A stretch of DNA of 64,000 nt from Roseivirga misakiensis. GTDB taxonomy: Bacteria > Bacteroidota > Bacteroidia > Cytophagales > Cyclobacteriaceae. Below are positions 1-64,000 of this stretch, piece after piece. The stretch is from the NCBI RefSeq assembly GCF_001747105.1, contig NZ_MDGQ01000003.1, forward strand, positions 558,001 through 622,000. Reading direction: 5' to 3'. The translations under genes and the position numbers were made by a program. Position 1 is the first letter of the stretch, and every line of letters starts with the position of its first letter. The notes beneath the pieces are model-generated. The model saw nothing but the letters and a program-made list of their open reading frames with translations, ran no database searches and was not told the origin of the DNA.

Positions 1-120
1 GATAAGAATTATGATTTGAAGAGAGGCATCCTAGTCTCTACCATGATATTCTTTGGACTTCTGGCTTGTATTGGAATAGCCACGATGATCTACAACAAAA
101 AAAATAACAATATTAGGTAG
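1..120 (+). CDS. C-terminal end of a truncated membrane protein
   Basis: The reading frame is open from the first base and stops with TAG at 118-120, giving the last 39 residues of a protein that begins outside the window. It holds one hydrophobic stretch of about 18 residues (FFGLLACIGIATMIY) followed by a short basic and Asn-rich tail, so the protein probably ends with a membrane helix and a short cytoplasmic tail. No family can be named from this fragment. It converges on the cupin gene. Only 40 bases separate them, and they hold no clear terminator. Confidence 0.5.
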   Translation, partial: DKNYDLKRGILVSTMIFFGLLACIGIATMIYNKKNNNIR

Positions 121-160
121 TGAGTGTAAGTAATTTGTCTTACTAAATTCTCAATACTTT

Positions 161-484
161 CTAGAGATAATCTTCTCGCACAGGGCTGAAAGCATCTAAA
201 AGTTGGCAATCGGTGATGGCCTTTCCGCTATGTACCATGTTTGAAGGAATAACTGCTACATCACCTGACTTCATAACTTTAGATTGACCATCTAAAATCA
301 ATTCAAACTCGCCTGATATAACCTGTGCTGCAATTTGTTCGTGTGGGTGACTATGCTCAGGAAGTACGCTACCCGCTTTAATATCCCAATAGGCCAACGT
401 CATCTTCTCTGAATGAATCATTTTAACAGAAAAGCCAGGGAGTAATTCTCTTGATGCTATATCTTCTAAATTAATAAATGGCAT
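161..484 (-). CDS. Small cupin-domain protein
   Basis: A 107-residue single-domain cupin. The first cupin motif is around residues 38-58, with H44, H46 and E49/Q50 as likely metal ligands (LPEHSHPHEQ). The second is around residues 74-86, with H85 (GDVAVIPSNMVHSG). Proteins of this size are single beta-barrels that bind a metal and act as small dioxygenases, isomerases or sensors; the substrate cannot be read from sequence. The start codon overlaps the stop of the upstream heptose-kinase gene by one base (TGATG), so the two are translationally coupled. The protein may work on, or be controlled with, sugar-phosphate metabolism. The family call is firm and the function unknown. Confidence 0.8.
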   Translation of the reverse strand: MPFINLEDIASRELLPGFSVKMIHSEKMTLAYWDIKAGSVLPEHSHPHEQIAAQVISGEFELILDGQSKVMKSGDVAVIPSNMVHSGKAITDCQLLDAFSPVREDYL

Positions 485-1479
485 CAGTCAAAGAGGTTTT
501 GTTCGTCAGCTTCGGCGGCTAAGTCATTTCTGTTTACGGGAACCACACCTACGTGTTCACAGACGAGCCCCCCTCCTAAATTAGCCAATGCGGCAGTTCT
601 TTTAGCATCTAAGCCTGCAGCTAATCCACATGCCACAATGCTGATAACGGTGTCTCCTGCTCCAGAAACATCAGAAATCTGTCTTATGTGGGCAGGTATA
701 AGATGAGTATCACCGTTATCCTTCATGAATACGCCGTGTTCCGAAAGCGTAACCATCACCATTTTAGCATCCAGCCTATCCTGAAGTTCCTTTGCTCCTG
801 ATTTCACAGATGCTAGATTGGTTGGATCGCATTCTATTTCCAAACCCTCTCTCAGCTCTTTTAAATTTGGTTTGAAAAGCGTGACACCTTTATAGTCTAA
901 AAAGTTCTTCTTTTTCGGATCAACAACTGTTGGAATATTGAGCTTATTCGCCTCAGCGATTGTTTCTGATATGATTTTCTTATTAATCACCCCTTTATCG
1001 TAATCTTCGAAGATCACGGCATCGCATTCTGGAAGTAGGTTCTTGATATGAGCCAAGAGGCTCTTTTGCTCTATTTTACTTAACTCCTTATCGGTTTCAG
1101 TATCTACTCGAAGTAATTGATGTGCTCCTGAAAGTACTCGTTCTTTCACGGTCGTGCTTCTCTCTGCACTGATAATCATTCCTTTTCCCGGAATTCCTCG
1201 CTCCTCTAAACGATCTAGAAAAAACTTACCATCTAGATCATCTCCAACCACTGCACAAGGTATGGGTGTAGCACCCAAAGCCTGAACATTTAGAGCCACA
1301 TTGGCAGCACCTCCCAATCTCTTCTCTTTTTTCTCTGCTAATACCACAGGTACTGGTGCCTCAGGGGATATTCTACTTACACTTCCCCATATATATGAAT
1401 CTACCATTACATCGCCTATCACAAGTATTTTCAGCTTGTCGAAGACATTAAAAAGTGATTTGGCGTTGGAGAAACTCAT
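484..1479 (-). CDS. rfaE1: D-glycero-beta-D-manno-heptose-7-phosphate kinase (RfaE1/HldE kinase domain, PfkB family)
   Basis: A 331-residue ribokinase-fold sugar kinase. It has the N-terminal GDVMVD (about 22-27), the substrate-binding GGAANVA (about 56-62), and a C-terminal DVSGAGDT motif with the likely catalytic Asp near residue 276. RISPEAPVP near residue 36 is characteristic of the HldE kinase domain, which phosphorylates heptose 7-phosphate at C1 for ADP-heptose synthesis. The cytidylyl/adenylyltransferase domain of bifunctional HldE is absent, so that step must come from a separate gene. GmhA, the preceding enzyme of the pathway, is encoded in this window at 33156. The gene directly abuts the aminotransferase stop and overlaps the cupin start. 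Confidence 0.85.
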   Translation of the reverse strand: MSFSNAKSLFNVFDKLKILVIGDVMVDSYIWGSVSRISPEAPVPVVLAEKKEKRLGGAANVALNVQALGATPIPCAVVGDDLDGKFFLDRLEERGIPGKGMIISAERSTTVKERVLSGAHQLLRVDTETDKELSKIEQKSLLAHIKNLLPECDAVIFEDYDKGVINKKIISETIAEANKLNIPTVVDPKKKNFLDYKGVTLFKPNLKELREGLEIECDPTNLASVKSGAKELQDRLDAKMVMVTLSEHGVFMKDNGDTHLIPAHIRQISDVSGAGDTVISIVACGLAAGLDAKRTAALANLGGGLVCEHVGVVPVNRNDLAAEADEQNLFD

Positions 1480-2670
1480 TTACGACAGTTTAGATAGTGC
1501 CTTTTTTATTCTAGCGATCGCTTCGCGCAAATCTTCTTCAGAGGCCGCGTAAGAAAGCCTAATGCAATTAGGGTCTCCAAAAGCTTCGCCTGTAACTAGT
1601 GAAACATGGGCATGATCAAGCAAAAACATACTTAAATCACTCGCATTGTTGATGGTGGTTTCACCATCAGTTTTACCAAAGTAAGCACTGATATCGGGGA
1701 AAAAGTAAAAAGCTCCTTGAGGAACATTGGTCTTAAAGCCCGGAATCTCATCAAGTAGTTCTTTGACCAAATCTCTTCTTCTGAAATACTCTTTGGCCAT
1801 TTCTTTTGTAGGGCCTAAATCGGAAGTTAACCCTGTTAAAGCTGCTCTTTGGGCAATACCACAATTAGCAGAAGTGAATTGACCTTGTACTTTGTTACAA
1901 GCCTTGGCTAGCCAAAGAGGTGCTCCTATATAGCCGACCCTCCAGCCAGTCATAGCAAAACCTTTTGCCATACCATTCACAGTCACTGTTCTTTCCAGCA
2001 TTCCCGGTAGGGTTCCTATACTTGCATGTGCGCCAGTGTAGTTAATATGTTCATAAATCTCGTCTGCCACTACCACAACATTCTCGTGCTTGAGTATCTC
2101 TTCTGAGATTGGTATTAGCTCATCTTTCGTAAATACTGAGCCTGTAGGGTTACATGGAGATGAAAATATGACGGCCTTCGTTTTAGCGGTAAAAGCGGCA
2201 GCCAATTGATCAGCTGTTACTTTAAAGTCTGTTGTAATGTCGCCACTAATTAGGACTGGTACACCTCCTGCCAATTCAATCAAAGCTGAATAGCTCACCC
2301 AAAACGGTGCAAATACGATTACCTCATCGCCTTCATTGATGATGGCCTGGAAAACATTCGCTATGGATTGTTTCGCCCCATTAGATACTACAATTTGATT
2401 TGGACCATAATCAAGGCCATTTTCTCTTTTGAATTTATCGCAGATGGCTTCTCTTAAATCGGCGTAACCATTAACTGGAGGGTAAGCAAAATATTTTCCC
2501 TCGTCAATGGCCCCTTTAGCACCTTCCTGAATGTGCTTTGGCGTTTTGAAGTCTGGCTCTCCCAAACTTAAGCTAATCACGTTTATCCCTCGTGATTTGT
2601 ATTCTCTAGCTTTAGCTGCCATTGCCAGCGTAGCTGACTCGGCCATATTTTTTACGCGATCTGAAAGCAT
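1480..2670 (-). CDS. Class I/II pyridoxal-phosphate aminotransferase, aspartate aminotransferase type
   Basis: A 396-residue fold-type I aminotransferase. Visible landmarks are SLGEPDF near residue 35, the cofactor-binding SPCNPTG (N174), ADEIYEH (D203, Y206), and the Schiff-base lysine K236 within NGMAKGFAMTGWRVGY, with R244 as a phosphate/substrate contact. The length is normal for subgroup I-gamma aspartate aminotransferases, which transfer the amino group between aspartate and 2-oxoglutarate in the cytosol. It is in line with clpS and recR upstream (14-base gap to recR) and directly abuts the kinase gene downstream. Substrate preference within the family (aspartate, prephenate or others) cannot be settled by reading. 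Confidence 0.9.
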   Translation of the reverse strand: MLSDRVKNMAESATLAMAAKAREYKSRGINVISLSLGEPDFKTPKHIQEGAKGAIDEGKYFAYPPVNGYADLREAICDKFKRENGLDYGPNQIVVSNGAKQSIANVFQAIINEGDEVIVFAPFWVSYSALIELAGGVPVLISGDITTDFKVTADQLAAAFTAKTKAVIFSSPCNPTGSVFTKDELIPISEEILKHENVVVVADEIYEHINYTGAHASIGTLPGMLERTVTVNGMAKGFAMTGWRVGYIGAPLWLAKACNKVQGQFTSANCGIAQRAALTGLTSDLGPTKEMAKEYFRRRDLVKELLDEIPGFKTNVPQGAFYFFPDISAYFGKTDGETTINNASDLSMFLLDHAHVSLVTGEAFGDPNCIRLSYAASEEDLREAIARIKKALSKLS

Positions 2671-2684
2671 TTCAATCTTTGGAT

Positions 2685-3290
2685 TTATTCGTAGTTCGTT
2701 CTAGTCATTATACTTCTACCTAAAGTTACCTCATCGGCAAATTCAAGCTCTCCGCCTATCGGTATACCTCTTGCTATAGAAGTGATTTTCACACCAAATT
2801 CCTTCAACTTCTTGGTCAGATAAAAGGCAGTAGTGTCTCCCTCCATGGTAGGGCTAAGCGCCAAAATTACCTCTTCTATTTTTGGCTCACTATCTTTTAT
2901 CCGATTAATTAAAGTGTCAATATTCAACTCATCTGGGCCTATTCCCTCTATGGGTGAAATCACACCACCAAGCACATGATACAAGCCACGGTACTGTGCG
3001 GTATTTTCAATCGCAATTACATCGGGGGTATCTTGAACCACACAGATTGTATTCAACTCTCTTTTTATGGTTTTACAAGTACAGTCAGAAGTATCGGAAA
3101 TAATATGGCAAGTACTGCAATATTGTGTTTGCTCGCGCAGCCTAGTTAGCGATTCCGATAAATTTTGGGTGGTTTGCTGATCCTGTTTTAGTAAATGAAG
3201 CACCAACCGTAGGGCCGTCTTCTTACCAATTCCCGGCAGCTTAGATATCTCCTCTATTGCGTTATCGACAAGTTTTGGAGGAAAATTCAA
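2685..3290 (-). CDS. recR: Recombination mediator protein RecR
   Basis: A 201-residue RecR, the DNA-clamp partner of RecO and RecF that helps load RecA at gapped DNA. Seen in order are a helix-hairpin-helix (LPGIGKKTALRLV, about 18-30), a zinc site with C58, C61, C70 and C72, and a Toprim domain from about residue 81 with the family block YRGLYHVLGG near residue 100. The second half of the zinc site is CxC instead of the usual CxxC. That is a small departure that may alter but need not abolish zinc binding. Full length. It lies 29 bases downstream of clpS in the same direction. Confidence 0.95.
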   Translation of the reverse strand: MNFPPKLVDNAIEEISKLPGIGKKTALRLVLHLLKQDQQTTQNLSESLTRLREQTQYCSTCHIISDTSDCTCKTIKRELNTICVVQDTPDVIAIENTAQYRGLYHVLGGVISPIEGIGPDELNIDTLINRIKDSEPKIEEVILALSPTMEGDTTAFYLTKKLKEFGVKITSIARGIPIGGELEFADEVTLGRSIMTRTNYE

Positions 3291-3319
3291 CGTCTTAAGT
3301 AATGATTATAGGGAGAGAA

Positions 3320-3604
3320 TTACATGACTGTGGCAGTAATGCCAGCGTCTAATATGTTTTCGCACATTGGTCTTAACTCAGCGAAAGAACCAGTTTTCAC
3401 GGTGCACTTCCCTTTATAGTGAATCAGGAGTGTGCATTGTTCTGCCTGTTCTGCTGAATGCTTGCAAACCTTAATAAGGATGTTCGATACGTGCTCAAAT
3501 GTATTCACATCATCATTGAAAACAACTAAATCACAAAGATCGTCTTCAACGGCAACCTCTAATAATTCCACTGCCTCCTCTTCTTGATAATTCATTTGCA
3601 TCAT
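3320..3604 (-). CDS. clpS: ATP-dependent Clp protease adaptor ClpS
   Basis: A 94-residue ClpS. The acidic N-terminal extension (residues 1-25) is the part that is threaded toward ClpA/ClpC. The core begins with VVFNDDVNTFEHV, whose NDD segment forms part of the N-degron pocket, and continues through HYKGKC and the conserved C-terminal helix and strand. ClpS delivers proteins with bulky hydrophobic N-termini to the Clp protease. A second in-frame ATG at codon 3 is possible. The gene is the first of the run clpS-recR-aminotransferase-kinase-cupin and has a plausible promoter directly upstream. Confidence 0.92.
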   Translation of the reverse strand: MMQMNYQEEEAVELLEVAVEDDLCDLVVFNDDVNTFEHVSNILIKVCKHSAEQAEQCTLLIHYKGKCTVKTGSFAELRPMCENILDAGITATVM

Positions 3605-3616
3605 TTAGAATTTTGT

Positions 3617-3648
3617 CAAATTTACTAAAATTTCGGCAGTCAAGCCAA
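3617..3648 (-). promoter_or_regulatory. Putative Bacteroidota-type promoter for clpS
   Basis: On the minus strand TAAATTTG (3617-3624) matches the TAnnTTTG -7 consensus of Bacteroidota, and a TTG lies 21 bases further upstream (3646-3648). The -7 box sits 12 bases before the clpS start codon, which would leave a very short or absent leader, so a start slightly inside the annotated ORF is also possible. Confidence 0.4.
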
Positions 3649-3654
3649 CCAGCA

Positions 3655-4440
3655 CTACTGGTTATTCTTTTCTATATTTTCCATTCGCTGCATTAGAGAT
3701 TTCAATTGCTCCTCAACCGAATGGACTTTAACTTCCATTTTTTGTGGTGAATTAAGTTTTTGACTGAGCTTACTTTTTACATGCCAAAGTTCTAACAAGC
3801 GATCGTCAACTATGGTAATCGGTTTAAAGTTGGTATTATCTGGTATTAAGACGAGCGACTCCTCCGATTCAATTCTACCTACTACAATCAGGTCTTTAGT
3901 AACCGCTAAGAGTACCTCCCCAACAGTTGGTTTCAATTCTGAATTATTATCGAATTTTTCACAAAGTAGATAGTCACCATGGTGAATCCCCTGTTGATCT
4001 ACAACCATGTGATCACCGATCATTTCAAATAGTCTTAATCTATGCTTTGATATATAAGGTAATTCACATTTTGGTAGACCTTCTAAGTAATCTCTTTTCT
4101 GATAATTGACGAGATAATCTAACTGTTGACTTTGAGCGACTAAACTTACCGAACTTGTTACCTTTTGAACAGGAACTCCTTGATGAAGCGCATCTAGCTT
4201 CTGATTGACCAGATTGAAACTATAGAGTTCCTTTACGGTAAGTTCTTTGGTCAATAATACATCGATGGATAAGCCAAAATAATGAGCAATATCTATGACG
4301 GTTTGGATTTTAGGCTCTGACCTACCCTCTTCATAAGCCCCAACACTCGGACGTGCCAAATTGAATAACTCAGCAAATTTAGCCTGAGACAGGTTTCTAA
4401 CGGCTCTTATACGCTTAATATTCTGACCTATGAACGACAT
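3655..4440 (-). CDS. XRE-family regulator with a degenerate S24 (LexA/CI-like) domain
   Basis: A 261-residue protein starting at the ATG MSFIGQNIKRIR. The open frame runs further upstream, but that part lacks domain character. Residues 6-60 form a classic Cro/CI helix-turn-helix (LSQAKFAELFNLARPSVGAYEEGRS). Residues about 140-225 resemble the S24 peptidase fold of LexA/CI repressors. The usual GDSM serine is replaced (MIGDHMV) and the KR dyad is also lost (VVGRIES), so self-cleavage is not expected and the domain probably serves dimerisation or ligand sensing. The C-terminus is a short coiled coil. It is divergent from the pspA operon and is the best candidate for its regulator. Confidence 0.75.
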   Translation of the reverse strand: MSFIGQNIKRIRAVRNLSQAKFAELFNLARPSVGAYEEGRSEPKIQTVIDIAHYFGLSIDVLLTKELTVKELYSFNLVNQKLDALHQGVPVQKVTSSVSLVAQSQQLDYLVNYQKRDYLEGLPKCELPYISKHRLRLFEMIGDHMVVDQQGIHHGDYLLCEKFDNNSELKPTVGEVLLAVTKDLIVVGRIESEESLVLIPDNTNFKPITIVDDRLLELWHVKSKLSQKLNSPQKMEVKVHSVEEQLKSLMQRMENIEKNNQ

Positions 4441-4570
4441 ATAAAAATAATTGCTAATATTTTGAGCATATCTAAAACTTTTTACATCTTTGTATCGTAA
4501 ACATAGAGTAATTAATTCAAAACATAAACGGTCATGATTAAAAATACGCCCCAGCGGCATCAAATCAAAA

Positions 4571-4599
4571 GTTTCAGAGACCCTCCAATTCTCTGAAAC
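4571..4599. repeat. Perfect 10-bp inverted repeat between divergent genes
   Basis: GTTTCAGAGA (4571-4580) and TCTCTGAAAC (4590-4599) are exact reverse complements separated by 9 bases. The repeat lies in the 231-base region between the XRE/S24-like regulator and the YjfI-PspA operon. It could be the operator of that regulator or a hairpin in the leader; on the minus strand it is followed by TTTTG and so could also act as a weak terminator. Confidence 0.55.
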
Positions 4600-4626
4600 C
4601 TTAAACTCAGGGTAACCTTAAATTTT

Positions 4627-4634
4627 TAAATTTG
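4627..4634 (+). promoter_or_regulatory. Possible -7 promoter element of the YjfI-PspA operon
   Basis: TAAATTTG fits the Bacteroidota -7 consensus TAnnTTTG and lies 37 bases before the first ATG of the operon. No TTG is present at the expected -33 position. The promoter may therefore be weak, depend on an activator, or be spurious in this AT-rich stretch. Confidence 0.35.
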
Positions 4635-4671
4635 ATGTTATCATAAAACGAACAACAAAATCAACTCAAGA

Positions 4672-5067
4672 ATGAATAATCATTTTCAAAAAGTAAAAAA
4701 CTACATACTCGACCTAGACTTCTCAATTCTCATGGAAGATGAATCTGACGGTCTAATGGTCATCGAAAGCGAAGAAGACGGTATCAAGAATTTGGTACTT
4801 GGCGTGGAAGAACCTTTACTCATTATAGAACAGTCACTCGTCAACTTAGGCGATACGTCCGCGGCCACTTACCTTAATTTGCTTCAGAAAAACAGAGACA
4901 TGGTACATGGTGCATTTGTCGTAGATGAAACGGGTAAACGTGTGATTTTCAGGGATACTTTACAACTAGAAAACTTAGACCTGAATGAATTAGAGGCCTC
5001 TTTTAACTCATTGGCCTTAGTACTGAGCGAACACTCAGACGAATTATTAAAAGTTGCAGAAAAATAA
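4672..5067 (+). CDS. YjfI (DUF2170)/YbjN-like acidic protein
   Basis: A 131-residue acidic, soluble protein without a signal peptide or membrane helix. Its size, the alternating strands in the first 60 residues (DGLMVIESEEDGIKNLVLG) and its position directly before pspA resemble YjfI (DUF2170) of the enterobacterial yjfIJKL cluster. The fold also recalls YbjN/type-III chaperone-like proteins. The assignment rests on size, context and general pattern and is not certain. It is the first gene of the plus-strand arm; its stop lies 10 bases before the chosen pspA start. A chaperone or adaptor role for PspA or its partners is an inference. Confidence 0.6.
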   Translation: MNNHFQKVKNYILDLDFSILMEDESDGLMVIESEEDGIKNLVLGVEEPLLIIEQSLVNLGDTSAATYLNLLQKNRDMVHGAFVVDETGKRVIFRDTLQLENLDLNELEASFNSLALVLSEHSDELLKVAEK

Positions 5068-5077
5068 AAACATAGAT

Positions 5078-5785
5078 ATGAACGTATTCAAAAGAATTTT
5101 CAAGATGGGTCAGGCAGAGACGCACTCGGCCCTAGATAAATTAGAAAACCCAATCAAATTAACTGAGCAGGGCATCAGAGATTTAAAAAAGGACCTTGAC
5201 TCAAGTTTAAAAGCACTGGCTGAGGTAAAAGCCATGGCTATTCGATCTAGAAACGATCTACAGACTTCTAAGAACAAAGCCAAAGATTACGAAAACAAGG
5301 CGATGCTTCTTTTGAAGAAAGCTCAAAATGGCGACTTAGAAGCTGCTGACGCAGATAGATTAGCTAGCGAAGCTTTAGTAAAGAAAGAGGAAGAATTAGA
5401 GCAGGCTAAAAGGTCTCAAGAAGAGGTAAACAGATTCGAAGGAAACATTGGTCAACTAGATCAGAATGTTAAGAAAATTCGATCTACGATCAGTAAGTAC
5501 GAAAATGAGTTAAAAACTTTGAAAGCTCGTGTAAAAGTTAGCGAAGCCACTAAAAAGTTGAATAAGCAAATGGCTCAAATCGATTCTTCAAGCACTGTTA
5601 CTATGCTGGAGCGCATGAAGGATAAAGTTGCTCAAGATGAAGCTTTAGCTGAGTCTTACGGTGAAATAGCTAACGAAAGCAAGTCGATTGATGACGAAAT
5701 CGATAAAGCATTAGAGGGAGGCGAAAACCAAGCTAAAGCTTCAGACAGCTTGGCTGCCCTAAAAAACAAACTAGGAATGGAGTAA
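5078..5785 (+). CDS. pspA: PspA/IM30-family membrane-remodelling protein
   Basis: A 235-residue, highly charged alpha-helical protein. The start chosen is ATG 5078 (MNVFKRIFKMGQAETHSAL), because an amphipathic N-terminal helix is the family hallmark; the longer frame from 5054 would overlap the upstream gene. Residues about 25-190 are almost continuous coiled coil, and the C-terminal third is a further helical segment (ALAESYGEIANES). PspA proteins are ESCRT-III-like and form rods or rings on stressed inner membranes, preserving the proton-motive force. The neighbours (YjfI-like before; DUF4178, DUF350 and SpeE after) match the YjfJ branch better than the classical pspABC operon. Confidence 0.9.
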   Translation: MNVFKRIFKMGQAETHSALDKLENPIKLTEQGIRDLKKDLDSSLKALAEVKAMAIRSRNDLQTSKNKAKDYENKAMLLLKKAQNGDLEAADADRLASEALVKKEEELEQAKRSQEEVNRFEGNIGQLDQNVKKIRSTISKYENELKTLKARVKVSEATKKLNKQMAQIDSSSTVTMLERMKDKVAQDEALAESYGEIANESKSIDDEIDKALEGGENQAKASDSLAALKNKLGME

Positions 5786-5800
5786 TCCATTCTTAGTTTT
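5771..5800 (+). terminator. Stem-loop over the pspA stop codon, followed by TTTT
   Basis: An 11-bp stem (5771-5781 with 5786-5796, one G-U pair) closes a GTAA tetraloop that contains the first bases of the region around the pspA stop codon TAA at 5783-5785. It is followed by TTTTCC. It resembles a partial intrinsic terminator or a 3'-end stabiliser that would lower expression of the downstream genes relative to yjfI-pspA. Confidence 0.5.
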
Positions 5801-5826
5801 CCTTCAACCAAAAACAATCCTCGGTC

Positions 5827-6039
5827 ATGATTGCTCAAAAGTCAAATAACTCAAAGTATATAAGTCTCACAATTGGTATTGTAGTCGCCCTTCTATCGAT
5901 CTGGCAGGTCACAGGAAGGAGAATAGAAATGAGAAGCCGGCTAAAGACGATTGCCTCAAGGGCTGTTCTGGTGCCAGTACTTTATGGCAGCAGTATGACG
6001 GCGCTATCTATACAAATTAATCAGTATTTAAATCAGTGA
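5827..6039 (+). CDS. Small membrane protein of unknown function
   Basis: A 70-residue protein with one clear hydrophobic segment near residues 12-28 (ISLTIGIVVALLSIWQV), then a basic stretch and a second mildly hydrophobic segment (AVLVPVLYGSSMTALSI). I do not recognise a family. It lies 41 bases after pspA and 1 base before the next small gene, all in one direction. It is therefore likely to be a membrane component of the same system. Small membrane partners are common for PspA, but no homology to PspB or PspC is visible. Confidence 0.55.
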   Translation: MIAQKSNNSKYISLTIGIVVALLSIWQVTGRRIEMRSRLKTIASRAVLVPVLYGSSMTALSIQINQYLNQ

Positions 6040-6040
6040 G

Positions 6041-6205
6041 ATGAGAAGTTTAAGTTATATGGGAAATTTAATTCGGGCCATTCTGGCTATAATAGTTATT
6101 GTCTTTGTTTTTGGATTCCTTTTTAGTTTCCTATTCAAAATCGGCATCATATTATTAATTGGTTTGGGAATCCTCTATCTAATCAGAAAAGTATTTATCG
6201 ACTAA
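6041..6205 (+). CDS. Very small two-helix membrane protein
   Basis: A 54-residue reading frame from ATG 6041 to TAA 6203-6205. It is almost wholly hydrophobic: one helix at about residues 11-31 and a second at about 33-48, ending in RKVFID. It is packed between two other genes, 1 base after the previous stop and 1 base before the next ATG, and such tight spacing supports its being real. No family is recognised. The likely role is a membrane anchor or partner for PspA or the DUF4178 protein (inference). Confidence 0.6.
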   Translation: MRSLSYMGNLIRAILAIIVIVFVFGFLFSFLFKIGIILLIGLGILYLIRKVFID

Positions 6206-6206
6206 C

Positions 6207-6749
6207 ATGGGAGTATTTGATTTTCTAAAAAAGAAGCAAGAACCAAAATACGATGTCACTAACTTAAGTGTGAATGACCTAGATGAAGGGTTTGTGTTTG
6301 ACTACAACTTAAAAAGTTGGGTTGTGAAAGAGGTCTACCAATACGATTGGGGGAAAAATGTATTCACTAAAGAATACAAGATAGACTCTGGTGACGAGGT
6401 GGCTTACTTAAGCGTTTCTGACAATGGTGACTTAGACATTAGCGTCACCAAATCCATTAAAATTCAAGAACTTGGTGATGGAATTCGAGAAGAGATTCGT
6501 AAGAAAGAGGCTCCTGCCGAACTGATGTATCAAGGAACAAAGTACTTTTTAGACGAAGATTCTGCTGGCTATTTTAATGATGTTACGGCTAAGAGCTCCG
6601 AATGGGAAGAACTTATAAGTTATGACTACTTAAATGAGGAAGAAACTTTGTGCATTTCTATTACCCAATGGGACGAACGCAACTTTGAAGCTTCTGCAGG
6701 TAATGTCATTCAACATTTCGAGATATCGAATATCACCCCAGATGCATAG
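6207..6749 (+). CDS. DUF4178-domain protein
   Basis: A 180-residue soluble protein starting MGVFDFLKKK. The pattern (VNDLDEGFVFDYNLKSWVV, then a Trp-rich beta segment, then SYDYLNEEETLCISITQWDE) matches the DUF4178 family: beta-rich domains usually encoded with DUF350 membrane proteins and spermidine synthases. No catalytic residues are evident. The start lies one base after the tiny membrane protein. DUF4178/DUF2491-type proteins take the YjfK position in PspA-linked clusters. A role in binding a polyamine or a membrane-stress ligand is conjecture. Confidence 0.75.
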   Translation: MGVFDFLKKKQEPKYDVTNLSVNDLDEGFVFDYNLKSWVVKEVYQYDWGKNVFTKEYKIDSGDEVAYLSVSDNGDLDISVTKSIKIQELGDGIREEIRKKEAPAELMYQGTKYFLDEDSAGYFNDVTAKSSEWEELISYDYLNEEETLCISITQWDERNFEASAGNVIQHFEISNITPDA

Positions 6750-6825
6750 GGTTGTCTGACAGGTTTTCCCTAACTTGTCTATTTATACCTGAATCTGCAG
6801 CACAAATAAGCAAGAATTCAAATTT

Positions 6826-7587
6826 ATGAAATACATAAAAACAGCTTCTCTTCTTTTACTACTCGTCTTTGTAACGAGCTGTGGTGGAAGAGAAAAATTC
6901 GTTAAAGACCCCTTAGACGATATTATCCGAGACATGCCGACTGACAGAGTTTTCTCTGTTGAATTATATGACATGAATGTTGAGGGTAACTTCTTCGAAG
7001 ACTACTTTCATCAATATCGTATAATTGAAGAAAAAACTCCGGGCCAACCAGAAGAGAGAGTTACGGAGTGGATGCAAGTTTCTGAAAACCAATTCAAGAA
7101 ACATGTCGATGACATGGGCATGGAACTCGCTTCTAGAGGGGAAGATGGAAAACTTGTTAAGGATGTTAGCCCTCCAGGTTATAATAACTATGTAGGCAAC
7201 GAAAAATACGGGCAATGGGTCCAAAGAGATGGGGGTAGTTTCTGGGAATTTTATGGAAAATATGCTTTCATGTCTTCGATGTTTAGAATGTTTACTTACC
7301 CTGTAAACAGGTCTTACTACAACGATTATAGAGGTAATTATTACGGAAGAGGTCGCTCTTATTATGGCCCAAGAACCACTACTGGCGGATCCTATTATGG
7401 TACCAACAGTAATTATAATAGAACTTCTAAACCAAATTCTACTTGGAGCAGTAACCGCTCTAATTTCAAAAATCGAGTAAACAGCAGAACTTCAAGGTCC
7501 AGTACTTCGAGTTCGAGAACATCAAGATCATCGTCCAGATACGGCGGATCAAGCTCTCGTTCTAGAGGCGGAGGGTTCGGAAAATAA
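6826..7587 (+). CDS. Lipoprotein with a basic Ser/Arg/Gly-rich tail
   Basis: A 253-residue protein with a lipoprotein signal peptide (LLLVFVTSC, lipidated C19). Residues about 20-160 form an ordered domain of unknown family containing several Trp/Tyr (WVQRDGGSFWEFYGKYAF). From about residue 165 the sequence turns low-complexity: first Tyr/Arg/Asn/Gly-rich, then Ser/Arg repeats ending in GGGFGK, strongly basic. The lipoprotein is expected in the outer or inner membrane leaflet facing the periplasm. The basic tail could bind anionic lipid, LPS or peptidoglycan. It sits between the DUF4178 and DUF350 genes and is probably part of the same unit. Confidence 0.65.
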   Translation: MKYIKTASLLLLLVFVTSCGGREKFVKDPLDDIIRDMPTDRVFSVELYDMNVEGNFFEDYFHQYRIIEEKTPGQPEERVTEWMQVSENQFKKHVDDMGMELASRGEDGKLVKDVSPPGYNNYVGNEKYGQWVQRDGGSFWEFYGKYAFMSSMFRMFTYPVNRSYYNDYRGNYYGRGRSYYGPRTTTGGSYYGTNSNYNRTSKPNSTWSSNRSNFKNRVNSRTSRSSTSSSRTSRSSSRYGGSSSRSRGGGFGK

Positions 7588-7609
7588 GCTTCAATCTACA
7601 CTGACTATT

Positions 7610-8470
7610 ATGGAATACCTTGACGGAATAATCTATTCAATTTTATACTTAGCTGCTTCTTTTATTCTCTTTTACATTGGCAAAGTAGCTTATCAACTCT
7701 TTCACCCAAAAATCAAAGTTGCGGAGGAACTTGTTGTACGAGACAATTTTGCTTTTTCGGTAGCCTATGTCGGCTACTATATCGGCCTAGTGATTGCACT
7801 GGGCGCTGCTGTTTATGGAGAATCCAATGGATGGCAGTTGGATTTAATGGACATGGGTGTTTACGGTCTTTTGACCATCGTTCTTTTGAACCTATCACTG
7901 CTTATTAACGACAAACTAATCCTCAACAAGTTCAGTGTAAAAAAGGAAATTCTTGAAGATCGGAATGTAGGTACAGGCGTGATTGAAGGAGCCAATGCTG
8001 TAGCTACAGGTTTAATCGTATTAGGGGCTATTCATGGTGAAGGCCATGGTTTTGGAGGACCGATCGTGACAGGGGTGCTGTACTGGTTATTAGGTCAAGT
8101 ATTACTTTATATCACAGCGAAAGTATACAGCGCCATTACTCCATATGATGTACACGATGAAATTGAAAAAGATAATGTAGCAGTAGGCATAGCAATGGCG
8201 GGTGCGATGGTCGCTATCGCGAATTTGATTCGGTTTGCCCTCATGCATGATTTTGAAAGTTGGTTGATAACAGTAGAAGACGTAGCAATTGACGTTGCCA
8301 TCGGACTTGCTTTCTTACCATTGGCACGTTTACTTACTGATAAGATCCTGCTTCCAGGCAGAAAGTTAACAGACGAAATCGTGAACCAAGAAAACCCAAA
8401 TAAAGGTGCGGCGCTAGTTGAAGCATTCGCCTATATCGGTGGCTCTGTGCTAATTACTTGGGCCCTATAA
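7610..8470 (+). CDS. DUF350 integral membrane protein (YjfL-like), duplicated domain
   Basis: A 286-residue membrane protein made of two DUF350 units, each with about four hydrophobic helices (roughly residues 5-135 and 145-285). Paired family-like features recur in both halves: a short helix before a charged loop and a Gly-rich helix (FSVAYVGYYIGLVIALG in the first, VAVGIAMAGAMVAIANLI in the second), plus D/E-rich turns such as LINDKLIL and LLTDKILL. E. coli YjfL is a single-unit relative. DUF350 proteins are of unknown function and co-occur with PspA, DUF4178 and polyamine synthases. A role in small-ion or polyamine movement is conjecture. Confidence 0.8.
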   Translation: MEYLDGIIYSILYLAASFILFYIGKVAYQLFHPKIKVAEELVVRDNFAFSVAYVGYYIGLVIALGAAVYGESNGWQLDLMDMGVYGLLTIVLLNLSLLINDKLILNKFSVKKEILEDRNVGTGVIEGANAVATGLIVLGAIHGEGHGFGGPIVTGVLYWLLGQVLLYITAKVYSAITPYDVHDEIEKDNVAVGIAMAGAMVAIANLIRFALMHDFESWLITVEDVAIDVAIGLAFLPLARLLTDKILLPGRKLTDEIVNQENPNKGAALVEAFAYIGGSVLITWAL

Positions 8471-8490
8471 TTTTCTTGATAATCCTCACC

Positions 8491-8506
8491 AGAGGAGAAC
8501 TCCTTT
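8491..8506 (+). promoter_or_regulatory. Shine-Dalgarno-like AGGAG inside a short dyad before speE
   Basis: AGGAG (8493-8497) is followed after two bases by its reverse complement CTCCT (8500-8504), and flanking bases extend the dyad to 8491-8506. ATG follows at 8509. Shine-Dalgarno sites are uncommon in this phylum. Here the site could be masked by local pairing, though a two-base loop is strained. Confidence 0.3.
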
Positions 8507-8508
8507 AA

Positions 8509-10047
8509 ATGTCGAAATCGAACATACTTAAGTTAGCCCTATTTGCGACAGGACTTTCTGGTATAGTAGCCGAATACGTCCTTTCGACACTTGCCACTTA
8601 CTTTTTAGGTGATTCTGTTTTTCAATGGACAATGATCGTGTCCATTATGCTTTTTTCTATGGGATTAGGAAGTAGGATAAGCCGCTATATATCGGGCGAC
8701 CTGCTTCAAAGATTTATCTATATAGAATTTACTTTATCCCTTTTAACAGCATTCGTTTCGGTCATCACCTACCTCTCTTCAGCTTACTATGGAGACAATA
8801 CGGTGATAATCTATGGTATGAGTATTCTTGTTGGCCTACTAATCGGCATGGAAATTCCCATTGTTATGCGGCTAAACGATGAGCACGAGGAACTGAAGAT
8901 AAACGTATCCTCAGTTATGGAGAAAGACTACTATGGCAGTTTGCTTGGCGGCGTCTTTTTCGCCTTTATCGGCCTACCCTATTTAGGCCTTACTTATACC
9001 CCGTTTATCCTCGGGAGTATCAACTTTTTAGTCGCTTGTCTTTTAATTTATGTCCTTTGGAGGTCCATAGATACCAAGTACCGATCTAGACTTATCGGAC
9101 TCATAGCTGGTGTTATATTGATTATTAGTGCCGGCGCCATTTGGGCAAAAAGTATCATTGACTTTGGGGAAGAACTCAGGTATAAGGATAGGGTTGTTTT
9201 TTCAGAACAGACGAAGTATCAGCGCATTGTTATTACTCAATCCAAAGAAGCACATTGGCTTTTCATCAATGGCAATCAGCAATTGAGCTCGATAGATGAG
9301 ATTATGTATCACGAGCCACTAGTACACCCGGTCATGGGCTTACTGAAAAACCCAAAGCACATTTTAGTTATGGGTGGCGGCGATGGTGGTGCTGTTCGAG
9401 AAATCGTAAAATACCCTTCTGTTGAAAAAATTACTTTGGTGGACTTAGATCCCCGAATGACAGAACTAGGGCAATCTCAAGACTGGTTGGTGAGCATGAA
9501 CCAAAACTCGTTGAACGACCCAAAAGTTGAAATCATAAATGCCGATGGTTTCACTTGGCTCGAGGCCAACGATCAGTATTATGACGCGGTAATCATAGAT
9601 TTACCAGACCCTAAAACAGTTGAATTAGGAAGGCTTTATTCTTATGAATTTTATCAGCTATGCCATAATCACCTGCGGCCCAATGGCGTAATTACAACCC
9701 AAGCTGGCTCTCCATACTACGCAGCCAGAGCGTTTAACTGCATAGATCAGACCATGACCGAAGCTGGATTTACTACAGTACCGCTTCACAATCAGGTAGT
9801 GACACTCGGAGAATGGGGATGGGTACTTGGCGTAAAAGATGGAGAAAAGAGCGCGGTAAAACGGGCACTTCAAAGTCTTAGTTTTGAAGGAATTGCCACT
9901 GAGTGGCTAAACACTGAGGCAATGACCTTAATGACCTCTTTTGGGAAGAAGGTATTCCCAGATGATGATAAACCGGTGGAAACCAATCGAATTCACAATC
10001 CAGTTTTGTACAAGTACTACTTAAAAGGGAAGTGGGACCTTTATTAA
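8509..10047 (+). CDS. speE: Membrane-anchored polyamine aminopropyltransferase (spermidine synthase)
   Basis: A 512-residue protein. Residues about 7-215 hold six or seven membrane helices; residues about 225-480 are the spermidine-synthase methyltransferase-like fold. Active-site blocks are intact: GGGDGG at 289-294 for decarboxylated S-adenosylmethionine, VDLD at 311-314 for its ribose, and DLPDP at 364-368 with the catalytic Asp, then QAGSPYYA. The predicted reaction is transfer of an aminopropyl group from decarboxylated S-adenosylmethionine to putrescine or another amine, at the inner membrane. It is last in the plus arm, 38 bases after DUF350. The C-terminus NPVLYKYYLKG is shared with the paralogue at 12735. 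Confidence 0.88.
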   Translation: MSKSNILKLALFATGLSGIVAEYVLSTLATYFLGDSVFQWTMIVSIMLFSMGLGSRISRYISGDLLQRFIYIEFTLSLLTAFVSVITYLSSAYYGDNTVIIYGMSILVGLLIGMEIPIVMRLNDEHEELKINVSSVMEKDYYGSLLGGVFFAFIGLPYLGLTYTPFILGSINFLVACLLIYVLWRSIDTKYRSRLIGLIAGVILIISAGAIWAKSIIDFGEELRYKDRVVFSEQTKYQRIVITQSKEAHWLFINGNQQLSSIDEIMYHEPLVHPVMGLLKNPKHILVMGGGDGGAVREIVKYPSVEKITLVDLDPRMTELGQSQDWLVSMNQNSLNDPKVEIINADGFTWLEANDQYYDAVIIDLPDPKTVELGRLYSYEFYQLCHNHLRPNGVITTQAGSPYYAARAFNCIDQTMTEAGFTTVPLHNQVVTLGEWGWVLGVKDGEKSAVKRALQSLSFEGIATEWLNTEAMTLMTSFGKKVFPDDDKPVETNRIHNPVLYKYYLKGKWDLY

Positions 10048-10079
10048 TCTGAGCCTTTTATAGCCCCCTTTTTGGCCAA

Positions 10080-11114
10080 TTAGATATCAAAACCACCTAC
10101 GTCGATATCGCCAAAGTCAAACCAACTACTATCTGCACCAGCATCGGTTACAGCGTCAAACCCACCAACATCACCTAAGCTATCGGCTCCAATGGAATCG
10201 AAATCCATATCGGCATTGAACAAATCCGCATCGCCAGCATCAATTCCTTCGGCTCCGATTGATCCCAAAACATCGGCGTTATCCCCTACCAAAGTCACAT
10301 CGCTCACATGCATATGATGATCGTGAAGTAGGGTCGACCATAGAAAGCTATAGAGTAAAATATCACCAAAACCATGGTAGCCATCAAAAACAGGATCGTA
10401 TTCCCGTGTCGGGTTTTTCCTTCTTCCTTTAAAGACAGGCTTTCTATCCTTGGCTTTTGGCATAACCACACGTTTGTCAATTTGAATCTTTACGTCATCG
10501 ATCTTCATGTGCTTTCTGACCCTTAAACCAAGGTCATTGATGAATGTCTCAAAAGCTAAGTGTTGCTCTTGTACAAATTGATCGAGCACATCTTGTCCAG
10601 AAAAACGCGTTTTCATTTTTGCCTTTACGCTTTCCTCATCTTCTCCCTCTCGCTTTCTAAATTCTTTCATCAAAGCATTTACTTTGATCTCAATTGGGTA
10701 CACCCCCACTGCATGTATTCGATTTATATCAATTTCAATCAGGTAGACAAAGTTGTTGTCCTCATGCTCCAACACCATGTGTAGCGTTTTGAAATGGTGA
10801 GACATGGCATCATTGACCGTGAGTTCATAGGCATCTAGAGCATCCTTTAAGTCGTCTTTCTTACCTTCTTTATCATAGTAAATATCTATGTCATCGTGAG
10901 AGAGCCGAATGATATTATTGATATCGATTTCCCAAAAAAGCCGATTCATTTGTTGTAGCACTGAAACCGTGGTAAAAGTCTCATGCTCTACCTTTTTTGA
11001 GGTAGCTCCAGCGGTAACATAGTGTAGAAACTTCCTGAACATTTCATCAGGCTCAACTCGCTCAATTTTCGTGAGCTGGGATGGGTCAATTGATATTCGG
11101 GCACTGAAATACAT
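10080..11114 (-). CDS. Unknown protein with a very acidic low-complexity tail
   Basis: A 344-residue protein that I do not recognise. Residues 1-215 look like a mixed alpha/beta domain (MYFSARISIDPSQL at the start). A basic segment follows near 215-240 (KAKDRKPVFKGRRKN), then a hydrophobic patch (GFGDILLYSFLWSTLLHDHHMH). The last 70 or so residues contain no Lys or Arg and are built from Asp, Gly, Ala and Phe (for example GDIDVGGFDI). No signal peptide is seen. It ends the minus-strand arm behind the amine oxidase and converges on speE with a 32-base gap. An anionic tail could bind cationic polyamines or the basic lipoprotein tail (inference). Confidence 0.6.
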   Translation of the reverse strand: MYFSARISIDPSQLTKIERVEPDEMFRKFLHYVTAGATSKKVEHETFTTVSVLQQMNRLFWEIDINNIIRLSHDDIDIYYDKEGKKDDLKDALDAYELTVNDAMSHHFKTLHMVLEHEDNNFVYLIEIDINRIHAVGVYPIEIKVNALMKEFRKREGEDEESVKAKMKTRFSGQDVLDQFVQEQHLAFETFINDLGLRVRKHMKIDDVKIQIDKRVVMPKAKDRKPVFKGRRKNPTREYDPVFDGYHGFGDILLYSFLWSTLLHDHHMHVSDVTLVGDNADVLGSIGAEGIDAGDADLFNADMDFDSIGADSLGDVGGFDAVTDAGADSSWFDFGDIDVGGFDI

Positions 11115-11207
11115 ACTTCAAAATTTTGGTTTAAAAGCATCTTCAAGATAAGCATTAGGATGTTCTCTTTGGGTATTTTCATCAGCGAAAAAATCCGCTT
11201 AACGAAA

Positions 11208-12719
11208 CTATTCCCCTAGTAGATTTGCTGCTTGAATTCCTGAGTCCAGCGCCTCAAAAAGTAGTGGAAGCCTGGCATTATCCACTCCGGCAAAAGTCAT
11301 GTTTTTATGAAGACGATTCTTATTCTTATCGGAGAAAAGATAGCCTGGCTTTGGAATAGGCATGGCATGACCCATTACCTTGATATTTACATGCTCAATT
11401 AAACCCTCAAGATCTTGATCAAAGTATTGATTCAAGTAACCCAGTGTCTTTGCGACGATCACTTCACGGTTAGCCTCTACATTTTTTAAATCATTTCTTA
11501 CCGATGGGGGCAAACAATAATATGCCGTCAAAACACGGTTACTAGTATCATCGGTCTCTTGCATATCCGAATCCACAAAGCCCATAAAAGTCTCATCTTC
11601 CATCAGCATCTCATTTTGCCAATAACCTTTCTTCTCAAGCGCGTCGGTCAATACAAAATTCAATACCAGCCAAGGTGCATAATCATTGTCTTGAAAGAAT
11701 TCATATTGATCTGGCATGATGTACTTAAGTGCATGCTTTTGGCCTGCGTAAACCACGTTTTTGGAGGTAATGGTTTTCACAAGACTTTTTTCAACATCAA
11801 TTACCTCAGTTTGAAAACCATCGGCCACTTTTCGGATAGATTTCACCAATTGATTCGTTTGTAAGCGCTCTTTAGGGAGTTTACCAGCCATTTTTTTGAT
11901 GAAATAACCATTACCGCTTGGCGGTGAAAAAAGGTCTACAACTTGGGTTTCATATGGCCTGCAAGTAAAATAGTGAACTCCAGCAAGTGCCGAAACCTGC
12001 TCTGTTGTTCCTCCCCAATCATCGAGCATATGATAATCCAGTCCACGTTTAAAATCAGGTGACAAGCTCATTTGAGTACTTAAAAAGTCAAAAAAGCTCA
12101 TGTCGTTTAAAGATTGGTGCTTTGCCTCAATATTTGTGGTTGGCATCACCATTTGCCCGTAGAAAGGCCTAAGAATTTGTTGAAATTTCTCTTTCTCCTC
12201 ACCATCCTTTAAAACATCTCCTCTGAACTTACCTGCTTCAAAGCAAATGTTTTTTCTAGCATTCGAGATGATATACTGTTTGTCCCTAAAACTCCAACTG
12301 TCCTTCCAAGATTGGAATTCAATAATTTTCAATTCTTCCAGAAGTGACAAGACATCTTGCCCATAATTAGATGGGTATGCTAAATCATAGTGTGCTCCTT
12401 GAGCAAATGTGGTATTTCCTACTTCGGAAAAAGAAGAGGTGCCACCAAGCCTTTCTGAAAGCTCGAAGAGCATAAAGTCTTGATCTTTTAGCGTAAATGC
12501 TGCCCCTAAACCTGCGATTCCACCACCCACTATCACGGTTTCTACATTGATGGTGTTGGTTTTTTGAAAGTCCTGACTTTTGAAAATCAAATGCCCAGTG
12601 TGTATATCTGTGTCAACGGAAATCGGAAAACCATTTTTGTCGTCACCCCAATCACATGATTGCAGAATAATCGGCAAAGTAGCCAGTGACGATAGTTTGA
12701 TAAACTTCCTTCTTTTCAT
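11208..12719 (-). CDS. Exported FAD-dependent amine oxidase-like flavoprotein
   Basis: A 503-residue flavoprotein. The N-terminus has a twin-arginine-like start (MKRRKFIKLSSLA) and ends in LQSC, so it may be exported folded and lipidated at C22; the Gln at -2 of the lipobox is unusual. The FAD Rossmann motif is VIVGGGIAGLGAA (63-74), followed by the ribose Glu (FELSERLGG). The C-terminal FAD-contact block is FAGVDNARLPLLFEALDSG. This layout is the monoamine/polyamine oxidase superfamily. Placement between two genes of a spermidine-synthase locus suggests a polyamine or modified-amine substrate. It lies 15 bases behind the second spermidine synthase. Confidence 0.75.
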   Translation of the reverse strand: MKRRKFIKLSSLATLPIILQSCDWGDDKNGFPISVDTDIHTGHLIFKSQDFQKTNTINVETVIVGGGIAGLGAAFTLKDQDFMLFELSERLGGTSSFSEVGNTTFAQGAHYDLAYPSNYGQDVLSLLEELKIIEFQSWKDSWSFRDKQYIISNARKNICFEAGKFRGDVLKDGEEKEKFQQILRPFYGQMVMPTTNIEAKHQSLNDMSFFDFLSTQMSLSPDFKRGLDYHMLDDWGGTTEQVSALAGVHYFTCRPYETQVVDLFSPPSGNGYFIKKMAGKLPKERLQTNQLVKSIRKVADGFQTEVIDVEKSLVKTITSKNVVYAGQKHALKYIMPDQYEFFQDNDYAPWLVLNFVLTDALEKKGYWQNEMLMEDETFMGFVDSDMQETDDTSNRVLTAYYCLPPSVRNDLKNVEANREVIVAKTLGYLNQYFDQDLEGLIEHVNIKVMGHAMPIPKPGYLFSDKNKNRLHKNMTFAGVDNARLPLLFEALDSGIQAANLLGE

Positions 12720-12734
12720 AGGTTCAGTCCCTCG

Positions 12735-14183
12735 CTATTTGAAGCCATAATTTCCATTTAAATAATATTTGTACAAGACGGGGTCTTTAATTGTATTGAT
12801 TTTTAAAGCTTCAGTTTTTCTTGAAGGCTTACCAAAACTCAACATCATTTGCATCGCCTCTTGATTTAACCATTTGGTAGGGTATTGCTCAAATTTACTT
12901 TTCGCCAATCGGCTTTTCATATCTGATTTACCCATGTTAGCTGATCCAATAGCCCAAGACCATTCACCCAGTGTCAAGATTTGATTGTGGTAGGAAACAA
13001 CATTCAAGTTTGCTGCTTCCATTGTCTTTAATACAATATCGTAAGCCTCGGTGGCGAAGTATGGACTGCCTGACTGCGTCACCACCAAGCCTTTAATGGT
13101 CAAATTTCTACTAACTAACTCGTAAAATTCCTGAGTGAAAAACTGGTTCCTTTCTATATCGATCGGATCCGCCACATCTAAAAAAATGATATCATACTTT
13201 CGGTTACTCGAATTCAAATAATCAAAAATATCACTGGCCACGACCTGTGCTTTTTTGTCGGCTGGGTATTCTCGGTTATATCTCAAAAACAACTCCTCCT
13301 CCGACGCCAATTCCAAGAGTTTCCCATCGATCGGTACTTGATCAATATGCTCCAAGCCCGCTTTAAAAAGCTCATTAACCAACATGCCATTCTCCCCACC
13401 TACTACTAAAACTTCATTTACATCTGAAACCAAGTTCAACACTGGAAATGCAAAAGGTTCATAAAAAAGCCAAGCGTCTATTGAGCTAAACTGGTTCACA
13501 CCATCGGCATAAAACCAATGATCTCCTTTCCATTCCGTAATATCCACCCGCTGAATATCAGTGGTATAGGAGTAAACGACCTTGTCATGAAAATTTGACT
13601 GGGTTTCAAAGAATTTGGGAGGATCAAAAAAGTTTGAACCAATTAAAAATGTTATCGCACCATGAGCAGTAACTACAGCAATAGACCTTTTTACTTCCCA
13701 ATAATGAGCTATTAAACCTGTTGCAAAAAAGAGCACCAACATTTCTGAAAAGCTATGTTCTTTAGAAAAGAAGCTCAGTAAAAACCCGAAAAGAAAAAAC
13801 GGCACCAAGACTAAAAGCGTCCACTTGGGTGCTTTAGGTACAATAGGATATCGGAACAAAGCATAAGCTGAAACACTCAACAATAGAAGTTCTAAGTAGA
13901 GTATAAATTGAGGCGAATAAAGTGTGGAATAAAGCCAGTAATCGAGTTTAAGCCAAGCTAATGGCAATATTATCAGTGCGATGGCCATGTACCGAAGTCC
14001 AGACCATTTTTGAAGAAACTTTCTGGTCAAGAATATACCACTGAAGAAAATGAACAAATAGCCAAAAATATCGATCAGCGGTTTCTCATAAAAGTAATTT
14101 GCAAGTAACACGGGATAGCCGAGGCAATAGCCAACAAGGCTCCATCCAGCTATCATCACGTTGCCCTTGAAGACATTACTCAT
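12735..14183 (-). CDS. Membrane-anchored spermidine synthase-like paralogue with altered active site
   Basis: The start chosen is ATG 14183, which overlaps the ion-channel stop by 8 bases (GATGAGTAA), giving 482 residues; a longer frame reaches 14228. Residues about 8-185 contain six or seven membrane helices, then a SpeE-like domain. Compared with the intact paralogue at 8509, GGGDGG is GGENGM (262-267), the VDLD ribose-binding block is VPIDG, and DLPDP is DVADP. QSGSPYFA and the C-terminal NPVLYKYYL-type end (DPVLYKYYLNG) are kept. It may use a different cosubstrate, or act as a non-catalytic partner of the active enzyme. Confidence 0.8.
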   Translation of the reverse strand: MSNVFKGNVMIAGWSLVGYCLGYPVLLANYFYEKPLIDIFGYLFIFFSGIFLTRKFLQKWSGLRYMAIALIILPLAWLKLDYWLYSTLYSPQFILYLELLLLSVSAYALFRYPIVPKAPKWTLLVLVPFFLFGFLLSFFSKEHSFSEMLVLFFATGLIAHYWEVKRSIAVVTAHGAITFLIGSNFFDPPKFFETQSNFHDKVVYSYTTDIQRVDITEWKGDHWFYADGVNQFSSIDAWLFYEPFAFPVLNLVSDVNEVLVVGGENGMLVNELFKAGLEHIDQVPIDGKLLELASEEELFLRYNREYPADKKAQVVASDIFDYLNSSNRKYDIIFLDVADPIDIERNQFFTQEFYELVSRNLTIKGLVVTQSGSPYFATEAYDIVLKTMEAANLNVVSYHNQILTLGEWSWAIGSANMGKSDMKSRLAKSKFEQYPTKWLNQEAMQMMLSFGKPSRKTEALKINTIKDPVLYKYYLNGNYGFK

Positions 14184-14961
14184 CCTGACCCTTATTCTTT
14201 TTATTTCTGTTTCTAAGCTCCGATTCAAATCCAGCAGCCACTATACCTGCGGGTAACGCAAAAAGACCGACTCCCATAATGGCTATAGCCGCACCAAGGA
14301 GTTTGCCTAGGGCCGTTACTGGATAAACGTCTCCATAACCAACGGTAGTTAGTGTAGCTACACCCCACCACATGGTTTCTGGAATGCTCTGAAAACCTGG
14401 TTTATCAGGCTCATATTCAATGTAATACATCAGTGTTGAAGCAAATATCAACATGATAATGAGCAAAGTCAGCGAAACGATTAACTCCTCTCTTCGCTTT
14501 CTAATCACGTCTGAAATCAGTGTCAAAGCTTGAGAGTATCGGCCTAACTTAAAGATTCTGACTAACCTAGCCAATCTTAAAATTCTAACAATCCGTCCAT
14601 CTGAATGATTTAAAACAAACGGTAGGTAGAAAGGCAGAATAGCTAAAAGATCGATAATAGCTGAGGCCGAGAACATGTATTTGATCCGTCCAAAAACAGG
14701 ATGCTTATATTTTTCTAATACTGTACAAGCCCAAAGCCTGATTACATATTCTATGCTAAATACAACAACTGAAAAGACCTCGAAGTAATGAAAGTAAAGG
14801 CTATACTGATCATGAATAGAATCTACCGTTTCGATAATAACGGCAGCAACATTGAGTAGAATCAATGTCGTAATCAACATGTCAAACCGTTTACTTAAGG
14901 TGTCTGCCTCTTCTGCTCGATCGAGTGTTTTTAGAATTTTACGTTTCGTTGCCTTACTCAT
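14176..14961 (-). CDS. Voltage-gated-type potassium channel (six membrane helices)
   Basis: A 261-residue channel of the Kv/KvAP type. S1-S3 lie between about residues 28 and 115. S4 carries regularly spaced arginines (GRIVRILRLARLVRIFKLGR, 122-141). The pore loop has the potassium selectivity filter TTVGYGD (205-211), followed by S6 with a hinge-like Gly (MGVGLFALPAGI). A short charged C-terminus ends in GQDE and has no CNB or RCK domain. It is the first gene of the minus-strand arm and is translationally coupled to the SpeE-like paralogue. The context suggests that channel activity, polyamine level and membrane state are linked; polyamines are known pore blockers of several cation channels. 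Confidence 0.88.
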   Translation of the reverse strand: MSKATKRKILKTLDRAEEADTLSKRFDMLITTLILLNVAAVIIETVDSIHDQYSLYFHYFEVFSVVVFSIEYVIRLWACTVLEKYKHPVFGRIKYMFSASAIIDLLAILPFYLPFVLNHSDGRIVRILRLARLVRIFKLGRYSQALTLISDVIRKRREELIVSLTLLIIMLIFASTLMYYIEYEPDKPGFQSIPETMWWGVATLTTVGYGDVYPVTALGKLLGAAIAIMGVGLFALPAGIVAAGFESELRNRNKKNKGQDE

Positions 14962-15043
14962 TTCAGAAAGATAAAGATTTATAAGCCTTTGGTGGCTCTC
15001 GAAAAATCAATCATATTGAAAGTTATACAAATACCTTCATTTC

Positions 15044-16477
15044 ATGAGCCCTGGTTTGGTAATCGGTCTAATAGCCGGATATTTTGCACTATTGGTAGTT
15101 ATAGCACGCGTAACATCGAAAGGTGCGACGTCGCAGACATTCTTCACTGCGAATAAGCAATCACCATGGTTTTTGGTAGCCTTCGGTATGATTGGTGCAT
15201 CACTTTCTGGTGTAACTTTCATTTCTGTACCGGGAGAAGTCGGCAACAGCTTCTTTTCTTACTTTCAGGTCGTATTGGGCTATTTATTAGGCTATTTCGT
15301 AATAGCCAAAGTATTACTCCCACTATACTACAAGCTAAATCTAGTTTCCATTTACGGTTATTTAGAACAACGATTCGGGTTTTGGTCTTACAAAACTGGA
15401 TCAGCATTCTTTCTACTGTCTAGAACAATTCAAGCTTCTTTTCGGCTTTTCTTGGTAGCGATAGTCCTGCAGACAGCTCTTTTCGATGCTTTCGGGGTTC
15501 CGTTTTGGGTATCTGTGGCTGTGACGATTTTGTTGATCTGGATATACACTTTCCAAGGCGGTATTAAAACGATCGTTTGGACGGATACTTTACAGACCTC
15601 CTTCCTATTAATCGCCGTGATCACCACGATTTACATCATCACCAAAGAACTTGGTTGGGGGTTTGGAGAAACCATTGCTGAAATTCAATCCAGTGAAATG
15701 TCCAAGATTTTTTATCTGGATTGGGGTAACGCTCGTTTCTTCCCTAAGCAATTTATTTCTGGTGCACTGATCGCCATCGTTATGACTGGCTTAGATCAGG
15801 ATATGATGCAAAAGAACTTGACTTGTAAGTCACTGAAAGATGCACAAAAGAACATTTTCTGGTTTAGCGTGGTGCTAATTATCGCGAATATCTTATTCCT
15901 AAGTTTAGGTGCCTTACTTTACTTGTATGCAGAACAAAATGGCATTTCTATCCCAGATCGCACGGATGGATTGTACCCATTATTGGCCTTAAATCACCTC
16001 GGTACTTTTGCTGGCATTGTATTTTTACTTGGCATAATTGCAGCTGCCTATTCAAGTGCAGATTCTGCTTTAACCGCCCTAACAACCGCCTTTTGTGTGG
16101 ACTTTCTAAACTTTGAGCAACGTGAGGAAAGCGAGAAGAAAAAGGTAAGACTAAAGGTTCATATCGCCTTTTCAGTAGCTTTATTCATTATCATTCTAAT
16201 ATTTAATGGCATAAATGATGATAGCGTCATCAACTCTATTTTCCGAGCAGCAGGATATACTTATGGCCCCTTACTTGGTCTATTTTCTTTTGGTTTATTA
16301 ACCAAAAGGGTCGTTCGCGATAAATATGTTTTAGCCGTTTGCATAGCTGCACCCATCCTATCTTACCTTATTGATATGAACACAGATGGGTGGCTTGGAT
16401 TCTTCGTACTCGCCTTAAATGGGGCACTAACTTTCCTTGGATTGCTAGCAATTTCCAGAACAGGAAAAGAGGCTTAA
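15044..16477 (+). CDS. Sodium:solute symporter (SSS family)
   Basis: A 477-residue membrane protein with about 13 hydrophobic helices. Family landmarks are GASLSGVTFISVPGEVG near residue 46, SIYGYLEQRFG near residue 105, and the TM8 region AAAYSSADSALTALTT (about 330-345), which carries the Ser/Ser sodium-site residues. It imports an organic solute with Na+; the solute (sugar, amino acid or sialic acid class) cannot be told by reading. It is divergent from the ion-channel gene with 82 bases between. Its stop lies one base before the stop of terC on the other strand, so no terminator fits between them. Confidence 0.85.
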   Translation: MSPGLVIGLIAGYFALLVVIARVTSKGATSQTFFTANKQSPWFLVAFGMIGASLSGVTFISVPGEVGNSFFSYFQVVLGYLLGYFVIAKVLLPLYYKLNLVSIYGYLEQRFGFWSYKTGSAFFLLSRTIQASFRLFLVAIVLQTALFDAFGVPFWVSVAVTILLIWIYTFQGGIKTIVWTDTLQTSFLLIAVITTIYIITKELGWGFGETIAEIQSSEMSKIFYLDWGNARFFPKQFISGALIAIVMTGLDQDMMQKNLTCKSLKDAQKNIFWFSVVLIIANILFLSLGALLYLYAEQNGISIPDRTDGLYPLLALNHLGTFAGIVFLLGIIAAAYSSADSALTALTTAFCVDFLNFEQREESEKKKVRLKVHIAFSVALFIIILIFNGINDDSVINSIFRAAGYTYGPLLGLFSFGLLTKRVVRDKYVLAVCIAAPILSYLIDMNTDGWLGFFVLALNGALTFLGLLAISRTGKEA

Positions 16478-16478
16478 C

Positions 16479-17216
16479 TTATTGTTTTATACGTTTCTTA
16501 AGCTTCACGGCTTCCACTTTCCTTCGCCTACGCATATTCAAACTTTCTACCGCCAAGGAGAAGAATACCGCAAAGTAGATGTAACCTTTAGGGATGTGTT
16601 CTCCAATGCCTTCAAGCACCAACATAAATCCAATTAAGATCAAGAAGGACATGGCCAACATTTGAAGAGAAGGGTTCTTGTTTATAAAGTCACTAATTCT
16701 ACCTGCAAAAGTCATCATCACTACCATTGCAATAGTAACTGCCACAATCATAATTAATATCTCTTCAGTCAAACCTACTGCAGTTAAAATTGAATCAAAG
16801 GAAAACACCATGTCAAGCGCGACAATCTGAAGGATAACCTTAGCAATTGAAGTAGCTTTTTTCTGCGTTTCTTCGTGTTCATCAATTTCTAGTGACTCAT
16901 GGATTTCAGTAGTGCTTTTTCCAATTAGAAAAAGACCACCAACAATGAGAATCAAGTCTTTGATACTAATCTCATAGTCGAAAGCAGTAAATAAAGGCTC
17001 TGTAAAACCAATTATCCAACTTATCCCTAGAAGTAGGCCTATTCTCATCACTAGGGCTAGCAGTAGTCCAAGGTTTCGAGTATTTCTTTGCTTCTCTTTT
17101 GGAAGTCTATTCGAAATGATTGAGATAAAAATGATGTTATCAACACCGAGCACAATTTCTAAGAATGTGAGTGTTAATAAGGCGACAACGCCTTCAGAGG
17201 TAAATAAGACTTCCAT
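16479..17216 (-). CDS. TerC-family integral membrane protein
   Basis: A 245-residue membrane protein. The family signatures are LTFLEIVLGVDNIIFISII near residue 16 (Glu and Asp in the first helix) and ALDMVFSFDSILTAVGLT near residue 135 (second acidic pair), with a charged cytoplasmic loop between the halves (ESLEIDEHEETQKK). TerC relatives are implicated in metal (manganese, calcium) export linked to metalation of exported proteins, and in tellurite resistance. The C-terminus is strongly basic. On the minus strand it follows the alkyltransferase-like gene by 50 bases. Confidence 0.85.
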   Translation of the reverse strand: MEVLFTSEGVVALLTLTFLEIVLGVDNIIFISIISNRLPKEKQRNTRNLGLLLALVMRIGLLLGISWIIGFTEPLFTAFDYEISIKDLILIVGGLFLIGKSTTEIHESLEIDEHEETQKKATSIAKVILQIVALDMVFSFDSILTAVGLTEEILIMIVAVTIAMVVMMTFAGRISDFINKNPSLQMLAMSFLILIGFMLVLEGIGEHIPKGYIYFAVFFSLAVESLNMRRRRKVEAVKLKKRIKQ

Positions 17217-17252
17217 TTAAGTTTAAAAAGAATTGGTAGTGTAAGTTAGGAA

Positions 17253-17260
17253 CAAATTTA
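17253..17260 (-). promoter_or_regulatory. Possible -7 element before terC
   Basis: TAAATTTG on the minus strand fits TAnnTTTG and lies 36 bases before the terC start. No TTG is found at the -33 distance, which falls inside the end of the preceding gene, so this is a weak call. Confidence 0.25.
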
Positions 17261-17266
17261 AGGGAT

Positions 17267-17605
17267 TTAAAGGGCGAGCTCTACAGTCGGATCCCAGTAT
17301 ACTTGATCAAGATTTTGAATTTTATCATCAACTACTATTACGCCCTCGGCCTCTAACCGTTTTTGCATCGGGTTAATCGTTCCAAAGTGATGTTTACCGG
17401 TCAAAATTCCGGCTCGATTTACGACTCTATGTGCTGGTACATCTTCATGAATACCCGAAGCATTCATTGCCCAACCCACAATTCGTGCACTCCCTTTTGA
17501 ACCAAGATAGTGGGCTATGGCCCCATAACTGGTTACACGACCGGGAGGAATTAAACGGGCCACATCGTAAACACTATTGAAAAAATTAGTGTGATCTTTT
17601 GCCAT
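17267..17605 (-). CDS. Alkyltransferase-like (ATL) DNA-damage recognition protein
   Basis: A 112-residue protein with the MGMT DNA-binding domain: PPGRVTSYGAIAHYLG (about 20-35), the Arg finger and VGWAMNAS (43-50), and the active-site motif as PAHRVVN (57-63). The acceptor Cys of PCHRV is Ala58, so it cannot repair by alkyl transfer. ATL proteins bind O6-alkylguanine lesions and mark them for nucleotide excision repair. The length is that of an ATL, shorter than Ogt or Ada. A terminator separates it from the transporter gene upstream. Confidence 0.88.
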   Translation of the reverse strand: MAKDHTNFFNSVYDVARLIPPGRVTSYGAIAHYLGSKGSARIVGWAMNASGIHEDVPAHRVVNRAGILTGKHHFGTINPMQKRLEAEGVIVVDDKIQNLDQVYWDPTVELAL

Positions 17606-17620
17606 ATTCTAAGCTAATAA

Positions 17621-17649
17621 AAAAGTCCCAACCAGTGGCTGGGACTTTT
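17621..17649 (-). terminator. Intrinsic terminator behind the NSS transporter
   Basis: AAAAGTCCCA (17621-17630) pairs exactly with TGGGACTTTT (17640-17649) across a 9-base loop. It lies just behind the transporter stop on the minus strand and before the ATL start. Confidence 0.85.
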
Positions 17650-17671
17650 AGTCTTTTACGATGCGTTGAGA

Positions 17672-19060
17672 TTAACCTCCACCAGCAAAAATTCCGAAAA
17701 TACCCATCATGTTCAGTAACACTAGCAGAATAACTACTGGGCAAACAAAACGAATAAAGAATACAAATGCATTGGATGCTAAAGTACCTGGTGTCCATTT
17801 AGACCCTTGGTCAATCTCAGAAACAATATTGTCAATTGGCATTTTCCAAGCTACATAAATACATGTAACAAGCGCTACGATAACAATAAAGAACGTACCG
17901 AAGAAGTAGTCAAGGATATCCATAAAACCGGTGTAAGTACCACCGAAAATGGTGACTTCCATTTCTGAAAAGAATGCTGCTCCTCCTGAAGAAAGTGCCG
18001 AAGGAATACCTACTATGAATAATGCAGTTCCGACAACCCAAGCCGATTTCTTACGGCTCCATTTCTTTTCATCCATAAAGTAAGATGCTGGTACTTCTAA
18101 CATCGAAATTGAAGAGGTCAAAGCTGCTACAGTTAATAACAGGAAGAAAAATGCCCCTATGGCAGCGCCACCAGGCATTTGTGAGAATATCTCTGGAAGC
18201 ACTTGAAACACCAAAGTTGGCCCAGCTTCAGGAGATAGCCCGTAAGCAAATACAGCAGGGAAAATCATAAATCCAGCTAATAGCGCTACTCCAGCATCCA
18301 TAAAGCCTACCCATACACCACTACTTACTATGTTCGCTGATTTTGGTAGATAAGATCCGTAGGTAACCATAATACCCCAACCGATACTCATAGAGAAAAA
18401 TGCCTGACCTAGTGCGGCTAGAATCGTATTACCAGTGATCTTACTGAAATCTGGGTTCATGTAGAAATCAACCCCTTTCATAGCACCTTCTAGTGTTAAA
18501 CTTCTAATCGCTACTACGGCAATTAGAATGAATAAAACAGGCATTAAAACTTTAGCAGCCTTTTCTATACCACCTGAAATACCTTTGTTGACAATAAAAA
18601 TCGTGACTAGCGTAAAGGCAGCCATCAGCGGAATTGTCATTGTTGGGTTAGCAGCAAAATCTGCAAATGACTCTGTAGAACCAGAAATTGATTTACCAAT
18701 ATAACCGATCGTCCATCCTGCAATTACACCGTAATAAGAAAGCACGAAGAAGCTCACCAAAACGGCAAGAATAGCCCCTAACCCCATAAAAAATGGATTC
18801 GCACCCGTGTCTTTAAATGCACCAATGGTACTTTTCTTGGTAAATCGACCAAAGCCCATTTCTGTAAAGAGTAACGGTACACCAATCAGAATTACACAAG
18901 CCAAATAAACGAGCACAAAGGCTCCACCACCATTTTCTCCAGTGATGTAAGGGAAACGCCAAATGTTCCCTAATCCGACTGCTGAACCAGCTGCAGCCAT
19001 GATGAATCCAAACTTGGATCCCCACTGCCCGCGGTTGTCGGAAGAAGCATTTATTGCCAT
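17672..19060 (-). CDS. Sodium-dependent transporter of the NSS/SNF (LeuT) family
   Basis: A 462-residue, 12-helix transporter. TM1 carries the unwound family motif GSAVGLGNIWRFPYITGENGG (residues about 24-44). TM6 is seen at SMSIGWGIMVTYGSYLP and the TM8 sodium site at LLLTVAALTSSISMLEVP. The LeuT group imports amino acids or related solutes with Na+; the exact solute is not evident. The C-terminus ends in a Gly-rich FGIFAGGG. It is a single-gene unit: terminator directly downstream, 95-base gap upstream. Confidence 0.9.
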   Translation of the reverse strand: MAINASSDNRGQWGSKFGFIMAAAGSAVGLGNIWRFPYITGENGGGAFVLVYLACVILIGVPLLFTEMGFGRFTKKSTIGAFKDTGANPFFMGLGAILAVLVSFFVLSYYGVIAGWTIGYIGKSISGSTESFADFAANPTMTIPLMAAFTLVTIFIVNKGISGGIEKAAKVLMPVLFILIAVVAIRSLTLEGAMKGVDFYMNPDFSKITGNTILAALGQAFFSMSIGWGIMVTYGSYLPKSANIVSSGVWVGFMDAGVALLAGFMIFPAVFAYGLSPEAGPTLVFQVLPEIFSQMPGGAAIGAFFFLLLTVAALTSSISMLEVPASYFMDEKKWSRKKSAWVVGTALFIVGIPSALSSGGAAFFSEMEVTIFGGTYTGFMDILDYFFGTFFIVIVALVTCIYVAWKMPIDNIVSEIDQGSKWTPGTLASNAFVFFIRFVCPVVILLVLLNMMGIFGIFAGGG

Positions 19061-19155
19061 AGAATTAGTATTTAAGGTTTAGTTGAGATAAAAATATCTT
19101 TTCAATATATCCAAAATAGAGCAGACTGCAATTCGAATTAGGTCAGACGGCACTT

Positions 19156-20055
19156 CTATGACATCTGCTTGACCAGTATTGCTATACCTTCGACAAATGA
19201 CCTAGGGGAATAACCCAAGTCTTTGATGGCTTTGTTGATTAACAAACCTGTCTTTGGAGGCCTTTTGGCGGTTTGGGTAAATGTTGATGCATCTGCTCGT
19301 TCCATTGTTTTGATATCTAACTGAAAGAACTTGGCAGTTTCCAAAGCCATTTCGTAAGGCGTTAATAGATCTTTTCCGCTAATATTATAAATACCTTCAG
19401 CACGCTGATCGGCTATTAAGTAACATCCTATCGCTAGGTCTTCGGCAAGCGTAGGGCTTCTTAATTGATCATCTACCACTTTAATCTCTTTCCCTTCTTC
19501 GAGACTTTTCTTCACCCAGAGCACTATGTTAGATCGGCTCATATCGTGCGCAATTCCATAAACCAGCACTGTTCTAGCGATCGACCACTTAATTTTGGAC
19601 TCAAAAAGTAGTTTCTCGGCTGCCAATTTACTTTCCCCATAATAACTGATCGGATTAGCACTAGCTAACTCATCATATGGGCCATCTTCTCCATCAAAAA
19701 TAAAATCGGTCGATAAGTGCAGAAGAAACGCTCCCGTTTGTTCACAAGCTTCTATCACATAAGAAACAGCATCCACATTTTGCTTCCAGCAAGCCTCTTG
19801 CTCAATCTCGGACTGGTCTACATTTGTCATGGCTGCCGTATGGATTACGACGTCTGGTTGATGTGTTTTTATAACGGATAGGACTTGGCCTCGATCTGTA
19901 ATGTCAATTTGATCATAGGTATAATTGTCTTCCGAATAGGGCAATCGATTATCACCTCTTGCAGTAGCAATAAGTTCATCGGTACCTTTGTCCAAAATCA
20001 ACTTCACCAGCTTTTGACCAAGTAGGCCATTAGCACCAGTTATTAATACTCTCAT
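19156..20055 (-). CDS. NAD(P)-dependent SDR, dTDP-4-dehydrorhamnose reductase (RmlD)-like
   Basis: A 299-residue extended SDR. The N-terminal nucleotide-binding motif is TGANGLLGQ (6-14), TAAMTNVD at 73-80 is the RmlD-type block, LSTDFIFDG at 114-122 gives the catalytic Thr, and YGESK (Y139, K143) is the catalytic pair. RmlD makes dTDP-L-rhamnose; no other rhamnose gene is nearby, so it may act on another deoxysugar or be a stand-alone reductase. The start directly abuts the stop of the second cyclophilin, which suggests co-transcription. Confidence 0.8.
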   Translation of the reverse strand: MRVLITGANGLLGQKLVKLILDKGTDELIATARGDNRLPYSEDNYTYDQIDITDRGQVLSVIKTHQPDVVIHTAAMTNVDQSEIEQEACWKQNVDAVSYVIEACEQTGAFLLHLSTDFIFDGEDGPYDELASANPISYYGESKLAAEKLLFESKIKWSIARTVLVYGIAHDMSRSNIVLWVKKSLEEGKEIKVVDDQLRSPTLAEDLAIGCYLIADQRAEGIYNISGKDLLTPYEMALETAKFFQLDIKTMERADASTFTQTAKRPPKTGLLINKAIKDLGYSPRSFVEGIAILVKQMS

Positions 20056-20943
20056 TTAATTTTTTGGGTAGGTGATGCCGTACTTTTTAGTGATCTCAGA
20101 CTTGGACATAGGGACTACCTTTACTTCCATTCTCACATCACTAAGTGGCTTATCTCTTCGATTAGTTTCCACGGCTGCAATTTTATCAATCACCGCTAAA
20201 CCTTCTACCACTTTACCGAAAACAGTGTATTCAGCGTCCAAATGAGGCGTTCCTCCTATGGTAGCGTAGATCTCCTTGGCAAAATCGGGATAACCAGGGT
20301 CCGTTTGATCACCAAAACGCTTTTCAATGACATCCATGGAGTTATAGACTAGATTTCGTTGAGCGGTTTGAAAGTCATAGGCCGTATCCTCTTGCGCCTT
20401 TTGTACATGGTAATTGTACTTTTCTGTTAGCTCTGGGTAGCGTTCCGAATCAAGCATTCGCTGGAACAGGCCATTTACCTTCAGGTAATGTCTCCTATCT
20501 GCTCTAGATTTTAGGCCCTCATCATCATACGTTTCACCTTGAACAATATAAAACTGCGAACCACTAGATTTCTTAGTCGGGTTATCACTGTCTCCTATTC
20601 TGGCTGCGGCCAGGGCACCTTTCTCATGAATATACTTTTCGGGCATAAACTCAGCATCAATACGATAGTCGACACCTGATTCCAATTTGCCAGTCGCTAA
20701 GTTTCCAGTCTGGATCATAAAGTTTTCAATCACTCTATGAAATATCACAGAGTCGTACATACCACCTTTGGCAAGCTTTAGAAAGTTCGCTTTATGCAGG
20801 GGCGTTTCATCATATAATACGGCTGTCATATCGCCATAAGGGGTAGATATAACGACAATTTCGTCCATTTCGGGAGGTGCACAACCTATGATTCCAAGGA
20901 TTGCGACTAGGCAGATCATCTTAATACTTTTCATGTCAAGCAT
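20056..20943 (-). CDS. Lipoprotein cyclophilin-type peptidyl-prolyl isomerase (second copy)
   Basis: A 295-residue protein with a lipoprotein signal (VAILGIIGC; ATG 20934 is an alternative start). The cyclophilin fold starts at VISTPYGDMTAVLY. The active-site region is FHRVIENFMIQTG: the Arg is kept, while the usual IQGGD is IQTGN. About 80 residues rich in charged helix (ADRRHYLKVNGLFQRML onward) are inserted before the C-terminal strand block YTVFGKVVEGLAVID. The same insertion is in the copy at 21135. It probably assists folding of exported proteins in the periplasm. The altered active site suggests weaker catalysis. Confidence 0.88.
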   Translation of the reverse strand: MLDMKSIKMICLVAILGIIGCAPPEMDEIVVISTPYGDMTAVLYDETPLHKANFLKLAKGGMYDSVIFHRVIENFMIQTGNLATGKLESGVDYRIDAEFMPEKYIHEKGALAAARIGDSDNPTKKSSGSQFYIVQGETYDDEGLKSRADRRHYLKVNGLFQRMLDSERYPELTEKYNYHVQKAQEDTAYDFQTAQRNLVYNSMDVIEKRFGDQTDPGYPDFAKEIYATIGGTPHLDAEYTVFGKVVEGLAVIDKIAAVETNRRDKPLSDVRMEVKVVPMSKSEITKKYGITYPKN

Positions 20944-21062
20944 ATTCGGTTCGAATGCCTAATTTATTCAATTATTGGTGCACCGTTAAAAATTATCTGT
21001 TTTCATCAGGTGATTTGATATGGACGGTCTTAGGAATACTCATTGCCCAACGGCTATAAACC

Positions 21063-21101
21063 AAAAAACACAACTTTCGCCTGACGAAAGTTGTGTTTTT
21101 T
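21063..21101 (-). terminator. Strong intrinsic terminator between the two cyclophilin genes
   Basis: A perfect 17-bp stem (21063-21079 with 21085-21101) closes a 5-base loop; the outer stem is A6/T6, so it can act on both strands. It lies 33 bases behind the first cyclophilin gene and splits the long minus-strand run in two. Confidence 0.92.
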
Positions 21102-21134
21102 GCATTTTAACTTCTAAGCTTACCTCAGAACTGA

Positions 21135-22049
21135 TTATTGGTTAGCTACTGAAGTTGGATATTTGTAGTTGTACTTCTCTTCGATTTCCGCACGAGGTAC
21201 TTCTCCTACACTTACGACCATTTTGACATCTTCTATCGGCCTATCTTCAACCTGCTTGGCTTTAGTTTCAACGTTGGCAATTGCATCGATTACTTCTAAG
21301 CCTGAAATTACCTCTCCGAAAACAGTATAACCACCGTCAAGAGGAGGATAACCACCTATAGTAGAGTAAGCCTCTATTTGTTCTTCTGGCAATTCGAAAA
21401 GTATTCCCGTCTTTGCGCTTAACTGATCCAACGTAGCATCTACTTTGGCCTGAATAGAGTCGTTACCTGGATAATTGGTAAGCGTTTCTTTGTACTCCAT
21501 CGCCAGCGGATCGTTCGGCGTATTGGTCATTAGTTGACGGTAAGCTTCAAAAATCTTATTCTGATTCACCCCTTCTAATCTTTCTCTTGGGGTTACACTC
21601 CCATGAACAATGTAAAATTGGCTACCACTTGATGCTTTTTCTGGGTTTACTTGGTCTGGTTCACGTGCCGCAGCAAGCGCTCCTTTTTTGTGAAAAAGAT
21701 TTGGCTTTATCTCTGCTGGAACTTTATATCCTGGGCCTCCACTTCCTAACCTTTGGTCGAGCGTAGCTCCTCTGGATTCAGGGTCTCCACCTTGAATCAT
21801 AAACCCTTTTATCACTCTGTGAAATAATAGGCTGTCGAAAAAGCCTTCATTTGTCAACTTAAGGAAGTTCGCTTTGTGCTCTGGTGTTTCATCATAAAGA
21901 ATCACCTTCATGTCCCCAAAATCTGTAGCAATGGTTACTAGAAAGTCATTTCCTTCCACAGATTCTGATGAGGAATTTGAATCTCCACATCCCACTATCA
22001 TAAGCGCTACAAACGCCATCATTAAAGCCTGAGCTAATCTATTTTTCAT
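21135..22049 (-). CDS. Lipoprotein cyclophilin-type peptidyl-prolyl isomerase (first copy)
   Basis: A 304-residue lipoprotein (signal FVALMIVGC, C21) with a Ser-rich linker and a cyclophilin domain. The active-site segment is canonical (FHRVIKGFMIQGGDPESRG), with the catalytic Arg and the Gln present. Between the two halves of the barrel lies a helical, charged insertion of about 90 residues (RLEGVNQNKIFEAYRQLM onward), and the fold closes with YTVFGEVISGLEVID. It is expected in the periplasm as a folding helper. The start overlaps the hemC end by 11 bases. Confidence 0.9.
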   Translation of the reverse strand: MKNRLAQALMMAFVALMIVGCGDSNSSSESVEGNDFLVTIATDFGDMKVILYDETPEHKANFLKLTNEGFFDSLLFHRVIKGFMIQGGDPESRGATLDQRLGSGGPGYKVPAEIKPNLFHKKGALAAAREPDQVNPEKASSGSQFYIVHGSVTPRERLEGVNQNKIFEAYRQLMTNTPNDPLAMEYKETLTNYPGNDSIQAKVDATLDQLSAKTGILFELPEEQIEAYSTIGGYPPLDGGYTVFGEVISGLEVIDAIANVETKAKQVEDRPIEDVKMVVSVGEVPRAEIEEKYNYKYPTSVANQ

Positions 22050-22971
22050 TGATTTTATTTTTAATCTCTTTCAAAATTCTTTCTCCGCCCGAAGATAGTA
22101 TTTCTTCCGCGAGTTGTCTTCCTAATTCTTCAGATGCCTTTATTTCACCTGAAAATTTCTTCACTCTTTTGTCGCTACCATCAAGACTGATAATACCCCC
22201 CTCTATACTCAACTGATTATCTTCTATTTGTGCCAATGCAAATACCGGAATACTACAGCCTCCGTCTACCACCTTCAAAAAAGAACGTTCGGCCCGTATA
22301 CATTGCTCTGTTGTCTCATGGTTGAGAATTGATCGAATAGCTTCCGACTTCTTGTTCTCCAATGATTCATGTACTTCAATGGCCACACTGCCTTGGCCTA
22401 CCGCTGGGATAAACATATTCAAAGGCATCTCGCAAACGATCATATCCTCATAACCCATTCTATGAACACCAGCATATGCCAATAGTAAAGCATCGCAAGC
22501 GCCCTCTTTCATTTTGCGAATTCTAGTCTGAAGGTTTCCGCGAACAGGTGTAGTTTCTATAGCTGGCATTAAGTGTTTGAGCGTGGCCACCCTTCGGGTT
22601 GAAGAAGTCCCTAAAACAAAGGGTGTAGTACCATTCATTTGAAGGTTTTTCTTATGGCTGATGATGACATCGTTTGGCTTTTCGCGTTCCATAAAAGCGA
22701 TCAATTCAAAGCCTTCGGGTAGTGTAGACTGCATATCTTTAGCACTATGTACCGCAATATCTATCTGCCCATTTTCTAGTTGTGCTTCAATTTCCTCCGT
22801 AAAAACGCCCTTGCTTCCTATCTTGGAGATAGACACATCTAGAATCTTGTCCCCCTTAGTTTCGATTGTCACTATCTCTGTAGCATAACCTGCATCTTGT
22901 AATTTTTTCTCCACATGATGCGCCTGCCATAGCGCTAGTTGGCTGCCTCTGGTTCCTATTCTTATGCTCAT
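22039..22971 (-). CDS. hemC: Hydroxymethylbilane synthase (porphobilinogen deaminase)
   Basis: A 310-residue HemC, which joins four porphobilinogen units into hydroxymethylbilane for haem synthesis in the cytosol. Signatures are [14 protein letters not shown] at the start, HSAKDM with the catalytic D79, GTSSTRR (121-127), RGNLQTR (144-150), and the dipyrromethane cofactor cysteine C239 in VVDGGCSIP. Full length. It overlaps rimK by 4 bases and the cyclophilin gene by 11. It is not beside other haem genes, so its expression seems tied to the rimB-rimK unit. Confidence 0.95.
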
Positions 22972-23879
22972 GAAGTTCTTAATTTCGACTTTACGCCTCT
23001 TTTCTTAGGTTGATTTGCTTCTATAAATTTTATGATCTCATCTGCAATATCAATATTGGTTGCCTTTTCGATTCCCTCAAGTCCAGGAGAAGAATTCACT
23101 TCGAGAATCAATGGACCTCTACTGGATTGAAGCATATCAACGCCCGCCACAGCAAGACCTAGTGAATTGGCCGCTTTGATAGCCGCTGATTTTTCCTTAC
23201 GACTGAGTTTTACTAGTTCTGCCGATCCACCTCGGTGTAAATTGCTTCTAAACTCTCCTTCCACACCGGTCCGCTTCATGGCTCCTACAACTTTCCCATC
23301 TACTACAAAGATGCGAAGATCCGAAGCTTTAGCTTCTTTAATGAATTCTTGAACAATAATTCTTGCCTTTAGACCATGGAAGGCTTCGATCACAGACTGG
23401 GCAGCCTTTCTGGTTTCAGCTAATACCACACCCAGGCCTTGAGTGCCTTCTAATAGTTTGATTATAACTGGTGGCCCTCCCACGTGATCTATCAAACTTT
23501 TTTCCTCTTTTGAATAGTTGGTAAAAGCGGTTTTTGGCATTGGCAACCCTGCTCCAGATAGTATCTGAAGGCTTCTTAATTTATCTCTTGACCTAACGAT
23601 CGCTTGAGAATAAGAAGTACTAAAAACTCCCATCATCTCGAACTGCCTAACCACTGCTGTTCCATAAAAAGTTACCGAAGCGCCAATTCTGGGAATAACA
23701 GCGTCAATATCATTGATCTTCTCTCGATTGTAATATATAGCTGGGCCTTCCGATTCAATTACTAAATCACATTTCAAATGATCGATAATAACGCCAGTAT
23801 GACCTCTTGCTTCAATCGCTTCGATAAGTCTTTTTGTAGAATATAGTTCTGGGTTTCTGGATAGTACAGCTACCTTCAT
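22968..23879 (-). CDS. rimK: RimK-type ATP-grasp ligase (ribosomal protein S6 glutamate ligase family)
   Basis: A 303-residue ATP-grasp enzyme. The N-terminal half has the RimK-type block [21 protein letters not shown] near residue 65. The ATP-grasp core includes [20 protein letters not shown] (about 136-155), [18 protein letters not shown] and the metal-binding [16 protein letters not shown] near residue 270. RimK adds glutamate residues to the C-terminus of S6 and can make poly-glutamate in vitro. It overlaps rimB by 4 bases and hemC by 4 bases. Confidence 0.9.
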
Positions 23880-24322
23880 GAGCCAATTTTGAGGTTGTAA
23901 GAAATATCCTTGACACTAACATCCACAATAAAACGGTCAGTCAAAAACTTTCTTCCTAAAAGGATTGGGAATTTCATTTTACTGCGATCTGCTAATGACA
24001 ACTCTAGTTTCCTTTCTTTGCCAAAAATGATTAACCTAGTTTTGATAACATACCTACTTTCTGTCATCCCATTAGAACTACGGATTTTCCTTTTCTGAAA
24101 TTGAGTCGTTGTAAATTTGCGTGCCTTTTTCTCATGAATTCGGCTACCTGGAATGTAAAAACTCAATGTTTTAATACCATCAACCTCCTTTAACTTCACC
24201 CTTGAACAATTGATGGAGGAAGTGTAGGCTCCAGTATCAACTTTTGCTTTAATATCAGACAAGTTTAGATCAGGCAAGTCGACTATATCCGACCTGCCAA
24301 TTGTCTTTAATTTTTTACTCAT
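23876..24322 (-). CDS. rimB: RimB-like retropepsin-type aspartic protease
   Basis: A 148-residue protein of the family once labelled ATP-dependent zinc protease and now viewed as retropepsin-like. The active-site motif is [11 protein letters not shown] (D29-T30-G31), with the flap region near [14 protein letters not shown] and the C-terminal [16 protein letters not shown] block. Proteins of this family pair with RimK; RimB is reported as part of the system that modifies ribosomal protein S6. Retropepsins act as dimers, which fits the single DTG. The gene starts 9 bases behind holB and overlaps rimK. Confidence 0.82.
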
Positions 24323-24331
24323 TCAGTCAAA

Positions 24332-25453
24332 TTACGATCGTGCAATTTGGCCAATCGTCATTGATAAATCAAGGAAGAGAATTTTGGGATTTGCATTACG
24401 CTCAATGTGATATTGGGCTTCGTCTAGCTTTGGAGTCACTTTCATAATCTTCTCTGCGGTAAAAACGCTTGAAAACTTCTCTATAAACCCCTTTTCTTGG
24501 TCAGGAATCCTTGAAAGACTATCCAGCGACACTGAATTAATCAAAGACTCACGCATTACTTTTGTTCCAACACCTAATAATTCCTTTTGGAATTCCTTGC
24601 CCTTTTTCTGAAACTCATCGGCCATTTTTGTCAATTCCTGAAAATTGAAAGTAAAACACTGTCTAAACCAATTTTTAAAATATTCCTGTGTCTCATTATC
24701 TTCTCCACCTACCATTTGCAGTGCCAAACGCATATTTCCCTCAGACATATAGGCGATACGATCGGCTCTTTCTGGGGTGATACCATGCGGAACTATCGTA
24801 TTGGAAACATCTTCATCTGAGAAAGAAGGGATTCTGAGTTGTTGTGTTCTTGATGTGATTGTCGTCAAAAGCTTATTAGCTTCACTAGACACCATCAGAA
24901 AAATAGTTTTTTCGGGTGGCTCCTCAAGTATCTTCAATATGCCATTCGCCGCATTTCCATTCATTAATTCTGGAAGCCATACAATCATGATTTTGTACTG
25001 ACCTTCAAACGCTTTAAGGGAAAGGGCCTTCACTATATTTCGGCTTTCTTGGCGCGGAATCATCAAAAGTTTATTTTCCCAACCAAAGTGACTGCTCCAA
25101 TCTTTTACATTCCCATAAACTGATTGCTCTAGAAAAGTTCTCCATTCCGTTAGGAACTTCTCACTTGTTGCATCTTCTCTTTTGAGTTTTGGGGTGGCCG
25201 CCGATGGGAATATAAAATTGACATCGGGGTGAATAAATTTGGCGTTTTTTTGACAAGACGGACATTCTCCGCAAGCATCGGTATCGGTCGGGTTTTCACA
25301 ATTCAGATAACTTGAAAATGCCAAGGCCATAGCCAAATTGGCCGAACCTTCCATACCTACAAACAACTGTGCATGCGCCACATGGTTATTAGCCACTGCA
25401 TCTATCAGTTTTGCTTTTGTACTTTCTAATCCTGGAATATCCTGAAATCTCAT
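24332..25453 (-). CDS. holB: DNA polymerase III subunit delta-prime
   Basis: A 373-residue clamp-loader subunit. The N-terminal block HVAHAQLFVGMEGSANLAMA corresponds to a Walker A region that lacks the Lys, as expected for a non-hydrolysing delta-prime. The zinc site is C52, C61, C64 and C67. KIMIVWLPELMNGNAANGILKILEEPP holds the conserved LLKxLEEPP-type element, and FLMVSSEANKLLTTITSRTQQL is the sensor 1/SRC-like region. It helps load the sliding clamp during replication. It overlaps the GlmU-like gene by 4 bases. Confidence 0.9.
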   Translation of the reverse strand: MRFQDIPGLESTKAKLIDAVANNHVAHAQLFVGMEGSANLAMALAFSSYLNCENPTDTDACGECPSCQKNAKFIHPDVNFIFPSAATPKLKREDATSEKFLTEWRTFLEQSVYGNVKDWSSHFGWENKLLMIPRQESRNIVKALSLKAFEGQYKIMIVWLPELMNGNAANGILKILEEPPEKTIFLMVSSEANKLLTTITSRTQQLRIPSFSDEDVSNTIVPHGITPERADRIAYMSEGNMRLALQMVGGEDNETQEYFKNWFRQCFTFNFQELTKMADEFQKKGKEFQKELLGVGTKVMRESLINSVSLDSLSRIPDQEKGFIEKFSSVFTAEKIMKVTPKLDEAQYHIERNANPKILFLDLSMTIGQIARS

Positions 25454-26607
25454 CCTTTATTTTCCCACACTCGATTTACGGAAGAAGCATCAAAAATAGT
25501 CGATAGTATGTTCTTTTCAATATCATCGAGTTCGATACCGCGTCGTTTCATTACAGCGGCGGCAACCTCATAAAATTTACGAAGCTGGAAGGTAGTAAAC
25601 CCGTTGGCTCCTCCCCAAGCATATGAAGGAACAAAGTTTCTTGGGTAGCCAGAACCAAAAATATTAGACCCAACCCCCACGACTGTGCCTGTGTTAAACA
25701 TAGTATTAATACCACATTTGGCATGATCACCCATCATAAGGCCACAGAACTGTAAACCAGTATTGGCAAACCTATTTGTGCTATAGCTCCAGAGTTTGAC
25801 GGCCGCATAATTATTCTTCAAATTAGAGGTATTGGTATCAGCACCAAGGTTGCACCATTCGCCGATCACAGAATTACCCAGAAAGCCATCGTGACCCTTA
25901 TTGCTAAAACCAAAAATCACAGAATTACTCACCTCACCCCCCACTTTTGAGTGTGGGCCGACAGTTGTATCCCCTTTGATTTTAGCCCCCATATTTATAT
26001 GTGAGCTTTCGCAAAGCGCAAACGTGCCTTTAATAATAGCGCCCTCATGCACTTGGGCATTTTTACCAATATAAACAGGGCCATCTTCAGCATTAATTAC
26101 GGCTGCTTTGATCGTCGCACCTTCTTCCACAAACAGATTTTCCTTACCGTAAACTATAGTATGTACATCGGTAATCTCTGCAGATTTCCTTCCCGAAGTG
26201 ATTTTATAAAAGTCGGCTATTATTTCTTCCTTGTTAAACCCAAATATCTCCCAAGGCTGTGTGATGAGTCGAAAGTCTCCTTCAAAACTGATGGACTCCT
26301 CTCCGCTACCGTTTATTGCTAGGTCTTCTTCCTGCCCAGTAAGTCGCTGACCTGGTTTTAAAGATTTTATGGCCTCAACAAGATTATCATTTGGACACAG
26401 AGCACCATTGATTTTAAGATCGGATTGATTATTTGGAAACTTTTCTTGCAGATAATCTTGAGTTTCATACCCCACTGAAAAGCCAAAAGTCTCCCATTTC
26501 TCAGAAATCTTCAATATACCAACACGCACTTGGGCTACGGGTCTGGTAAAAGTAAATGGCAACAAATTATGCCTGATAGTTGGAGAATCAAATAGTGTAA
26601 TATCCAT
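25450..26607 (-). CDS. GlmU-like sugar nucleotidyltransferase/left-handed beta-helix protein
   Basis: A 385-residue protein of the alternative GlmU family found in Bacteroidota. The N-terminal region (residues 1-150) starts DITLFDSPTIRHNLLPFTFTRP, where the nucleotidyltransferase would be. From about residue 165 a hexapeptide-repeat left-handed helix follows (IGKNAQVHEGAIIKG, NMGAKIKGDTTVG, SVIGEWCNLGADTN). It is thought to supply UDP-N-acetylglucosamine, by acetyl transfer to glucosamine-1-phosphate and UMP transfer, although the canonical GlmU GxGTRM motif is not visible. It heads the run holB-rimB-rimK-hemC. Confidence 0.8.
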   Translation of the reverse strand: MDITLFDSPTIRHNLLPFTFTRPVAQVRVGILKISEKWETFGFSVGYETQDYLQEKFPNNQSDLKINGALCPNDNLVEAIKSLKPGQRLTGQEEDLAINGSGEESISFEGDFRLITQPWEIFGFNKEEIIADFYKITSGRKSAEITDVHTIVYGKENLFVEEGATIKAAVINAEDGPVYIGKNAQVHEGAIIKGTFALCESSHINMGAKIKGDTTVGPHSKVGGEVSNSVIFGFSNKGHDGFLGNSVIGEWCNLGADTNTSNLKNNYAAVKLWSYSTNRFANTGLQFCGLMMGDHAKCGINTMFNTGTVVGVGSNIFGSGYPRNFVPSYAWGGANGFTTFQLRKFYEVAAAVMKRRGIELDDIEKNILSTIFDASSVNRVWENKG

Positions 26608-26622
26608 GGAGTAAAAATAGAA

Positions 26623-26642
26623 AAGCTTTCAAAGTAAAGCTT
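26623..26642. repeat. Inverted repeat upstream of the GlmU-like gene
   Basis: AAGCTTT (26623-26629) and AAAGCTT (26636-26642) are inverted around a 6-base spacer, 16 bases before the start codon on the minus strand. It may be a regulatory site or chance in AT-rich sequence. Confidence 0.35.
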
Positions 26643-26677
26643 AAGGAGCCAGAATTATCTGTGTCTAAGGGTTAAAG

Positions 26678-26708
26678 TTTGGAAAATAATTTTATTACTC
26701 TACATTTG
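26678..26708 (+). promoter_or_regulatory. Bacteroidota-type promoter of the blaI-like operon
   Basis: TTTG (26678-26681), a 19-base spacer, then TACATTTG (26701-26708) match the -33/-7 consensus of the phylum exactly. The predicted transcription start is about 20 bases before the ATG at 26735. The -7 box lies inside the first operator dyad. Confidence 0.75.
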
Positions 26709-26715
26709 TAGAGTA
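26696..26715. promoter_or_regulatory. BlaI/MecI-type operator 1
   Basis: TACTCTACA and TGTAGAGTA form a perfect 9-bp dyad with a 2-base centre. The TACA/TGTA core is the hallmark of BlaI/MecI operators. It covers the -7 promoter box, so a bound repressor would block transcription of its own gene and the M56-M23 gene. Confidence 0.75.
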
Positions 26716-26716
26716 C

Positions 26717-26734
26717 ACTCTAATAAAGTAGAGC
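26717..26734. promoter_or_regulatory. BlaI/MecI-type operator 2 (imperfect)
   Basis: ACTCTA (26717-26722) and GTAGAG (26728-26733) form an imperfect copy of operator 1, with its centre exactly 20 bp downstream and ending at the start codon. The spacing of two helical turns would put two repressor dimers on the same face of the DNA. Confidence 0.6.
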
Positions 26735-27103
26735 ATGAACTTATCAAAGAACGAAGAACAATTAATGCGGCATATCTGGAAACTTAAAAAGGCCTTTATG
26801 AAAGACCTACTTCATGAGTTTGCTGAACCCAAACCTGCGACAACGACTGTCTTGACCATGCTAAAAAGAATGAGAGACAAAGGTTTTATCGACTACAGAT
26901 TATTCGGAAACTCCAGAGAATACTATGCACTTGTTACTAAGGAAAAATACTTCTCAAAGCATAAGGGAGGATTGATGAACGACTTCTTTGACAATTCTGC
27001 TAAGCAACTAGGCTCATTTCTCACGTCTGAGGCCAACCTTTCTACTGATCAATTAAAAGAACTGAAAAAAATAATTGACGCTCAAATCAAAAAGGATCAG
27101 TAA
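26735..27103 (+). CDS. BlaI/MecI/CopY-family transcriptional repressor
   Basis: A 122-residue winged-helix repressor. Family features are NEEQLMRHIWKLKKAFMKDLL at the start, the recognition region PATTTVLTMLKRMRDKGFI (about 34-52), and the wing DYRLFGNSREYYALVTK; the C-terminal helices (about 75-120) provide dimerisation. In the bla/mec systems it is cleaved after a BlaR1-type M56 sensor signals antibiotic or cell-wall damage. Two dyads over its promoter indicate self-repression. Its stop overlaps the next start by one base (TAATG). Confidence 0.92.
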   Translation: MNLSKNEEQLMRHIWKLKKAFMKDLLHEFAEPKPATTTVLTMLKRMRDKGFIDYRLFGNSREYYALVTKEKYFSKHKGGLMNDFFDNSAKQLGSFLTSEANLSTDQLKELKKIIDAQIKKDQ

Positions 27104-29079
27104 TGACGCACACAATACTAGAAATTATCCTCTGTTCGCTTTTGTTCTTGAGCATTTATCAGTTGGCCCTCGCAAAGTCATCTTTGCATCGATTCAAAAG
27201 ATACTATCTAATCTTTGCCTTATGCTTAACTGTCATTGTTCCGTTCATTACAATCAAGCTTCCAACGACTATTACACCAGCATATATCAAGACTAAAACT
27301 TACACCAAACCTATTGTCAATAAGATAGATAGATTCACTTCAAAACAGACAAACGACTTCGTTAAGCCCTCTCAAAATCAAGAGCTTTCGATTGACAAAG
27401 AAAAGTTAGAAGCTAAAACGACTACAAACTCCCAAGCAATACCTCAAGGGACTTTTGCTATATACATATTAGTGAGTGTTGTCTTATTAGGTCGTTTGGG
27501 CTTGAACACCTTTCGGCTTCTCAGGCTTGCCAAAAAGAACCCTTCAATAAGGCACAACGATACCAGAGTTATCCTGCTACCCGAATTGACGACACCTTTT
27601 AGCTTTTTCAATTCCATATACATCTACTCAAGAGACTTTGACCAAAAGGAAAATCATAGCGAAATACTGACACATGAATTAGCACACGTAAAACAACGGC
27701 ATTCAATTGATGTGATGATAACCGAATTGTTCAAAGCGATCCTCTGGTTCAATCCTTTCTACTATTGGTTTAGTAAGGCTATTCGTCAAAACCATGAGTA
27801 TTTGGCTGATAATGAGGTTATTCGGAAACATAAGAGCATATCAAAATATCAGAAACTGCTCTTCGAGTTTGTAAAAAGAAACCAAACGAGCACTTTTTCA
27901 ATGGTTTCACCCTTCAATTATTCATTCACACAAAAGCGATTTATTATGATGACCAAGAAGAACTCAAGATCGTCTACCATTTTCAAAACAGTTTTCACTT
28001 TGCTGGCTATCTGCCTAGTAGGTATGTCTTTCACTTTAAAACCTACTAACAACCAAAAACTACAAGATACAGAGCAGGATAAGAACCAGGTTGAAATTAT
28101 TTACGGCAAAAGTGTTAAACCTCAGATTTCTCCAGTAAAACTAGAAGAAGAGGGTACTAAAATGATCCTACCTTTTGGTGCTACTGTTGGCTATGGAACA
28201 CCAGACATGCACGACCATGAAGGAGTCGATTTCCGCGCGAAAAGAGGCACTCCGGTTTATGCTACTGCCGCTGGACTTGTGGTTATAGCTTCTTCAAACA
28301 ATGAACGTTATGGAAATTTCATAAGAATAAAGCACAACGACACTTATGAGTCGGTCTACGCATCTCTAGAAGCGTTAAATGTATCTAAGGGCGAGACGGT
28401 CAGTTTGGGACAAATGATCGGTACTGTCGGTAATTCAATCCCAGAATCAAATATTCATTTACACTATGAAGTCATTAAGAATGGTGCTCAAATAGATCCT
28501 GATGAATACTTTTTCTTTACGAGAGACACTGAAGTTGTATTAAGTCATTCGAAAATCACCGCTGAGGTAAACAGTTATTTGCTAAGAACAGAATTCGACA
28601 TGGATAAAAGAGAAACACGTCTCTTAATGTTTTCCAAAGAATCTAAGTATGGCAAGATTATATATGACCAGAATAAAATTCTCTTCGTAGATCATTACGA
28701 AGAGGTATCTAAAGAGATGAAAATGAGTGATCTTTCGACTACCCAATTAAATGCATTAAAGGGTCTTAAGAACGGTAGCTTTAGCCTCTATACAAAACGA
28801 CCAAGTCGAGATGTTACTGAGAATTGGACAAACGCGGAAGAATTTATGGTGGTTATTGACGGAAAAATCACTCCTAACAAAGAATTGGCAATATATACTG
28901 CCAATGATTTCTCCTACTTTGTAAAAACTAAATTGAGGGTGAACGATCCTCAAAAACCTAAGTACCGAGTAGATTTATATACAAACAAAGTCTTCGATCA
29001 ATTAGCGGAGGTCAAGAAAAAAGATAATGCTGAGTTAGTGAGCGCAAACAATAAATTGATAGAGATTATTGATCCTTGA
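27103..29079 (+). CDS. M56 (BlaR1-like) membrane metalloprotease fused to an M23 (LytM-like) domain
   Basis: A 658-residue protein. Helices lie near residues 5-22, 33-50 and 118-130, then the M56 zinc-protease motif HELAH (191-195) with EYLAD at 232-236, a fourth helix near 296-312, and a periplasmic part. Residues about 355-470 form an M23 peptidase-like domain with H372 and D376 (HEGVD) and HLH (452-454). The YxHL catalytic His is replaced by Ser (YASL, 419-422), so endopeptidase activity is doubtful. The last 185 residues are of unknown fold. The penicillin-binding sensor of BlaR1 is thus replaced by a possible peptidoglycan sensor. Confidence 0.85.
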   Translation: MTHTILEIILCSLLFLSIYQLALAKSSLHRFKRYYLIFALCLTVIVPFITIKLPTTITPAYIKTKTYTKPIVNKIDRFTSKQTNDFVKPSQNQELSIDKEKLEAKTTTNSQAIPQGTFAIYILVSVVLLGRLGLNTFRLLRLAKKNPSIRHNDTRVILLPELTTPFSFFNSIYIYSRDFDQKENHSEILTHELAHVKQRHSIDVMITELFKAILWFNPFYYWFSKAIRQNHEYLADNEVIRKHKSISKYQKLLFEFVKRNQTSTFSMVSPFNYSFTQKRFIMMTKKNSRSSTIFKTVFTLLAICLVGMSFTLKPTNNQKLQDTEQDKNQVEIIYGKSVKPQISPVKLEEEGTKMILPFGATVGYGTPDMHDHEGVDFRAKRGTPVYATAAGLVVIASSNNERYGNFIRIKHNDTYESVYASLEALNVSKGETVSLGQMIGTVGNSIPESNIHLHYEVIKNGAQIDPDEYFFFTRDTEVVLSHSKITAEVNSYLLRTEFDMDKRETRLLMFSKESKYGKIIYDQNKILFVDHYEEVSKEMKMSDLSTTQLNALKGLKNGSFSLYTKRPSRDVTENWTNAEEFMVVIDGKITPNKELAIYTANDFSYFVKTKLRVNDPQKPKYRVDLYTNKVFDQLAEVKKKDNAELVSANNKLIEIIDP

Positions 29080-29106
29080 ACTAAGGGATAAGTGCGTATA
29101 AACAGA

Positions 29107-29147
29107 AGAAGCCTCCCCGATTAATCGGGGAGGCTTCTTAATTTTTT
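29107..29147. terminator. Bidirectional intrinsic terminator
   Basis: A 16-bp perfect palindrome (29107-29122 with 29123-29138; central ATTAAT as effective loop) with a CCTCCCCGA-rich stem is followed by a T-rich run to 29147. It separates the M56-M23 gene from the convergent L31 gene. Confidence 0.85.
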
Positions 29148-29159
29148 GCCTATGCAGAA

Positions 29160-29405
29160 CTACTTCTTCTTGTAACGTTTGTTGAATTTCTCAACTCTAC
29201 CAGCAGTATCCACAAATAGTTTCTTACCAGTATAGAAAGGATGAGAAGCTGAAGAAACCTCTACTTTAATCAAAGGATATGTATTTCCGTCTTCCCATTC
29301 GATGGTCTCACTAGACGTCATAGTCGACTTCGTCAAGAATTTAAATTCACTTGAAGTGTCGTAGAAAATGACTGGGCTGTACTCCGGATGAATGTCTTTT
29401 TTCAT
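29160..29405 (-). CDS. rpmE2: 50S ribosomal protein L31, type B
   Basis: An 81-residue L31 starting at ATG 29405 ([18 protein letters not shown]); a longer open frame to 29441 would read through the promoter and lacks homology. It has no CxxC pairs, so it is the zinc-independent (C-minus) type B form. Conserved blocks are [14 protein letters not shown] and [12 protein letters not shown], with a basic end ([12 protein letters not shown]). In many bacteria type B L31 replaces the zinc form under zinc shortage, but Bacteroidota usually carry it as the main copy. It is a single gene with its own promoter and terminator. Confidence 0.95.
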
Positions 29406-29438
29406 TGTATTAAATTTTACTTCCCTCAAAAAGGATTG

Positions 29439-29470
29439 CAAATGTAGTGACTTGTAGAATATTTAACAAA
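29439..29470 (-). promoter_or_regulatory. Bacteroidota-type promoter of the L31 gene
   Basis: On the minus strand TTTG (29467-29470), a 20-base spacer and TACATTTG (29439-29446) match the phylum consensus. The -7 box is 33 bases before ATG 29405, which supports that start. Confidence 0.75.
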
Positions 29471-29563
29471 CATATTGGTTTTATAAATTAAAGAAATCCA
29501 TCTAACCCGATTTATCACTGGTCTAAACAATTCAAGTCACTATCTTTCAGCCACATTACGCCT

Positions 29564-31222
29564 ATGAAAAAGCTACTCGTATTATTTTTTATTGTGGTTT
29601 GTCAAAGCATCGTTCAAGCCCAAAGTACGTTTATTCCTTATAACAGAGATTACTATCATCTGATTGATCGGTTTCAGATTAAATATGGAAATCAAGAAAA
29701 CTTATTACAGACTACATTCAAACCCATCCGAAGAGAAGATCTTTCTGAGTTCCTGCTGAAAATCGCTTCAAATTATGACTCCTTGTCCGCTCAAGATAAG
29801 TTCAATTTCGAATACTTGATGAATGATAATTGGGAATGGACAAATTCTCCGTACAACGAAAATGATAAATCTTGGTGGGACCTGCTCTACACCAAAAAAT
29901 CAGACCTATTCTACTACACGGCAGACAATTTTAGCCTAAGGATAAATCCTGTAGCTGAATTTACCATTGGTAACGACCCAGATGCCATTAGACGCGTCTT
30001 CACCAATACGCGAGGCATTGAAGCACAAGGAATGATCGATGACAAAATTGGTTTTTACACATTCTTGACTACTACTCAGGCGGTGTTTCCTTATTACGTT
30101 CGGCAGAGAATTCTCGACAGAAACGCTTTCCCAAATGAGGGTTTTTGGAAACGAGATGACGGAGAATACGACCTTACTCATGCGCGAGGTTATATAACTT
30201 TTGACTTATCGAAGAGCATAGATATTCAAGCTGGGTACGATAAAAAGTTTATCGGGCATGGATTAAGATCAATGGTGCTATCGGATTTCTCAAGCCCTTT
30301 CTTGTTTGGTCAGATCAATACAAGACTTGGTAAATTTCAGTATACGAACCTGTTCGGTCAACTTACTTCTGATATCATCTTCGCAAATGCAAATTCTCCT
30401 GGTGATGGTGACTACCCCAAGAAATACTTGAGTATGCATCGCCTTGGGGTGAATATTACCAATAGCTTGGAGATCGGAGTGTTTGAAACAATAATCTCAA
30501 GCCAAGCGAACATCAACTACTTTAATCCAATAGTCTTTTATCGAGCAGTAGAACAACAGGAAGGTAGTCCTGATAACGTTTTGATTGGTTTAGACATTAA
30601 TGTAAACCTAAAAGGTAAGTATCAGTTTTACGGTCAATTCATGATTGATGAATTTGTGATTGATGCATTGAGAAGTGGTAATGGAGATTGGCGAAATAAA
30701 TTTGGTGTACAGCTGGGGGCTAAATATATAGATGCCTTTGACGTACCTAACCTAGATCTTCAAGCAGAATTTAATGTGGCTAGACCTTATTTTTATGCAT
30801 CAGATACAAGCGTACTGAGCTACACAAACTACCGAAACCCGCTTGCACACCCGATGGGGGCAAACTTTAGAGAATTTGTCCTAGCCGGTCGATACCAACC
30901 CCTGAGCAAACTATCTGTGGTGGGTAAAATCATTCGAACAAACTTCGGAGAGGATCAAAACGGCCTAAATTACGGTGGAAACTTATTACTCAGTACTGAC
31001 GATAGAATTGGGAATTTAGGCAACAGCATTGGTCAAGGTGTAGCTACCACAAATACCTATTTGGAAGTATCAGCTTCATACATGCTTTTGCAAAATTTGT
31101 TTGTCGACCTCAGGAATATCTATAGAAGCTTTGACAGTGACATCAGTTCGCGCACCAAAACTAGCTTTATCACCATGCTTTCCCTTCGATGGAATCTTCC
31201 ACAAAGACAGCATGAATTCTGA
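29564..31222 (+). CDS. Wzi/RemB-like outer-membrane beta-barrel protein
   Basis: A 552-residue protein with a signal peptide (LVLFFIVVCQSIVQAQ) and no lipobox. After an N-terminal segment (STFIPYNRDYYHLIDRFQIK) the sequence is a long series of alternating amphipathic strands with many aromatic residues (for example YGQFMIDEFVIDAL and YLEVSASYMLLQNLFVDLRN), typical of an outer-membrane barrel. It resembles the capsule-assembly Wzi group and RemB, a cell-surface gliding protein of Flavobacterium. A role in surface polysaccharide attachment or motility is inferred. An ABC exporter follows after 36 bases. Confidence 0.7.
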   Translation: MKKLLVLFFIVVCQSIVQAQSTFIPYNRDYYHLIDRFQIKYGNQENLLQTTFKPIRREDLSEFLLKIASNYDSLSAQDKFNFEYLMNDNWEWTNSPYNENDKSWWDLLYTKKSDLFYYTADNFSLRINPVAEFTIGNDPDAIRRVFTNTRGIEAQGMIDDKIGFYTFLTTTQAVFPYYVRQRILDRNAFPNEGFWKRDDGEYDLTHARGYITFDLSKSIDIQAGYDKKFIGHGLRSMVLSDFSSPFLFGQINTRLGKFQYTNLFGQLTSDIIFANANSPGDGDYPKKYLSMHRLGVNITNSLEIGVFETIISSQANINYFNPIVFYRAVEQQEGSPDNVLIGLDINVNLKGKYQFYGQFMIDEFVIDALRSGNGDWRNKFGVQLGAKYIDAFDVPNLDLQAEFNVARPYFYASDTSVLSYTNYRNPLAHPMGANFREFVLAGRYQPLSKLSVVGKIIRTNFGEDQNGLNYGGNLLLSTDDRIGNLGNSIGQGVATTNTYLEVSASYMLLQNLFVDLRNIYRSFDSDISSRTKTSFITMLSLRWNLPQRQHEF

Positions 31223-31258
31223 TTTAAATATGCATAACTTGCCACCGAATTACTGCTT

Positions 31259-33097
31259 ATGAGCACTTACGGTCGGATTATTTCATACGCCAAGCCTTAT
31301 CACAGGTACTTCCCTCAATACATTGTTTTTGCCTTGCTGGCTATCATCTTCAGCTTGTTAAACCTTGCCTTACTCGAACCTTTGTTCGCAGTAATATTTG
31401 AAAATGATGACGATGGAAAAAACCTAGCCGAACTCGCTGACACCACAGGGTTGTCGTTTGGTGTAGACTATATAAAGGCTAGTTTTTATCAAGAACTTAT
31501 CAAGTTTCGAGATACTTATGGACAAAGTAGCATGCTGATCTATGTGAGTATAGTGATCGGCATATCTGCACTGTTATCAAACTTGTTCACCTATATCTCA
31601 AATGTGATTATGGGCTATATGCGAGCAGATTTAATCGAAAAAATCCGTAATAAGGTCTTCAATAGTACTTCAAAGCTTCATTTAGGATTCTTTGCTGGAG
31701 AGAGAAAGGGTGACATTATGTCTAGGATGACTAATGACGTGCAAGAAATTGAAGTTACACTCATGAGTTCCATTAAGGTGTTCTTCCGAGAGCCTGCGAC
31801 AATAATTCTCTACCTAGCTTTTCTATTTAGTTCATCGGTAAAGCTCACTTTGTTCACGCTGATCTTCTTCCCGATCATGGGATTGATAATTTCCGAAATC
31901 GTCAAAAAACTCAAGAAAAAGGCCAAGCTAAGCCAGGAAAGTCTAGGAAGAATCGTAAACCTGATGGATGAGACATTTGGTGGAATGCGGGTTATTAAAG
32001 CATTTAATGCACGAGATTATGTGGGAAACCTCTTTGAAACAGAAACTAGGACGTATAGAAAAATCAACGTTTCTATGGCTCGTAAAAATGAGCTAGCCTC
32101 ACCTGTTTCGCAGTTCTTGGGTATTCTGGTGGTTGCCACACTATTGGTGGTTGGAGGAAACCTTGTCTTAGATGGAGAAACGACCATGAAGGCACCTGGT
32201 CTATTGGTCTACATCGTGGTTTTCAGTCAGATTTTAAACCCGGCCAAGAGTATTTCACAATCAATCAGTAATATCCAGCGTGGAATGGCCTCGGCAGAGC
32301 GAATCTTTAAGTTAATAGACGAAAAACCTCTTATCCAGGATAGCGACAAGGTTCAGGATAAGACAAATTTCGAATCTGAGATTAGCTTTAAAAATGTTGG
32401 CTTTACCTACGAAAAAGAAGCTGTCTTAAAAAGCATCAACCTTACCATCAAAAAAGGCCAAACGATCGCCTTGGTTGGTTCTTCAGGTGCAGGAAAATCC
32501 ACGTTAGCTGATCTTGTTCCTCGCTTTTATGATACCACCGAAGGAGATATTACCATTGATGGTGTTTCGATTAAAGATATAAAAGTGGACGCTTTGCGAG
32601 ACCTAATGGGCATTGTGACGCAAGAGTCTATCCTTTTTAATGACACTGTCGCTAAAAATATAGCGTTTGCCATGCCAAATGCCAATCAGGATGACATTGT
32701 GAAAGCCGCTAAAATTGCAAATGCGCACGATTTCATCATGGAACTTGAAAATGGTTATGAAACAAGTGTAGGTGAGCGTGGCGGGAAACTTTCTGGCGGT
32801 CAAAGACAAAGGCTCAGCATTGCACGCGCGATTATGAAAAACCCACCAATTTTGATTTTGGATGAGGCTACTTCCGCCCTAGACACAGAATCAGAAAAGC
32901 TAGTCCAGGAGGCACTTACCAACCTTATGAAGAACAGAACTTCTTTAGTAATTGCCCACAGACTCAGTACCATCCAACATGCCGATAATATATTGGTAAT
33001 GGACAAGGGGCAAATTGTCGAACAAGGAAACCACGAGGCTCTAATTCAGCAAAAAGGCATCTACGATAAACTCATTAATATGCAGTCGATAGCTTAA
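31259..33097 (+). CDS. ABC exporter, MsbA-like (permease-ATPase fusion)
   Basis: A 612-residue half-transporter. Residues about 20-340 contain six membrane helices; residues about 370-605 are the ATPase with Walker [10 protein letters not shown] (407-415), signature [10 protein letters not shown], Walker [13 protein letters not shown] and the H-loop IAHRLST. The family flips lipids, lipid A precursors or drugs. A 35-residue loop after the first helix ([18 protein letters not shown]) is longer than in MsbA. It follows the Wzi-like gene by 36 bases and precedes gmhA, a heptose-pathway gene, so lipid A/LPS transport is a fair guess. Confidence 0.88.
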
Positions 33098-33155
33098 AGG
33101 CCTTGATTCTTGTTTTATTAAATTAAAATCAGTTTATTCCACTAATAATTATAAT

Positions 33156-33743
33156 ATGAGTCATCGGAAACTAATTTTAGACGAACTGAAAGAAGCAGCT
33201 AAAGTGCTCGATCAATTTCTTTCAGATGATGCTAACCTCTCTCTAATAGAAAGTGCAGCAAAAACGATGTCTGATGCTATAAATAATGGAGGGAAGATAT
33301 TTTCATGTGGAAATGGTGGCTCCCATTGCGATGCCATGCATTTTGCCGAAGAATTGACTGGAAGATATAGGGAGGACAGAAAAGCACTACCAGCGATTGC
33401 TATTTCAGACCCTAGTCATATTTCATGTGTTTCTAATGACTTTGGTTACGACTTTATCTTCTCGCGATATATAGAGGGTTTGGGAAGTGCCGGCGATGTA
33501 CTTTTAGGGATTAGCACGAGCGGCAATTCCAAAAACGTTTTACGGGCGGCCGAAATGGCAAAGCAAAAAAAGATGAAGGTAGTGGCATTGACAGGCAAAA
33601 ACGGAGGGCCACTTGCCGATGTCGCCGATATTGAGATTCGTGTACCCCATTTTGGCTATGCTGACAGAATTCAGGAAATCCATATCAAGATTATCCACAT
33701 TTTAATTCAATTGATAGAAAAACAAACCCTTGATTCTCAGTAA
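33156..33743 (+). CDS. gmhA: Sedoheptulose-7-phosphate isomerase (SIS domain)
   Basis: A 195-residue GmhA, which converts sedoheptulose 7-phosphate to D-glycero-D-manno-heptose 7-phosphate, the first step to ADP-heptose for LPS core. The SIS fold shows [21 protein letters not shown] (about 50-70) and [14 protein letters not shown] (about 118-131), with the catalytic Glu/His region [17 protein letters not shown] near the end. The next enzyme of the route is encoded at 484-1479. The end overlaps the ComM gene by 14 bases. Confidence 0.9.
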
Positions 33744-35268
33744 AGGATTCGGTAGCGCTGTCTACGGCGTAGACGCTCAAATAATTACGATTGAAGTTAA
33801 TATCGTTGACGGATTAAAATTCCATCTATCAGGTCTTCCAGACAACGCAGTCAAAGAAAGCCAGCACAGAATAGAATCTGTTTTTAAGTATTACGGTTAC
33901 CGTATGCCACGTAGAAAAGTGGTGGTGAATATGGCACCCGCCGATATCCGTAAAGAAGGTTCGGCATACGACCTCCCGATCGCACTCGGTGTATTGAAAA
34001 CATCGGGTCAAATTCAAGCCGAATCACTTGATAAATTTGTCGTCATGGGCGAGCTGGCGTTAGATGGCACTCTTCGCCCGATCAAAGGTGCCCTACCAAT
34101 TGCCATTGAAGCCCGAAAGAAAGGTTTTAAAGGATTCATTCTACCAGAAGAAAATGCTAATGAAGCAGCGATCGTTAATGATCTAGACGTTATTGGTGTA
34201 AAAAGCCTACAAGAGGCGATCGATTACTTGGATAATAAAAGACAGATTGACCCTGTAATCTATGATACGCGAGAGCATTTCTATGATAACCTGGATAACT
34301 ATGAAGCCGATTTTGCCCACGTGCAAGGTCAAGAAAACATAAAGCGTGCGCTAGAAATAGCTGCAGCTGGAGGTCACAATGTTATCATGATTGGCCCACC
34401 AGGGGCCGGAAAAACCATGTTAGCCAAAAGACTTCCTTCAATTTTACCACCACTCTCCCTTCATGAGGCTCTAGAAACAACTAAGATTCACTCTGTAGCT
34501 GGGCGGTTAGGAAGCAACGCCGAACTTATTACCCAAAGGCCATATAGAAGTCCACATCATACAATATCTGATGTCGCCTTGGTTGGAGGTGGTGGCGTAC
34601 CACAACCGGGAGAAATTTCGCTAGCACACAATGGTATCCTATTTTTAGATGAACTTCCTGAGTTCAAAAGAACGGTCTTAGAAGTAATGCGCCAACCGCT
34701 TGAAGAAAGAAAAGTCACTATTTCTAGAGCGAAATTAACAGTAGACTTTCCTAGTAATTTTATGCTAATCACAAGCATGAACCCTTGCCCTTGCGGCTAC
34801 TATAATCACCCAGAAAAAGAATGTGTCTGCGGATCAGGACAAGTTCAGCGATACCTCAACAAAGTCAGTGGTCCCCTTTTAGATAGGATTGACTTGCATG
34901 TAGAGGTTACCCCGGTCTCCTTCGACCAAATGACGCAAAATCGCAAGGCAGAGAGTAGCGCAGAAATTCGTGAAAGAGTGATAAAAGCGCGTGAAATTCA
35001 ACAGGAAAGATTAGAATCATTGGGAATTCACTCAAATGCCATGATGGGTAGTCAAATGGTCAAAGAAGTCTGTCAAATCAATGATGGAGGTCGAATTCTC
35101 TTGAAAAAAGCCATGGAGCGACTAGGGTTATCGGCTAGAGCATATGATCGTATCCTAAAAGTAAGTCGCACCATAGCCGACCTAGCAGGAAAAGATGACA
35201 TTCAAATTGAGCATTTAGCGGAAGCTATCCAGTACCGTAGCTTAGACAGAGAAGGATGGGCAGGGTAA
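33730..35268 (+). CDS. comM: YifB/ComM-type Mg-chelatase-like AAA+ ATPase
   Basis: A 512-residue protein starting with TTG at 33730, inside the end of gmhA. No ATG exists before the conserved start [10 protein letters not shown], so the TTG is well supported. The N-terminal ChlI/Lon-S5 domain (residues 1-170) is followed by an AAA+ module with Walker A GPPGAGKT (222-229), Walker B-type FLDELPEF and the C-terminal Mg-chelatase domain ([17 protein letters not shown]). A Cys-rich insertion ([19 protein letters not shown]) is usual for the family. ComM is a hexameric helicase that extends branch migration during recombination of taken-up DNA. Confidence 0.92.
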
Positions 35269-35293
35269 ACTGTTAATTACTATCTTTTGAGTC

Positions 35294-35845
35294 ATGTTTG
35301 AGCAAGTCCTTAAATCGATCGAAAAATTTGGCAGTTTCAGTGAACTGGAACAAAAAATGCTCTGCGATGTGATGGCTAAAAGGACAGTCCGCAAAGGCGA
35401 ATTCCTATTGAGGCAAGGTGATATAAGTCGAACTACATACTTTATAAATCAAGGCAGCATAAGACACTTTAGAGACATTGATGGATTCAATGAACTGACA
35501 GTCAATCTCTTTACAGAAGGGGACTGGGTGCTGGATCATAAGAGTTTTACCAGCCAGAAACCTTCTAAAAACCATATTCAGGCGTTTGAAGATTGTGAAT
35601 TGATTGAATTCGGTATGGATGCCATGCATGAACTGATCTCAAAGTCTCCTTCATTTTTCAGACTAGGTAAAATATTAGACTCTCCTCGCAGCCTCGACGA
35701 CCTAAAGCTGCTATCGCCAGAGGAAAAGTATGCGCAACTATTGACTACAGCGCCGCAATTGCTGCAAAAATTCCCACTTAAACATATTGCGTCTTACTTG
35801 CACATGACACCTGAAACATTGAGCCGAGTTAGGGCTAAATACTAG
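35294..35845 (+). CDS. Crp/Fnr-family regulator with FNR-like recognition helix
   Basis: A 183-residue protein. Residues about 10-120 are the cyclic-nucleotide-binding-like beta-roll (RKGEFLLRQGDISRTTYFINQG); residues about 135-183 are a short winged helix with MTPETLSRVRAKY as recognition helix. The E-x-x-S-R spacing equals that of E. coli FNR, which reads TTGAT half-sites. The only cysteines (about 25 and 98) cannot form the N-terminal [4Fe-4S] set of FNR, so oxygen sensing by that route is unlikely. The gene lies 25 bases after comM. A perfect FNR-type box follows 6 bases after its stop. Confidence 0.85.
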   Translation: MFEQVLKSIEKFGSFSELEQKMLCDVMAKRTVRKGEFLLRQGDISRTTYFINQGSIRHFRDIDGFNELTVNLFTEGDWVLDHKSFTSQKPSKNHIQAFEDCELIEFGMDAMHELISKSPSFFRLGKILDSPRSLDDLKLLSPEEKYAQLLTTAPQLLQKFPLKHIASYLHMTPETLSRVRAKY

Positions 35846-35851
35846 CCTTTC

Positions 35852-35865
35852 TTGATTTGAATCAA
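35852..35865. promoter_or_regulatory. FNR-type box
   Basis: TTGAT (35852-35856), four bases, then ATCAA (35861-35865) is an exact match to the FNR consensus; the dyad extends one further base on each side. It lies between the Crp/Fnr gene and the membrane-protein gene at 35917 and is the likely binding site of the regulator encoded just upstream. Confidence 0.65.
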
Positions 35866-35896
35866 GCAATAGTAGGTGCTTACTCAATCACTTTTG

Positions 35897-35917
35897 TGAG
35901 ATACAAAATCTATCTCA
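35897..35917 (+). repeat. Dyad abutting the start codon of the membrane-protein gene
   Basis: TGAGATA (35897-35903) and TATCTCA (35911-35917) are inverted around 7 bases; the right arm ends on the A of ATG 35917. It may form a hairpin that limits translation, or be a second protein site. Confidence 0.35.
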
Positions 35918-36549
35918 TGAAAAACTCTATTCACAAACATGCTGGCATCTCCTTGTTAACTGGAGCATTTTTAGCCACTGTTACCATGGCATTGCACCCG
36001 GTCGGGGGTAGTATCGATCACCTTATTAAGGTTTCACCGATAATCCTGACTAGTCATATCATTGCGATATTTTCGGTGCCTTTTATACTATTTGGTTTCT
36101 GGGGACTCTCTCGCCGGATTGGGTTCGATAAATCGCTATCGGTTTTAGCGTTTATTATTAGTGCAGTTGGCCTATTTGCAGTTATGCTTGCTGGGGCTAT
36201 TAATGGCTTGGCACTCCCTTTCTTCGTTGAAGGTTTATCAGATATCAGTCCTGAAAAACAGGATCAAGCGCGGTTTATACTGAGCTATGGCTTCTCTTTA
36301 AACCAAGCATTCGACTACATATTTATCGGTGCATTATGCGAGGCATTCCTCTGCTGGTCTTTCGTGATGCTGAAAGAAAAGGTCTTTCCAAAATGGGTGG
36401 CCATTCTGGGTATAATTTTAGGACTTGGATTCTTAATAGCACTGATCGCTGGCTTAGACTTGGTTCACTTGCATGGTTTCAGCGTGTTTATTTACGGTAT
36501 CGCTAGTTGGGTAGCGGCAGTTGGCCTGCTAATGGTTAAACGTAATTAA
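35917..36549 (+). CDS. Six-helix integral membrane protein of unknown function
   Basis: The start chosen is ATG 35917 (MKNSIHKHAGISLLTG), giving 210 residues. The open frame from 35857 would overlap the FNR-type box and lacks membrane character. About six hydrophobic helices are seen, roughly at residues 8-26, 40-62, 72-98, 125-150, 160-182 and 188-207. I recognise no family with certainty; the overall pattern resembles DUF4386-like or other small membrane proteins of Bacteroidota. Its position behind the Crp/Fnr gene and the FNR-type box suggests control by that regulator. A terminator follows. Confidence 0.65.
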   Translation: MKNSIHKHAGISLLTGAFLATVTMALHPVGGSIDHLIKVSPIILTSHIIAIFSVPFILFGFWGLSRRIGFDKSLSVLAFIISAVGLFAVMLAGAINGLALPFFVEGLSDISPEKQDQARFILSYGFSLNQAFDYIFIGALCEAFLCWSFVMLKEKVFPKWVAILGIILGLGFLIALIAGLDLVHLHGFSVFIYGIASWVAAVGLLMVKRN

Positions 36550-36555
36550 AAACAA

Positions 36556-36584
36556 AAAGCCTCTCCATTGAATGGAGAGGCTTT
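36556..36584. terminator. Bidirectional intrinsic terminator
   Basis: AAAGCCTCTCCATT (36556-36569) pairs with AATGGAGAGGCTTT (36571-36584), with one base between and A/T tails on both sides. It serves the membrane-protein gene and the convergent DUF6249 gene. Confidence 0.8.
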
Positions 36585-36605
36585 ATTACATCCAAATCCG
36601 ATATT

Positions 36606-36980
36606 CTATTCCTTATTAATATACTTACGGTTTACAAAGAATGCCGCCACAAAGCCAACACCAAGCATTAAAAATATACCGAAGAAGTATGGGCCTGGGC
36701 TACTATGGTTTCTCCCTAATACACCACTACTCTGTAGGGCATCCTCGATAAAAAATCCTAGACCTATACCCAGCGCAAGACATATAAATAGTATCCCGAG
36801 AAGCATCACGAAGAAATAAGATTTTTTACGTGGGTCTGATTGAAATAGTGAAGCATCGGCTCCCTTCTCAATTAGTTGAGTTCTTTCTCTATGCCTAGTG
36901 AATAACCAAAAGAATATCACTCCACCTAAAGAGATTATTATGGAGGCCATAAACATAAATGCTGCAAATCCGTCGCTCAT
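36606..36980 (-). CDS. DUF6249-like membrane protein
   Basis: A 124-residue protein with three hydrophobic helices (about residues 8-26, 55-78 and 98-115) and a cytoplasmic loop RHRERTQLIEKGADASLF. That LIEKG block is typical of small DUF6249-type membrane proteins encoded next to ECF sigma factors in Bacteroidota. It is divergent from the sigma gene at 37140 with 159 bases between. Function unknown; a link to the sigma unit by context is an inference. Confidence 0.65.
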   Translation of the reverse strand: MSDGFAAFMFMASIIISLGGVIFFWLFTRHRERTQLIEKGADASLFQSDPRKKSYFFVMLLGILFICLALGIGLGFFIEDALQSSGVLGRNHSSPGPYFFGIFLMLGVGFVAAFFVNRKYINKE

Positions 36981-37139
36981 CGTTTTTTCAAATTAGTTTC
37001 AAAAGCTTTGATGCCCTTTGTGATCATCAAGTTACACCTTCGGCGAAAATTAATTGGGAAATTTGAAATGAAGAACATTTAAAAGATTTCTATATTCTAC
37101 CTGTAACCAATCTGAACATCGCATAGTCAAATCTGAAAA

Positions 37140-37730
37140 ATGAAAGCCAATAATGAGCAATATGCCATGGAGTTGATTATCGCAAAGGTTAAAGAAGGCG
37201 ATATGGCTGCATTCAATGTGCTCATTGATGAACATAAAGCCATGGCGTTTACTTTGGCTTTGAAGTTGATGAAGAACCGAGAAGACGCAGAAGAGGTTGC
37301 TCAAGACGCGTTTCTAAAAGCCTATAAGAACATCAAACAATTCGAAGGTAATTCAAAATTTTCCACATGGCTCTATACAATTGTTTACAACACGGCTTTA
37401 ACAAGATTAAGGAAGAAGAAAATTTCTACAAGTGAGATTTCTGACCATAATGAGGAGAGGCTATCTTCTTATAGTGAATCAGATAAAGAATGGAATAGAC
37501 TACAAAAAGCGGAGCGTTCTGGATATATAAAACAAGCCATGGATTTATTATCCCCAGACGATCAGGTGGCCATTACCTTGTTTTACTTAAACGAGAACTC
37601 TCTTCAAGAAATTTGCGAAATTACAGGCTGGGAATTATCCAACGTAAAAGTTAGATTGCATCGAGCACGAAAAAGATTATTGAAGGTATTAGAGCAACTG
37701 TTAGACACTGAAGTAAGATCATTATTATGA
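37140..37730 (+). CDS. ECF-type RNA polymerase sigma factor
   Basis: A 196-residue sigma-70 family member with only regions 2 and 4. Region 2 is seen at NREDAEEVAQDAFLKAYKNI and FSTWLYTIVYNTALTRLRKK (about 46-95); region 4 at SLQEICEITGWELSNVKVRL (about 155-175), ending in HRARKRLL. It directs RNA polymerase to a small set of promoters. The next gene overlaps by 4 bases (ATGA) and may be its partner or anti-sigma factor. The promoters it recognises are not visible here. Confidence 0.92.
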   Translation: MKANNEQYAMELIIAKVKEGDMAAFNVLIDEHKAMAFTLALKLMKNREDAEEVAQDAFLKAYKNIKQFEGNSKFSTWLYTIVYNTALTRLRKKKISTSEISDHNEERLSSYSESDKEWNRLQKAERSGYIKQAMDLLSPDDQVAITLFYLNENSLQEICEITGWELSNVKVRLHRARKRLLKVLEQLLDTEVRSLL

Positions 37731-38089
37731 ACGAATTCAATCTTTCCGATAAAGAACTGAAAGCACTGCTTCAAAGTGAGGGTTTAGAAGAGCCGTCTCT
37801 CAGTTTTAACAGGGTTGTTCTAGAAAAAGCTAAAGCTGCTGATAAGGCCAAGCATTTAATCATTCCAATCTGGGTTAAGGTGCTATTTGCCGTCATTGTT
37901 CTCACACCAATCGGTTATTTGGCTTTTGCCCAAGGGCTAAATCTAGGTACGGAAGAGCTTGATTTACCTGTTCCCGAACTTTCCTTGAATATAGGTCTCA
38001 ACAGTACCTACAAGTATATTTCTTTATTGAGTGTAGGTGTAATTTGGATGGCCTTCTTCTTTAATAGATACCTGACTCGTCAAAACTGA
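37727..38089 (+). CDS. Two-helix membrane protein coupled to the ECF sigma factor (possible anti-sigma)
   Basis: A 120-residue protein. Residues 1-43 are a charged cytoplasmic segment (SDKELKALLQSEGLEEPS), followed by a membrane helix at about 45-68, a periplasmic acidic stretch (TEELDLPVPELS) and a second helix at about 92-112. There is no ZAS zinc motif (HxxxCxxC). Its 4-base overlap with the sigma gene and the cytoplasmic N-terminus fit a non-canonical anti-sigma factor, but this is by context only. Confidence 0.65.
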   Translation: MNEFNLSDKELKALLQSEGLEEPSLSFNRVVLEKAKAADKAKHLIIPIWVKVLFAVIVLTPIGYLAFAQGLNLGTEELDLPVPELSLNIGLNSTYKYISLLSVGVIWMAFFFNRYLTRQN

Positions 38090-38129
38090 TACGAGGTTAA
38101 AAACGGTTAACCGCTTATTTTCTAAAACT

Positions 38130-38155
38130 TTATTGCTGAAATTCGTTGGCAATAA
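38130..38155 (+). repeat. Dyad just before the 38161 start codon
   Basis: TTATTGC (38130-38136) and GCAATAA (38149-38155) are inverted around 12 bases and end 5 bases before ATG 38161. A 10-base palindrome, CGGTTAACCG, lies at 38104-38113. Either may affect transcription or translation of the next gene. Confidence 0.35.
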
Positions 38156-38160
38156 ATTAG

Positions 38161-38925
38161 ATGAATAAGGGCCTTTACATATTAGTTTTTCTGCTACTCA
38201 CTTGTGCACTAAAGGCTCAATCCAAGGGTGATTTCTTATTTAAAGGGAAGGTTGTAGACAAAGAAGAATCAAAAGGAATTCCCTTTGCCAGTGTATTTGT
38301 GATCACGCAAAATAAAGGTACCGCAACTTCTCCCGATGGGAATTTTAACTTCAGAATATTCGTAGGAGACTCAATTCGTATTTCATCGGTTGGTTATGCC
38401 GACTATACATTCGCCGTGAGTGCAGAAATGGCAAGTCGCAATGAAGTAATCATCATAGAAGTAAGCCCGCAAGCAATCAATTTGGATGATGTAGAGGTTT
38501 TTCAATTATCAGATGACTTCTATTTGAGAAGGAAAATCAGAGACACACTCAAACTGAATCTCCCTGAAAATATTATGGATTTTCCGCTTCTAGGTCTTCC
38601 AGATGATATTGGGCCACCAGTAAATACTCCTTTTACTTTTCCCATCGCCACCATTCCAATTTTTCAAGATTTAAGCCGAAACCCAAAACAAGCTAGAATT
38701 ATTAGGCAAATGGAGGAAGCCAAGAATTTTCTATCCCTGAGAGAGCGAGAAAGACTCAAGTATTTCAATAAAGATATTGTGAAGAAAGTGACGAGGATCG
38801 ACGATCGGGTAATCGATGAATTTATGGAGTTTTGTAAATTCCTAGATGGTGAAATAATCGGGAGAAGCGAGTATGAGATCACTCAAAAAATACTTGAGCG
38901 ATACAAAGCATTTCTCAGGCGCTAA
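38161..38925 (+). CDS. Secreted protein with a carboxypeptidase-regulatory-like (CarboxypepD_reg) domain
   Basis: A 254-residue protein with a signal peptide (LYILVFLLLTCALKAQ). Residues about 25-110 form the beta-sandwich domain that heads many Bacteroidota receptors (FKGKVVDKEESKGIPFASVFV, then SSVGYADYTF). The remaining 140 residues are charged and helical, with a Pro-rich part (PDDIGPPVNTPFTFPI) in the middle; no TonB-dependent barrel follows. It lies 71 bases behind the ECF pair and may be its target or envelope partner. Its stop interlocks with that of tesA (CTAA). Confidence 0.75.
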   Translation: MNKGLYILVFLLLTCALKAQSKGDFLFKGKVVDKEESKGIPFASVFVITQNKGTATSPDGNFNFRIFVGDSIRISSVGYADYTFAVSAEMASRNEVIIIEVSPQAINLDDVEVFQLSDDFYLRRKIRDTLKLNLPENIMDFPLLGLPDDIGPPVNTPFTFPIATIPIFQDLSRNPKQARIIRQMEEAKNFLSLRERERLKYFNKDIVKKVTRIDDRVIDEFMEFCKFLDGEIIGRSEYEITQKILERYKAFLRR

Positions 38926-39569
38926 TTCAAATATTTTTTAATGTCATTCCAGACCGTTTCTGCAACAATTTGATGCCCTCGAACATTTGGGTGAATACCA
39001 TCTGGCAAGTTCAACTCTGGGTAGCCGCCAACCTTATCCAACAAAAATGGGATTAGTTCGGAATCCGTTTCTTTCGCAACTTTCGCAAATAGATTTTTAA
39101 AGCGATTTGTATAATCTTGACCCAAGTTTGGCGGAATTTGCATACCCGCTAAAATTACAACCGCGTCGGGATTTTTGGCTCTTACTTTACCTACCATTGC
39201 CTTTAGGTTCTTTTCTGTTTCGTCCAAACTCAACCCTCTTAGTCCATCGTTGCCACCTAATTCAAGGATAAATACATCTGGTTTAGTTTTAAGAATCCAG
39301 TCAATTCTGCCTAAACCACCTGCTGATGTCTCTCCGCTCAATCCGGCATTGATCACTTCATATGCCATTTGGTTAGAATCTAATTTTTGCTGAATTAATG
39401 CTGGAAAGGCCTGCTCCGACGACAGCCCATACCCTGCTGTAATACTATCGCCAAAGAAGATGATTTTCTTTTTATCATCTTGATTGACAGAGCTGCCTAC
39501 TCCTGACAAGACGGTTATAGAAAGTATCAGTGAACTCGTGAATTTCAAGAATTGTATATTGAGTCTCAT
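38922..39569 (-). CDS. tesA: Periplasmic SGNH-hydrolase, arylesterase/thioesterase I (TesA)
   Basis: A 215-residue GDSL esterase with a signal peptide (about residues 1-28). The four SGNH blocks are GDSITAGYG (S42), NAGLSGETSAGG, ELGGNDGLRG and DGIHPNVRGH (D190, H193). TesA hydrolyses acyl thioesters, lysophospholipids and aryl esters in the periplasm. It is divergent from the ABC pair at 39640-42905, the same gene order as tesA-ybbA-ybbP of E. coli. Confidence 0.92.
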   Translation of the reverse strand: MRLNIQFLKFTSSLILSITVLSGVGSSVNQDDKKKIIFFGDSITAGYGLSSEQAFPALIQQKLDSNQMAYEVINAGLSGETSAGGLGRIDWILKTKPDVFILELGGNDGLRGLSLDETEKNLKAMVGKVRAKNPDAVVILAGMQIPPNLGQDYTNRFKNLFAKVAKETDSELIPFLLDKVGGYPELNLPDGIHPNVRGHQIVAETVWNDIKKYLN

Positions 39570-39639
39570 ATATTAGCAAACTGACGAACCAAATCGACTT
39601 ACATTCGTCTTCATTATATCAAACATTTGAATCTCGAAT

Positions 39640-40335
39640 ATGTCAAATATTCTTGAGGTTTCTAACCTCACTAAAACATACTCTAGCGGATCAAAATCTT
39701 TAACGGTACTCTCCGACATAAGTTTTTCTATCCAAACAGGCGATAAAATCAGTATTGTGGGATCATCTGGTAGTGGTAAAACCACACTACTTGGCTTATG
39801 TGCGGGCTTAGATAGAGCAACATCTGGCAAGGTTACCTTAAATGGTATTTCCCTGGATAATCTTGGAGAAGACGAGAGAGCTTTTGTGAGAAGCCAACAT
39901 GTTGGGTTTATTTTCCAAAACTTTCAATTACTACCCACATTGACAGCACTAGAAAATATAATGGTGCCAATGGAGCTAAGAAGAGAAAAAGGAATCAAAA
40001 AAAGAGCCTTAGACCTTCTAGACCGTGTAGGACTTGCCGAAAGACACGATCACTACCCGACTCAGCTCTCGGGCGGAGAGCAACAAAGAATTTCTATCGC
40101 TAGAGCTTTTTCAAATGATCCTAAAATCCTCTTCGCCGATGAACCTACGGGTAACCTGGATGAAGAAACCTCTGTAAAAATCGAATCTCTCCTTTTCGAT
40201 CTAAATAAAGAGTCCGGAACTACGCTGGTATTGGTGACTCATGACTTGGAACTTGCGCAAAAGACAGATCGAATTATTCGATTGAAAGGGGGAATTTTAC
40301 AAAGTACTGTTTCGGAAACTTCGGTGGCAGAATAA
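39640..40335 (+). CDS. ybbA: ABC transporter ATP-binding protein, YbbA/LolD group
   Basis: A 231-residue ATPase with Walker A GSSGSGKTT (41-49), Q-loop GFIFQNFQLLPTLTALEN, signature LSGGEQQRISIARA, Walker B ILFADEPTGNLD and H-loop LVTHDLELA. The MacB/LolD/YbbA group energises FtsX-type permeases that act on lipoproteins, peptides or lipids. It overlaps the permease gene by one base (TAATG). The divergent tesA points to YbbA. Confidence 0.9.
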   Translation: MSNILEVSNLTKTYSSGSKSLTVLSDISFSIQTGDKISIVGSSGSGKTTLLGLCAGLDRATSGKVTLNGISLDNLGEDERAFVRSQHVGFIFQNFQLLPTLTALENIMVPMELRREKGIKKRALDLLDRVGLAERHDHYPTQLSGGEQQRISIARAFSNDPKILFADEPTGNLDEETSVKIESLLFDLNKESGTTLVLVTHDLELAQKTDRIIRLKGGILQSTVSETSVAE

Positions 40336-42905
40336 TGGACAAACAAGTAGGTGTTACTCCTGAAAAAGTATCTAAGCGATGGATTCTCCTGATGGCTTGG
40401 CGCGATGCTAGAAAAAGTAAATCGCGGCTATTGCTATTTATTTCCTCCATTGTTATTGGTATAGCAGCCCTTGTCGCTATCAATTCATTCAGCGATAATC
40501 TCCAAAGCGATATCAATAATCAGGCAAAAGAACTGCTGGGTGCTGATTTAGAATTGGCAAGCAACGACCCGAACTTCAGTTACGCCATTATAGATTCCAT
40601 GCAGACGGAAGTTTCCTATGAAAACAGCTTTGCTTCCATGATCTTTTTCCCTAAAAATCAGGAAAGCAGGCTGGTTGACGTCCGTTCTTTAGAGGGAGGT
40701 TTTCCGTACTATGGGAAACTAGAAACAGAACCAGCGACGGCAGAAGCTACATTTAGAGATGGTCTCCCAAAAGCCCTAGTTGATAAAAGCGTACTTGTGC
40801 AATACAATGTGGGCATTGGTGATTCCATAAAAATCGGGCAAGTAACTTTCAAAATTGAGGGGGCGCTAATCAGCTCTCCGTCCCAATCGATGGGCGCCAC
40901 ACTAGTAGCACCTGCAGTTTATATCCCAATGTCCTTTCTAAACCAAACAGGACTGATTACAAGGGGAAGTAGGGTTTACTATAGACGTTTTTACAAATTT
41001 ATTGATCCGCCAAGTGACTTTGATATAGATGAGCAAATACGAGCAGATAGCGATTCATTAAGGCTATGGAAAATCAGTAGTGAAACTATACGTGAGCGAA
41101 AAGAAGATACCGGCAGGACGTTCGAAGATCTAGCGGATTTCTTGAATTTAGTCGCTTTTGTCGCCTTACTTTTAGGGTGCGTGGGCGTGGCCAGTGCAGT
41201 TCATATTTATATTAAGGAGAAGATCAGACTGGTGGCTATTTTGAGGTGTCTTGGTGCCAGTGGCAAGGACGCATTCTATATCTACCTGACCCAGATAGGG
41301 ATTTTCGGTCTTTTGGGCTCTGTTTTAGGAGCACTAGCGGGTACTTTCATTCAGACGATTCTCCCACGTATATTCGCTGAATTTTTACCAGTGGATGTAA
41401 CGATCGCCTTGTCTTGGACATCGATCATTGGCGGAGTGGTCACAGGGCTTTTCATGTCCATCTTATTCGCGCTTTCTCCTTTGGTTTCTATCCGTAAAGC
41501 GTCGCCACTAATCACACTGAGGGGTGTAGACGAGAAAAATACGAGGAAATTAGACAAAGCGCAGGCATTGATTTACACTACCATTTTTGTTTTCGTTATT
41601 TCATTCGCTTTCATTCAGATTGGCTCATTAATCGACAGTCTTTGGTTCACTCTTTTTATAGCTTTAGCCTTTGGGTTTCTAGCCCTAATCGCAAAAGCCT
41701 TCATGTGGCTGGTAAAGAAATTCTTCCCTAGCAGCTGGAGTTATGTTTGGCGACAAAGTCTCGCAAACCTTTACCGGCCCAACAACCAGACCCTGATTCT
41801 GATTTCTTCCATTGGATTAGGAACAGCGCTAATTACCACGCTATACTTTATTCAAAGCCTTTTGATCAGTCAGGTGGAAATTACGACTAACGAGGATCGT
41901 CCTAACCTGATGGTTTTCGATATTCAAAGCCATCAGGTAGAAGCACTGACTCAATTGGCAAAGGAGTCGAATCTACCGATCATGCAAAGCGTGCCAGTAG
42001 TCACGATGCGATTAAAATCTATTAATGGACTTTCCTATCAAAAGGCCATGGAAGATACGATTCGAAACTTTCGAGGCGGCATGTTCCGTAGAGAGTGGCG
42101 AGTCACATATCGCGACAGTCTCATTGCTTCGGAAGAAATTGTTCAGGGAAGCCTTCAGCGATATAACCCTGCATCGGACAGTTTACCGGCGGTCAGCTTG
42201 GAGGACGATTATGTTACGCGAAACCGATTAGAGTTAGGCGATACCTTGGTGTGGAACGTTCAGGGCGTACCGATCGCTACGATACTAAGCAGTACTCGAG
42301 AAATTGACTGGAATAGAGTTCAAACAAATTTCTTGGGTTTGTTTCCCAATAATGTCCTAGAGTCTGCTCCCCAATTCCATGTATTAATCACCAGGGTGCA
42401 GAGTGTTGAAGAAGGCGCACTTTTTCAAAGAGAGGTTGTCAAAAATTATCCAAATGTATCGGTGATAGATGTAGGCTTAATTTTAAATACTTTGGATGAT
42501 ATACTGGATAAAATTGCATTCGTGATTCGATTTATGGCGCTTTTCAGCATTCTAACCGGGCTTTTGGTACTGATCAGTTCAGTAATTCTATCAAAGTTCC
42601 AGCGAATTAAGGAGAGTGTGTTACTTAGAACAATGGGCGCCACCCGAAATCAAATCCTCAGTATTAATAGCTTAGAATACTTCTTTTTGGGCAGCCTTGC
42701 ATCATTATCGGGTATACTTTTGGCCATGCTAGGCAGCTGGGGGCTCGCCTATTATTCCTTTGATTCGACCTTTGTACCCAACTTACTCCCGATCGCTCTT
42801 GTGTACATTATAATTACTGGATTAACGATTATCATCGGGTTAATTAACAGTAGAGGTATTATTAGTAAACCGCCTTTGGAAGTTTTAAGAAATGAAATTC
42901 AATAG
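40335..42905 (+). CDS. ybbP: ABC transporter permease, YbbP type (duplicated FtsX domains)
   Basis: An 856-residue permease. An N-terminal helix follows MAWRDARKSKSR. A long periplasmic domain is at about 50-255, the first three-helix FtsX unit at about 260-390 (VAFVALLLGCVGVASAVHIYI), central helices at about 415-460 and 490-515, a second periplasmic domain to about 710, and the last FtsX unit at about 725-845 (RFMALFSILTGLLVLISSVIL). The ten-helix layout is that of YbbP, which works with YbbA and TesA in E. coli. The substrate is unproven; an envelope hydrophobic compound is likely. Confidence 0.88.
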   Translation: MDKQVGVTPEKVSKRWILLMAWRDARKSKSRLLLFISSIVIGIAALVAINSFSDNLQSDINNQAKELLGADLELASNDPNFSYAIIDSMQTEVSYENSFASMIFFPKNQESRLVDVRSLEGGFPYYGKLETEPATAEATFRDGLPKALVDKSVLVQYNVGIGDSIKIGQVTFKIEGALISSPSQSMGATLVAPAVYIPMSFLNQTGLITRGSRVYYRRFYKFIDPPSDFDIDEQIRADSDSLRLWKISSETIRERKEDTGRTFEDLADFLNLVAFVALLLGCVGVASAVHIYIKEKIRLVAILRCLGASGKDAFYIYLTQIGIFGLLGSVLGALAGTFIQTILPRIFAEFLPVDVTIALSWTSIIGGVVTGLFMSILFALSPLVSIRKASPLITLRGVDEKNTRKLDKAQALIYTTIFVFVISFAFIQIGSLIDSLWFTLFIALAFGFLALIAKAFMWLVKKFFPSSWSYVWRQSLANLYRPNNQTLILISSIGLGTALITTLYFIQSLLISQVEITTNEDRPNLMVFDIQSHQVEALTQLAKESNLPIMQSVPVVTMRLKSINGLSYQKAMEDTIRNFRGGMFRREWRVTYRDSLIASEEIVQGSLQRYNPASDSLPAVSLEDDYVTRNRLELGDTLVWNVQGVPIATILSSTREIDWNRVQTNFLGLFPNNVLESAPQFHVLITRVQSVEEGALFQREVVKNYPNVSVIDVGLILNTLDDILDKIAFVIRFMALFSILTGLLVLISSVILSKFQRIKESVLLRTMGATRNQILSINSLEYFFLGSLASLSGILLAMLGSWGLAYYSFDSTFVPNLLPIALVYIIITGLTIIIGLINSRGIISKPPLEVLRNEIQ

Positions 42906-43007
42906 TCAAATGTGAGCGATTAACGCTGAGATTCCCCATTCAGCATGGACATACACCTGACTGAAAAAAGTTTTTACTAACATTGACACCTAATTAATAC
43001 AAAATCT

Positions 43008-43373
43008 ATGAAAGCAATAATGACATTAATCCTCGGGGCCTTTTTGATGACACAATCAAGCGACCCTGCAAAAGTAGTTGGCGATTGGGAAGGTACAATT
43101 GAAGCTCCAGGACAAAGTATTAAGATAATTTTCCACGTGACGAATACTGATGGCAAATTGTCCTCTACACTAGATGTTCCTCAGCAAGGAGCCATGGGAC
43201 TAAAGGTTGATTCCACCTCATTTAAGGATGACAAAATCAAAATGGTTTTAAACCTACTTCCAGCAAGCTTTGAAGGCACACTAAAAGATGGAAAAATCAC
43301 AGGCAAATGGAGCCAAGGTGGTGGTTCGGCTGATGCTGTTTTGACTAAAGCAAAGAAAACAGGTAAGAGCTAA
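43008..43373 (+). CDS. Small secreted beta-rich protein of unknown function
   Basis: A 121-residue protein with a short signal peptide (IMTLILGAFLMTQS). The rest is one beta-rich domain (VVGDWEGTIEAPGQSIKIIF, then GKITGKWSQGGG) of the kind found in front of serine hydrolases and peptidases in Bacteroidota, here stand-alone. No catalytic residues are apparent. It lies 102 bases behind ybbP and before the hairpin at 43397. Function unknown; binding of a small hydrophobic ligand is possible. Confidence 0.6.
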   Translation: MKAIMTLILGAFLMTQSSDPAKVVGDWEGTIEAPGQSIKIIFHVTNTDGKLSSTLDVPQQGAMGLKVDSTSFKDDKIKMVLNLLPASFEGTLKDGKITGKWSQGGGSADAVLTKAKKTGKS

Positions 43374-43396
43374 AGGCTTAGTTGGCATTAAAGTAG

Positions 43397-43449
43397 GTTG
43401 TTAAAGGTTGTCATATTCTCTATCTTTTGAGAAGTCAACCTTTAACAAC
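43397..43449 (+). promoter_or_regulatory. Long inverted repeat directly at the amidohydrolase start codon
   Basis: Perfect 14-bp arms (43397-43410 and 43436-43449) enclose 25 bases that contain a second 5-bp pair (TTCTC 43416-43420, GAGAA 43429-43433). The right arm ends immediately before ATG 43450. An RNA hairpin here would cover the ribosome site; as DNA it could be an operator. It is not followed by a T run, so it is not a standard terminator. Confidence 0.65.
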
Positions 43450-45033
43450 ATGCGAATTAGAACCTATTTTTTGGGAATACTCTGTCTGATATTCCTACCA
43501 TTCAATTCATCCTTCTCTCAAATTGAAAAAGCCCCAGATCGTACTGAGGGAGAGGGACCTTTCAAAAGATTAATCGTAAGAGGTGTTACCCTCATCAATG
43601 GAAATGGTGCTCCACCAACAGGTCCAGTGGATATCGTCGTGGAGCAAAATATCATCAAAGGTGTTTACAATGTTGGTTATCCAGGCCTGCCTATTCGAGA
43701 AAGAGATAGACCGAAGGCAAATCCCGGCGATCAAGAATTAGATGCCGAAGGTATGTACTTACTTCCCGGATTTGTCGATATGCATGGCCATATTGGAGGT
43801 ACCGGGCAAGGAACTCCAGCAGAATATGTATTTAAACTTTGGCTGGCTCATGGGATTACAACGATCAGAGACCCATCGGCTGGTAACGGTTTAAAATGGG
43901 TTTTGGAGCATAAAGAAAAGAGCAACAAAAACACAATTACTGCTCCTAGAATTCTCGCCTATACTGGTTTTGGTCAAGGAGCGAAAGAACCAATTTCGAC
44001 TCCCGAATTAGCCAGGCAATGGGTAAGAGACAACGCAAAAAACGGTGCTGACGGCATTAAGTTTTTTGGCGCAGCACCAGATATTATGCAAGCTGCGCTT
44101 GAGGAAAACAAGAAGCTTGGCTTACGATCGGCAATGCACCACGCTCAAATGGATGTAACCAGGTGGAACGTGCTCAACTCTGCTCGGGCTGGCCTTACTT
44201 CAATGGAACATTGGTACGGACTACCTGAGGCACTTTTTACAGACCGCATCGTCCAGAATTATAGCCTCGATTACAATTATCGCAACGAGCAAGATCGGTT
44301 TGGCGAGGCTGGCCAGCTATGGAAGCAAGCAGCTAAGCCCTATTCTGATCACTGGAACAAAGTGATGGATGAGCTGATCTCTCTAGATTTTACCATTGAT
44401 CCTACCTTTAATATTTATGAGGCGAACCGAGATTTAATGAGGGCTTACAGTGCCGAATGGCACAAAGACTACACCCTCCCATCGCTTTGGGAGTTTTATC
44501 GACCTAGCCGTAGATCTCACGGTTCTTATTGGTTTGATTGGGGTACAGAACAAGAGGTAGCTTGGAAGGAGAATTACAGGTTATGGATGACTTTCATCAA
44601 CGAGTATAAAAATCGTGGTGGACGTGTGACGGCAGGTTCAGATTCTGGATTTATCTATCAGCTTTATGGTTTTGCCTATGTAAGAGAGTTAGAACTTTTG
44701 AGGGAATCTGGTTTCCATCCACTTGAGGTAATCATGTCGGCTACATTAAATGGAGCCCAAGCTGTAGGTATGGAGGATAAAATCGGAACCATTGAAGTGG
44801 GTAAATATGCCGACTTCTTTATCGTAGAAGAGAATCCTCTAAAGAACTTAAAGGTGCTTTATGGTACAGGTGCGCTTAGGTTAGATGAAAATAACGAAGT
44901 AACGAAAGTTGGAGGCGTAAAATGGACTGTGAAAGATGGTATTGTGTACGACGCCAAACAGCTATTAGAGGATGTAAGAAAGATGGTGGAAGAGAAGAAA
45001 AATGGTTTGAGTTTTAAAATGACAACCAAGTAA
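43450..45033 (+). CDS. Exported amidohydrolase-superfamily enzyme
   Basis: The start chosen is ATG 43450 (MRIRTYFLGILCLIF), which begins a proper signal peptide; the longer frame from 43408 uses TTG inside the hairpin. The protein has 527 residues. Metal-site motifs are GFVDMHGHIGG (H112, H114), MHHAQMD further on, and VTAGSDSGF near residue 394 with the metal Asp. The C-terminus IEVGKYADFFIVEENPL is the usual closing strand block. The group includes imidazolonepropionase- and prolidase-like cyclic amidases; the substrate is unknown. A TPR lipoprotein follows 4 bases later, in one operon. Confidence 0.82.
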   Translation: MRIRTYFLGILCLIFLPFNSSFSQIEKAPDRTEGEGPFKRLIVRGVTLINGNGAPPTGPVDIVVEQNIIKGVYNVGYPGLPIRERDRPKANPGDQELDAEGMYLLPGFVDMHGHIGGTGQGTPAEYVFKLWLAHGITTIRDPSAGNGLKWVLEHKEKSNKNTITAPRILAYTGFGQGAKEPISTPELARQWVRDNAKNGADGIKFFGAAPDIMQAALEENKKLGLRSAMHHAQMDVTRWNVLNSARAGLTSMEHWYGLPEALFTDRIVQNYSLDYNYRNEQDRFGEAGQLWKQAAKPYSDHWNKVMDELISLDFTIDPTFNIYEANRDLMRAYSAEWHKDYTLPSLWEFYRPSRRSHGSYWFDWGTEQEVAWKENYRLWMTFINEYKNRGGRVTAGSDSGFIYQLYGFAYVRELELLRESGFHPLEVIMSATLNGAQAVGMEDKIGTIEVGKYADFFIVEENPLKNLKVLYGTGALRLDENNEVTKVGGVKWTVKDGIVYDAKQLLEDVRKMVEEKKNGLSFKMTTK

Positions 45034-45037
45034 ATCC

Positions 45038-45979
45038 ATGAAGAAACAAATCGTAATCAGCTTATTTCTATTGACATGTATCTTTTATGCATGCGATAAG
45101 CAAGAAGATCAGGTTTACGTACCTGAATCATTTCAGGCAATGTCTCTTTTGGGCGATTCGCTAAAAATCCCCGAAAGAACGGAACGTCAGGATTCAATTC
45201 TGAAGATGAATATCGACAAGGCTTTAGATGATTTCAATCTTGATAGTAATGAAATGAACACCATTTGGCTAGGTAGGCGGTATGCTTATTTAAGCGATTA
45301 CAAGAAAGCCATAGATGTATTTACCGATGGCATTTCGCGCTTCCCTGAGTCTTACAAATTGTATCGCCACAGAGGACACCGTTACATTAGCATTCGACAA
45401 TTTGATAAAGCGATATGCGATTACGAAAAGGCTTATGAATTGATGCCGAAAGGGGTGGAAGAAACTGAGCCTGATGGTGCTCCAAACCGTTTAAACATCC
45501 CGCTATCAAATACTCAGTTCAATATTCTGTACCACTATGGACTGGCGCATTATCTCTCTGGAAATTTCCAAAAAGCAGAGGAAATCTATCGCGAATGCAT
45601 GGACTATTCTGGCAATCCAGACTTAAGGGTAGCGACATCCGATTGGCTTTACATGACGTTAAGAAGGCAAGGAAAAACGGATGAAGCTGATGCCCTTTTA
45701 TCGACGATCGATCCGTCAATGGAGATTATTGAAAATGATAGTTATTTAAAAAGATTAAGCATGTATCAAGGAGCCTTACCTGCCGATGACTTACTCAAGG
45801 GTTCGGGAGACGATGTAGCACTCAGCCTTGCCACTCAAGGTTATGGTTTAGGCAATTGGTATTTGTATCAGGGTGACGAGGCTAAAGCAAAAGAAATCTT
45901 TGAACGAGTTGTTCAAGGAACTTCCTGGTCGGCATTCGGATATATAGCTGCTGAAGCTGATCTTAATAGGCTACGATAG
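45038..45979 (+). CDS. TPR-repeat lipoprotein
   Basis: A 313-residue protein with a lipoprotein signal (LFLLTCIFYAC). From about residue 70 it is helical, with tetratricopeptide-like repeats (YKKAIDVFTDGISRFPESY, then FDKAICDYEKAYELMP and FQKAEEIYRECM); the last part ends in GDEAKAKEIFERVVQG. TPR proteins bind other proteins; here the partner may be the exported amidohydrolase encoded 4 bases upstream. A strong terminator ends the unit. Confidence 0.8.
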   Translation: MKKQIVISLFLLTCIFYACDKQEDQVYVPESFQAMSLLGDSLKIPERTERQDSILKMNIDKALDDFNLDSNEMNTIWLGRRYAYLSDYKKAIDVFTDGISRFPESYKLYRHRGHRYISIRQFDKAICDYEKAYELMPKGVEETEPDGAPNRLNIPLSNTQFNILYHYGLAHYLSGNFQKAEEIYRECMDYSGNPDLRVATSDWLYMTLRRQGKTDEADALLSTIDPSMEIIENDSYLKRLSMYQGALPADDLLKGSGDDVALSLATQGYGLGNWYLYQGDEAKAKEIFERVVQGTSWSAFGYIAAEADLNRLR

Positions 45980-45991
45980 TTACCAGAAAAT

Positions 45992-46028
45992 AAAAAAGCC
46001 CAAGGTTGATTTAACCTTGGGCTTTTTT
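45992..46028. terminator. Bidirectional intrinsic terminator
   Basis: A 16-bp stem (45992-46007 with 46013-46028), GCCCAAGG core and A6/T6 flanks, with a 5-base loop. It serves the TPR gene and the convergent protease gene. Confidence 0.92.
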
Positions 46029-46046
46029 TGTGTTAAGCTTAATTAC

Positions 46047-48113
46047 TTAGCCTCTCTTCTTTTTGATGACAATCTGATCTGCCAATAGCTTGATACTTTC
46101 TTTGAGATAAGCATCCTTCATATCAGCTAATGATCGCCCATTAGAAGATGAAGCATCATCTAGCGAATCACCAATTCTTACCGTAGCTTTCAGTTCTCTA
46201 TCTCTTTTACGCTTCTCAAAATCATCTTGCTCCTTTTTGCGCTCGTCATAATTCAAGGAGATATATTTTCTAGCTCTGTTTTTTCTTAATTCACTGATAT
46301 CTTCTTGCAAATCGATCAACGTTTGATCTTCCTTTAAACGCTGCTTATGCCTTTTCTCTAACATCGAAAGCATGTTTTGATCTACATAGTCTAAGGTTTT
46401 AAAATCAGCAGAGGCAATTTTGTCCCAAGGCAATGCACTTGGCTTAGAGCTCTCCCCAAATTCGTCCGCACTATAAACCGAAGGGTATTCTATATCAGGT
46501 GTCACCCCTTTATGTTGCGTACTGCTACCTGTAACTCTATAAAACTTGGCGATCGTAAATTTCAAGAGTCCCAGTTTATCTTCACTCTTTTGTCTTAGGA
46601 AGTCTTCCAGTCCTCGAACATTTTGAACCGTTCCTTTTCCGTAAGATTGCTCTCCCACAATCACGCCTCTTTTATAGTCTTGAATTGCGCCTGCGAAAAT
46701 CTCTGAAGCCGAAGCGGAAAAACGATTAATCATCACGTTCATTGGGCCTTCGTATGTCATCCCCTTGTTCTCATCATCGTATTTTTGAATTTGTGCGCGA
46801 CTATCTTTTACCTGCACCACTGTTCCACCTGGTAAAAACAATCCGGAAAGGCTTATCGCTTCAACTAGCTGCCCTCCACCATTATTTCTCAAATCGAGCA
46901 TAATACCATCGACATTTTCAGCTTCTAATTCCTTGATTATTTTCCTCACGTCATTAGTCGTGCTCGTGTAATCTTCACCTCCTTGATCGTATCCTTCTGG
47001 GTCGAGGTAAAAGTCAGGAACAGTGATAATTCCAAAGTTGTAATCAATACCACCTTCAGTGTATTTTACAACCTTGCTCTTCGCTCTTGACTCATCCAAT
47101 TTGATCTTATCACGTACGAGCATCACCTCTTTCATTTCAGATCCTGGGCTTGCTCCAGCTGGCAAAAGTTGTAATCTAACTAAGGTGCCTTTTGGGCCTC
47201 TAATTTGTCCAGCAACCTCATCTGAACGCCAACCTACGACATCAATCATTTCACCATCGGCACCTTGTGCAACACCAGTTACTCTATCTTCTGCTTGAAT
47301 TTCACCACTCAAGAAAGCAGGGCCACCAGGTCTTAGTTCTGTAATCTTAGTAAAATCATTGTCCTGCTGAAGTGTAGCGCCAATTCCCTCGAGAGACTTG
47401 CTACTTTGCATTTGGAAATCCTCAGCATTGAGCGGCGTGAAGTAGTTGGTATGTGGATCAAATGCCTCCGTTACGGAATTCATGAACATTTCAAAAACGT
47501 CGTTGCTGTTGTATTTGGAAACGTTGCTTTGAAAGCGCTCATAACGCTTGGTCAATACGTCTACTATTTTATCATATTCAGAACCGCTGAGCTTTAACTG
47601 TAATGCTTGATTCTTGATCGTTTTTCTCCAAATTTCATCTAATTCGGCTACATTTTTTGCGTATGGCTCCTTCTCTCTGTCAAAGGCTAAGCTTTCCTTT
47701 TTATCAAAATCAAACTTATCAGTCACATGAGCCAAGGCATATTCTAAGCGTGCATCTACGCGCTTTTTGTAGATGTTGAAGATGTAAAAAGCAGGAATTA
47801 AATCACCTTCTTTTGATCTGTTATCAAGTTCGTATCGATACTTTTCAAACGATTTAATATCACTTTCTAAAAAGTAGCTTTTGTTGCCATCGAGTGTCTC
47901 TATGAAGTTGTTGAAAATAACTGAAGATAAGGAGTCATCTAGATCAGTTTCTCTGTAGTGGAAGTAGTCCAAAATCTGAACTATAATCTTAGATTCCTTT
48001 ATGTGTGCAGCCGTTGGCTGTAAATATTCAGTAGAATCTCTTTCCGTGCCGAATGTCGGACCGGTAAAGAAGATTACCATTGGTAACCACAATAACTTTT
48101 TAATCATCTTCAT
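46047..48113 (-). CDS. prc: Periplasmic carboxy-terminal processing protease (Prc/Tsp, S41)
   Basis: A 688-residue protease with a signal peptide (about residues 1-22). It has the Tsp N-terminal helical domain (about 35-225), a PDZ domain (about 240-330; LEGIGATLQ, GGPAFLSG), and the S41 core with the Ser-Lys dyad S468 (NRFSASASEIF) and K493 (YGKGTVQ). The C-terminal charged helical domain is DUF3340-like. Tsp degrades or trims periplasmic proteins with non-polar C-termini, including cell-wall hydrolases in E. coli. The length is typical. Confidence 0.92.
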   Translation of the reverse strand: MKMIKKLLWLPMVIFFTGPTFGTERDSTEYLQPTAAHIKESKIIVQILDYFHYRETDLDDSLSSVIFNNFIETLDGNKSYFLESDIKSFEKYRYELDNRSKEGDLIPAFYIFNIYKKRVDARLEYALAHVTDKFDFDKKESLAFDREKEPYAKNVAELDEIWRKTIKNQALQLKLSGSEYDKIVDVLTKRYERFQSNVSKYNSNDVFEMFMNSVTEAFDPHTNYFTPLNAEDFQMQSSKSLEGIGATLQQDNDFTKITELRPGGPAFLSGEIQAEDRVTGVAQGADGEMIDVVGWRSDEVAGQIRGPKGTLVRLQLLPAGASPGSEMKEVMLVRDKIKLDESRAKSKVVKYTEGGIDYNFGIITVPDFYLDPEGYDQGGEDYTSTTNDVRKIIKELEAENVDGIMLDLRNNGGGQLVEAISLSGLFLPGGTVVQVKDSRAQIQKYDDENKGMTYEGPMNVMINRFSASASEIFAGAIQDYKRGVIVGEQSYGKGTVQNVRGLEDFLRQKSEDKLGLLKFTIAKFYRVTGSSTQHKGVTPDIEYPSVYSADEFGESSKPSALPWDKIASADFKTLDYVDQNMLSMLEKRHKQRLKEDQTLIDLQEDISELRKNRARKYISLNYDERKKEQDDFEKRKRDRELKATVRIGDSLDDASSSNGRSLADMKDAYLKESIKLLADQIVIKKKRG

Positions 48114-48274
48114 TTGAACGCGTTTTTTTCTTAAACGTTACCCATGACAGGGTTTTAAATGTAATGAAAATCACCTTAAAACACTGGGTATGTTTTGATT
48201 CACTACAAGTATAATACCACAAGCGGGTTAAGTAGTTTCAACTTTAGTATGAATGGATGTTAAAAAATGCAAAA

Positions 48275-50656
48275 TCATTGATATCTCAAGGAGTTTGAAG
48301 GGTTCGTGGTAGCAGCCTTTACTGATTGAAAGGTCACTGTTAACAATGCGATAGCCATTGCCACAACGGCTGAGATAACAAACCAAGCCCAGTTTATATC
48401 CACTCTATATTCAAAGTCTCCGAGCCAAGATTTCATTAAGAAATACGCGATCGGCACGGCAAGCAAAATCGCTATGGCAATCAACTGCGAGAATTGCTTT
48501 GATAAAAGTAGGATAATCCCAGTAATGCTTGCCCCCAATACTTTGCGCACACCAATCTCTTTGGTTTTCTGTTCTGCGGTAAAAGCGGAGAGTCCGAATA
48601 GTCCGAGGCAAGCAATGAAAATAGCCAACCACGTAAAGCTAAAAACCAGCTTCCCAAAACGTTCGTCTGAAGCATATTGCTGACCAAACTCTTCATCGAA
48701 AAACCGATACTCGAAAGGGCTATTAGGAAATACTTCATTCCATGCCGCTTGAATTGACTGCACTGTATTGCTAGCATTCCTGGTATTGAATTTCACAGCC
48801 AAATTGCCTCCATTAGTAGGATTATATAGCATGGCCAAAGGTTCAATCTTATGCCGCATATTGGTGAAGTGAAAATCCTTTACCACACCAATGACTTTTC
48901 TTTCTTGTTGCCCGAATGTTATGGTCTTGCCGACAGGCTCTTTCCATGTCAATTCTTGAGCCATGGCCTCATTGATTAAAACCGCCTGCTGCGCATCGGT
49001 CTGCATATCGCGATCAAATCCTCTGCCTTCGACCATCTCCATATCCATCAAATCCATAAAGTCGTCATCGAAGCCAAATACAGAAATTATCCATGTATCC
49101 TCCGCGGGAACACCTTCTGGCCTTACACGATTTCTCCCGAAAGTTCTACCTGGCATCCCCCCTGTTCGAGCTGTTTTCGTTATATCAGGAATCTCGTCCA
49201 ACTTATTCATAAACACAGGCAGTGCTTGCTGTAGACTGGGGTGCCCAACGTTTAGGGTGACAATCTGTTCTGGGTCGAATCCTTTGTCAATATTTCGTTG
49301 ATGTTGCAGCTGGTCGTAAACGATCGCGGTACCTATAATCATCGCTATTGAAATGGTAAATTGAAAAATCACCAAGGACTTTCTGAGCATAACGCCCTTC
49401 GCACTCGTCTTAAATGATCCTCTTAAAATACCTATCGGATTAAATCCTGAGAGCATTAAAGCTGGGTAACTCCCTGAAAAAAGGCCTAGAAAAAGCACAA
49501 AAAGTACAGCGCCTAAAACCCACTCTGTTTTGCCTAAAAAGTACAACGCTAAGTTTTGTTCTATTGGCAGGTTAACCAATGGACTAACAACGACTACAAA
49601 ACCAAAAGCAAGCAATAATGACAGAAAGCATATGACTACGGACTCCACCATAAACTGATTGATCAGTTGTCCTCTAAATGCACCAAAGACTTTCCTAACT
49701 CCCACTTCGCGGGCTCTGTTCGTAGATCTGGCTGTTGAGAGGTTCATGAAATTAAATGAAGCAATGAGCATTACGAATAGTCCAACCGCTGCCAGCGTGT
49801 ACACATAATTAATGTCTGTTTGGTTTAGGTTGTAGTTTTGGAAAAGAATACCACTAGATTTTAGATGTACATCTGCCAGTGGTTGTAGCGTGACACTAAA
49901 ATTCTCCCCTACATTGTTAGCCCTAATTAGCTCTTCCATTTTGGTTTCTACCGTGGCTTCATTCTCCGCTGAGGCAAGCTGGACGTAGGTAGTCATACTG
50001 ATGGATCGCCATGACTGAATGAATTGAGCAAAATTTGACGTAGTATCTGCTTGTAGCATAGAGACGATTACATCGAAGTTGAGATGGGAGTTTTCCTGTA
50101 CATCCTCCATCACTGCTACTACTTCTAGTCCTGTCTGACCACCTAGTTCGAGTTGTTTACCGATTGGGTCTTCATTGCCGAATGTCTTTTTTGCCATGGA
50201 CTCGGTAAGGACCACTGTATTGGGCTCAGAAAGTGCTTTATCCACATCCCCGTCGATCAATTTGAAGTCAAATACTTCGAAAAGTGATGGTTCGGCAAAT
50301 GCAAAGTGTTCTGCGTAATATCCCTGCTGATTATAGGTGAGAAGTCGCCTACCCTGCGTTAACATGCGAACACTATTTTCAACTTCTGGAAAATTATTTT
50401 CCATGGCATCTCCCAAAGCAGGCATTGTGATACCCACAAGGTTACTACTCACCCCTAAGGCTTCGTCGATCGTTAAGACTCTGAAAATCTCGTCTGACTT
50501 CTTATGAAACTTATCAAAACTTGTTTCATTTTGAACGAATAAGAAGATTATGATACAACAAGCGATGCCGATAGATAACCCTAGGATATTGATTATAGAT
50601 GTACTTTTGCTCTTAAAGAGGCTTCTGAAAGCGATTTTTAGATAGTTTTTTAGCAT
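48275..50656 (-). CDS. Large FtsX/MacB-type ABC permease
   Basis: A 793-residue permease of the type common in Bacteroidota: start MLKNYLKIAFRSLFKSKSTS, first helix at about 20-42, MacB-like periplasmic domain (about 45-270), FtsX unit (about 275-410; TRSTNRAREVGVRKVFGAFR), second helix at about 425-445, second periplasmic domain to about 665, and the last FtsX unit with SAFTAEQKTKEIGVRKVLGA. No ATPase gene is adjacent, so the partner is elsewhere. Solutes of this subgroup are unknown. It follows the S41 peptidase gene by 90 bases. Confidence 0.88.
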   Translation of the reverse strand: MLKNYLKIAFRSLFKSKSTSIINILGLSIGIACCIIIFLFVQNETSFDKFHKKSDEIFRVLTIDEALGVSSNLVGITMPALGDAMENNFPEVENSVRMLTQGRRLLTYNQQGYYAEHFAFAEPSLFEVFDFKLIDGDVDKALSEPNTVVLTESMAKKTFGNEDPIGKQLELGGQTGLEVVAVMEDVQENSHLNFDVIVSMLQADTTSNFAQFIQSWRSISMTTYVQLASAENEATVETKMEELIRANNVGENFSVTLQPLADVHLKSSGILFQNYNLNQTDINYVYTLAAVGLFVMLIASFNFMNLSTARSTNRAREVGVRKVFGAFRGQLINQFMVESVVICFLSLLLAFGFVVVVSPLVNLPIEQNLALYFLGKTEWVLGAVLFVLFLGLFSGSYPALMLSGFNPIGILRGSFKTSAKGVMLRKSLVIFQFTISIAMIIGTAIVYDQLQHQRNIDKGFDPEQIVTLNVGHPSLQQALPVFMNKLDEIPDITKTARTGGMPGRTFGRNRVRPEGVPAEDTWIISVFGFDDDFMDLMDMEMVEGRGFDRDMQTDAQQAVLINEAMAQELTWKEPVGKTITFGQQERKVIGVVKDFHFTNMRHKIEPLAMLYNPTNGGNLAVKFNTRNASNTVQSIQAAWNEVFPNSPFEYRFFDEEFGQQYASDERFGKLVFSFTWLAIFIACLGLFGLSAFTAEQKTKEIGVRKVLGASITGIILLLSKQFSQLIAIAILLAVPIAYFLMKSWLGDFEYRVDINWAWFVISAVVAMAIALLTVTFQSVKAATTNPSNSLRYQ

Positions 50657-50746
50657 GATTTAGTTTTTGACCCTTAATAAAAAAATTGATGTTACTACAC
50701 TATTTAAGTCTTCCAGTAGCATTAGTACCTCCCACTTTTAAAATGG

Positions 50747-51682
50747 TTACTTATTCAATTCCAGTTTTGCCAATTCAATAGCTTTCTCCAGTGCTTTTTC
50801 AGCTGGGACTTTGATATCTGGTATCACACCTACCCCTTCCCAATTTGTTTTTGTAATGGGGTTAATGGCCCTACCTCTTGGAACGTTAACCACAAAATCA
50901 CCCGAAATTATCGATGGGCCTCCCGGGTGGGCTCCACCACCAGTAGTTTCTCCAATGATGGTAGCTCGCTCTAGATTCTTGAGGTTGTAGGTGAATTCTT
51001 CTGCCGCTGAAAAGGTGTAGTCACTCGTAAGCACATAAATCGGAATATCGGGCTTGGTTTGACTGGCTAGTTCAGGGTCGGTCCACGTTTCCGAGTAGCG
51101 ATCGGCAGGCCTCCAATAGAACGTATTTAGGTGCACTTTTTCATCCCCAAATAGGTAGCTTGATATGAAACGAATCATGTTGGGTGATCCCCCACCATTC
51201 TTTCTTAAATCAAAAATTAGGGCGTCTGCTTGTATAAGTTTATCCATGGCTGGTTTAGCCACATCTTCCGCTATACCAATGTCCATGAAACCCCTCAAGT
51301 CCAGATACCCAACGTTTCCTGGAAGTATCTTCACTTCTTCGAAACCAAATTTACCATTCGACTCAGGTCCAGGCCCAAAATCTCGATTTCTAATGTTTTC
51401 AGCATGTGCGTGATCATGAGTAACACGGATATGCCTATCACCCGTCACCGATCTTAAATCGGTTTCTAAAGCTGCCGCAAAGGCACTTTCGGAATCATAA
51501 CTATTGTATTGATTCGACTTGAGCTTAGAGATGATCAAATCATGCATTGCCTTTCCCTTTTCAGGATATACATAATTTTCATTCATGATTTTTGCCAAAC
51601 GTCGGACTATTTTCTTTTTATCGAAATCCTGTGCAGAAACGGAGGCTGTCACGGCAAAAAATAGGACAAGGAACTTCTTCAT
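50747..51682 (-). CDS. Secreted S41-family serine peptidase (short form)
   Basis: A 311-residue protein with a signal peptide (LVLFFAVTASVSAQ). The N-terminal helical lid contains KIMNENYVYPEKG. The catalytic core shows FDLRKNGGGSPNMI (158-170), the nucleophile S225 in YTFSAAEEF, and GETTGGGAHPGG, as in interphotoreceptor retinol-binding-protein/tricorn-like S41 members. There is no PDZ domain. The catalytic Lys of the Prc type is not expected in this subgroup. A palindromic site lies directly upstream, behind a MarR gene. Confidence 0.85.
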   Translation of the reverse strand: MKKFLVLFFAVTASVSAQDFDKKKIVRRLAKIMNENYVYPEKGKAMHDLIISKLKSNQYNSYDSESAFAAALETDLRSVTGDRHIRVTHDHAHAENIRNRDFGPGPESNGKFGFEEVKILPGNVGYLDLRGFMDIGIAEDVAKPAMDKLIQADALIFDLRKNGGGSPNMIRFISSYLFGDEKVHLNTFYWRPADRYSETWTDPELASQTKPDIPIYVLTSDYTFSAAEEFTYNLKNLERATIIGETTGGGAHPGGPSIISGDFVVNVPRGRAINPITKTNWEGVGVIPDIKVPAEKALEKAIELAKLELNK

Positions 51683-51691
51683 TAGATTTTT

Positions 51692-51711
51692 TTACGTAAG
51701 TGCTTACGTAA
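51692..51711. promoter_or_regulatory. Probable MarR operator
   Basis: TTACGTAAG and CTTACGTAA form a perfect 9-bp dyad around TG, 20 bp in all, centred about 20 bases before the S41 peptidase start codon. MarR proteins typically bind such 16-20 bp palindromes, and a MarR gene ends 55 bases further upstream. Confidence 0.65.
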
Positions 51712-51766
51712 TAATAGTAAAGGAGTTATAAAAACTCACATTTAAATACTTGAATTTTAGATTTAG

Positions 51767-52246
51767 CTACTGAAGCGAACGGACACGTTCATACATGGAC
51801 TTTTCATCAAGCGCTGATTCTACCTTATCTAAATTCTTGAGTAGATCGCCACCTGATTCGCTCACCAATTGATCATTGGCCTTTTTTATCTGACCCCAAA
51901 GGTCTGTCATTTTGGCCACGAGTGCATGACCTTTATCGGTAAGTTTTAGCAAACGCTTTCTTTGGTCGGCATCGTCCTTACTTTCCTGTAAAATGCCATT
52001 ACTTACTAAAACATTGGCTACTTGGTTGACTGCCGGATGTGTCTGTTTAAGCATTGTGGACAGTGCTGTCACGGATAGTTCTTCTCCTTCTTTGAGCGCA
52101 TAAACCAAGGTAAACCACCGTGGCTCAAACGCTAAAGAGGACTCCTTATAAACCTGAGAAACGTCTTTAGCCAATCGCTCGCTTAGGTTTTTTAAACGGG
52201 TAGCCAGTGCCAAACTACCCAATTCTTCTATAATATCTCGTCCCAA
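51767..52246 (-). CDS. MarR-family winged-helix regulator
   Basis: A 159-residue regulator starting with TTG at 52246, directly after the TAA of the upstream gene; no in-frame ATG precedes the conserved N-terminus (EELGSLALATRLKNLSERL). The winged helix is at about 53-105 (LSVTALSTMLKQTHPAVNQV, then DDADQRKRLLKLTDKG as wing with DxR). The N- and C-terminal helices give the dimer. MarR proteins sense small phenolic or lipophilic ligands or redox state. The palindrome at 51692 is a likely target, so it would control the S41 peptidase. Confidence 0.85.
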   Translation of the reverse strand: MGRDIIEELGSLALATRLKNLSERLAKDVSQVYKESSLAFEPRWFTLVYALKEGEELSVTALSTMLKQTHPAVNQVANVLVSNGILQESKDDADQRKRLLKLTDKGHALVAKMTDLWGQIKKANDQLVSESGGDLLKNLDKVESALDEKSMYERVRSLQ

Positions 52247-55200
52247 TTACTTCTTCTTTTTCGGGGCTATAAACGGCACTTTTTCCGTTCTGATTAGCTC
52301 CATTAACTCCTCCATTTTCTGGTTTACTTTAGCGGCTCCAGCGATTGCCGTCACATACTCTGCTTTCAGCGTTTCAACTCTAGCTCTTTGACCATCGGTA
52401 ACCGGTGGCTCAATGCCGTCTATCGTACCATATATATGTAATAGCTGTACTTCCAGTTTGTTTTCAAAATTGATTACATCTTGAAATGTCTTTTGCTTTG
52501 GCTGTACAAATTCACCCTCTAATTCATTGATCATTTCCACCAATTCTTTAATGGCTTCATGCACATTAGCAAAGTCGTCTGGGTCAATTCTCGATTTCAG
52601 GTCATTGATTTGCGCTCTAACGGATCTTATATCATTCGCTGTGCTTTGCAATTCCTCTATGATCTCGCGAACCTCTTCCAGCAATTGTTGCTGCTCTTGA
52701 TATTGCGCCGTAGTAGCTTCCCATTTTGGATCCGGAGCCACATTTAATCGTTTTACAATCTCTTGATCTCCATAACTCATTTTCATGGTGTAAGCACCTG
52801 GTGCCACCCGATGACCTCCCGCGCCAAGCCCGACAAATACACCTTGTACGCCATCAAAATTCACTTTTGATAAATTCCAATTCAGGCGATTCATTCCTGA
52901 TTTCTTGGTCAACTTCTCTTGACGGTTGGTAGCATCAGAGGCAAAACTTCTGACTACTGCACCTGAAGCGTCCATAAATTCAACTTTTAACGGAATTGAA
53001 TCAGCATCTTCCTTGATGTAATACATGATGGAAAATCCTGGATATGGATTTTGACCTATCGATGTATTTCCTGTGCGGAAAGCATTGTCCCGAATCGCGT
53101 TTTCAGGCTCATAGACATAGAAATCGGAATTTTGTGCTGCCTTTAATTCATATAAAGGATTTAGGTCGTCCATTACCCAAAAAGCTCTACCCTGAGTGGC
53201 TATGATCAGATCATTTCCGTGTACCATTAAATCTGTAATAGGAACAATTGGCAAGTTTTGTTGAAACTCGTTCCATTTCACTCCACCATCAAAAGACACA
53301 TAAAGCCCTAGTTCTGTACCGGCAAAAAGAAGGTCTTTTTGCTTTGGATCCTCCCTCACAACTCTTACATGCGCTTCGCTGGCGATTCCATTGACAATTC
53401 TATTCCAAGTTTGCCCGTAATCAGTGGATTTGAAGATATGTGGTGTAAAATCGTTGAACTTATACTTATTGAAAGCCACGTATACTGTACCAGGATCATG
53501 TGGAGACACTTCGATTTGGTTCACCATACCTTCACCAGTATTCGGAATCGTAATTTCTGTCCAATCCGCACCACCATTTTTAGTAATGTGTAGCATACCA
53601 TCGTCGGCACCAGTATAAATAACATCTGGTGTATGCGGCGATTCCGCTACATAATAAATAGCGTGATAAATTTCTCCACCGGCACCTTCGTTAGTGATCG
53701 GCCCGCCACCCCAGTTTATCTTGGTACTATCATTTCTGGTTAAATCTGGGCTAATTTCGGTCCAAGTTATTCCTCTATTAGATGTTTTTAAGAGCTTATT
53801 TCCTGCATGATAAATTACCGAAGGATCATGCTTTGAAGCAATGATCGGTGCATTCCAGTTAAAACGATATTTTATATCACGTGGATTGGTTCCTAAGCCC
53901 TGAAATGGATAAGCCATAACATCTTTAGTGAGCTTAGTTTTGGCATTCCACTCGTCGATAATTCCTTGATAACATCCTGAATACACGTATTTCGGATCGT
54001 CTGGATCGAAGGCAGAGTAAGCACTTTCGCAACCGCCAACTGGAAAAAAGTCCGAATTGCTAATTCCTCCACCATTGACTCGGGACGCTATTGAAACCGA
54101 ACTATTATCTTGTTGCCCGCCATAAATTCTGTAAGGAAACTGTCTATCGGCATTTACTCTATAGAATTGAGCCGTCGGTTGGTTGTCTTGTCTTGACCAG
54201 TCTTTGCCACCATTAATGGATACGTTAGCACCGCCATCGTTGGCATTTATCATGTACTGCGGTTTTTCAGGGTTAATCCAAACTTGGTGATTATCGCCAT
54301 GAGGTGTATTCAGGTTCACGAAGGTTTTACCGTTATCGGTGGATTGAACGAGCGGAGCATTCATGATATAGACACTTTCTTCGTCTGTTGGATGTGCCTG
54401 AATATGCATGTAGTACCAAGATCGGGCTCTTAGTAGACGATCGGGATTGATGAGCCTCCAATTTTTACCGCCATTATCCGATCGATAAAGTCCTCCTTTA
54501 TCAGCTTCAATAATGGCCCAAACTTTATCTGGATTGGCACGAGAAACACTCACTCCAATTTTACCCATAACACCTTTTGGCAAGCCTTTCGATAATTTCT
54601 TCCATGTCAGACCACCATCGGCAGATTTCCAAATTCCACTGCCTGGTCCGCCACTCTGAACCTTCCAAGGGAACCTTCTATGATCCCAGTAAGCAGCATA
54701 AATAATCCGAGGATTAGTCATATCCATACTCAAATCACTTACCCCAGAATTTTCATCTATATAGTGAACTTTAGTCCATGTTTCCCCTCCGTCTTCTGAT
54801 CGGTAAATACCTCTATCTTCAGTGGCAGCATAAGGACTTCCTTGTGCACCGACGATGACGACATCGGGATTATCTGGGTGAACTACGATCTTAGAAATCT
54901 GTCTTGTTTTCTCTAAACCGATATTTTTCCATGTTTTACCAGCATCGGTCGATTTGTAAACACCATCACCATGGGATGTCATTACTCCTCTTACTGGAGC
55001 TTCTCCCATACCCACGTAAACCACGTTAGGGTCAGATTCAGAAACGGCGATCGCACCAACGGAAGCGGTTTTCATAAAGCCGTCAGACACATTTTTCCAG
55101 CTTTCTCCAGCATCATCTGTCTTCCACACACCGCCAGTTGCGCCCATGTAGTAAGTCATTGGGTCTTGAACCACGCCAGCTACTGCTGTCGCACGGCCGC

Positions 55201-55366
55201 CACGGAAAGGTCCTACTAAGCGAAACTCCATCGAATTGTAAAGTGTGGTGTCGTAGGAAACTCCTTCTGGGGCCTGATTTTTTCTTTTGCGGCGTTGTGC
55301 AAAAGTATCTGGGGAACAAAAAAGAGCAGTTAGAGCAACTAGTAAAAAAATTCGAAGCGTCTTCAT
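52247..55366 (-). CDS. Large secreted sortilin/VPS10-like beta-propeller protein (BNR Asp-box repeats)
   Basis: A 1039-residue exported protein (signal peptide, residues about 1-23, LLVALTALFCSPDTFAQ). From about residue 45 to 730 it has some ten Asp-box repeats of the SxDxGxTW type (KSTDAGKTW, RSEDGGETW, KSADGGLTW, KSTDYGQTW, VSFDGGVKW), which build one or two large propellers of the xyloglucanase GH74/sortilin type. A beta domain with GDQEIVKRLNV follows at about 800-880, then coiled helices (QQQLLEEVREIIEELQSTA) and a basic KKKK end. A hydrolase function is not proven; catalytic acids cannot be assigned by eye. Confidence 0.8.
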   Translation of the reverse strand: MKTLRIFLLVALTALFCSPDTFAQRRKRKNQAPEGVSYDTTLYNSMEFRLVGPFRGGRATAVAGVVQDPMTYYMGATGGVWKTDDAGESWKNVSDGFMKTASVGAIAVSESDPNVVYVGMGEAPVRGVMTSHGDGVYKSTDAGKTWKNIGLEKTRQISKIVVHPDNPDVVIVGAQGSPYAATEDRGIYRSEDGGETWTKVHYIDENSGVSDLSMDMTNPRIIYAAYWDHRRFPWKVQSGGPGSGIWKSADGGLTWKKLSKGLPKGVMGKIGVSVSRANPDKVWAIIEADKGGLYRSDNGGKNWRLINPDRLLRARSWYYMHIQAHPTDEESVYIMNAPLVQSTDNGKTFVNLNTPHGDNHQVWINPEKPQYMINANDGGANVSINGGKDWSRQDNQPTAQFYRVNADRQFPYRIYGGQQDNSSVSIASRVNGGGISNSDFFPVGGCESAYSAFDPDDPKYVYSGCYQGIIDEWNAKTKLTKDVMAYPFQGLGTNPRDIKYRFNWNAPIIASKHDPSVIYHAGNKLLKTSNRGITWTEISPDLTRNDSTKINWGGGPITNEGAGGEIYHAIYYVAESPHTPDVIYTGADDGMLHITKNGGADWTEITIPNTGEGMVNQIEVSPHDPGTVYVAFNKYKFNDFTPHIFKSTDYGQTWNRIVNGIASEAHVRVVREDPKQKDLLFAGTELGLYVSFDGGVKWNEFQQNLPIVPITDLMVHGNDLIIATQGRAFWVMDDLNPLYELKAAQNSDFYVYEPENAIRDNAFRTGNTSIGQNPYPGFSIMYYIKEDADSIPLKVEFMDASGAVVRSFASDATNRQEKLTKKSGMNRLNWNLSKVNFDGVQGVFVGLGAGGHRVAPGAYTMKMSYGDQEIVKRLNVAPDPKWEATTAQYQEQQQLLEEVREIIEELQSTANDIRSVRAQINDLKSRIDPDDFANVHEAIKELVEMINELEGEFVQPKQKTFQDVINFENKLEVQLLHIYGTIDGIEPPVTDGQRARVETLKAEYVTAIAGAAKVNQKMEELMELIRTEKVPFIAPKKKK

Positions 55367-55506
55367 AGATAATCGTCTTAAAATCGGAAGGCTTTGGTGT
55401 TCCTAGCCGATATGTTTGGTTGAATCCTTAAGATAGGCATTGCCACGAGTAAAAACCAGCGACATTTTGGGAGGTGATTTGTATATTGGTCGAAACGGCT
55501 TTTTAT

Positions 55507-56025
55507 ATGCGACTTAAACTATTGATTTCATCTGTTATTGTGGCTTTTTTCTGCTTAACCGCTTGCGAAGCTCCAGACAATAACCAAGAACAGCAAAAGG
55601 AAGAAGTAGCTCGTTTTGAAAGAGAGAGTTCTTCGATTCTAAAAGGAGTTAAAGTGCCTGAAGGGAAATCTCTTTATCTGGCCAGTGGTATTGTGGCCAC
55701 TGAAAAAGATAGTAGTAAACCTGTTGGTGATCGAGGTCGGTTTGGTGATACTTATGATCAGAGTGTGAGTGCTTTAAAAAGAATCGAAAGTTATCTTTCC
55801 GAAGAAGGCCTTAGCCTAAAAGATGTTGTGTCTATGAAAGTCTATGTGGCGCCAGATCCTGAAAATGATGGTAAACCCGATTTTCAAGCTTGGTTCAAAG
55901 CCTATGGCGAGTACTTCGGTACTGATAACAACCCGAATAAAGTAGCAAGGTCTACTATTGGCGTATACACTTTAGTCGACCCAAATAAATTTATCGAAAT
56001 AGAAGTAAGAGCTGTTTACCCTTAA
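55507..56025 (+). CDS. Exported lipoprotein of the RidA/YjgF family
   Basis: The start chosen is ATG 55507 (MRLKLLISSVIVAFF), giving 172 residues with a lipobox FCLTAC. A charged linker (NNQEQQKEEVARFERES) precedes the Rid domain (about 50-172): VPEGKSLYLASGIVA, DQSVSALKRIESYLSEEGLSL, and ARSTIGVYTLVDPNKFIEIE with the Arg that binds the carboxylate in imine deaminases. Cytosolic RidA clears reactive enamines; an exported form points to a different substrate in the envelope. It precedes the M61 peptidase gene by 21 bases. Confidence 0.82.
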   Translation: MRLKLLISSVIVAFFCLTACEAPDNNQEQQKEEVARFERESSSILKGVKVPEGKSLYLASGIVATEKDSSKPVGDRGRFGDTYDQSVSALKRIESYLSEEGLSLKDVVSMKVYVAPDPENDGKPDFQAWFKAYGEYFGTDNNPNKVARSTIGVYTLVDPNKFIEIEVRAVYP

Positions 56026-56046
56026 CCTTTCTTAGAAAAAGAAAAC

Positions 56047-57846
56047 ATGAAAAAACTTAACTCATTTTTTGTAGCGCTGCTCATGTTGGCAGCTTTTGGC
56101 CTTCATGGGCAAACTTATAACGAATATGAAATATCCTTTGGCAATCGGGTACATCACGAAGCCAACATCAAGGTTAAGTTTTCTAACCTTGAGAATAAGG
56201 TATTAGAAGTGCGCATGAGCCGAAGTTCACCAGGTCGGTATGCAGTACATGAGTTTGCTAAAAATGTGTATGCTGTGAAGGCTACCGACAGCAAGGGAAA
56301 TGAACTAACTGTTACCCGATCGGACCCGAGCCAGTGGAATATTGCCAATCATGACGGTACGGTAAATTTTGAATACACCTTATATGCCAATAGGGCTGGC
56401 GGAACTTACTCAGGAATCGACGAACTGCATGCTCACTTGAATATTCCGGCTACTTTTATTTGGGCGAAAGACCTAGGGCATAGGCCTACTCGTCTTAAAA
56501 TCAATATCCCCGAGGGTTCAAATTGGAAAGTAGCTACCCAGCTCAAAGACGAAGGGAACAACACATATTATGCCCCTGATACTTACTACTTTATGGACAG
56601 TCCTATCCTGATCGCTGACTTGCACATGCGGGAAAGAATGATTGACGGGCAGAATATTCGCCTAGCCTTGAATACTCGTGCCACCGATGCTGAAGTCGAT
56701 GATTATTTCGAAGAAGTGATCAAAATTGTAGAACAACAGAAAGCAGTATTTGGAGAACTTCCAAAATTCGATTTCGGAGAGTATACTTTCTTGTCCAATT
56801 ATATGCCCAATGCTAGCGGTGACGGTATGGAGCATAGAAACTCAACCTTTGTGGTGAGCAGCAAACCAATAAACAGAGCACTTGGTAATACTAGTATGGG
56901 AACTATGTCTCACGAGTTTTTCCATGCTTGGAATGTAGAAAGAATCAGACCTGCTTCTCTAGAGCCATTTAACTTCGAAGATGCAAATATGTCTGGTGAA
57001 CTCTGGTTTGCTGAAGGCTTTACTAGTTACTACACCAATCTGATTCGGGCACGCTCAGGAAACATCACCAAAGAGCAGTATGTAAATGGTTTAGGTGGTG
57101 CTGTTGGTTATGTCATAAATGCACCTGGCAGAATGTATTTTAACCCTATTGAAATGAGTTATCGGGCACCTTTTGTGGATGCAGCAGCATCGATCGACCC
57201 AGATAATAACGCTAATATTTTCATCTCTTATTACACTTATGGCTCTGTTCTTGGCCTTGCGCTGGATATGTCTTTAAGAAGTATGGATAACGGTAAAAAT
57301 CTGGACGACTACATGAAGCACGTTTGGAAAACACAGGGTAAAAACGAGATTCCTTATAGCGTAAGAGATTTACAAAATCGTTTGGAAGAATACGCTGGCA
57401 AAGCATTCGCTGATGAATTTTTCAGCAACTACATCTTCAAGAGTGACATGCCTGATTATGAAGGACTCTTTAAAAAGATGGGTGTGACCTTCAAAAACAC
57501 CAACCCAGACGCTCCTACGCTTGGCGGATTTATAAGGATAAATAATGGTATAGGTAGACTGACTGGAAATGCTACAATAGGCTCTCCTTTATATGAGGCA
57601 GGTATTGAACGGGAAGATAAGCTGATCAGCATCAATGGTAAATCGCTTGTCGGATTAAAGAACGTGAACGAAATTATTTCTAGCCTGAACCCGGGCGATC
57701 AAGTAAGTGTTGAAATAGACCGATGGGGTGAAAAGATGACCAAGACCGTAACATTGGCTGCAAATACCTCCATGCGTACTGGATGGGATCAAAATGCCGA
57801 TGCACAAGCCCAAAAAAGGCGCGAAGACTGGTTAAAGAAGAAGTAG
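56047..57846 (+). CDS. M61 (glycyl aminopeptidase-type) metallopeptidase with PDZ domain
   Basis: A 599-residue secreted peptidase (signal peptide to about residue 22, AAFGLHGQ). The N-terminal beta domain (about 25-200) is followed by the gluzincin core with HEFFH (289-293) and the following ELWFAEGFTSYY providing the zinc Glu, a helical domain, and a C-terminal PDZ (about 495-580; GSPLYEAGIEREDKLISING). M61 enzymes remove N-terminal Gly or Ala. Full length. A terminator stands 20 bases after the stop. Confidence 0.9.
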   Translation: MKKLNSFFVALLMLAAFGLHGQTYNEYEISFGNRVHHEANIKVKFSNLENKVLEVRMSRSSPGRYAVHEFAKNVYAVKATDSKGNELTVTRSDPSQWNIANHDGTVNFEYTLYANRAGGTYSGIDELHAHLNIPATFIWAKDLGHRPTRLKINIPEGSNWKVATQLKDEGNNTYYAPDTYYFMDSPILIADLHMRERMIDGQNIRLALNTRATDAEVDDYFEEVIKIVEQQKAVFGELPKFDFGEYTFLSNYMPNASGDGMEHRNSTFVVSSKPINRALGNTSMGTMSHEFFHAWNVERIRPASLEPFNFEDANMSGELWFAEGFTSYYTNLIRARSGNITKEQYVNGLGGAVGYVINAPGRMYFNPIEMSYRAPFVDAAASIDPDNNANIFISYYTYGSVLGLALDMSLRSMDNGKNLDDYMKHVWKTQGKNEIPYSVRDLQNRLEEYAGKAFADEFFSNYIFKSDMPDYEGLFKKMGVTFKNTNPDAPTLGGFIRINNGIGRLTGNATIGSPLYEAGIEREDKLISINGKSLVGLKNVNEIISSLNPGDQVSVEIDRWGEKMTKTVTLAANTSMRTGWDQNADAQAQKRREDWLKKK

Positions 57847-57865
57847 TACTCATCCAAAAGACAAT

Positions 57866-57898
57866 AAAAAGGCCAAAACCCATTGTTTTGGCCTTTTT
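57866..57898. terminator. Bidirectional intrinsic terminator
   Basis: A 14-bp stem (57866-57879 with 57885-57898), GGCC core with A5/T5 flanks and a 5-base loop. It separates the M61 gene from the convergent clpB. Confidence 0.9.
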
Positions 57899-57917
57899 TT
57901 TATGATTTATATGCTTA

Positions 57918-60530
57918 CTAGAGCTCTTCTACTTTCTCGATATTCAAGAACTCTACTTCTTTCTGATCATTCATCTCAATACTGACGACTGAGTCTTTTT
58001 GGATTTTACCAGAAAGAATCTGCTTAGAAAGTTCATTAAGGACTTTCCTTTGAATAACACGCTTCAAAGGTCGGGCTCCAAACTGAGGATCATAACCGAC
58101 TTCCCCGAGGTAATCGAGCACTTCAGTCGTTGCCTCTATTTCAATTCCGTTTTCCTTTAACTGATTTTGAATCAGACCAAACTGGATCGCAACAATCTGT
58201 CGGATGTTATCCTTGCTTAGTGGCATAAACATGATGGTTTCATCAATCCTATTCAAAAATTCTGGCCTAACGGACTTTTTCAACAATTCGAATACAGAAT
58301 TTCTGGTATCCTCAATCAGTTCAAGCACATTGTCTTCATTGATCTTTTCAAAGTTCTCCTGAATCAAGTGCGACCCTATATTGGTTGTCATAATAATGAT
58401 CGTGTTTTTGAAGTTCGCCACACGCCCTTTATTATCGGTTAGCCTGCCATCATCCAAAACTTGAAGCAGGATATTAAAAGCATCAGGGTGCGCTTTTTCA
58501 ATCTCATCTAAAAGAATCACTGAATAAGGCTTTCTTCTAACAGCTTCGGTTAGCTGACCACCCTCATCATAACCAACATAACCGGGAGGCGCTCCAATCA
58601 GTCGGCTCACCGCATGCCTTTCTTGGTATTCAGACATATCGATTCGGACCATATTATTCTCATCGTTGAAAAGGTATTCAGCCAGCGCTTTAGCCAATTC
58701 TGTTTTCCCTACACCCGTAGTGCCTAGAAATATAAATGAGCCGATTGGCCTTTTTGGATCTTGCAAACCAGCCCTACTTCGCCTAACAGCATCTGAAAGT
58801 GCAGCAATAGCTTCACTTTGGCCAGCTACGCGATTGCCTAATTCCTCTTCCAAATGCAACAGTTTCTCTCTTTCAGACTGCAACATTTTTGAGACCGGAA
58901 TACCTGTCCATTTTGCCACTACTTCTCCGATGTCTTCTGCGTCTACTTCCTCTTTTAACAAAGTAGCACCACCCTGCATCTCTTGCATTTTCAGCTTCAA
59001 GTTTTCCAACCTTGACTCGGCCTCGGTAATTTTCCCATATCGGATTTCCGCCACTAAACCGAAGTCTCCTTCACGTTCGGCCTTCTCAGCTTCCATCTTA
59101 TACTTATCGATATTTTCCTTCTCTGTCCGAATGCCAGTAATCACGCTTTTTTCGTTTTCCCACTTACCTTTCAGCGCGTCTCGACGTTCGGACAATTCTG
59201 CGATTTCCTTCGAAAGCACCGATTCTTTGTCTTTATTCTTCTCGCGCCTAATAGCCTCTCTTTCTATTTCGAGTTGCATGATTTTACGATTCAACTCATC
59301 CAATTCTTGTGGGAGAGAATCTATTTCTATTCTCAGTTTAGCGGCAGCTTCGTCCATTAAGTCTATCGCCTTGTCTGGTAAATAGCGATCAGAAATATAT
59401 CTGCTAGACAATTCAACTGCCGCTATCACGGCATCATCTTGAATCCTAACACCATGATGCACTTCATATTTCTCCTTAATTCCTCTTAATATTGAAATAG
59501 CGTCTTCCTGATCGGGCTCGTCAACAATAACTGTCTGAAACCTTCTTTCTAGTGCCTTGTCCTTTTCAATGTGTTTCTGATATTCTTTCAGAGTAGTGGC
59601 ACCGATCGCATGCAACTCGCCTCGAGCAAGGGCTGGTTTTAGCAAGTTAGCTGCATCCATAGCGCCATCTCCTGCACCCGCACCAATCAGCGTGTGAATC
59701 TCATCGATAAAAAGGATTATTTCTCCATCTGAATCTTGGACTTCCTTGATCACTGCTTTTAAACGCTCCTCAAATTCACCTTTGAATTTTGCTCCGGCTA
59801 CAAGCAAGCCCATATCCAAAGAAATAATCATCTTAGATTTAAGGTTTTCGGGGACATCACCGTCAACAATTCGTTGTGCCATCCCTTCTACTATGGCAGT
59901 TTTCCCCACGCCAGGTTCACCAACCAACATAGGATTGTTCTTGGTTCTTCTGGACAGAATTTGCAATACGCGTCTAATTTCCTCATCTCTGCCAATTACA
60001 GGGTCAATTTTACCGTTTTTGGCTAACTCATTAAGGTTTTTCGAATACTTGTTCAGGGATTGATATTTTCCTTCTGCATGCTGATCAGTAACACTTGCGC
60101 CACCCCTTAACTCTTTAATGGCAGCAATTAATTCCTTTTTACTAAAGCCTAATTCTTTTAATAATGAGGCTACTTTATCTTTTCCGTTCAAGAGCCCGAG
60201 TACAATGTGTTCAATGGCCACGAACTCGTCTTTGAATTCCTTTAAATAGTCTAATGCTTTGGTCAAAGCCATATGTCCATCATTCGATAGATAAGGTTTC
60301 TGACCACTTACTTTTGGATAAGCCATCACTATCTCCTCCAACTTACTATCAAGTTGTACCCTGTTCACGCTCAATTTCTTTATCAGGAAAGACATTACGG
60401 TCTCATCCGACAAAAGGATCGCTTTCAATAAGTGTCCCGGCTCAATCGCTTGCTGTTCATTTCCAGTAGCAAGTTCGGCTGCTTTTTGAATAGCTTCCTG
60501 TGATTTGATGGTATAATTCTTAAAATCCAT
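57918..60530 (-). CDS. clpB: ATP-dependent chaperone ClpB (Hsp100 disaggregase)
   Basis: The start chosen is ATG 60530 ([17 protein letters not shown]), giving 870 residues; the longer frame begins with TTG at 60539. Domains in order: N-domain (1-145); first AAA+ module with GEPGVGKTA and [16 protein letters not shown]; the coiled-coil M-domain (about 405-520) that marks ClpB rather than ClpA/ClpC; second AAA+ module with GTTGVGKTE and [11 protein letters not shown]; and the C-terminal [13 protein letters not shown] sensor block. It rescues aggregated proteins with DnaK. It stands alone, with a 268-base region upstream that holds a direct repeat. Confidence 0.96.
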
Positions 60531-60604
60531 TTGCTTCAATTTAACCTACCTACTTGGCAGACAACCTTGCCCAACAAAGAATACTCCATTTCAACAATTC
60601 GGAA

Positions 60605-60652
60605 ATTTTGTCTTGATTTCGGCCTAAACGAGTTAAAAACGGCCATTTTGTC
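60605..60652 (-). repeat. Direct repeat upstream of clpB
   Basis: ATTTTGTC occurs at 60605-60612 and again at 60645-60652, exactly 40 bp apart, each followed by a T-rich segment with ATTTC. It lies 75-122 bases before the clpB start on the minus strand. It is a candidate heat-shock regulatory site or promoter part. The rest of the 60531-60798 region shows no gene. Confidence 0.35.
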
Positions 60653-60798
60653 ATTTATTTCCCGAAAGGTTAATGGCTAGACAGAAAACCAATTACTCTC
60701 ATTTTCCAAATTGCCGCACGTGTAAAAGTCAGGTTAAGAACACTTTATGACTAAACAAAAGAATTTCGAGTCCGTTTTTTTCTTATAACACACAGGTT

Positions 60799-63192
60799 AT
60801 GGAAAAAAAGAATCTCTTCACAGCCCTTATCTTCCTAGCATTCTCAACTGCGCTAATCGCCCAAAATAGTAGTGACATTCGATCGGCAAGAGCCCTTGAA
60901 GCTTACCAGGAAGCATTACCAACTGAAAAACTCTTTGTTCACCTAAACAAAACGGAGTTTGCGGAACGCGAAACCATTTGGATAAAGACCTATTTAATGG
61001 CGGGAGCCGACCACTTACCCTCACCCCTGAGTAGAACGATTTACTTGGAGCTATTAAATGCGAATGGGTCTATTGTTGAAAGAATCACCGCCGAATCCAT
61101 CGATGGTTTTGGCCAGACTAGTATAGAGATAGATTCGCTCTGGACACAAGGTGACTATTATTTGAGAGGCTATACTAATTGGATGAAAAATCAAGATGAA
61201 TCGTTTTTCTTTCAAAAGAAGATCAAAATTTTATCAATCGACCCTAGTCAGTCCGTACTCGAACAAACCAATGCACCCCAACCGATCGTTCGATTCTATC
61301 CCGAAGGTGGAAACTTGGTAAAAGGCCTTCAATCATGGCTGGCCTACGAAGTAAAACACGTTATGGGGGACACCATTTATGGAAAAATCTATGACCAAAA
61401 CGATGCCTTGATTACGTCCTTTAAAACAGAACATGAAGGCCGAGGTAGAATCCGTTTTTTACCTATGCAAGTAGGCTACTACGCGCGAATAGATAACATG
61501 GAAGGTAAGTGGCCACTGCCCGCAGTTTCGGAAAAGGGTACTGTGATGACTACCAACACCGCTCAGGAAGAAGACATTACACTTACTTTTAGCTCTACAC
61601 TACCAGGAAAATACACCCTCCTTGCGCATACTAGAGGCGAAATGGCCTATAGAGCAATGATAAGCCTAAAAGATAAAAAGGAGAGAGTAACCATTCCGAA
61701 AAACACTCTTGAAGAAGGCATCACTGCGATTACACTCTTCAATGAGAATCAATTACCGGTTGCTGAGCGCCTTGTTTTCATTAACCATAATCGTGGCTTG
61801 GACATCAGCGTTAATACCGACAAACAAACCTATAAGAAAAGGGAACTTGTAGATTTGGAGATTTCCGTGAAGGACAGTTTTGGTCGACCTATACAAGGGT
61901 CGTTTTCGCTTACGGCTACCAATAAGGCTCTTGTTCAAAACGATCAACATAATTATAACATTAGAGCCTACCAATTGCTAAAATCAGATTTAAAAGGCCA
62001 TATCAAAAACCCGTCACAGTACTTTGAAAACACTACGCTGGCTAACCAGCGTGCAGATCTATTGATGATGGTGAATGGTTGGCGCAGATTTAATTGGGAT
62101 GAGGTATTCATTGACAATCTTCCCGAACCCACACATTTCGTTGAACAAGGACTTACTGTAAGTGGAAGGCTTTATCGAAATGGAAAGGACATCGTGAAAG
62201 ACGGGCAGGTGTTTATGTTCAGTTCGCTAGACCCCAACGAATCAAAAGATTTACAAATAACAAATGAGAAAGGTGAATTCACATTTACCAATAAAGTATT
62301 CAATGACTCCACGGAGATTACAATTCAGGGATTCCATAAAAATGGCAGGAAAAACATCAACCTCGCACTAGATTCGAGTAAGTATGACGTACTTCCCTTA
62401 ACGGTATACAACAAAAGCTATACACCGCCAGACACAACTCGTCTTTTTACCTTCAAAGAATACATGATAACATCCGTACGGGTCGATACCACCTACCGAA
62501 GGGAAAATGGTGTAATTCTTCTTGGTGACGTAGTAGTAACAGCAAAAGATGGTCGCGAAGCGGTTTTGAATCAAAGAGAGAATAGGTCTATGAACGTATT
62601 GATGGTAGAGGATCTCCCTTATGAAGAAAAACAAAATAGAGATGCCTTTGATATCATGCTAGGGCGAGTTGGGGGTTTTATGCTTTTGGCTTCCAATGGA
62701 CCAAATGGTGTAGAAATTGGTATTCCTGTGCTGGGGATGGGCCGATGGCAATCTACTCCAGCGATTTTTCTGGATGGACAAGAAGTCGAATACACCGATG
62801 TTCAAGGCATAAGTGCAACTCGAATTCAATATATTGGTGTTTATAAAGCTGCTGGCCCTCCGGGTGCTGTATACATCTATACACTACCACCAGAAATTTA
62901 TTACGCATCGATCCCTAAAGGACCTAGCTATTTTACCGGCAAATTACCAGGTTATCATGTGGGTAAAGAATTCTATAAACCCATTCATGACGGTTCTGAG
63001 GAAGGTTCTTTCAAACCAGACATGCGAAACACCCTGCATTGGGAACCTAACATTGTCACTGATAAAGATGGAAAAGCAAAGTTAAGTTTCTACACCTCAG
63101 ATGACTTAACTGAAATCGCCATAGACATTCAAGGAGTTGCCGTTGATGGAGTTTCGGGCTTCGGATCATCAAGTTTCACTGTCAAAAAGTAA
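60799..63192 (+). CDS. Secreted MG2-like/TonB-plug-like protein without a barrel (first of two tandem paralogues)
   Basis: A 797-residue protein with a signal peptide (ALIFLAFSTALIAQ). Residues about 38-140 are an MG2-like (alpha-2-macroglobulin-type) domain with LPTEKLFVHLNKTEFAERET and YYLRGYTNWMKNQ. Further beta domains follow (FYPEGGNLVKG; carboxypeptidase-regulatory-like at about 450-540). A TonB-plug-like remnant is at about 590-700 (IFLDGQEVEYTDVQ, GPPGAVYIYT), and the end HWEPNIVTDKDGKAKLSFYT recalls macroglobulin proteins. It has no outer-membrane barrel. It is a surface protein of a family common in Bacteroidota; ligand unknown. Confidence 0.75.
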   Translation: MEKKNLFTALIFLAFSTALIAQNSSDIRSARALEAYQEALPTEKLFVHLNKTEFAERETIWIKTYLMAGADHLPSPLSRTIYLELLNANGSIVERITAESIDGFGQTSIEIDSLWTQGDYYLRGYTNWMKNQDESFFFQKKIKILSIDPSQSVLEQTNAPQPIVRFYPEGGNLVKGLQSWLAYEVKHVMGDTIYGKIYDQNDALITSFKTEHEGRGRIRFLPMQVGYYARIDNMEGKWPLPAVSEKGTVMTTNTAQEEDITLTFSSTLPGKYTLLAHTRGEMAYRAMISLKDKKERVTIPKNTLEEGITAITLFNENQLPVAERLVFINHNRGLDISVNTDKQTYKKRELVDLEISVKDSFGRPIQGSFSLTATNKALVQNDQHNYNIRAYQLLKSDLKGHIKNPSQYFENTTLANQRADLLMMVNGWRRFNWDEVFIDNLPEPTHFVEQGLTVSGRLYRNGKDIVKDGQVFMFSSLDPNESKDLQITNEKGEFTFTNKVFNDSTEITIQGFHKNGRKNINLALDSSKYDVLPLTVYNKSYTPPDTTRLFTFKEYMITSVRVDTTYRRENGVILLGDVVVTAKDGREAVLNQRENRSMNVLMVEDLPYEEKQNRDAFDIMLGRVGGFMLLASNGPNGVEIGIPVLGMGRWQSTPAIFLDGQEVEYTDVQGISATRIQYIGVYKAAGPPGAVYIYTLPPEIYYASIPKGPSYFTGKLPGYHVGKEFYKPIHDGSEEGSFKPDMRNTLHWEPNIVTDKDGKAKLSFYTSDDLTEIAIDIQGVAVDGVSGFGSSSFTVKK

Positions 63193-63230
63193 CATTTATG
63201 AGTATATTATGTAAAGTAAAACTTAGGCCT

Positions 63231-64000
63231 ATGAATTACATGAAGCACACACTTATCATTTGTCTTATCAGTTCAATCGCTTTTAGCTTATCGGCTCAAG
63301 ACAATAAATTTCAAAATTGGCTCAAAGACTTTGCACAATATCAAACCGAGTTGCCCACAGAAAAGGTTTTTCTTCACTTAGATAAGTCAGAGTACACCTT
63401 GGGGGAAACTATCTGGATGAAATCTTACCTAGTGGCTGGATCGGGCCATATCCCCTCACCTTTCAGCAAAAACCTTTATGTAGAGCTGGTCAATGAGGAT
63501 GGTGATATAAAAGAGAGGCTGAATTTAAGAAGTGAGGAAGGTTTCGCTAAAGCAAGTTTGGCCATACAGAAAAGCCTTGAACCTGGCTATTATTACCTAC
63601 GCTCTTACACCAACTGGATGAAGAATCAAGAACAAGAGTACTTCTTCAATAAAAAAATCAAAATCCAATCCTTGAAAGAAAATATACAGATCAAGGAGCA
63701 AAAGAGAGATAGACAATTACAGGTAAGCTTTTATCCTGAAGGTGGTGATATGATCAATGGAGTTGCTGGTAAAATTGCATTCGAAGTAGAAGGCATGACT
63801 AGTGATCAACTCCCAGTTTCTGGCAAAGTATATAACCGAAATGATGAAGAAGTAGCTGGCTTCAAAACTTCTCACGAAGGCAAGGGCTTGTTCCCTTTAC
63901 TACCCACAGAGGACGGATATTATGCGAAAATTGATGGAGTAGATGCAGTTTTTGACTTACCTGAAGTCAAGCAAACTGGTGTAGCCTTATCTGTCAATAA
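63231..64000 (+). CDS. MG2-like secreted protein, tandem paralogue, cut by the window end
   Basis: The frame starts at ATG 63231 (or 63240; an in-frame ATG also exists at 63198) and is open to the last base, giving at least 256 residues. The signal peptide is IICLISSIAFSLSAQ. It closely parallels its neighbour at 60799: LPTEKVFLHLDKSEYTLGET, YYLRSYTNWMKNQEQEYFF and FYPEGGDMINGVAG. It is therefore a duplication product, 38 bases behind the first copy, and the gene continues beyond the window. Confidence 0.85.
   Translation, partial: MNYMKHTLIICLISSIAFSLSAQDNKFQNWLKDFAQYQTELPTEKVFLHLDKSEYTLGETIWMKSYLVAGSGHIPSPFSKNLYVELVNEDGDIKERLNLRSEEGFAKASLAIQKSLEPGYYYLRSYTNWMKNQEQEYFFNKKIKIQSLKENIQIKEQKRDRQLQVSFYPEGGDMINGVAGKIAFEVEGMTSDQLPVSGKVYNRNDEEVAGFKTSHEGKGLFPLLPTEDGYYAKIDGVDAVFDLPEVKQTGVALSVN

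What the first reader, a model, noticed from the sequence alone, without database searches (positions are those of the whole stretch)
4672..14961. Two-armed PspA-polyamine-ion channel locus
Twelve genes in two converging arms join a YjfI-like protein, PspA, two tiny membrane proteins, DUF4178, a basic-tailed lipoprotein, double DUF350, two membrane-anchored spermidine synthase-like proteins, an exported FAD amine oxidase, an acidic-tailed protein and a voltage-gated-type K+ channel. The E. coli yjfIJKL cluster links PspA with DUF350 and, through yjfC, a glutathionylspermidine-synthase-like enzyme, so the theme is known in outline. This Bacteroidota version, with an amine maker, an amine oxidiser and a channel, would form a complete sense-and-respond circuit for membrane stress: polyamine made at the membrane, bound by charged tails, blocking or gating the channel, and removed by the oxidase. 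That circuit is inference.
Basis: partly seen in the sequence, partly recalled or inferred. Interest (0 to 1): 0.78.

Follow-up and report, generated by a model that had tools for sequence, protein, structure and literature searches.

The report
Bacterial membrane-stress locus with polyamine enzymes
A compact block of genes joins a known membrane-repair protein to membrane-bound polyamine-type enzymes, an exported amine oxidase and a potassium channel, next to its own likely switch; the theme is known, but this assembly and its altered second enzyme are new and testable.

Summary
The genes are real and where stated. The plus arm (CesT/Tir-like, PspA, small membrane protein, DUF4178, lipoprotein, double DUF350, membrane SpeE1) matches a published PspA operon class (Ravi et al. 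2024). The minus arm (Kv-type K+ channel, second SpeE, exported amine oxidase) is a partner module. A congeneric genome lacks the whole block, with clpS directly beside the SSF transporter gene. In 60 family genomes, all 11 with the oxidase and all 11 with SpeE2 also have SpeE1 (23 of 60); the arms converge side by side in 5 of 11. SpeE2 belongs to a clade that lost the GGGDG aspartate (13 of 13) yet kept the first aspartate of DxxDP (13 of 13), so a second ordinary polyamine maker is unlikely. Relatives fill the channel slot with 6TM Kv-like or RCK channels. The proposed circuit is unproven and fits poorly in part: the basic lipoprotein tail would repel polyamines, and enzyme and oxidase probably face opposite membrane sides. 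Outside the family the linkage loosens. Verdict: real; a new variant of a known kind.

The parts
3655..4440 (-).
   Evidence: Pfam HTH_3 8.6e-11, Peptidase_S24 3.6e-05; divergent neighbour of CesT in 13 of 19 readable relatives; no conserved LexA-type Ser/Lys pair seen by eye (motif recalled)
4451..4481 (+). Conserved operator-like site TTGCTAATATTTTGAGCATATCTAAAACTTT
   Evidence: PWM built from 10 other loci scores it 38.8 bits, next best in the 64-kb window 12.7; one exact core match in the genome
4672..5067 (+). CesT/Tir-like protein (YjfI-like role)
   Evidence: PF22550 5.5e-53
5078..5785 (+). PspA/IM30, the only PF04012 match found in the genome
   Evidence: PF04012 7.3e-39
5827..6039 (+). 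70-aa ORF, doubtful gene
   Evidence: no relative in loci held at the time
6041..6205 (+). 54-aa small membrane protein, conserved
   Evidence: relatives in L044, L046, L047, L050, L054, L055
6207..6749 (+). DUF4178 protein
   Evidence: PF13785 1.5e-19
6826..7587 (+). Lipoprotein with conserved basic C-terminus RSRGGGFGK
   Evidence: alignment of 15, Cys19 and final Lys invariant; last 80 residues 16 K/R, 0 D/E
7610..8470 (+). Double DUF350 (YjfL family), 8 predicted TM segments
   Evidence: PF03994 4.7e-57; hydropathy
8509..10047 (+). SpeE1: membrane-anchored aminopropyltransferase-type protein with intact motifs
   Evidence: NCBIfam PRK03612 562 bits, cut-off 472; motifs kept in 35 of 35 SpeE1 compared
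10080..11114 (-). Acidic-tailed protein, optional member
   Evidence: 4 of 60 family genomes; between the arms in L087
11208..12719 (-). FAD amine-oxidase-like protein with Tat-type signal and lipobox Cys
   Evidence: PF01593 1.5e-08; R3, R4, F6 invariant and C22 at 90% or more in 17; profile matches putrescine oxidase, MAO-A, SpdH and FMS1, mostly over the N-terminal FAD-binding part
12735..14228 (-). SpeE2: membrane-anchored aminopropyltransferase-like protein with altered pocket (GGENG)
   Evidence: PF01564 2.1e-21; residues; model matches SpeE folds
14176..14961 (-). 6TM Kv-type K+ channel, filter TVGYGD
   Evidence: PF00520 4.2e-36; best PDB match KCNQ2 8.8e-32; alignment

Best explanation
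This is a PspA-type envelope-maintenance locus with its own membrane-bound amine chemistry and K+ conductance. Shown: the gene content; the plus arm matches a published CesT/Tir-PspA operon class; in two congeneric genomes the two arms plus regulator are present or absent together; a conserved operator-like site lies between the regulator and the CesT gene. Inferred: the XRE/S24-like regulator binds that site and controls itself and the plus arm. CesT and PspA act on the inner membrane face. SpeE1, anchored by its TM domain, transfers an aminopropyl group from decarboxylated AdoMet (supplied here by the cell's separate SpeD-SpeE fusion) to an acceptor at the membrane, a polyamine or another amine. 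SpeE2 no longer binds decarboxylated AdoMet in the usual way and has a binding or regulatory role, perhaps as partner of SpeE1. The exported oxidase destroys or trims an amine outside. The channel lets K+ move so that membrane potential and charge stay in balance while the membrane is damaged.
For: Ravi et al. 2024 describe the plus-arm gene set and a polyamine/PspA link (passages). Block absent as a whole at the matching place in congeneric G173. Oxidase and SpeE2 found only with SpeE1 in 60 family genomes. Convergent arms in G126, G128, G157, G158 and in MAGs L086, L087. Small AdoMet decarboxylase genes beside the minus arm in L044, L046, L047, L051 (Pfam-confirmed for L047 and L051). Oxidase with a SpeE within 1.1 kb in 25 of 31 named loci that have upstream sequence, and in 8 of 8 order-level genomes with the weaker oxidase type (positions). 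Channel slot filled by 6TM Kv-like channels (7 sequences, window included) or by channels with a TrkA_N domain (5 of 5 tested), which points to K+ flux as the common need. SpeD-SpeE fusion in the genome. Operator-like site.
Against: No expression or biochemical data. In 6 of 11 SpeE2-bearing family genomes the two SpeE genes are not near each other. In G168 the oxidase stands alone. At order level, among 11 close oxidase relatives (L015-L025) SpeE is adjacent in 1 and DUF350 in 4; 9 order-level SpeE1 loci fetched (L072-L080) show no DUF350 nearby and only 3 show any tracked plus-arm partner. No operator-like site at the minus arm. The oxidase's substrate is unknown.
Confidence: 0.5

Rival explanations
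1. One reading: polyamine made at the membrane is held by charged tails, blocks or gates the channel, and is removed by the oxidase.
For: All named parts are present and linked. Spermine acts on the eukaryotic Kir2.2 channel (start of an abstract in a listing).
Against: The basic tail carries 16 positive and no negative charges in its last 80 residues; operator-like site only at the plus arm; SpeE2 pocket altered; acidic-tailed gene in only 4 of 60 family genomes; the channel slot also takes RCK channels, so voltage gating is not the constant feature.
Confidence: 0.1
2. Two separate modules (PspA-SpeE1 operon and oxidase-SpeE2-channel operon) that share a convergent site without acting together.
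For: The SpeE genes lie apart in 6 of 11 family genomes; the oxidase occurs without SpeE2 in G168 and at order level; the operator-like site is confined to the plus arm.
Against: Oxidase and SpeE2 never without SpeE1 in 60 family genomes; in G165 the minus arm stands beside CesT-PspA instead of SpeE1 (L066); in L086 and L087 channel and SpeD sit inside the plus arm; block present or absent as a whole in two congeneric genomes.
Confidence: 0.2
3. SpeE1 and the oxidase modify a membrane lipid, peptide or lipoprotein rather than free polyamines.
For: The SpeEs are TM-anchored, and a SpeD-SpeE fusion elsewhere could already cover free spermidine. Ravi et al. name aminopropylation of other substrates as an option. 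E. coli YgiC and YjfC are reported to have peptide spermidine ligase activity (title in a reference list only).
Against: SpeE1 keeps every checked aminopropyltransferase motif, which is neutral on the acceptor; no acceptor known.
Confidence: 0.2

Closest known systems
CesT/Tir-PspA operon, second major group of Ravi et al. 2024 (PMC11237479; examples AAN56744.1, AAN56746.1, AAN56747.1)
   Same: CesT/Tir-like protein, PspA, DUF4178, lipoprotein, YjfL 8TM DUF350 and membrane-fused SpeE.
   Different: Adds a convergent arm with K+ channel, second SpeE and exported oxidase; has an XRE/S24-like regulator, where the passages mention an RHH factor in some cases.
CesT/Tir-PspA operon, third group of Ravi et al. 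2024 and its variants (E. coli yjfIJKL-yjfC theme)
   Same: Potassium channel, DUF350, and in variants polyamine oxidase and AdoMet decarboxylase.
   Different: No Pfam match to an ATP-grasp ligase, DUF1190 or DUF2491 among the twelve genes; the channel is 6TM Kv-like, not ligand-sensing; no SpeD in the arm here.
Clusters of 7TM-type SpeE and amine oxidase in other phyla (L090-L118)
   Same: Oxidase with a membrane SpeE nearby; half-length DUF350 in 19 of 29 of these loci.
   Different: SpeE with intact GGGDG (24 of 24 with L027-L029), half-length DUF350, no PspA or CesT detected in the stretches held, oxidase 21-29% identical.

Membership tests
Ravi et al. 2024 CesT/Tir-PspA group 2 | CesT/Tir-PspA dyad | tested here: met
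   PF22550 and PF04012, adjacent genes
Ravi et al. 2024 CesT/Tir-PspA group 2 | Spermidine-synthase-like domain fused to N-terminal 7TM domain | tested here: met
   PRK03612 over cut-off; TM-rich N-terminus, but only five segments pass a simple hydropathy threshold, so the number seven is not shown
Ravi et al. 2024 CesT/Tir-PspA group 2 | YjfL 8TM DUF350 and DUF4178 protein | tested here: met
Ravi et al. 2024 CesT/Tir-PspA group 2 | Ctha_1186-domain lipoprotein | tested here: inconclusive
   lipoprotein in the right place with invariant Cys; no match in Pfam or NCBIfam, so the domain name could not be checked
Ravi et al. 2024 CesT/Tir-PspA group 3 | ATP-grasp ligase, DUF1190 and DUF2491 partners | tested here: not met
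   no Pfam match among the twelve genes; the rest of the genome was not searched for them
Ravi et al. 2024 CesT/Tir-PspA group 3 | K+ channel with intracellular ligand sensing | tested here: not met
   6TM channel without TrkA_N match
Aminopropyltransferase (SpeE1) | GGGDG, following acidic residue, DxxDP | tested here: met
   role of the residues recalled
Aminopropyltransferase (SpeE2) | GGGDG aspartate | tested here: not met
   GGENG here; lost in 13 of 13 of its clade
Aminopropyltransferase (SpeE2) | Fold | tested here: met
   PDB sequence match 7.2e-17; Foldseek 1.0e-15 to 1uir
Flavin amine/polyamine oxidase | Amino_oxidase family match | tested here: met
   34.8 bits, cut-off 19.8; profile search
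Flavin amine/polyamine oxidase | Polyamine as substrate | not testable with these tools
   needs assay
Kv-type K+ channel | Ion_trans domain and TVGYGD filter | tested here: met
LexA-type self-cleaving regulator | Ser/Lys cleavage pair in the S24 domain | tested here: inconclusive
   no conserved Ser/Lys pair seen by eye in 10 aligned regulators; motif recalled

The most novel reading that the evidence does not exclude
SpeE2 is a neofunctionalised partner that forms a hetero-oligomer with SpeE1 in the membrane and switches or retargets its aminopropyl transfer, comparable to the inactive 'prozyme' partners of trypanosomatid polyamine enzymes (recalled), so that aminopropyl chemistry, K+ flux and PspA action form one regulated membrane-repair machine.
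Probability: 0.2. Interest if true: 0.75.

Novelty: new variant of a known kind. Interest (0 to 1): 0.5.

Why it matters
Why PspA operons carry polyamine enzymes is open; the passages of Ravi et al. that I saw only propose a role. This locus adds handles for testing: a self-contained block with a natural congeneric null, one likely dedicated regulator with a candidate operator, a second SpeE with a defined pocket change, and a channel slot filled by two channel types. Together they let one ask whether aminopropyl chemistry, K+ conductance and PspA serve one membrane function.

Tried and rejected
Rejected: the acidic gene as a core member (4 of 60), and equally as a pure hitchhiker (it recurs between the arms in L087). 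Held unlikely rather than excluded: SpeE2 as random decay. Against decay, at 19-32% identity to the window protein, 8 of 13 have G[GA][ED]NG (7 of them GG[ED]NG), 13 of 13 keep the first DxxDP aspartate and 12 of 13 the second; for decay, the other five vary at the motif (GGETG, GGEMG, GNNSG, GNENN, GDLNG) and the full DxxDP is kept in 11 of 13 (DxxDL in L046, DxxEA in L066). Not shown: horizontal transfer of the block; its GC content matches the flanks, and gain in G000 versus loss in G173 was not resolved. Led nowhere: a fold for the acidic protein (mean pLDDT 55.9, no Foldseek match at E<=0.001); single-sequence PDB search with the oxidase (0 matches); a blind dyad search (A/T runs on top; TGCT-N9-AGCA in 5 of 11).

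Papers: one search gave one paper (Ravi et al.); one (BacA, PMC10948618); thirty-five for DUF350, one listed, many using the name for something else; two; Ravi et al. and two others that I did not open; one on another topic; thirty-one, one listed. I saw passages only of PMC11237479, PMC10407285 and PMC10948618. Li et al. 2019 and Pederick et al. 2023 were seen only in reference lists.

Limits. The operator seed was chosen by eye from the same 11 sequences, which inflates the shuffle comparison; the score of the window with a matrix from the other 10 is fairer, but the window had been seen when the seed was made, and L068 and L071 match poorly (9 and 8 mismatches of 26). SpeD hits under about 90 bits come from a four-sequence model and some are probably spurious. 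SpeE2 was counted with a SpeE1 query at E<=1e-15, so very diverged copies could be missed. In one search, SpeE fragments under 380 aa were dropped. Of 24 order-level genomes with a close SpeE1, I fetched 10 (L015, L072-L080). L143 gave an ambiguous motif match.
Full report
What is there. Twelve ORFs lie at 4672-14961 as described. Pfam and NCBIfam assign CesT/Tir-like, PspA, DUF4178, double DUF350, two spermidine-synthase-like proteins, amine oxidase and Kv-type channel. The 54-aa membrane protein has relatives in six other loci, the 70-aa one in none of those then held. PspA is the only PF04012 match found in the genome.

Known part. The plus arm matches the second CesT/Tir-PspA operon group of Ravi et al. 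2024 (PMC11237479; I saw only passages found by search): CesT/Tir, PspA, 7TM-SpeE, YjfL 8TM DUF350, lipoprotein, DUF4178. The same passages report a third group with a potassium channel and, in variants, AdoMet decarboxylase and polyamine oxidase, and suggest that PspA systems monitor polyamines or aminopropylation. So the theme is in print. Searches for the combined gene set brought up that paper; of the three others listed, none has a title or abstract start on this subject, and I opened none of them. The BacA paper (PMC10948618, passages) cites the same operon classes.

One block. In the congeneric genome G173 the genes corresponding to window 161-3604 and 15044-19060 are kept at 74-83% identity, and clpS stands directly beside the SSF transporter gene. 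Everything from the regulator to the channel is missing at that place. SpeE1, SpeE2, oxidase, acidic protein and CesT were also not found elsewhere in G173; PspA, DUF350 and the channel were not searched for genome-wide there. GC content does not set the block apart, and two genomes cannot tell gain from loss.

Co-occurrence. Of 60 family genomes, SpeE1 is in 23 and SpeE2 in 11, the oxidase in 11. Every genome with SpeE2 or oxidase has SpeE1 (hypergeometric 3.9e-6 for 11 within 23 of 60, not corrected for kinship). G168 has the oxidase, standing alone, without SpeE2, and G120 SpeE2 without the oxidase. SpeE1 and the minus arm converge in 5 of 11 SpeE2 genomes: G000, G126, G128 (with a 905-aa helicase-like gene between), G157 and G158 (no channel gene found). 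In G165 the minus arm lies beside CesT-PspA and 134 kb from SpeE1. In G133 the SpeE genes are about 86 kb apart, in G127 about 2.7 Mb apart, and in G120, G145 and G164 on different contigs. Of 22 other family SpeE1 loci fetched, 18 have DUF350 adjacent; L058 has other partners, and L065, L067 and L070 have none of the tracked ones.

Outside the family the link loosens. In 118 order genomes, 20 have an oxidase match, own included. Among 11 close relatives (L015-L025), SpeE is adjacent in 1 and DUF350 in 4. The 8 weaker ones (26-28% identity) all have a SpeE within about 0.8 kb (positions). Of 9 other order-level SpeE1 loci (L072-L080), none has DUF350 nearby and 3 have any tracked plus-arm partner. 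Two Flavobacteriales MAGs again have two convergent arms, with channel and SpeD moved into the plus arm; PspA and CesT are seen in L087 only.

Wider oxidase neighbourhoods. Of 34 kept, 3 lack upstream sequence; 25 of the other 31 have a SpeE within 1.1 kb upstream or overlapping, 2 have one about 4.2 kb away, 4 have none. Of the 29 more distant loci L090-L118, 19 carry a half-length DUF350 and 8 an uncharacterised membrane-type protein; one member of that protein family, in L051, has no Pfam match.

Second SpeE. I compared 35 SpeE1, 24 SpeE from the distant oxidase loci and 15 from minus-arm-type positions. All 35 and all 24 keep GGGDG and both DxxDP aspartates; 33 of 35 SpeE1 and 24 of 24 keep the proline. 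Of the 15, 13 form one clade (FastTree support 0.98); all 13 lack the GGGDG aspartate and third glycine, most often as GGENG. The first DxxDP aspartate is kept in 13 of these 13, the second in 12. The two that keep GAGDG (L086, L087) fall with SpeE1. In a scan of 296 phylum genomes, 22 membrane-type loci were checked: 18 GGGDG, 2 GGGEG, 1 ambiguous (L143), and only the window's own GGENG. The AlphaFold model (mean pLDDT 73.6, lower in the N-terminal helices) has seven N-terminal helices and a domain matching solved SpeE structures. That the lost aspartate contacts decarboxylated AdoMet is recalled, not tested.

Regulator and operator. An XRE/S24-like gene lies divergently beside CesT in 13 of 19 readable relatives (absent in L031, L032, L045, L062, L063, L064; L087 unreadable). 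Eleven intergenic regions, window included, match TTGCTAANNTTTTGAGCANNNCTAAAACTTT with 0-9 mismatches of 26, mean 4.3, against 11.8 in shuffles. A matrix from the other 10 gives the window site 38.8 bits against 12.7 for the next best in the window. No upstream region of 11 minus arms (142-200 bases each) exceeds 3.5 bits. Core matches with up to two mismatches in the genome number 7, the site itself included, against 7 for the control pattern, so only the exact one stands out.

Other parts. The oxidase has an invariant RRxF and a lipobox Cys in 90% or more of 17 relatives, so Tat export as a lipoprotein is likely; its profile matches putrescine oxidase, MAO-A, spermidine dehydrogenase and FMS1, mostly over the FAD-binding part. 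The channel filter TVGYGD is in all 10 sequences aligned; 7 (window included) are 6TM Kv-like. The five other channels tested carry Ion_trans_2 plus TrkA_N, that is, an RCK layout. The lipoprotein ends in a conserved basic RSRGGGFGK. Local SpeD genes stand beside the minus arm in four relatives but not in the window; the genome has one SpeD match, a SpeD-SpeE fusion elsewhere.

Judgement. The linkage claim is upheld within the family, the circuit is not. I take the locus as a new variant of the CesT/Tir-PspA polyamine operons, with a probably neofunctionalised second SpeE and a likely dedicated regulator as the new elements. The organism was not identified.

Noticed in passing
L044:13732-14850, L051:9123-10226, L020:8249-9304, L086:8929-10008: A 340-400-aa protein that looks multi-TM with repeated His by eye stands beside the oxidase in many loci but not in the window; the copy from L051 and that from L020 have no Pfam match.
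   Followed up: partly
L135:7942-8385 and L087:10503-11000: A protein of about 150 aa precedes the acidic-tailed gene in two relatives; three of four relatives of the acidic protein end in Cys-rich SCSSC repeats.
   Followed up: no
L044:9476-12193: A 905-aa helicase-like gene (AAA_11, AAA_12) sits between the two arms in G128.
   Followed up: no
L046:3389-5379: A sigma-factor-like gene (by eye) and another Amino_oxidase-family gene lie upstream of the minus arm in G158, where no channel gene was found.
   Followed up: no
L071:6857-9643 and L138:3492-6316: Flotillin/band-7-like and YqiJ-like genes (assigned by eye) follow CesT-PspA in two relatives, as in another group of Ravi et al.
   Followed up: no
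L086:17736-18704: Two similar proteins of about 150 aa (by eye) beside SpeD in a Flavobacteriales MAG, where PspA and CesT are not found in the stretch held.
   Followed up: no
window 16479-17216: TerC-family gene beside the block; it is also in G173, so it belongs to the flank.
   Followed up: yes
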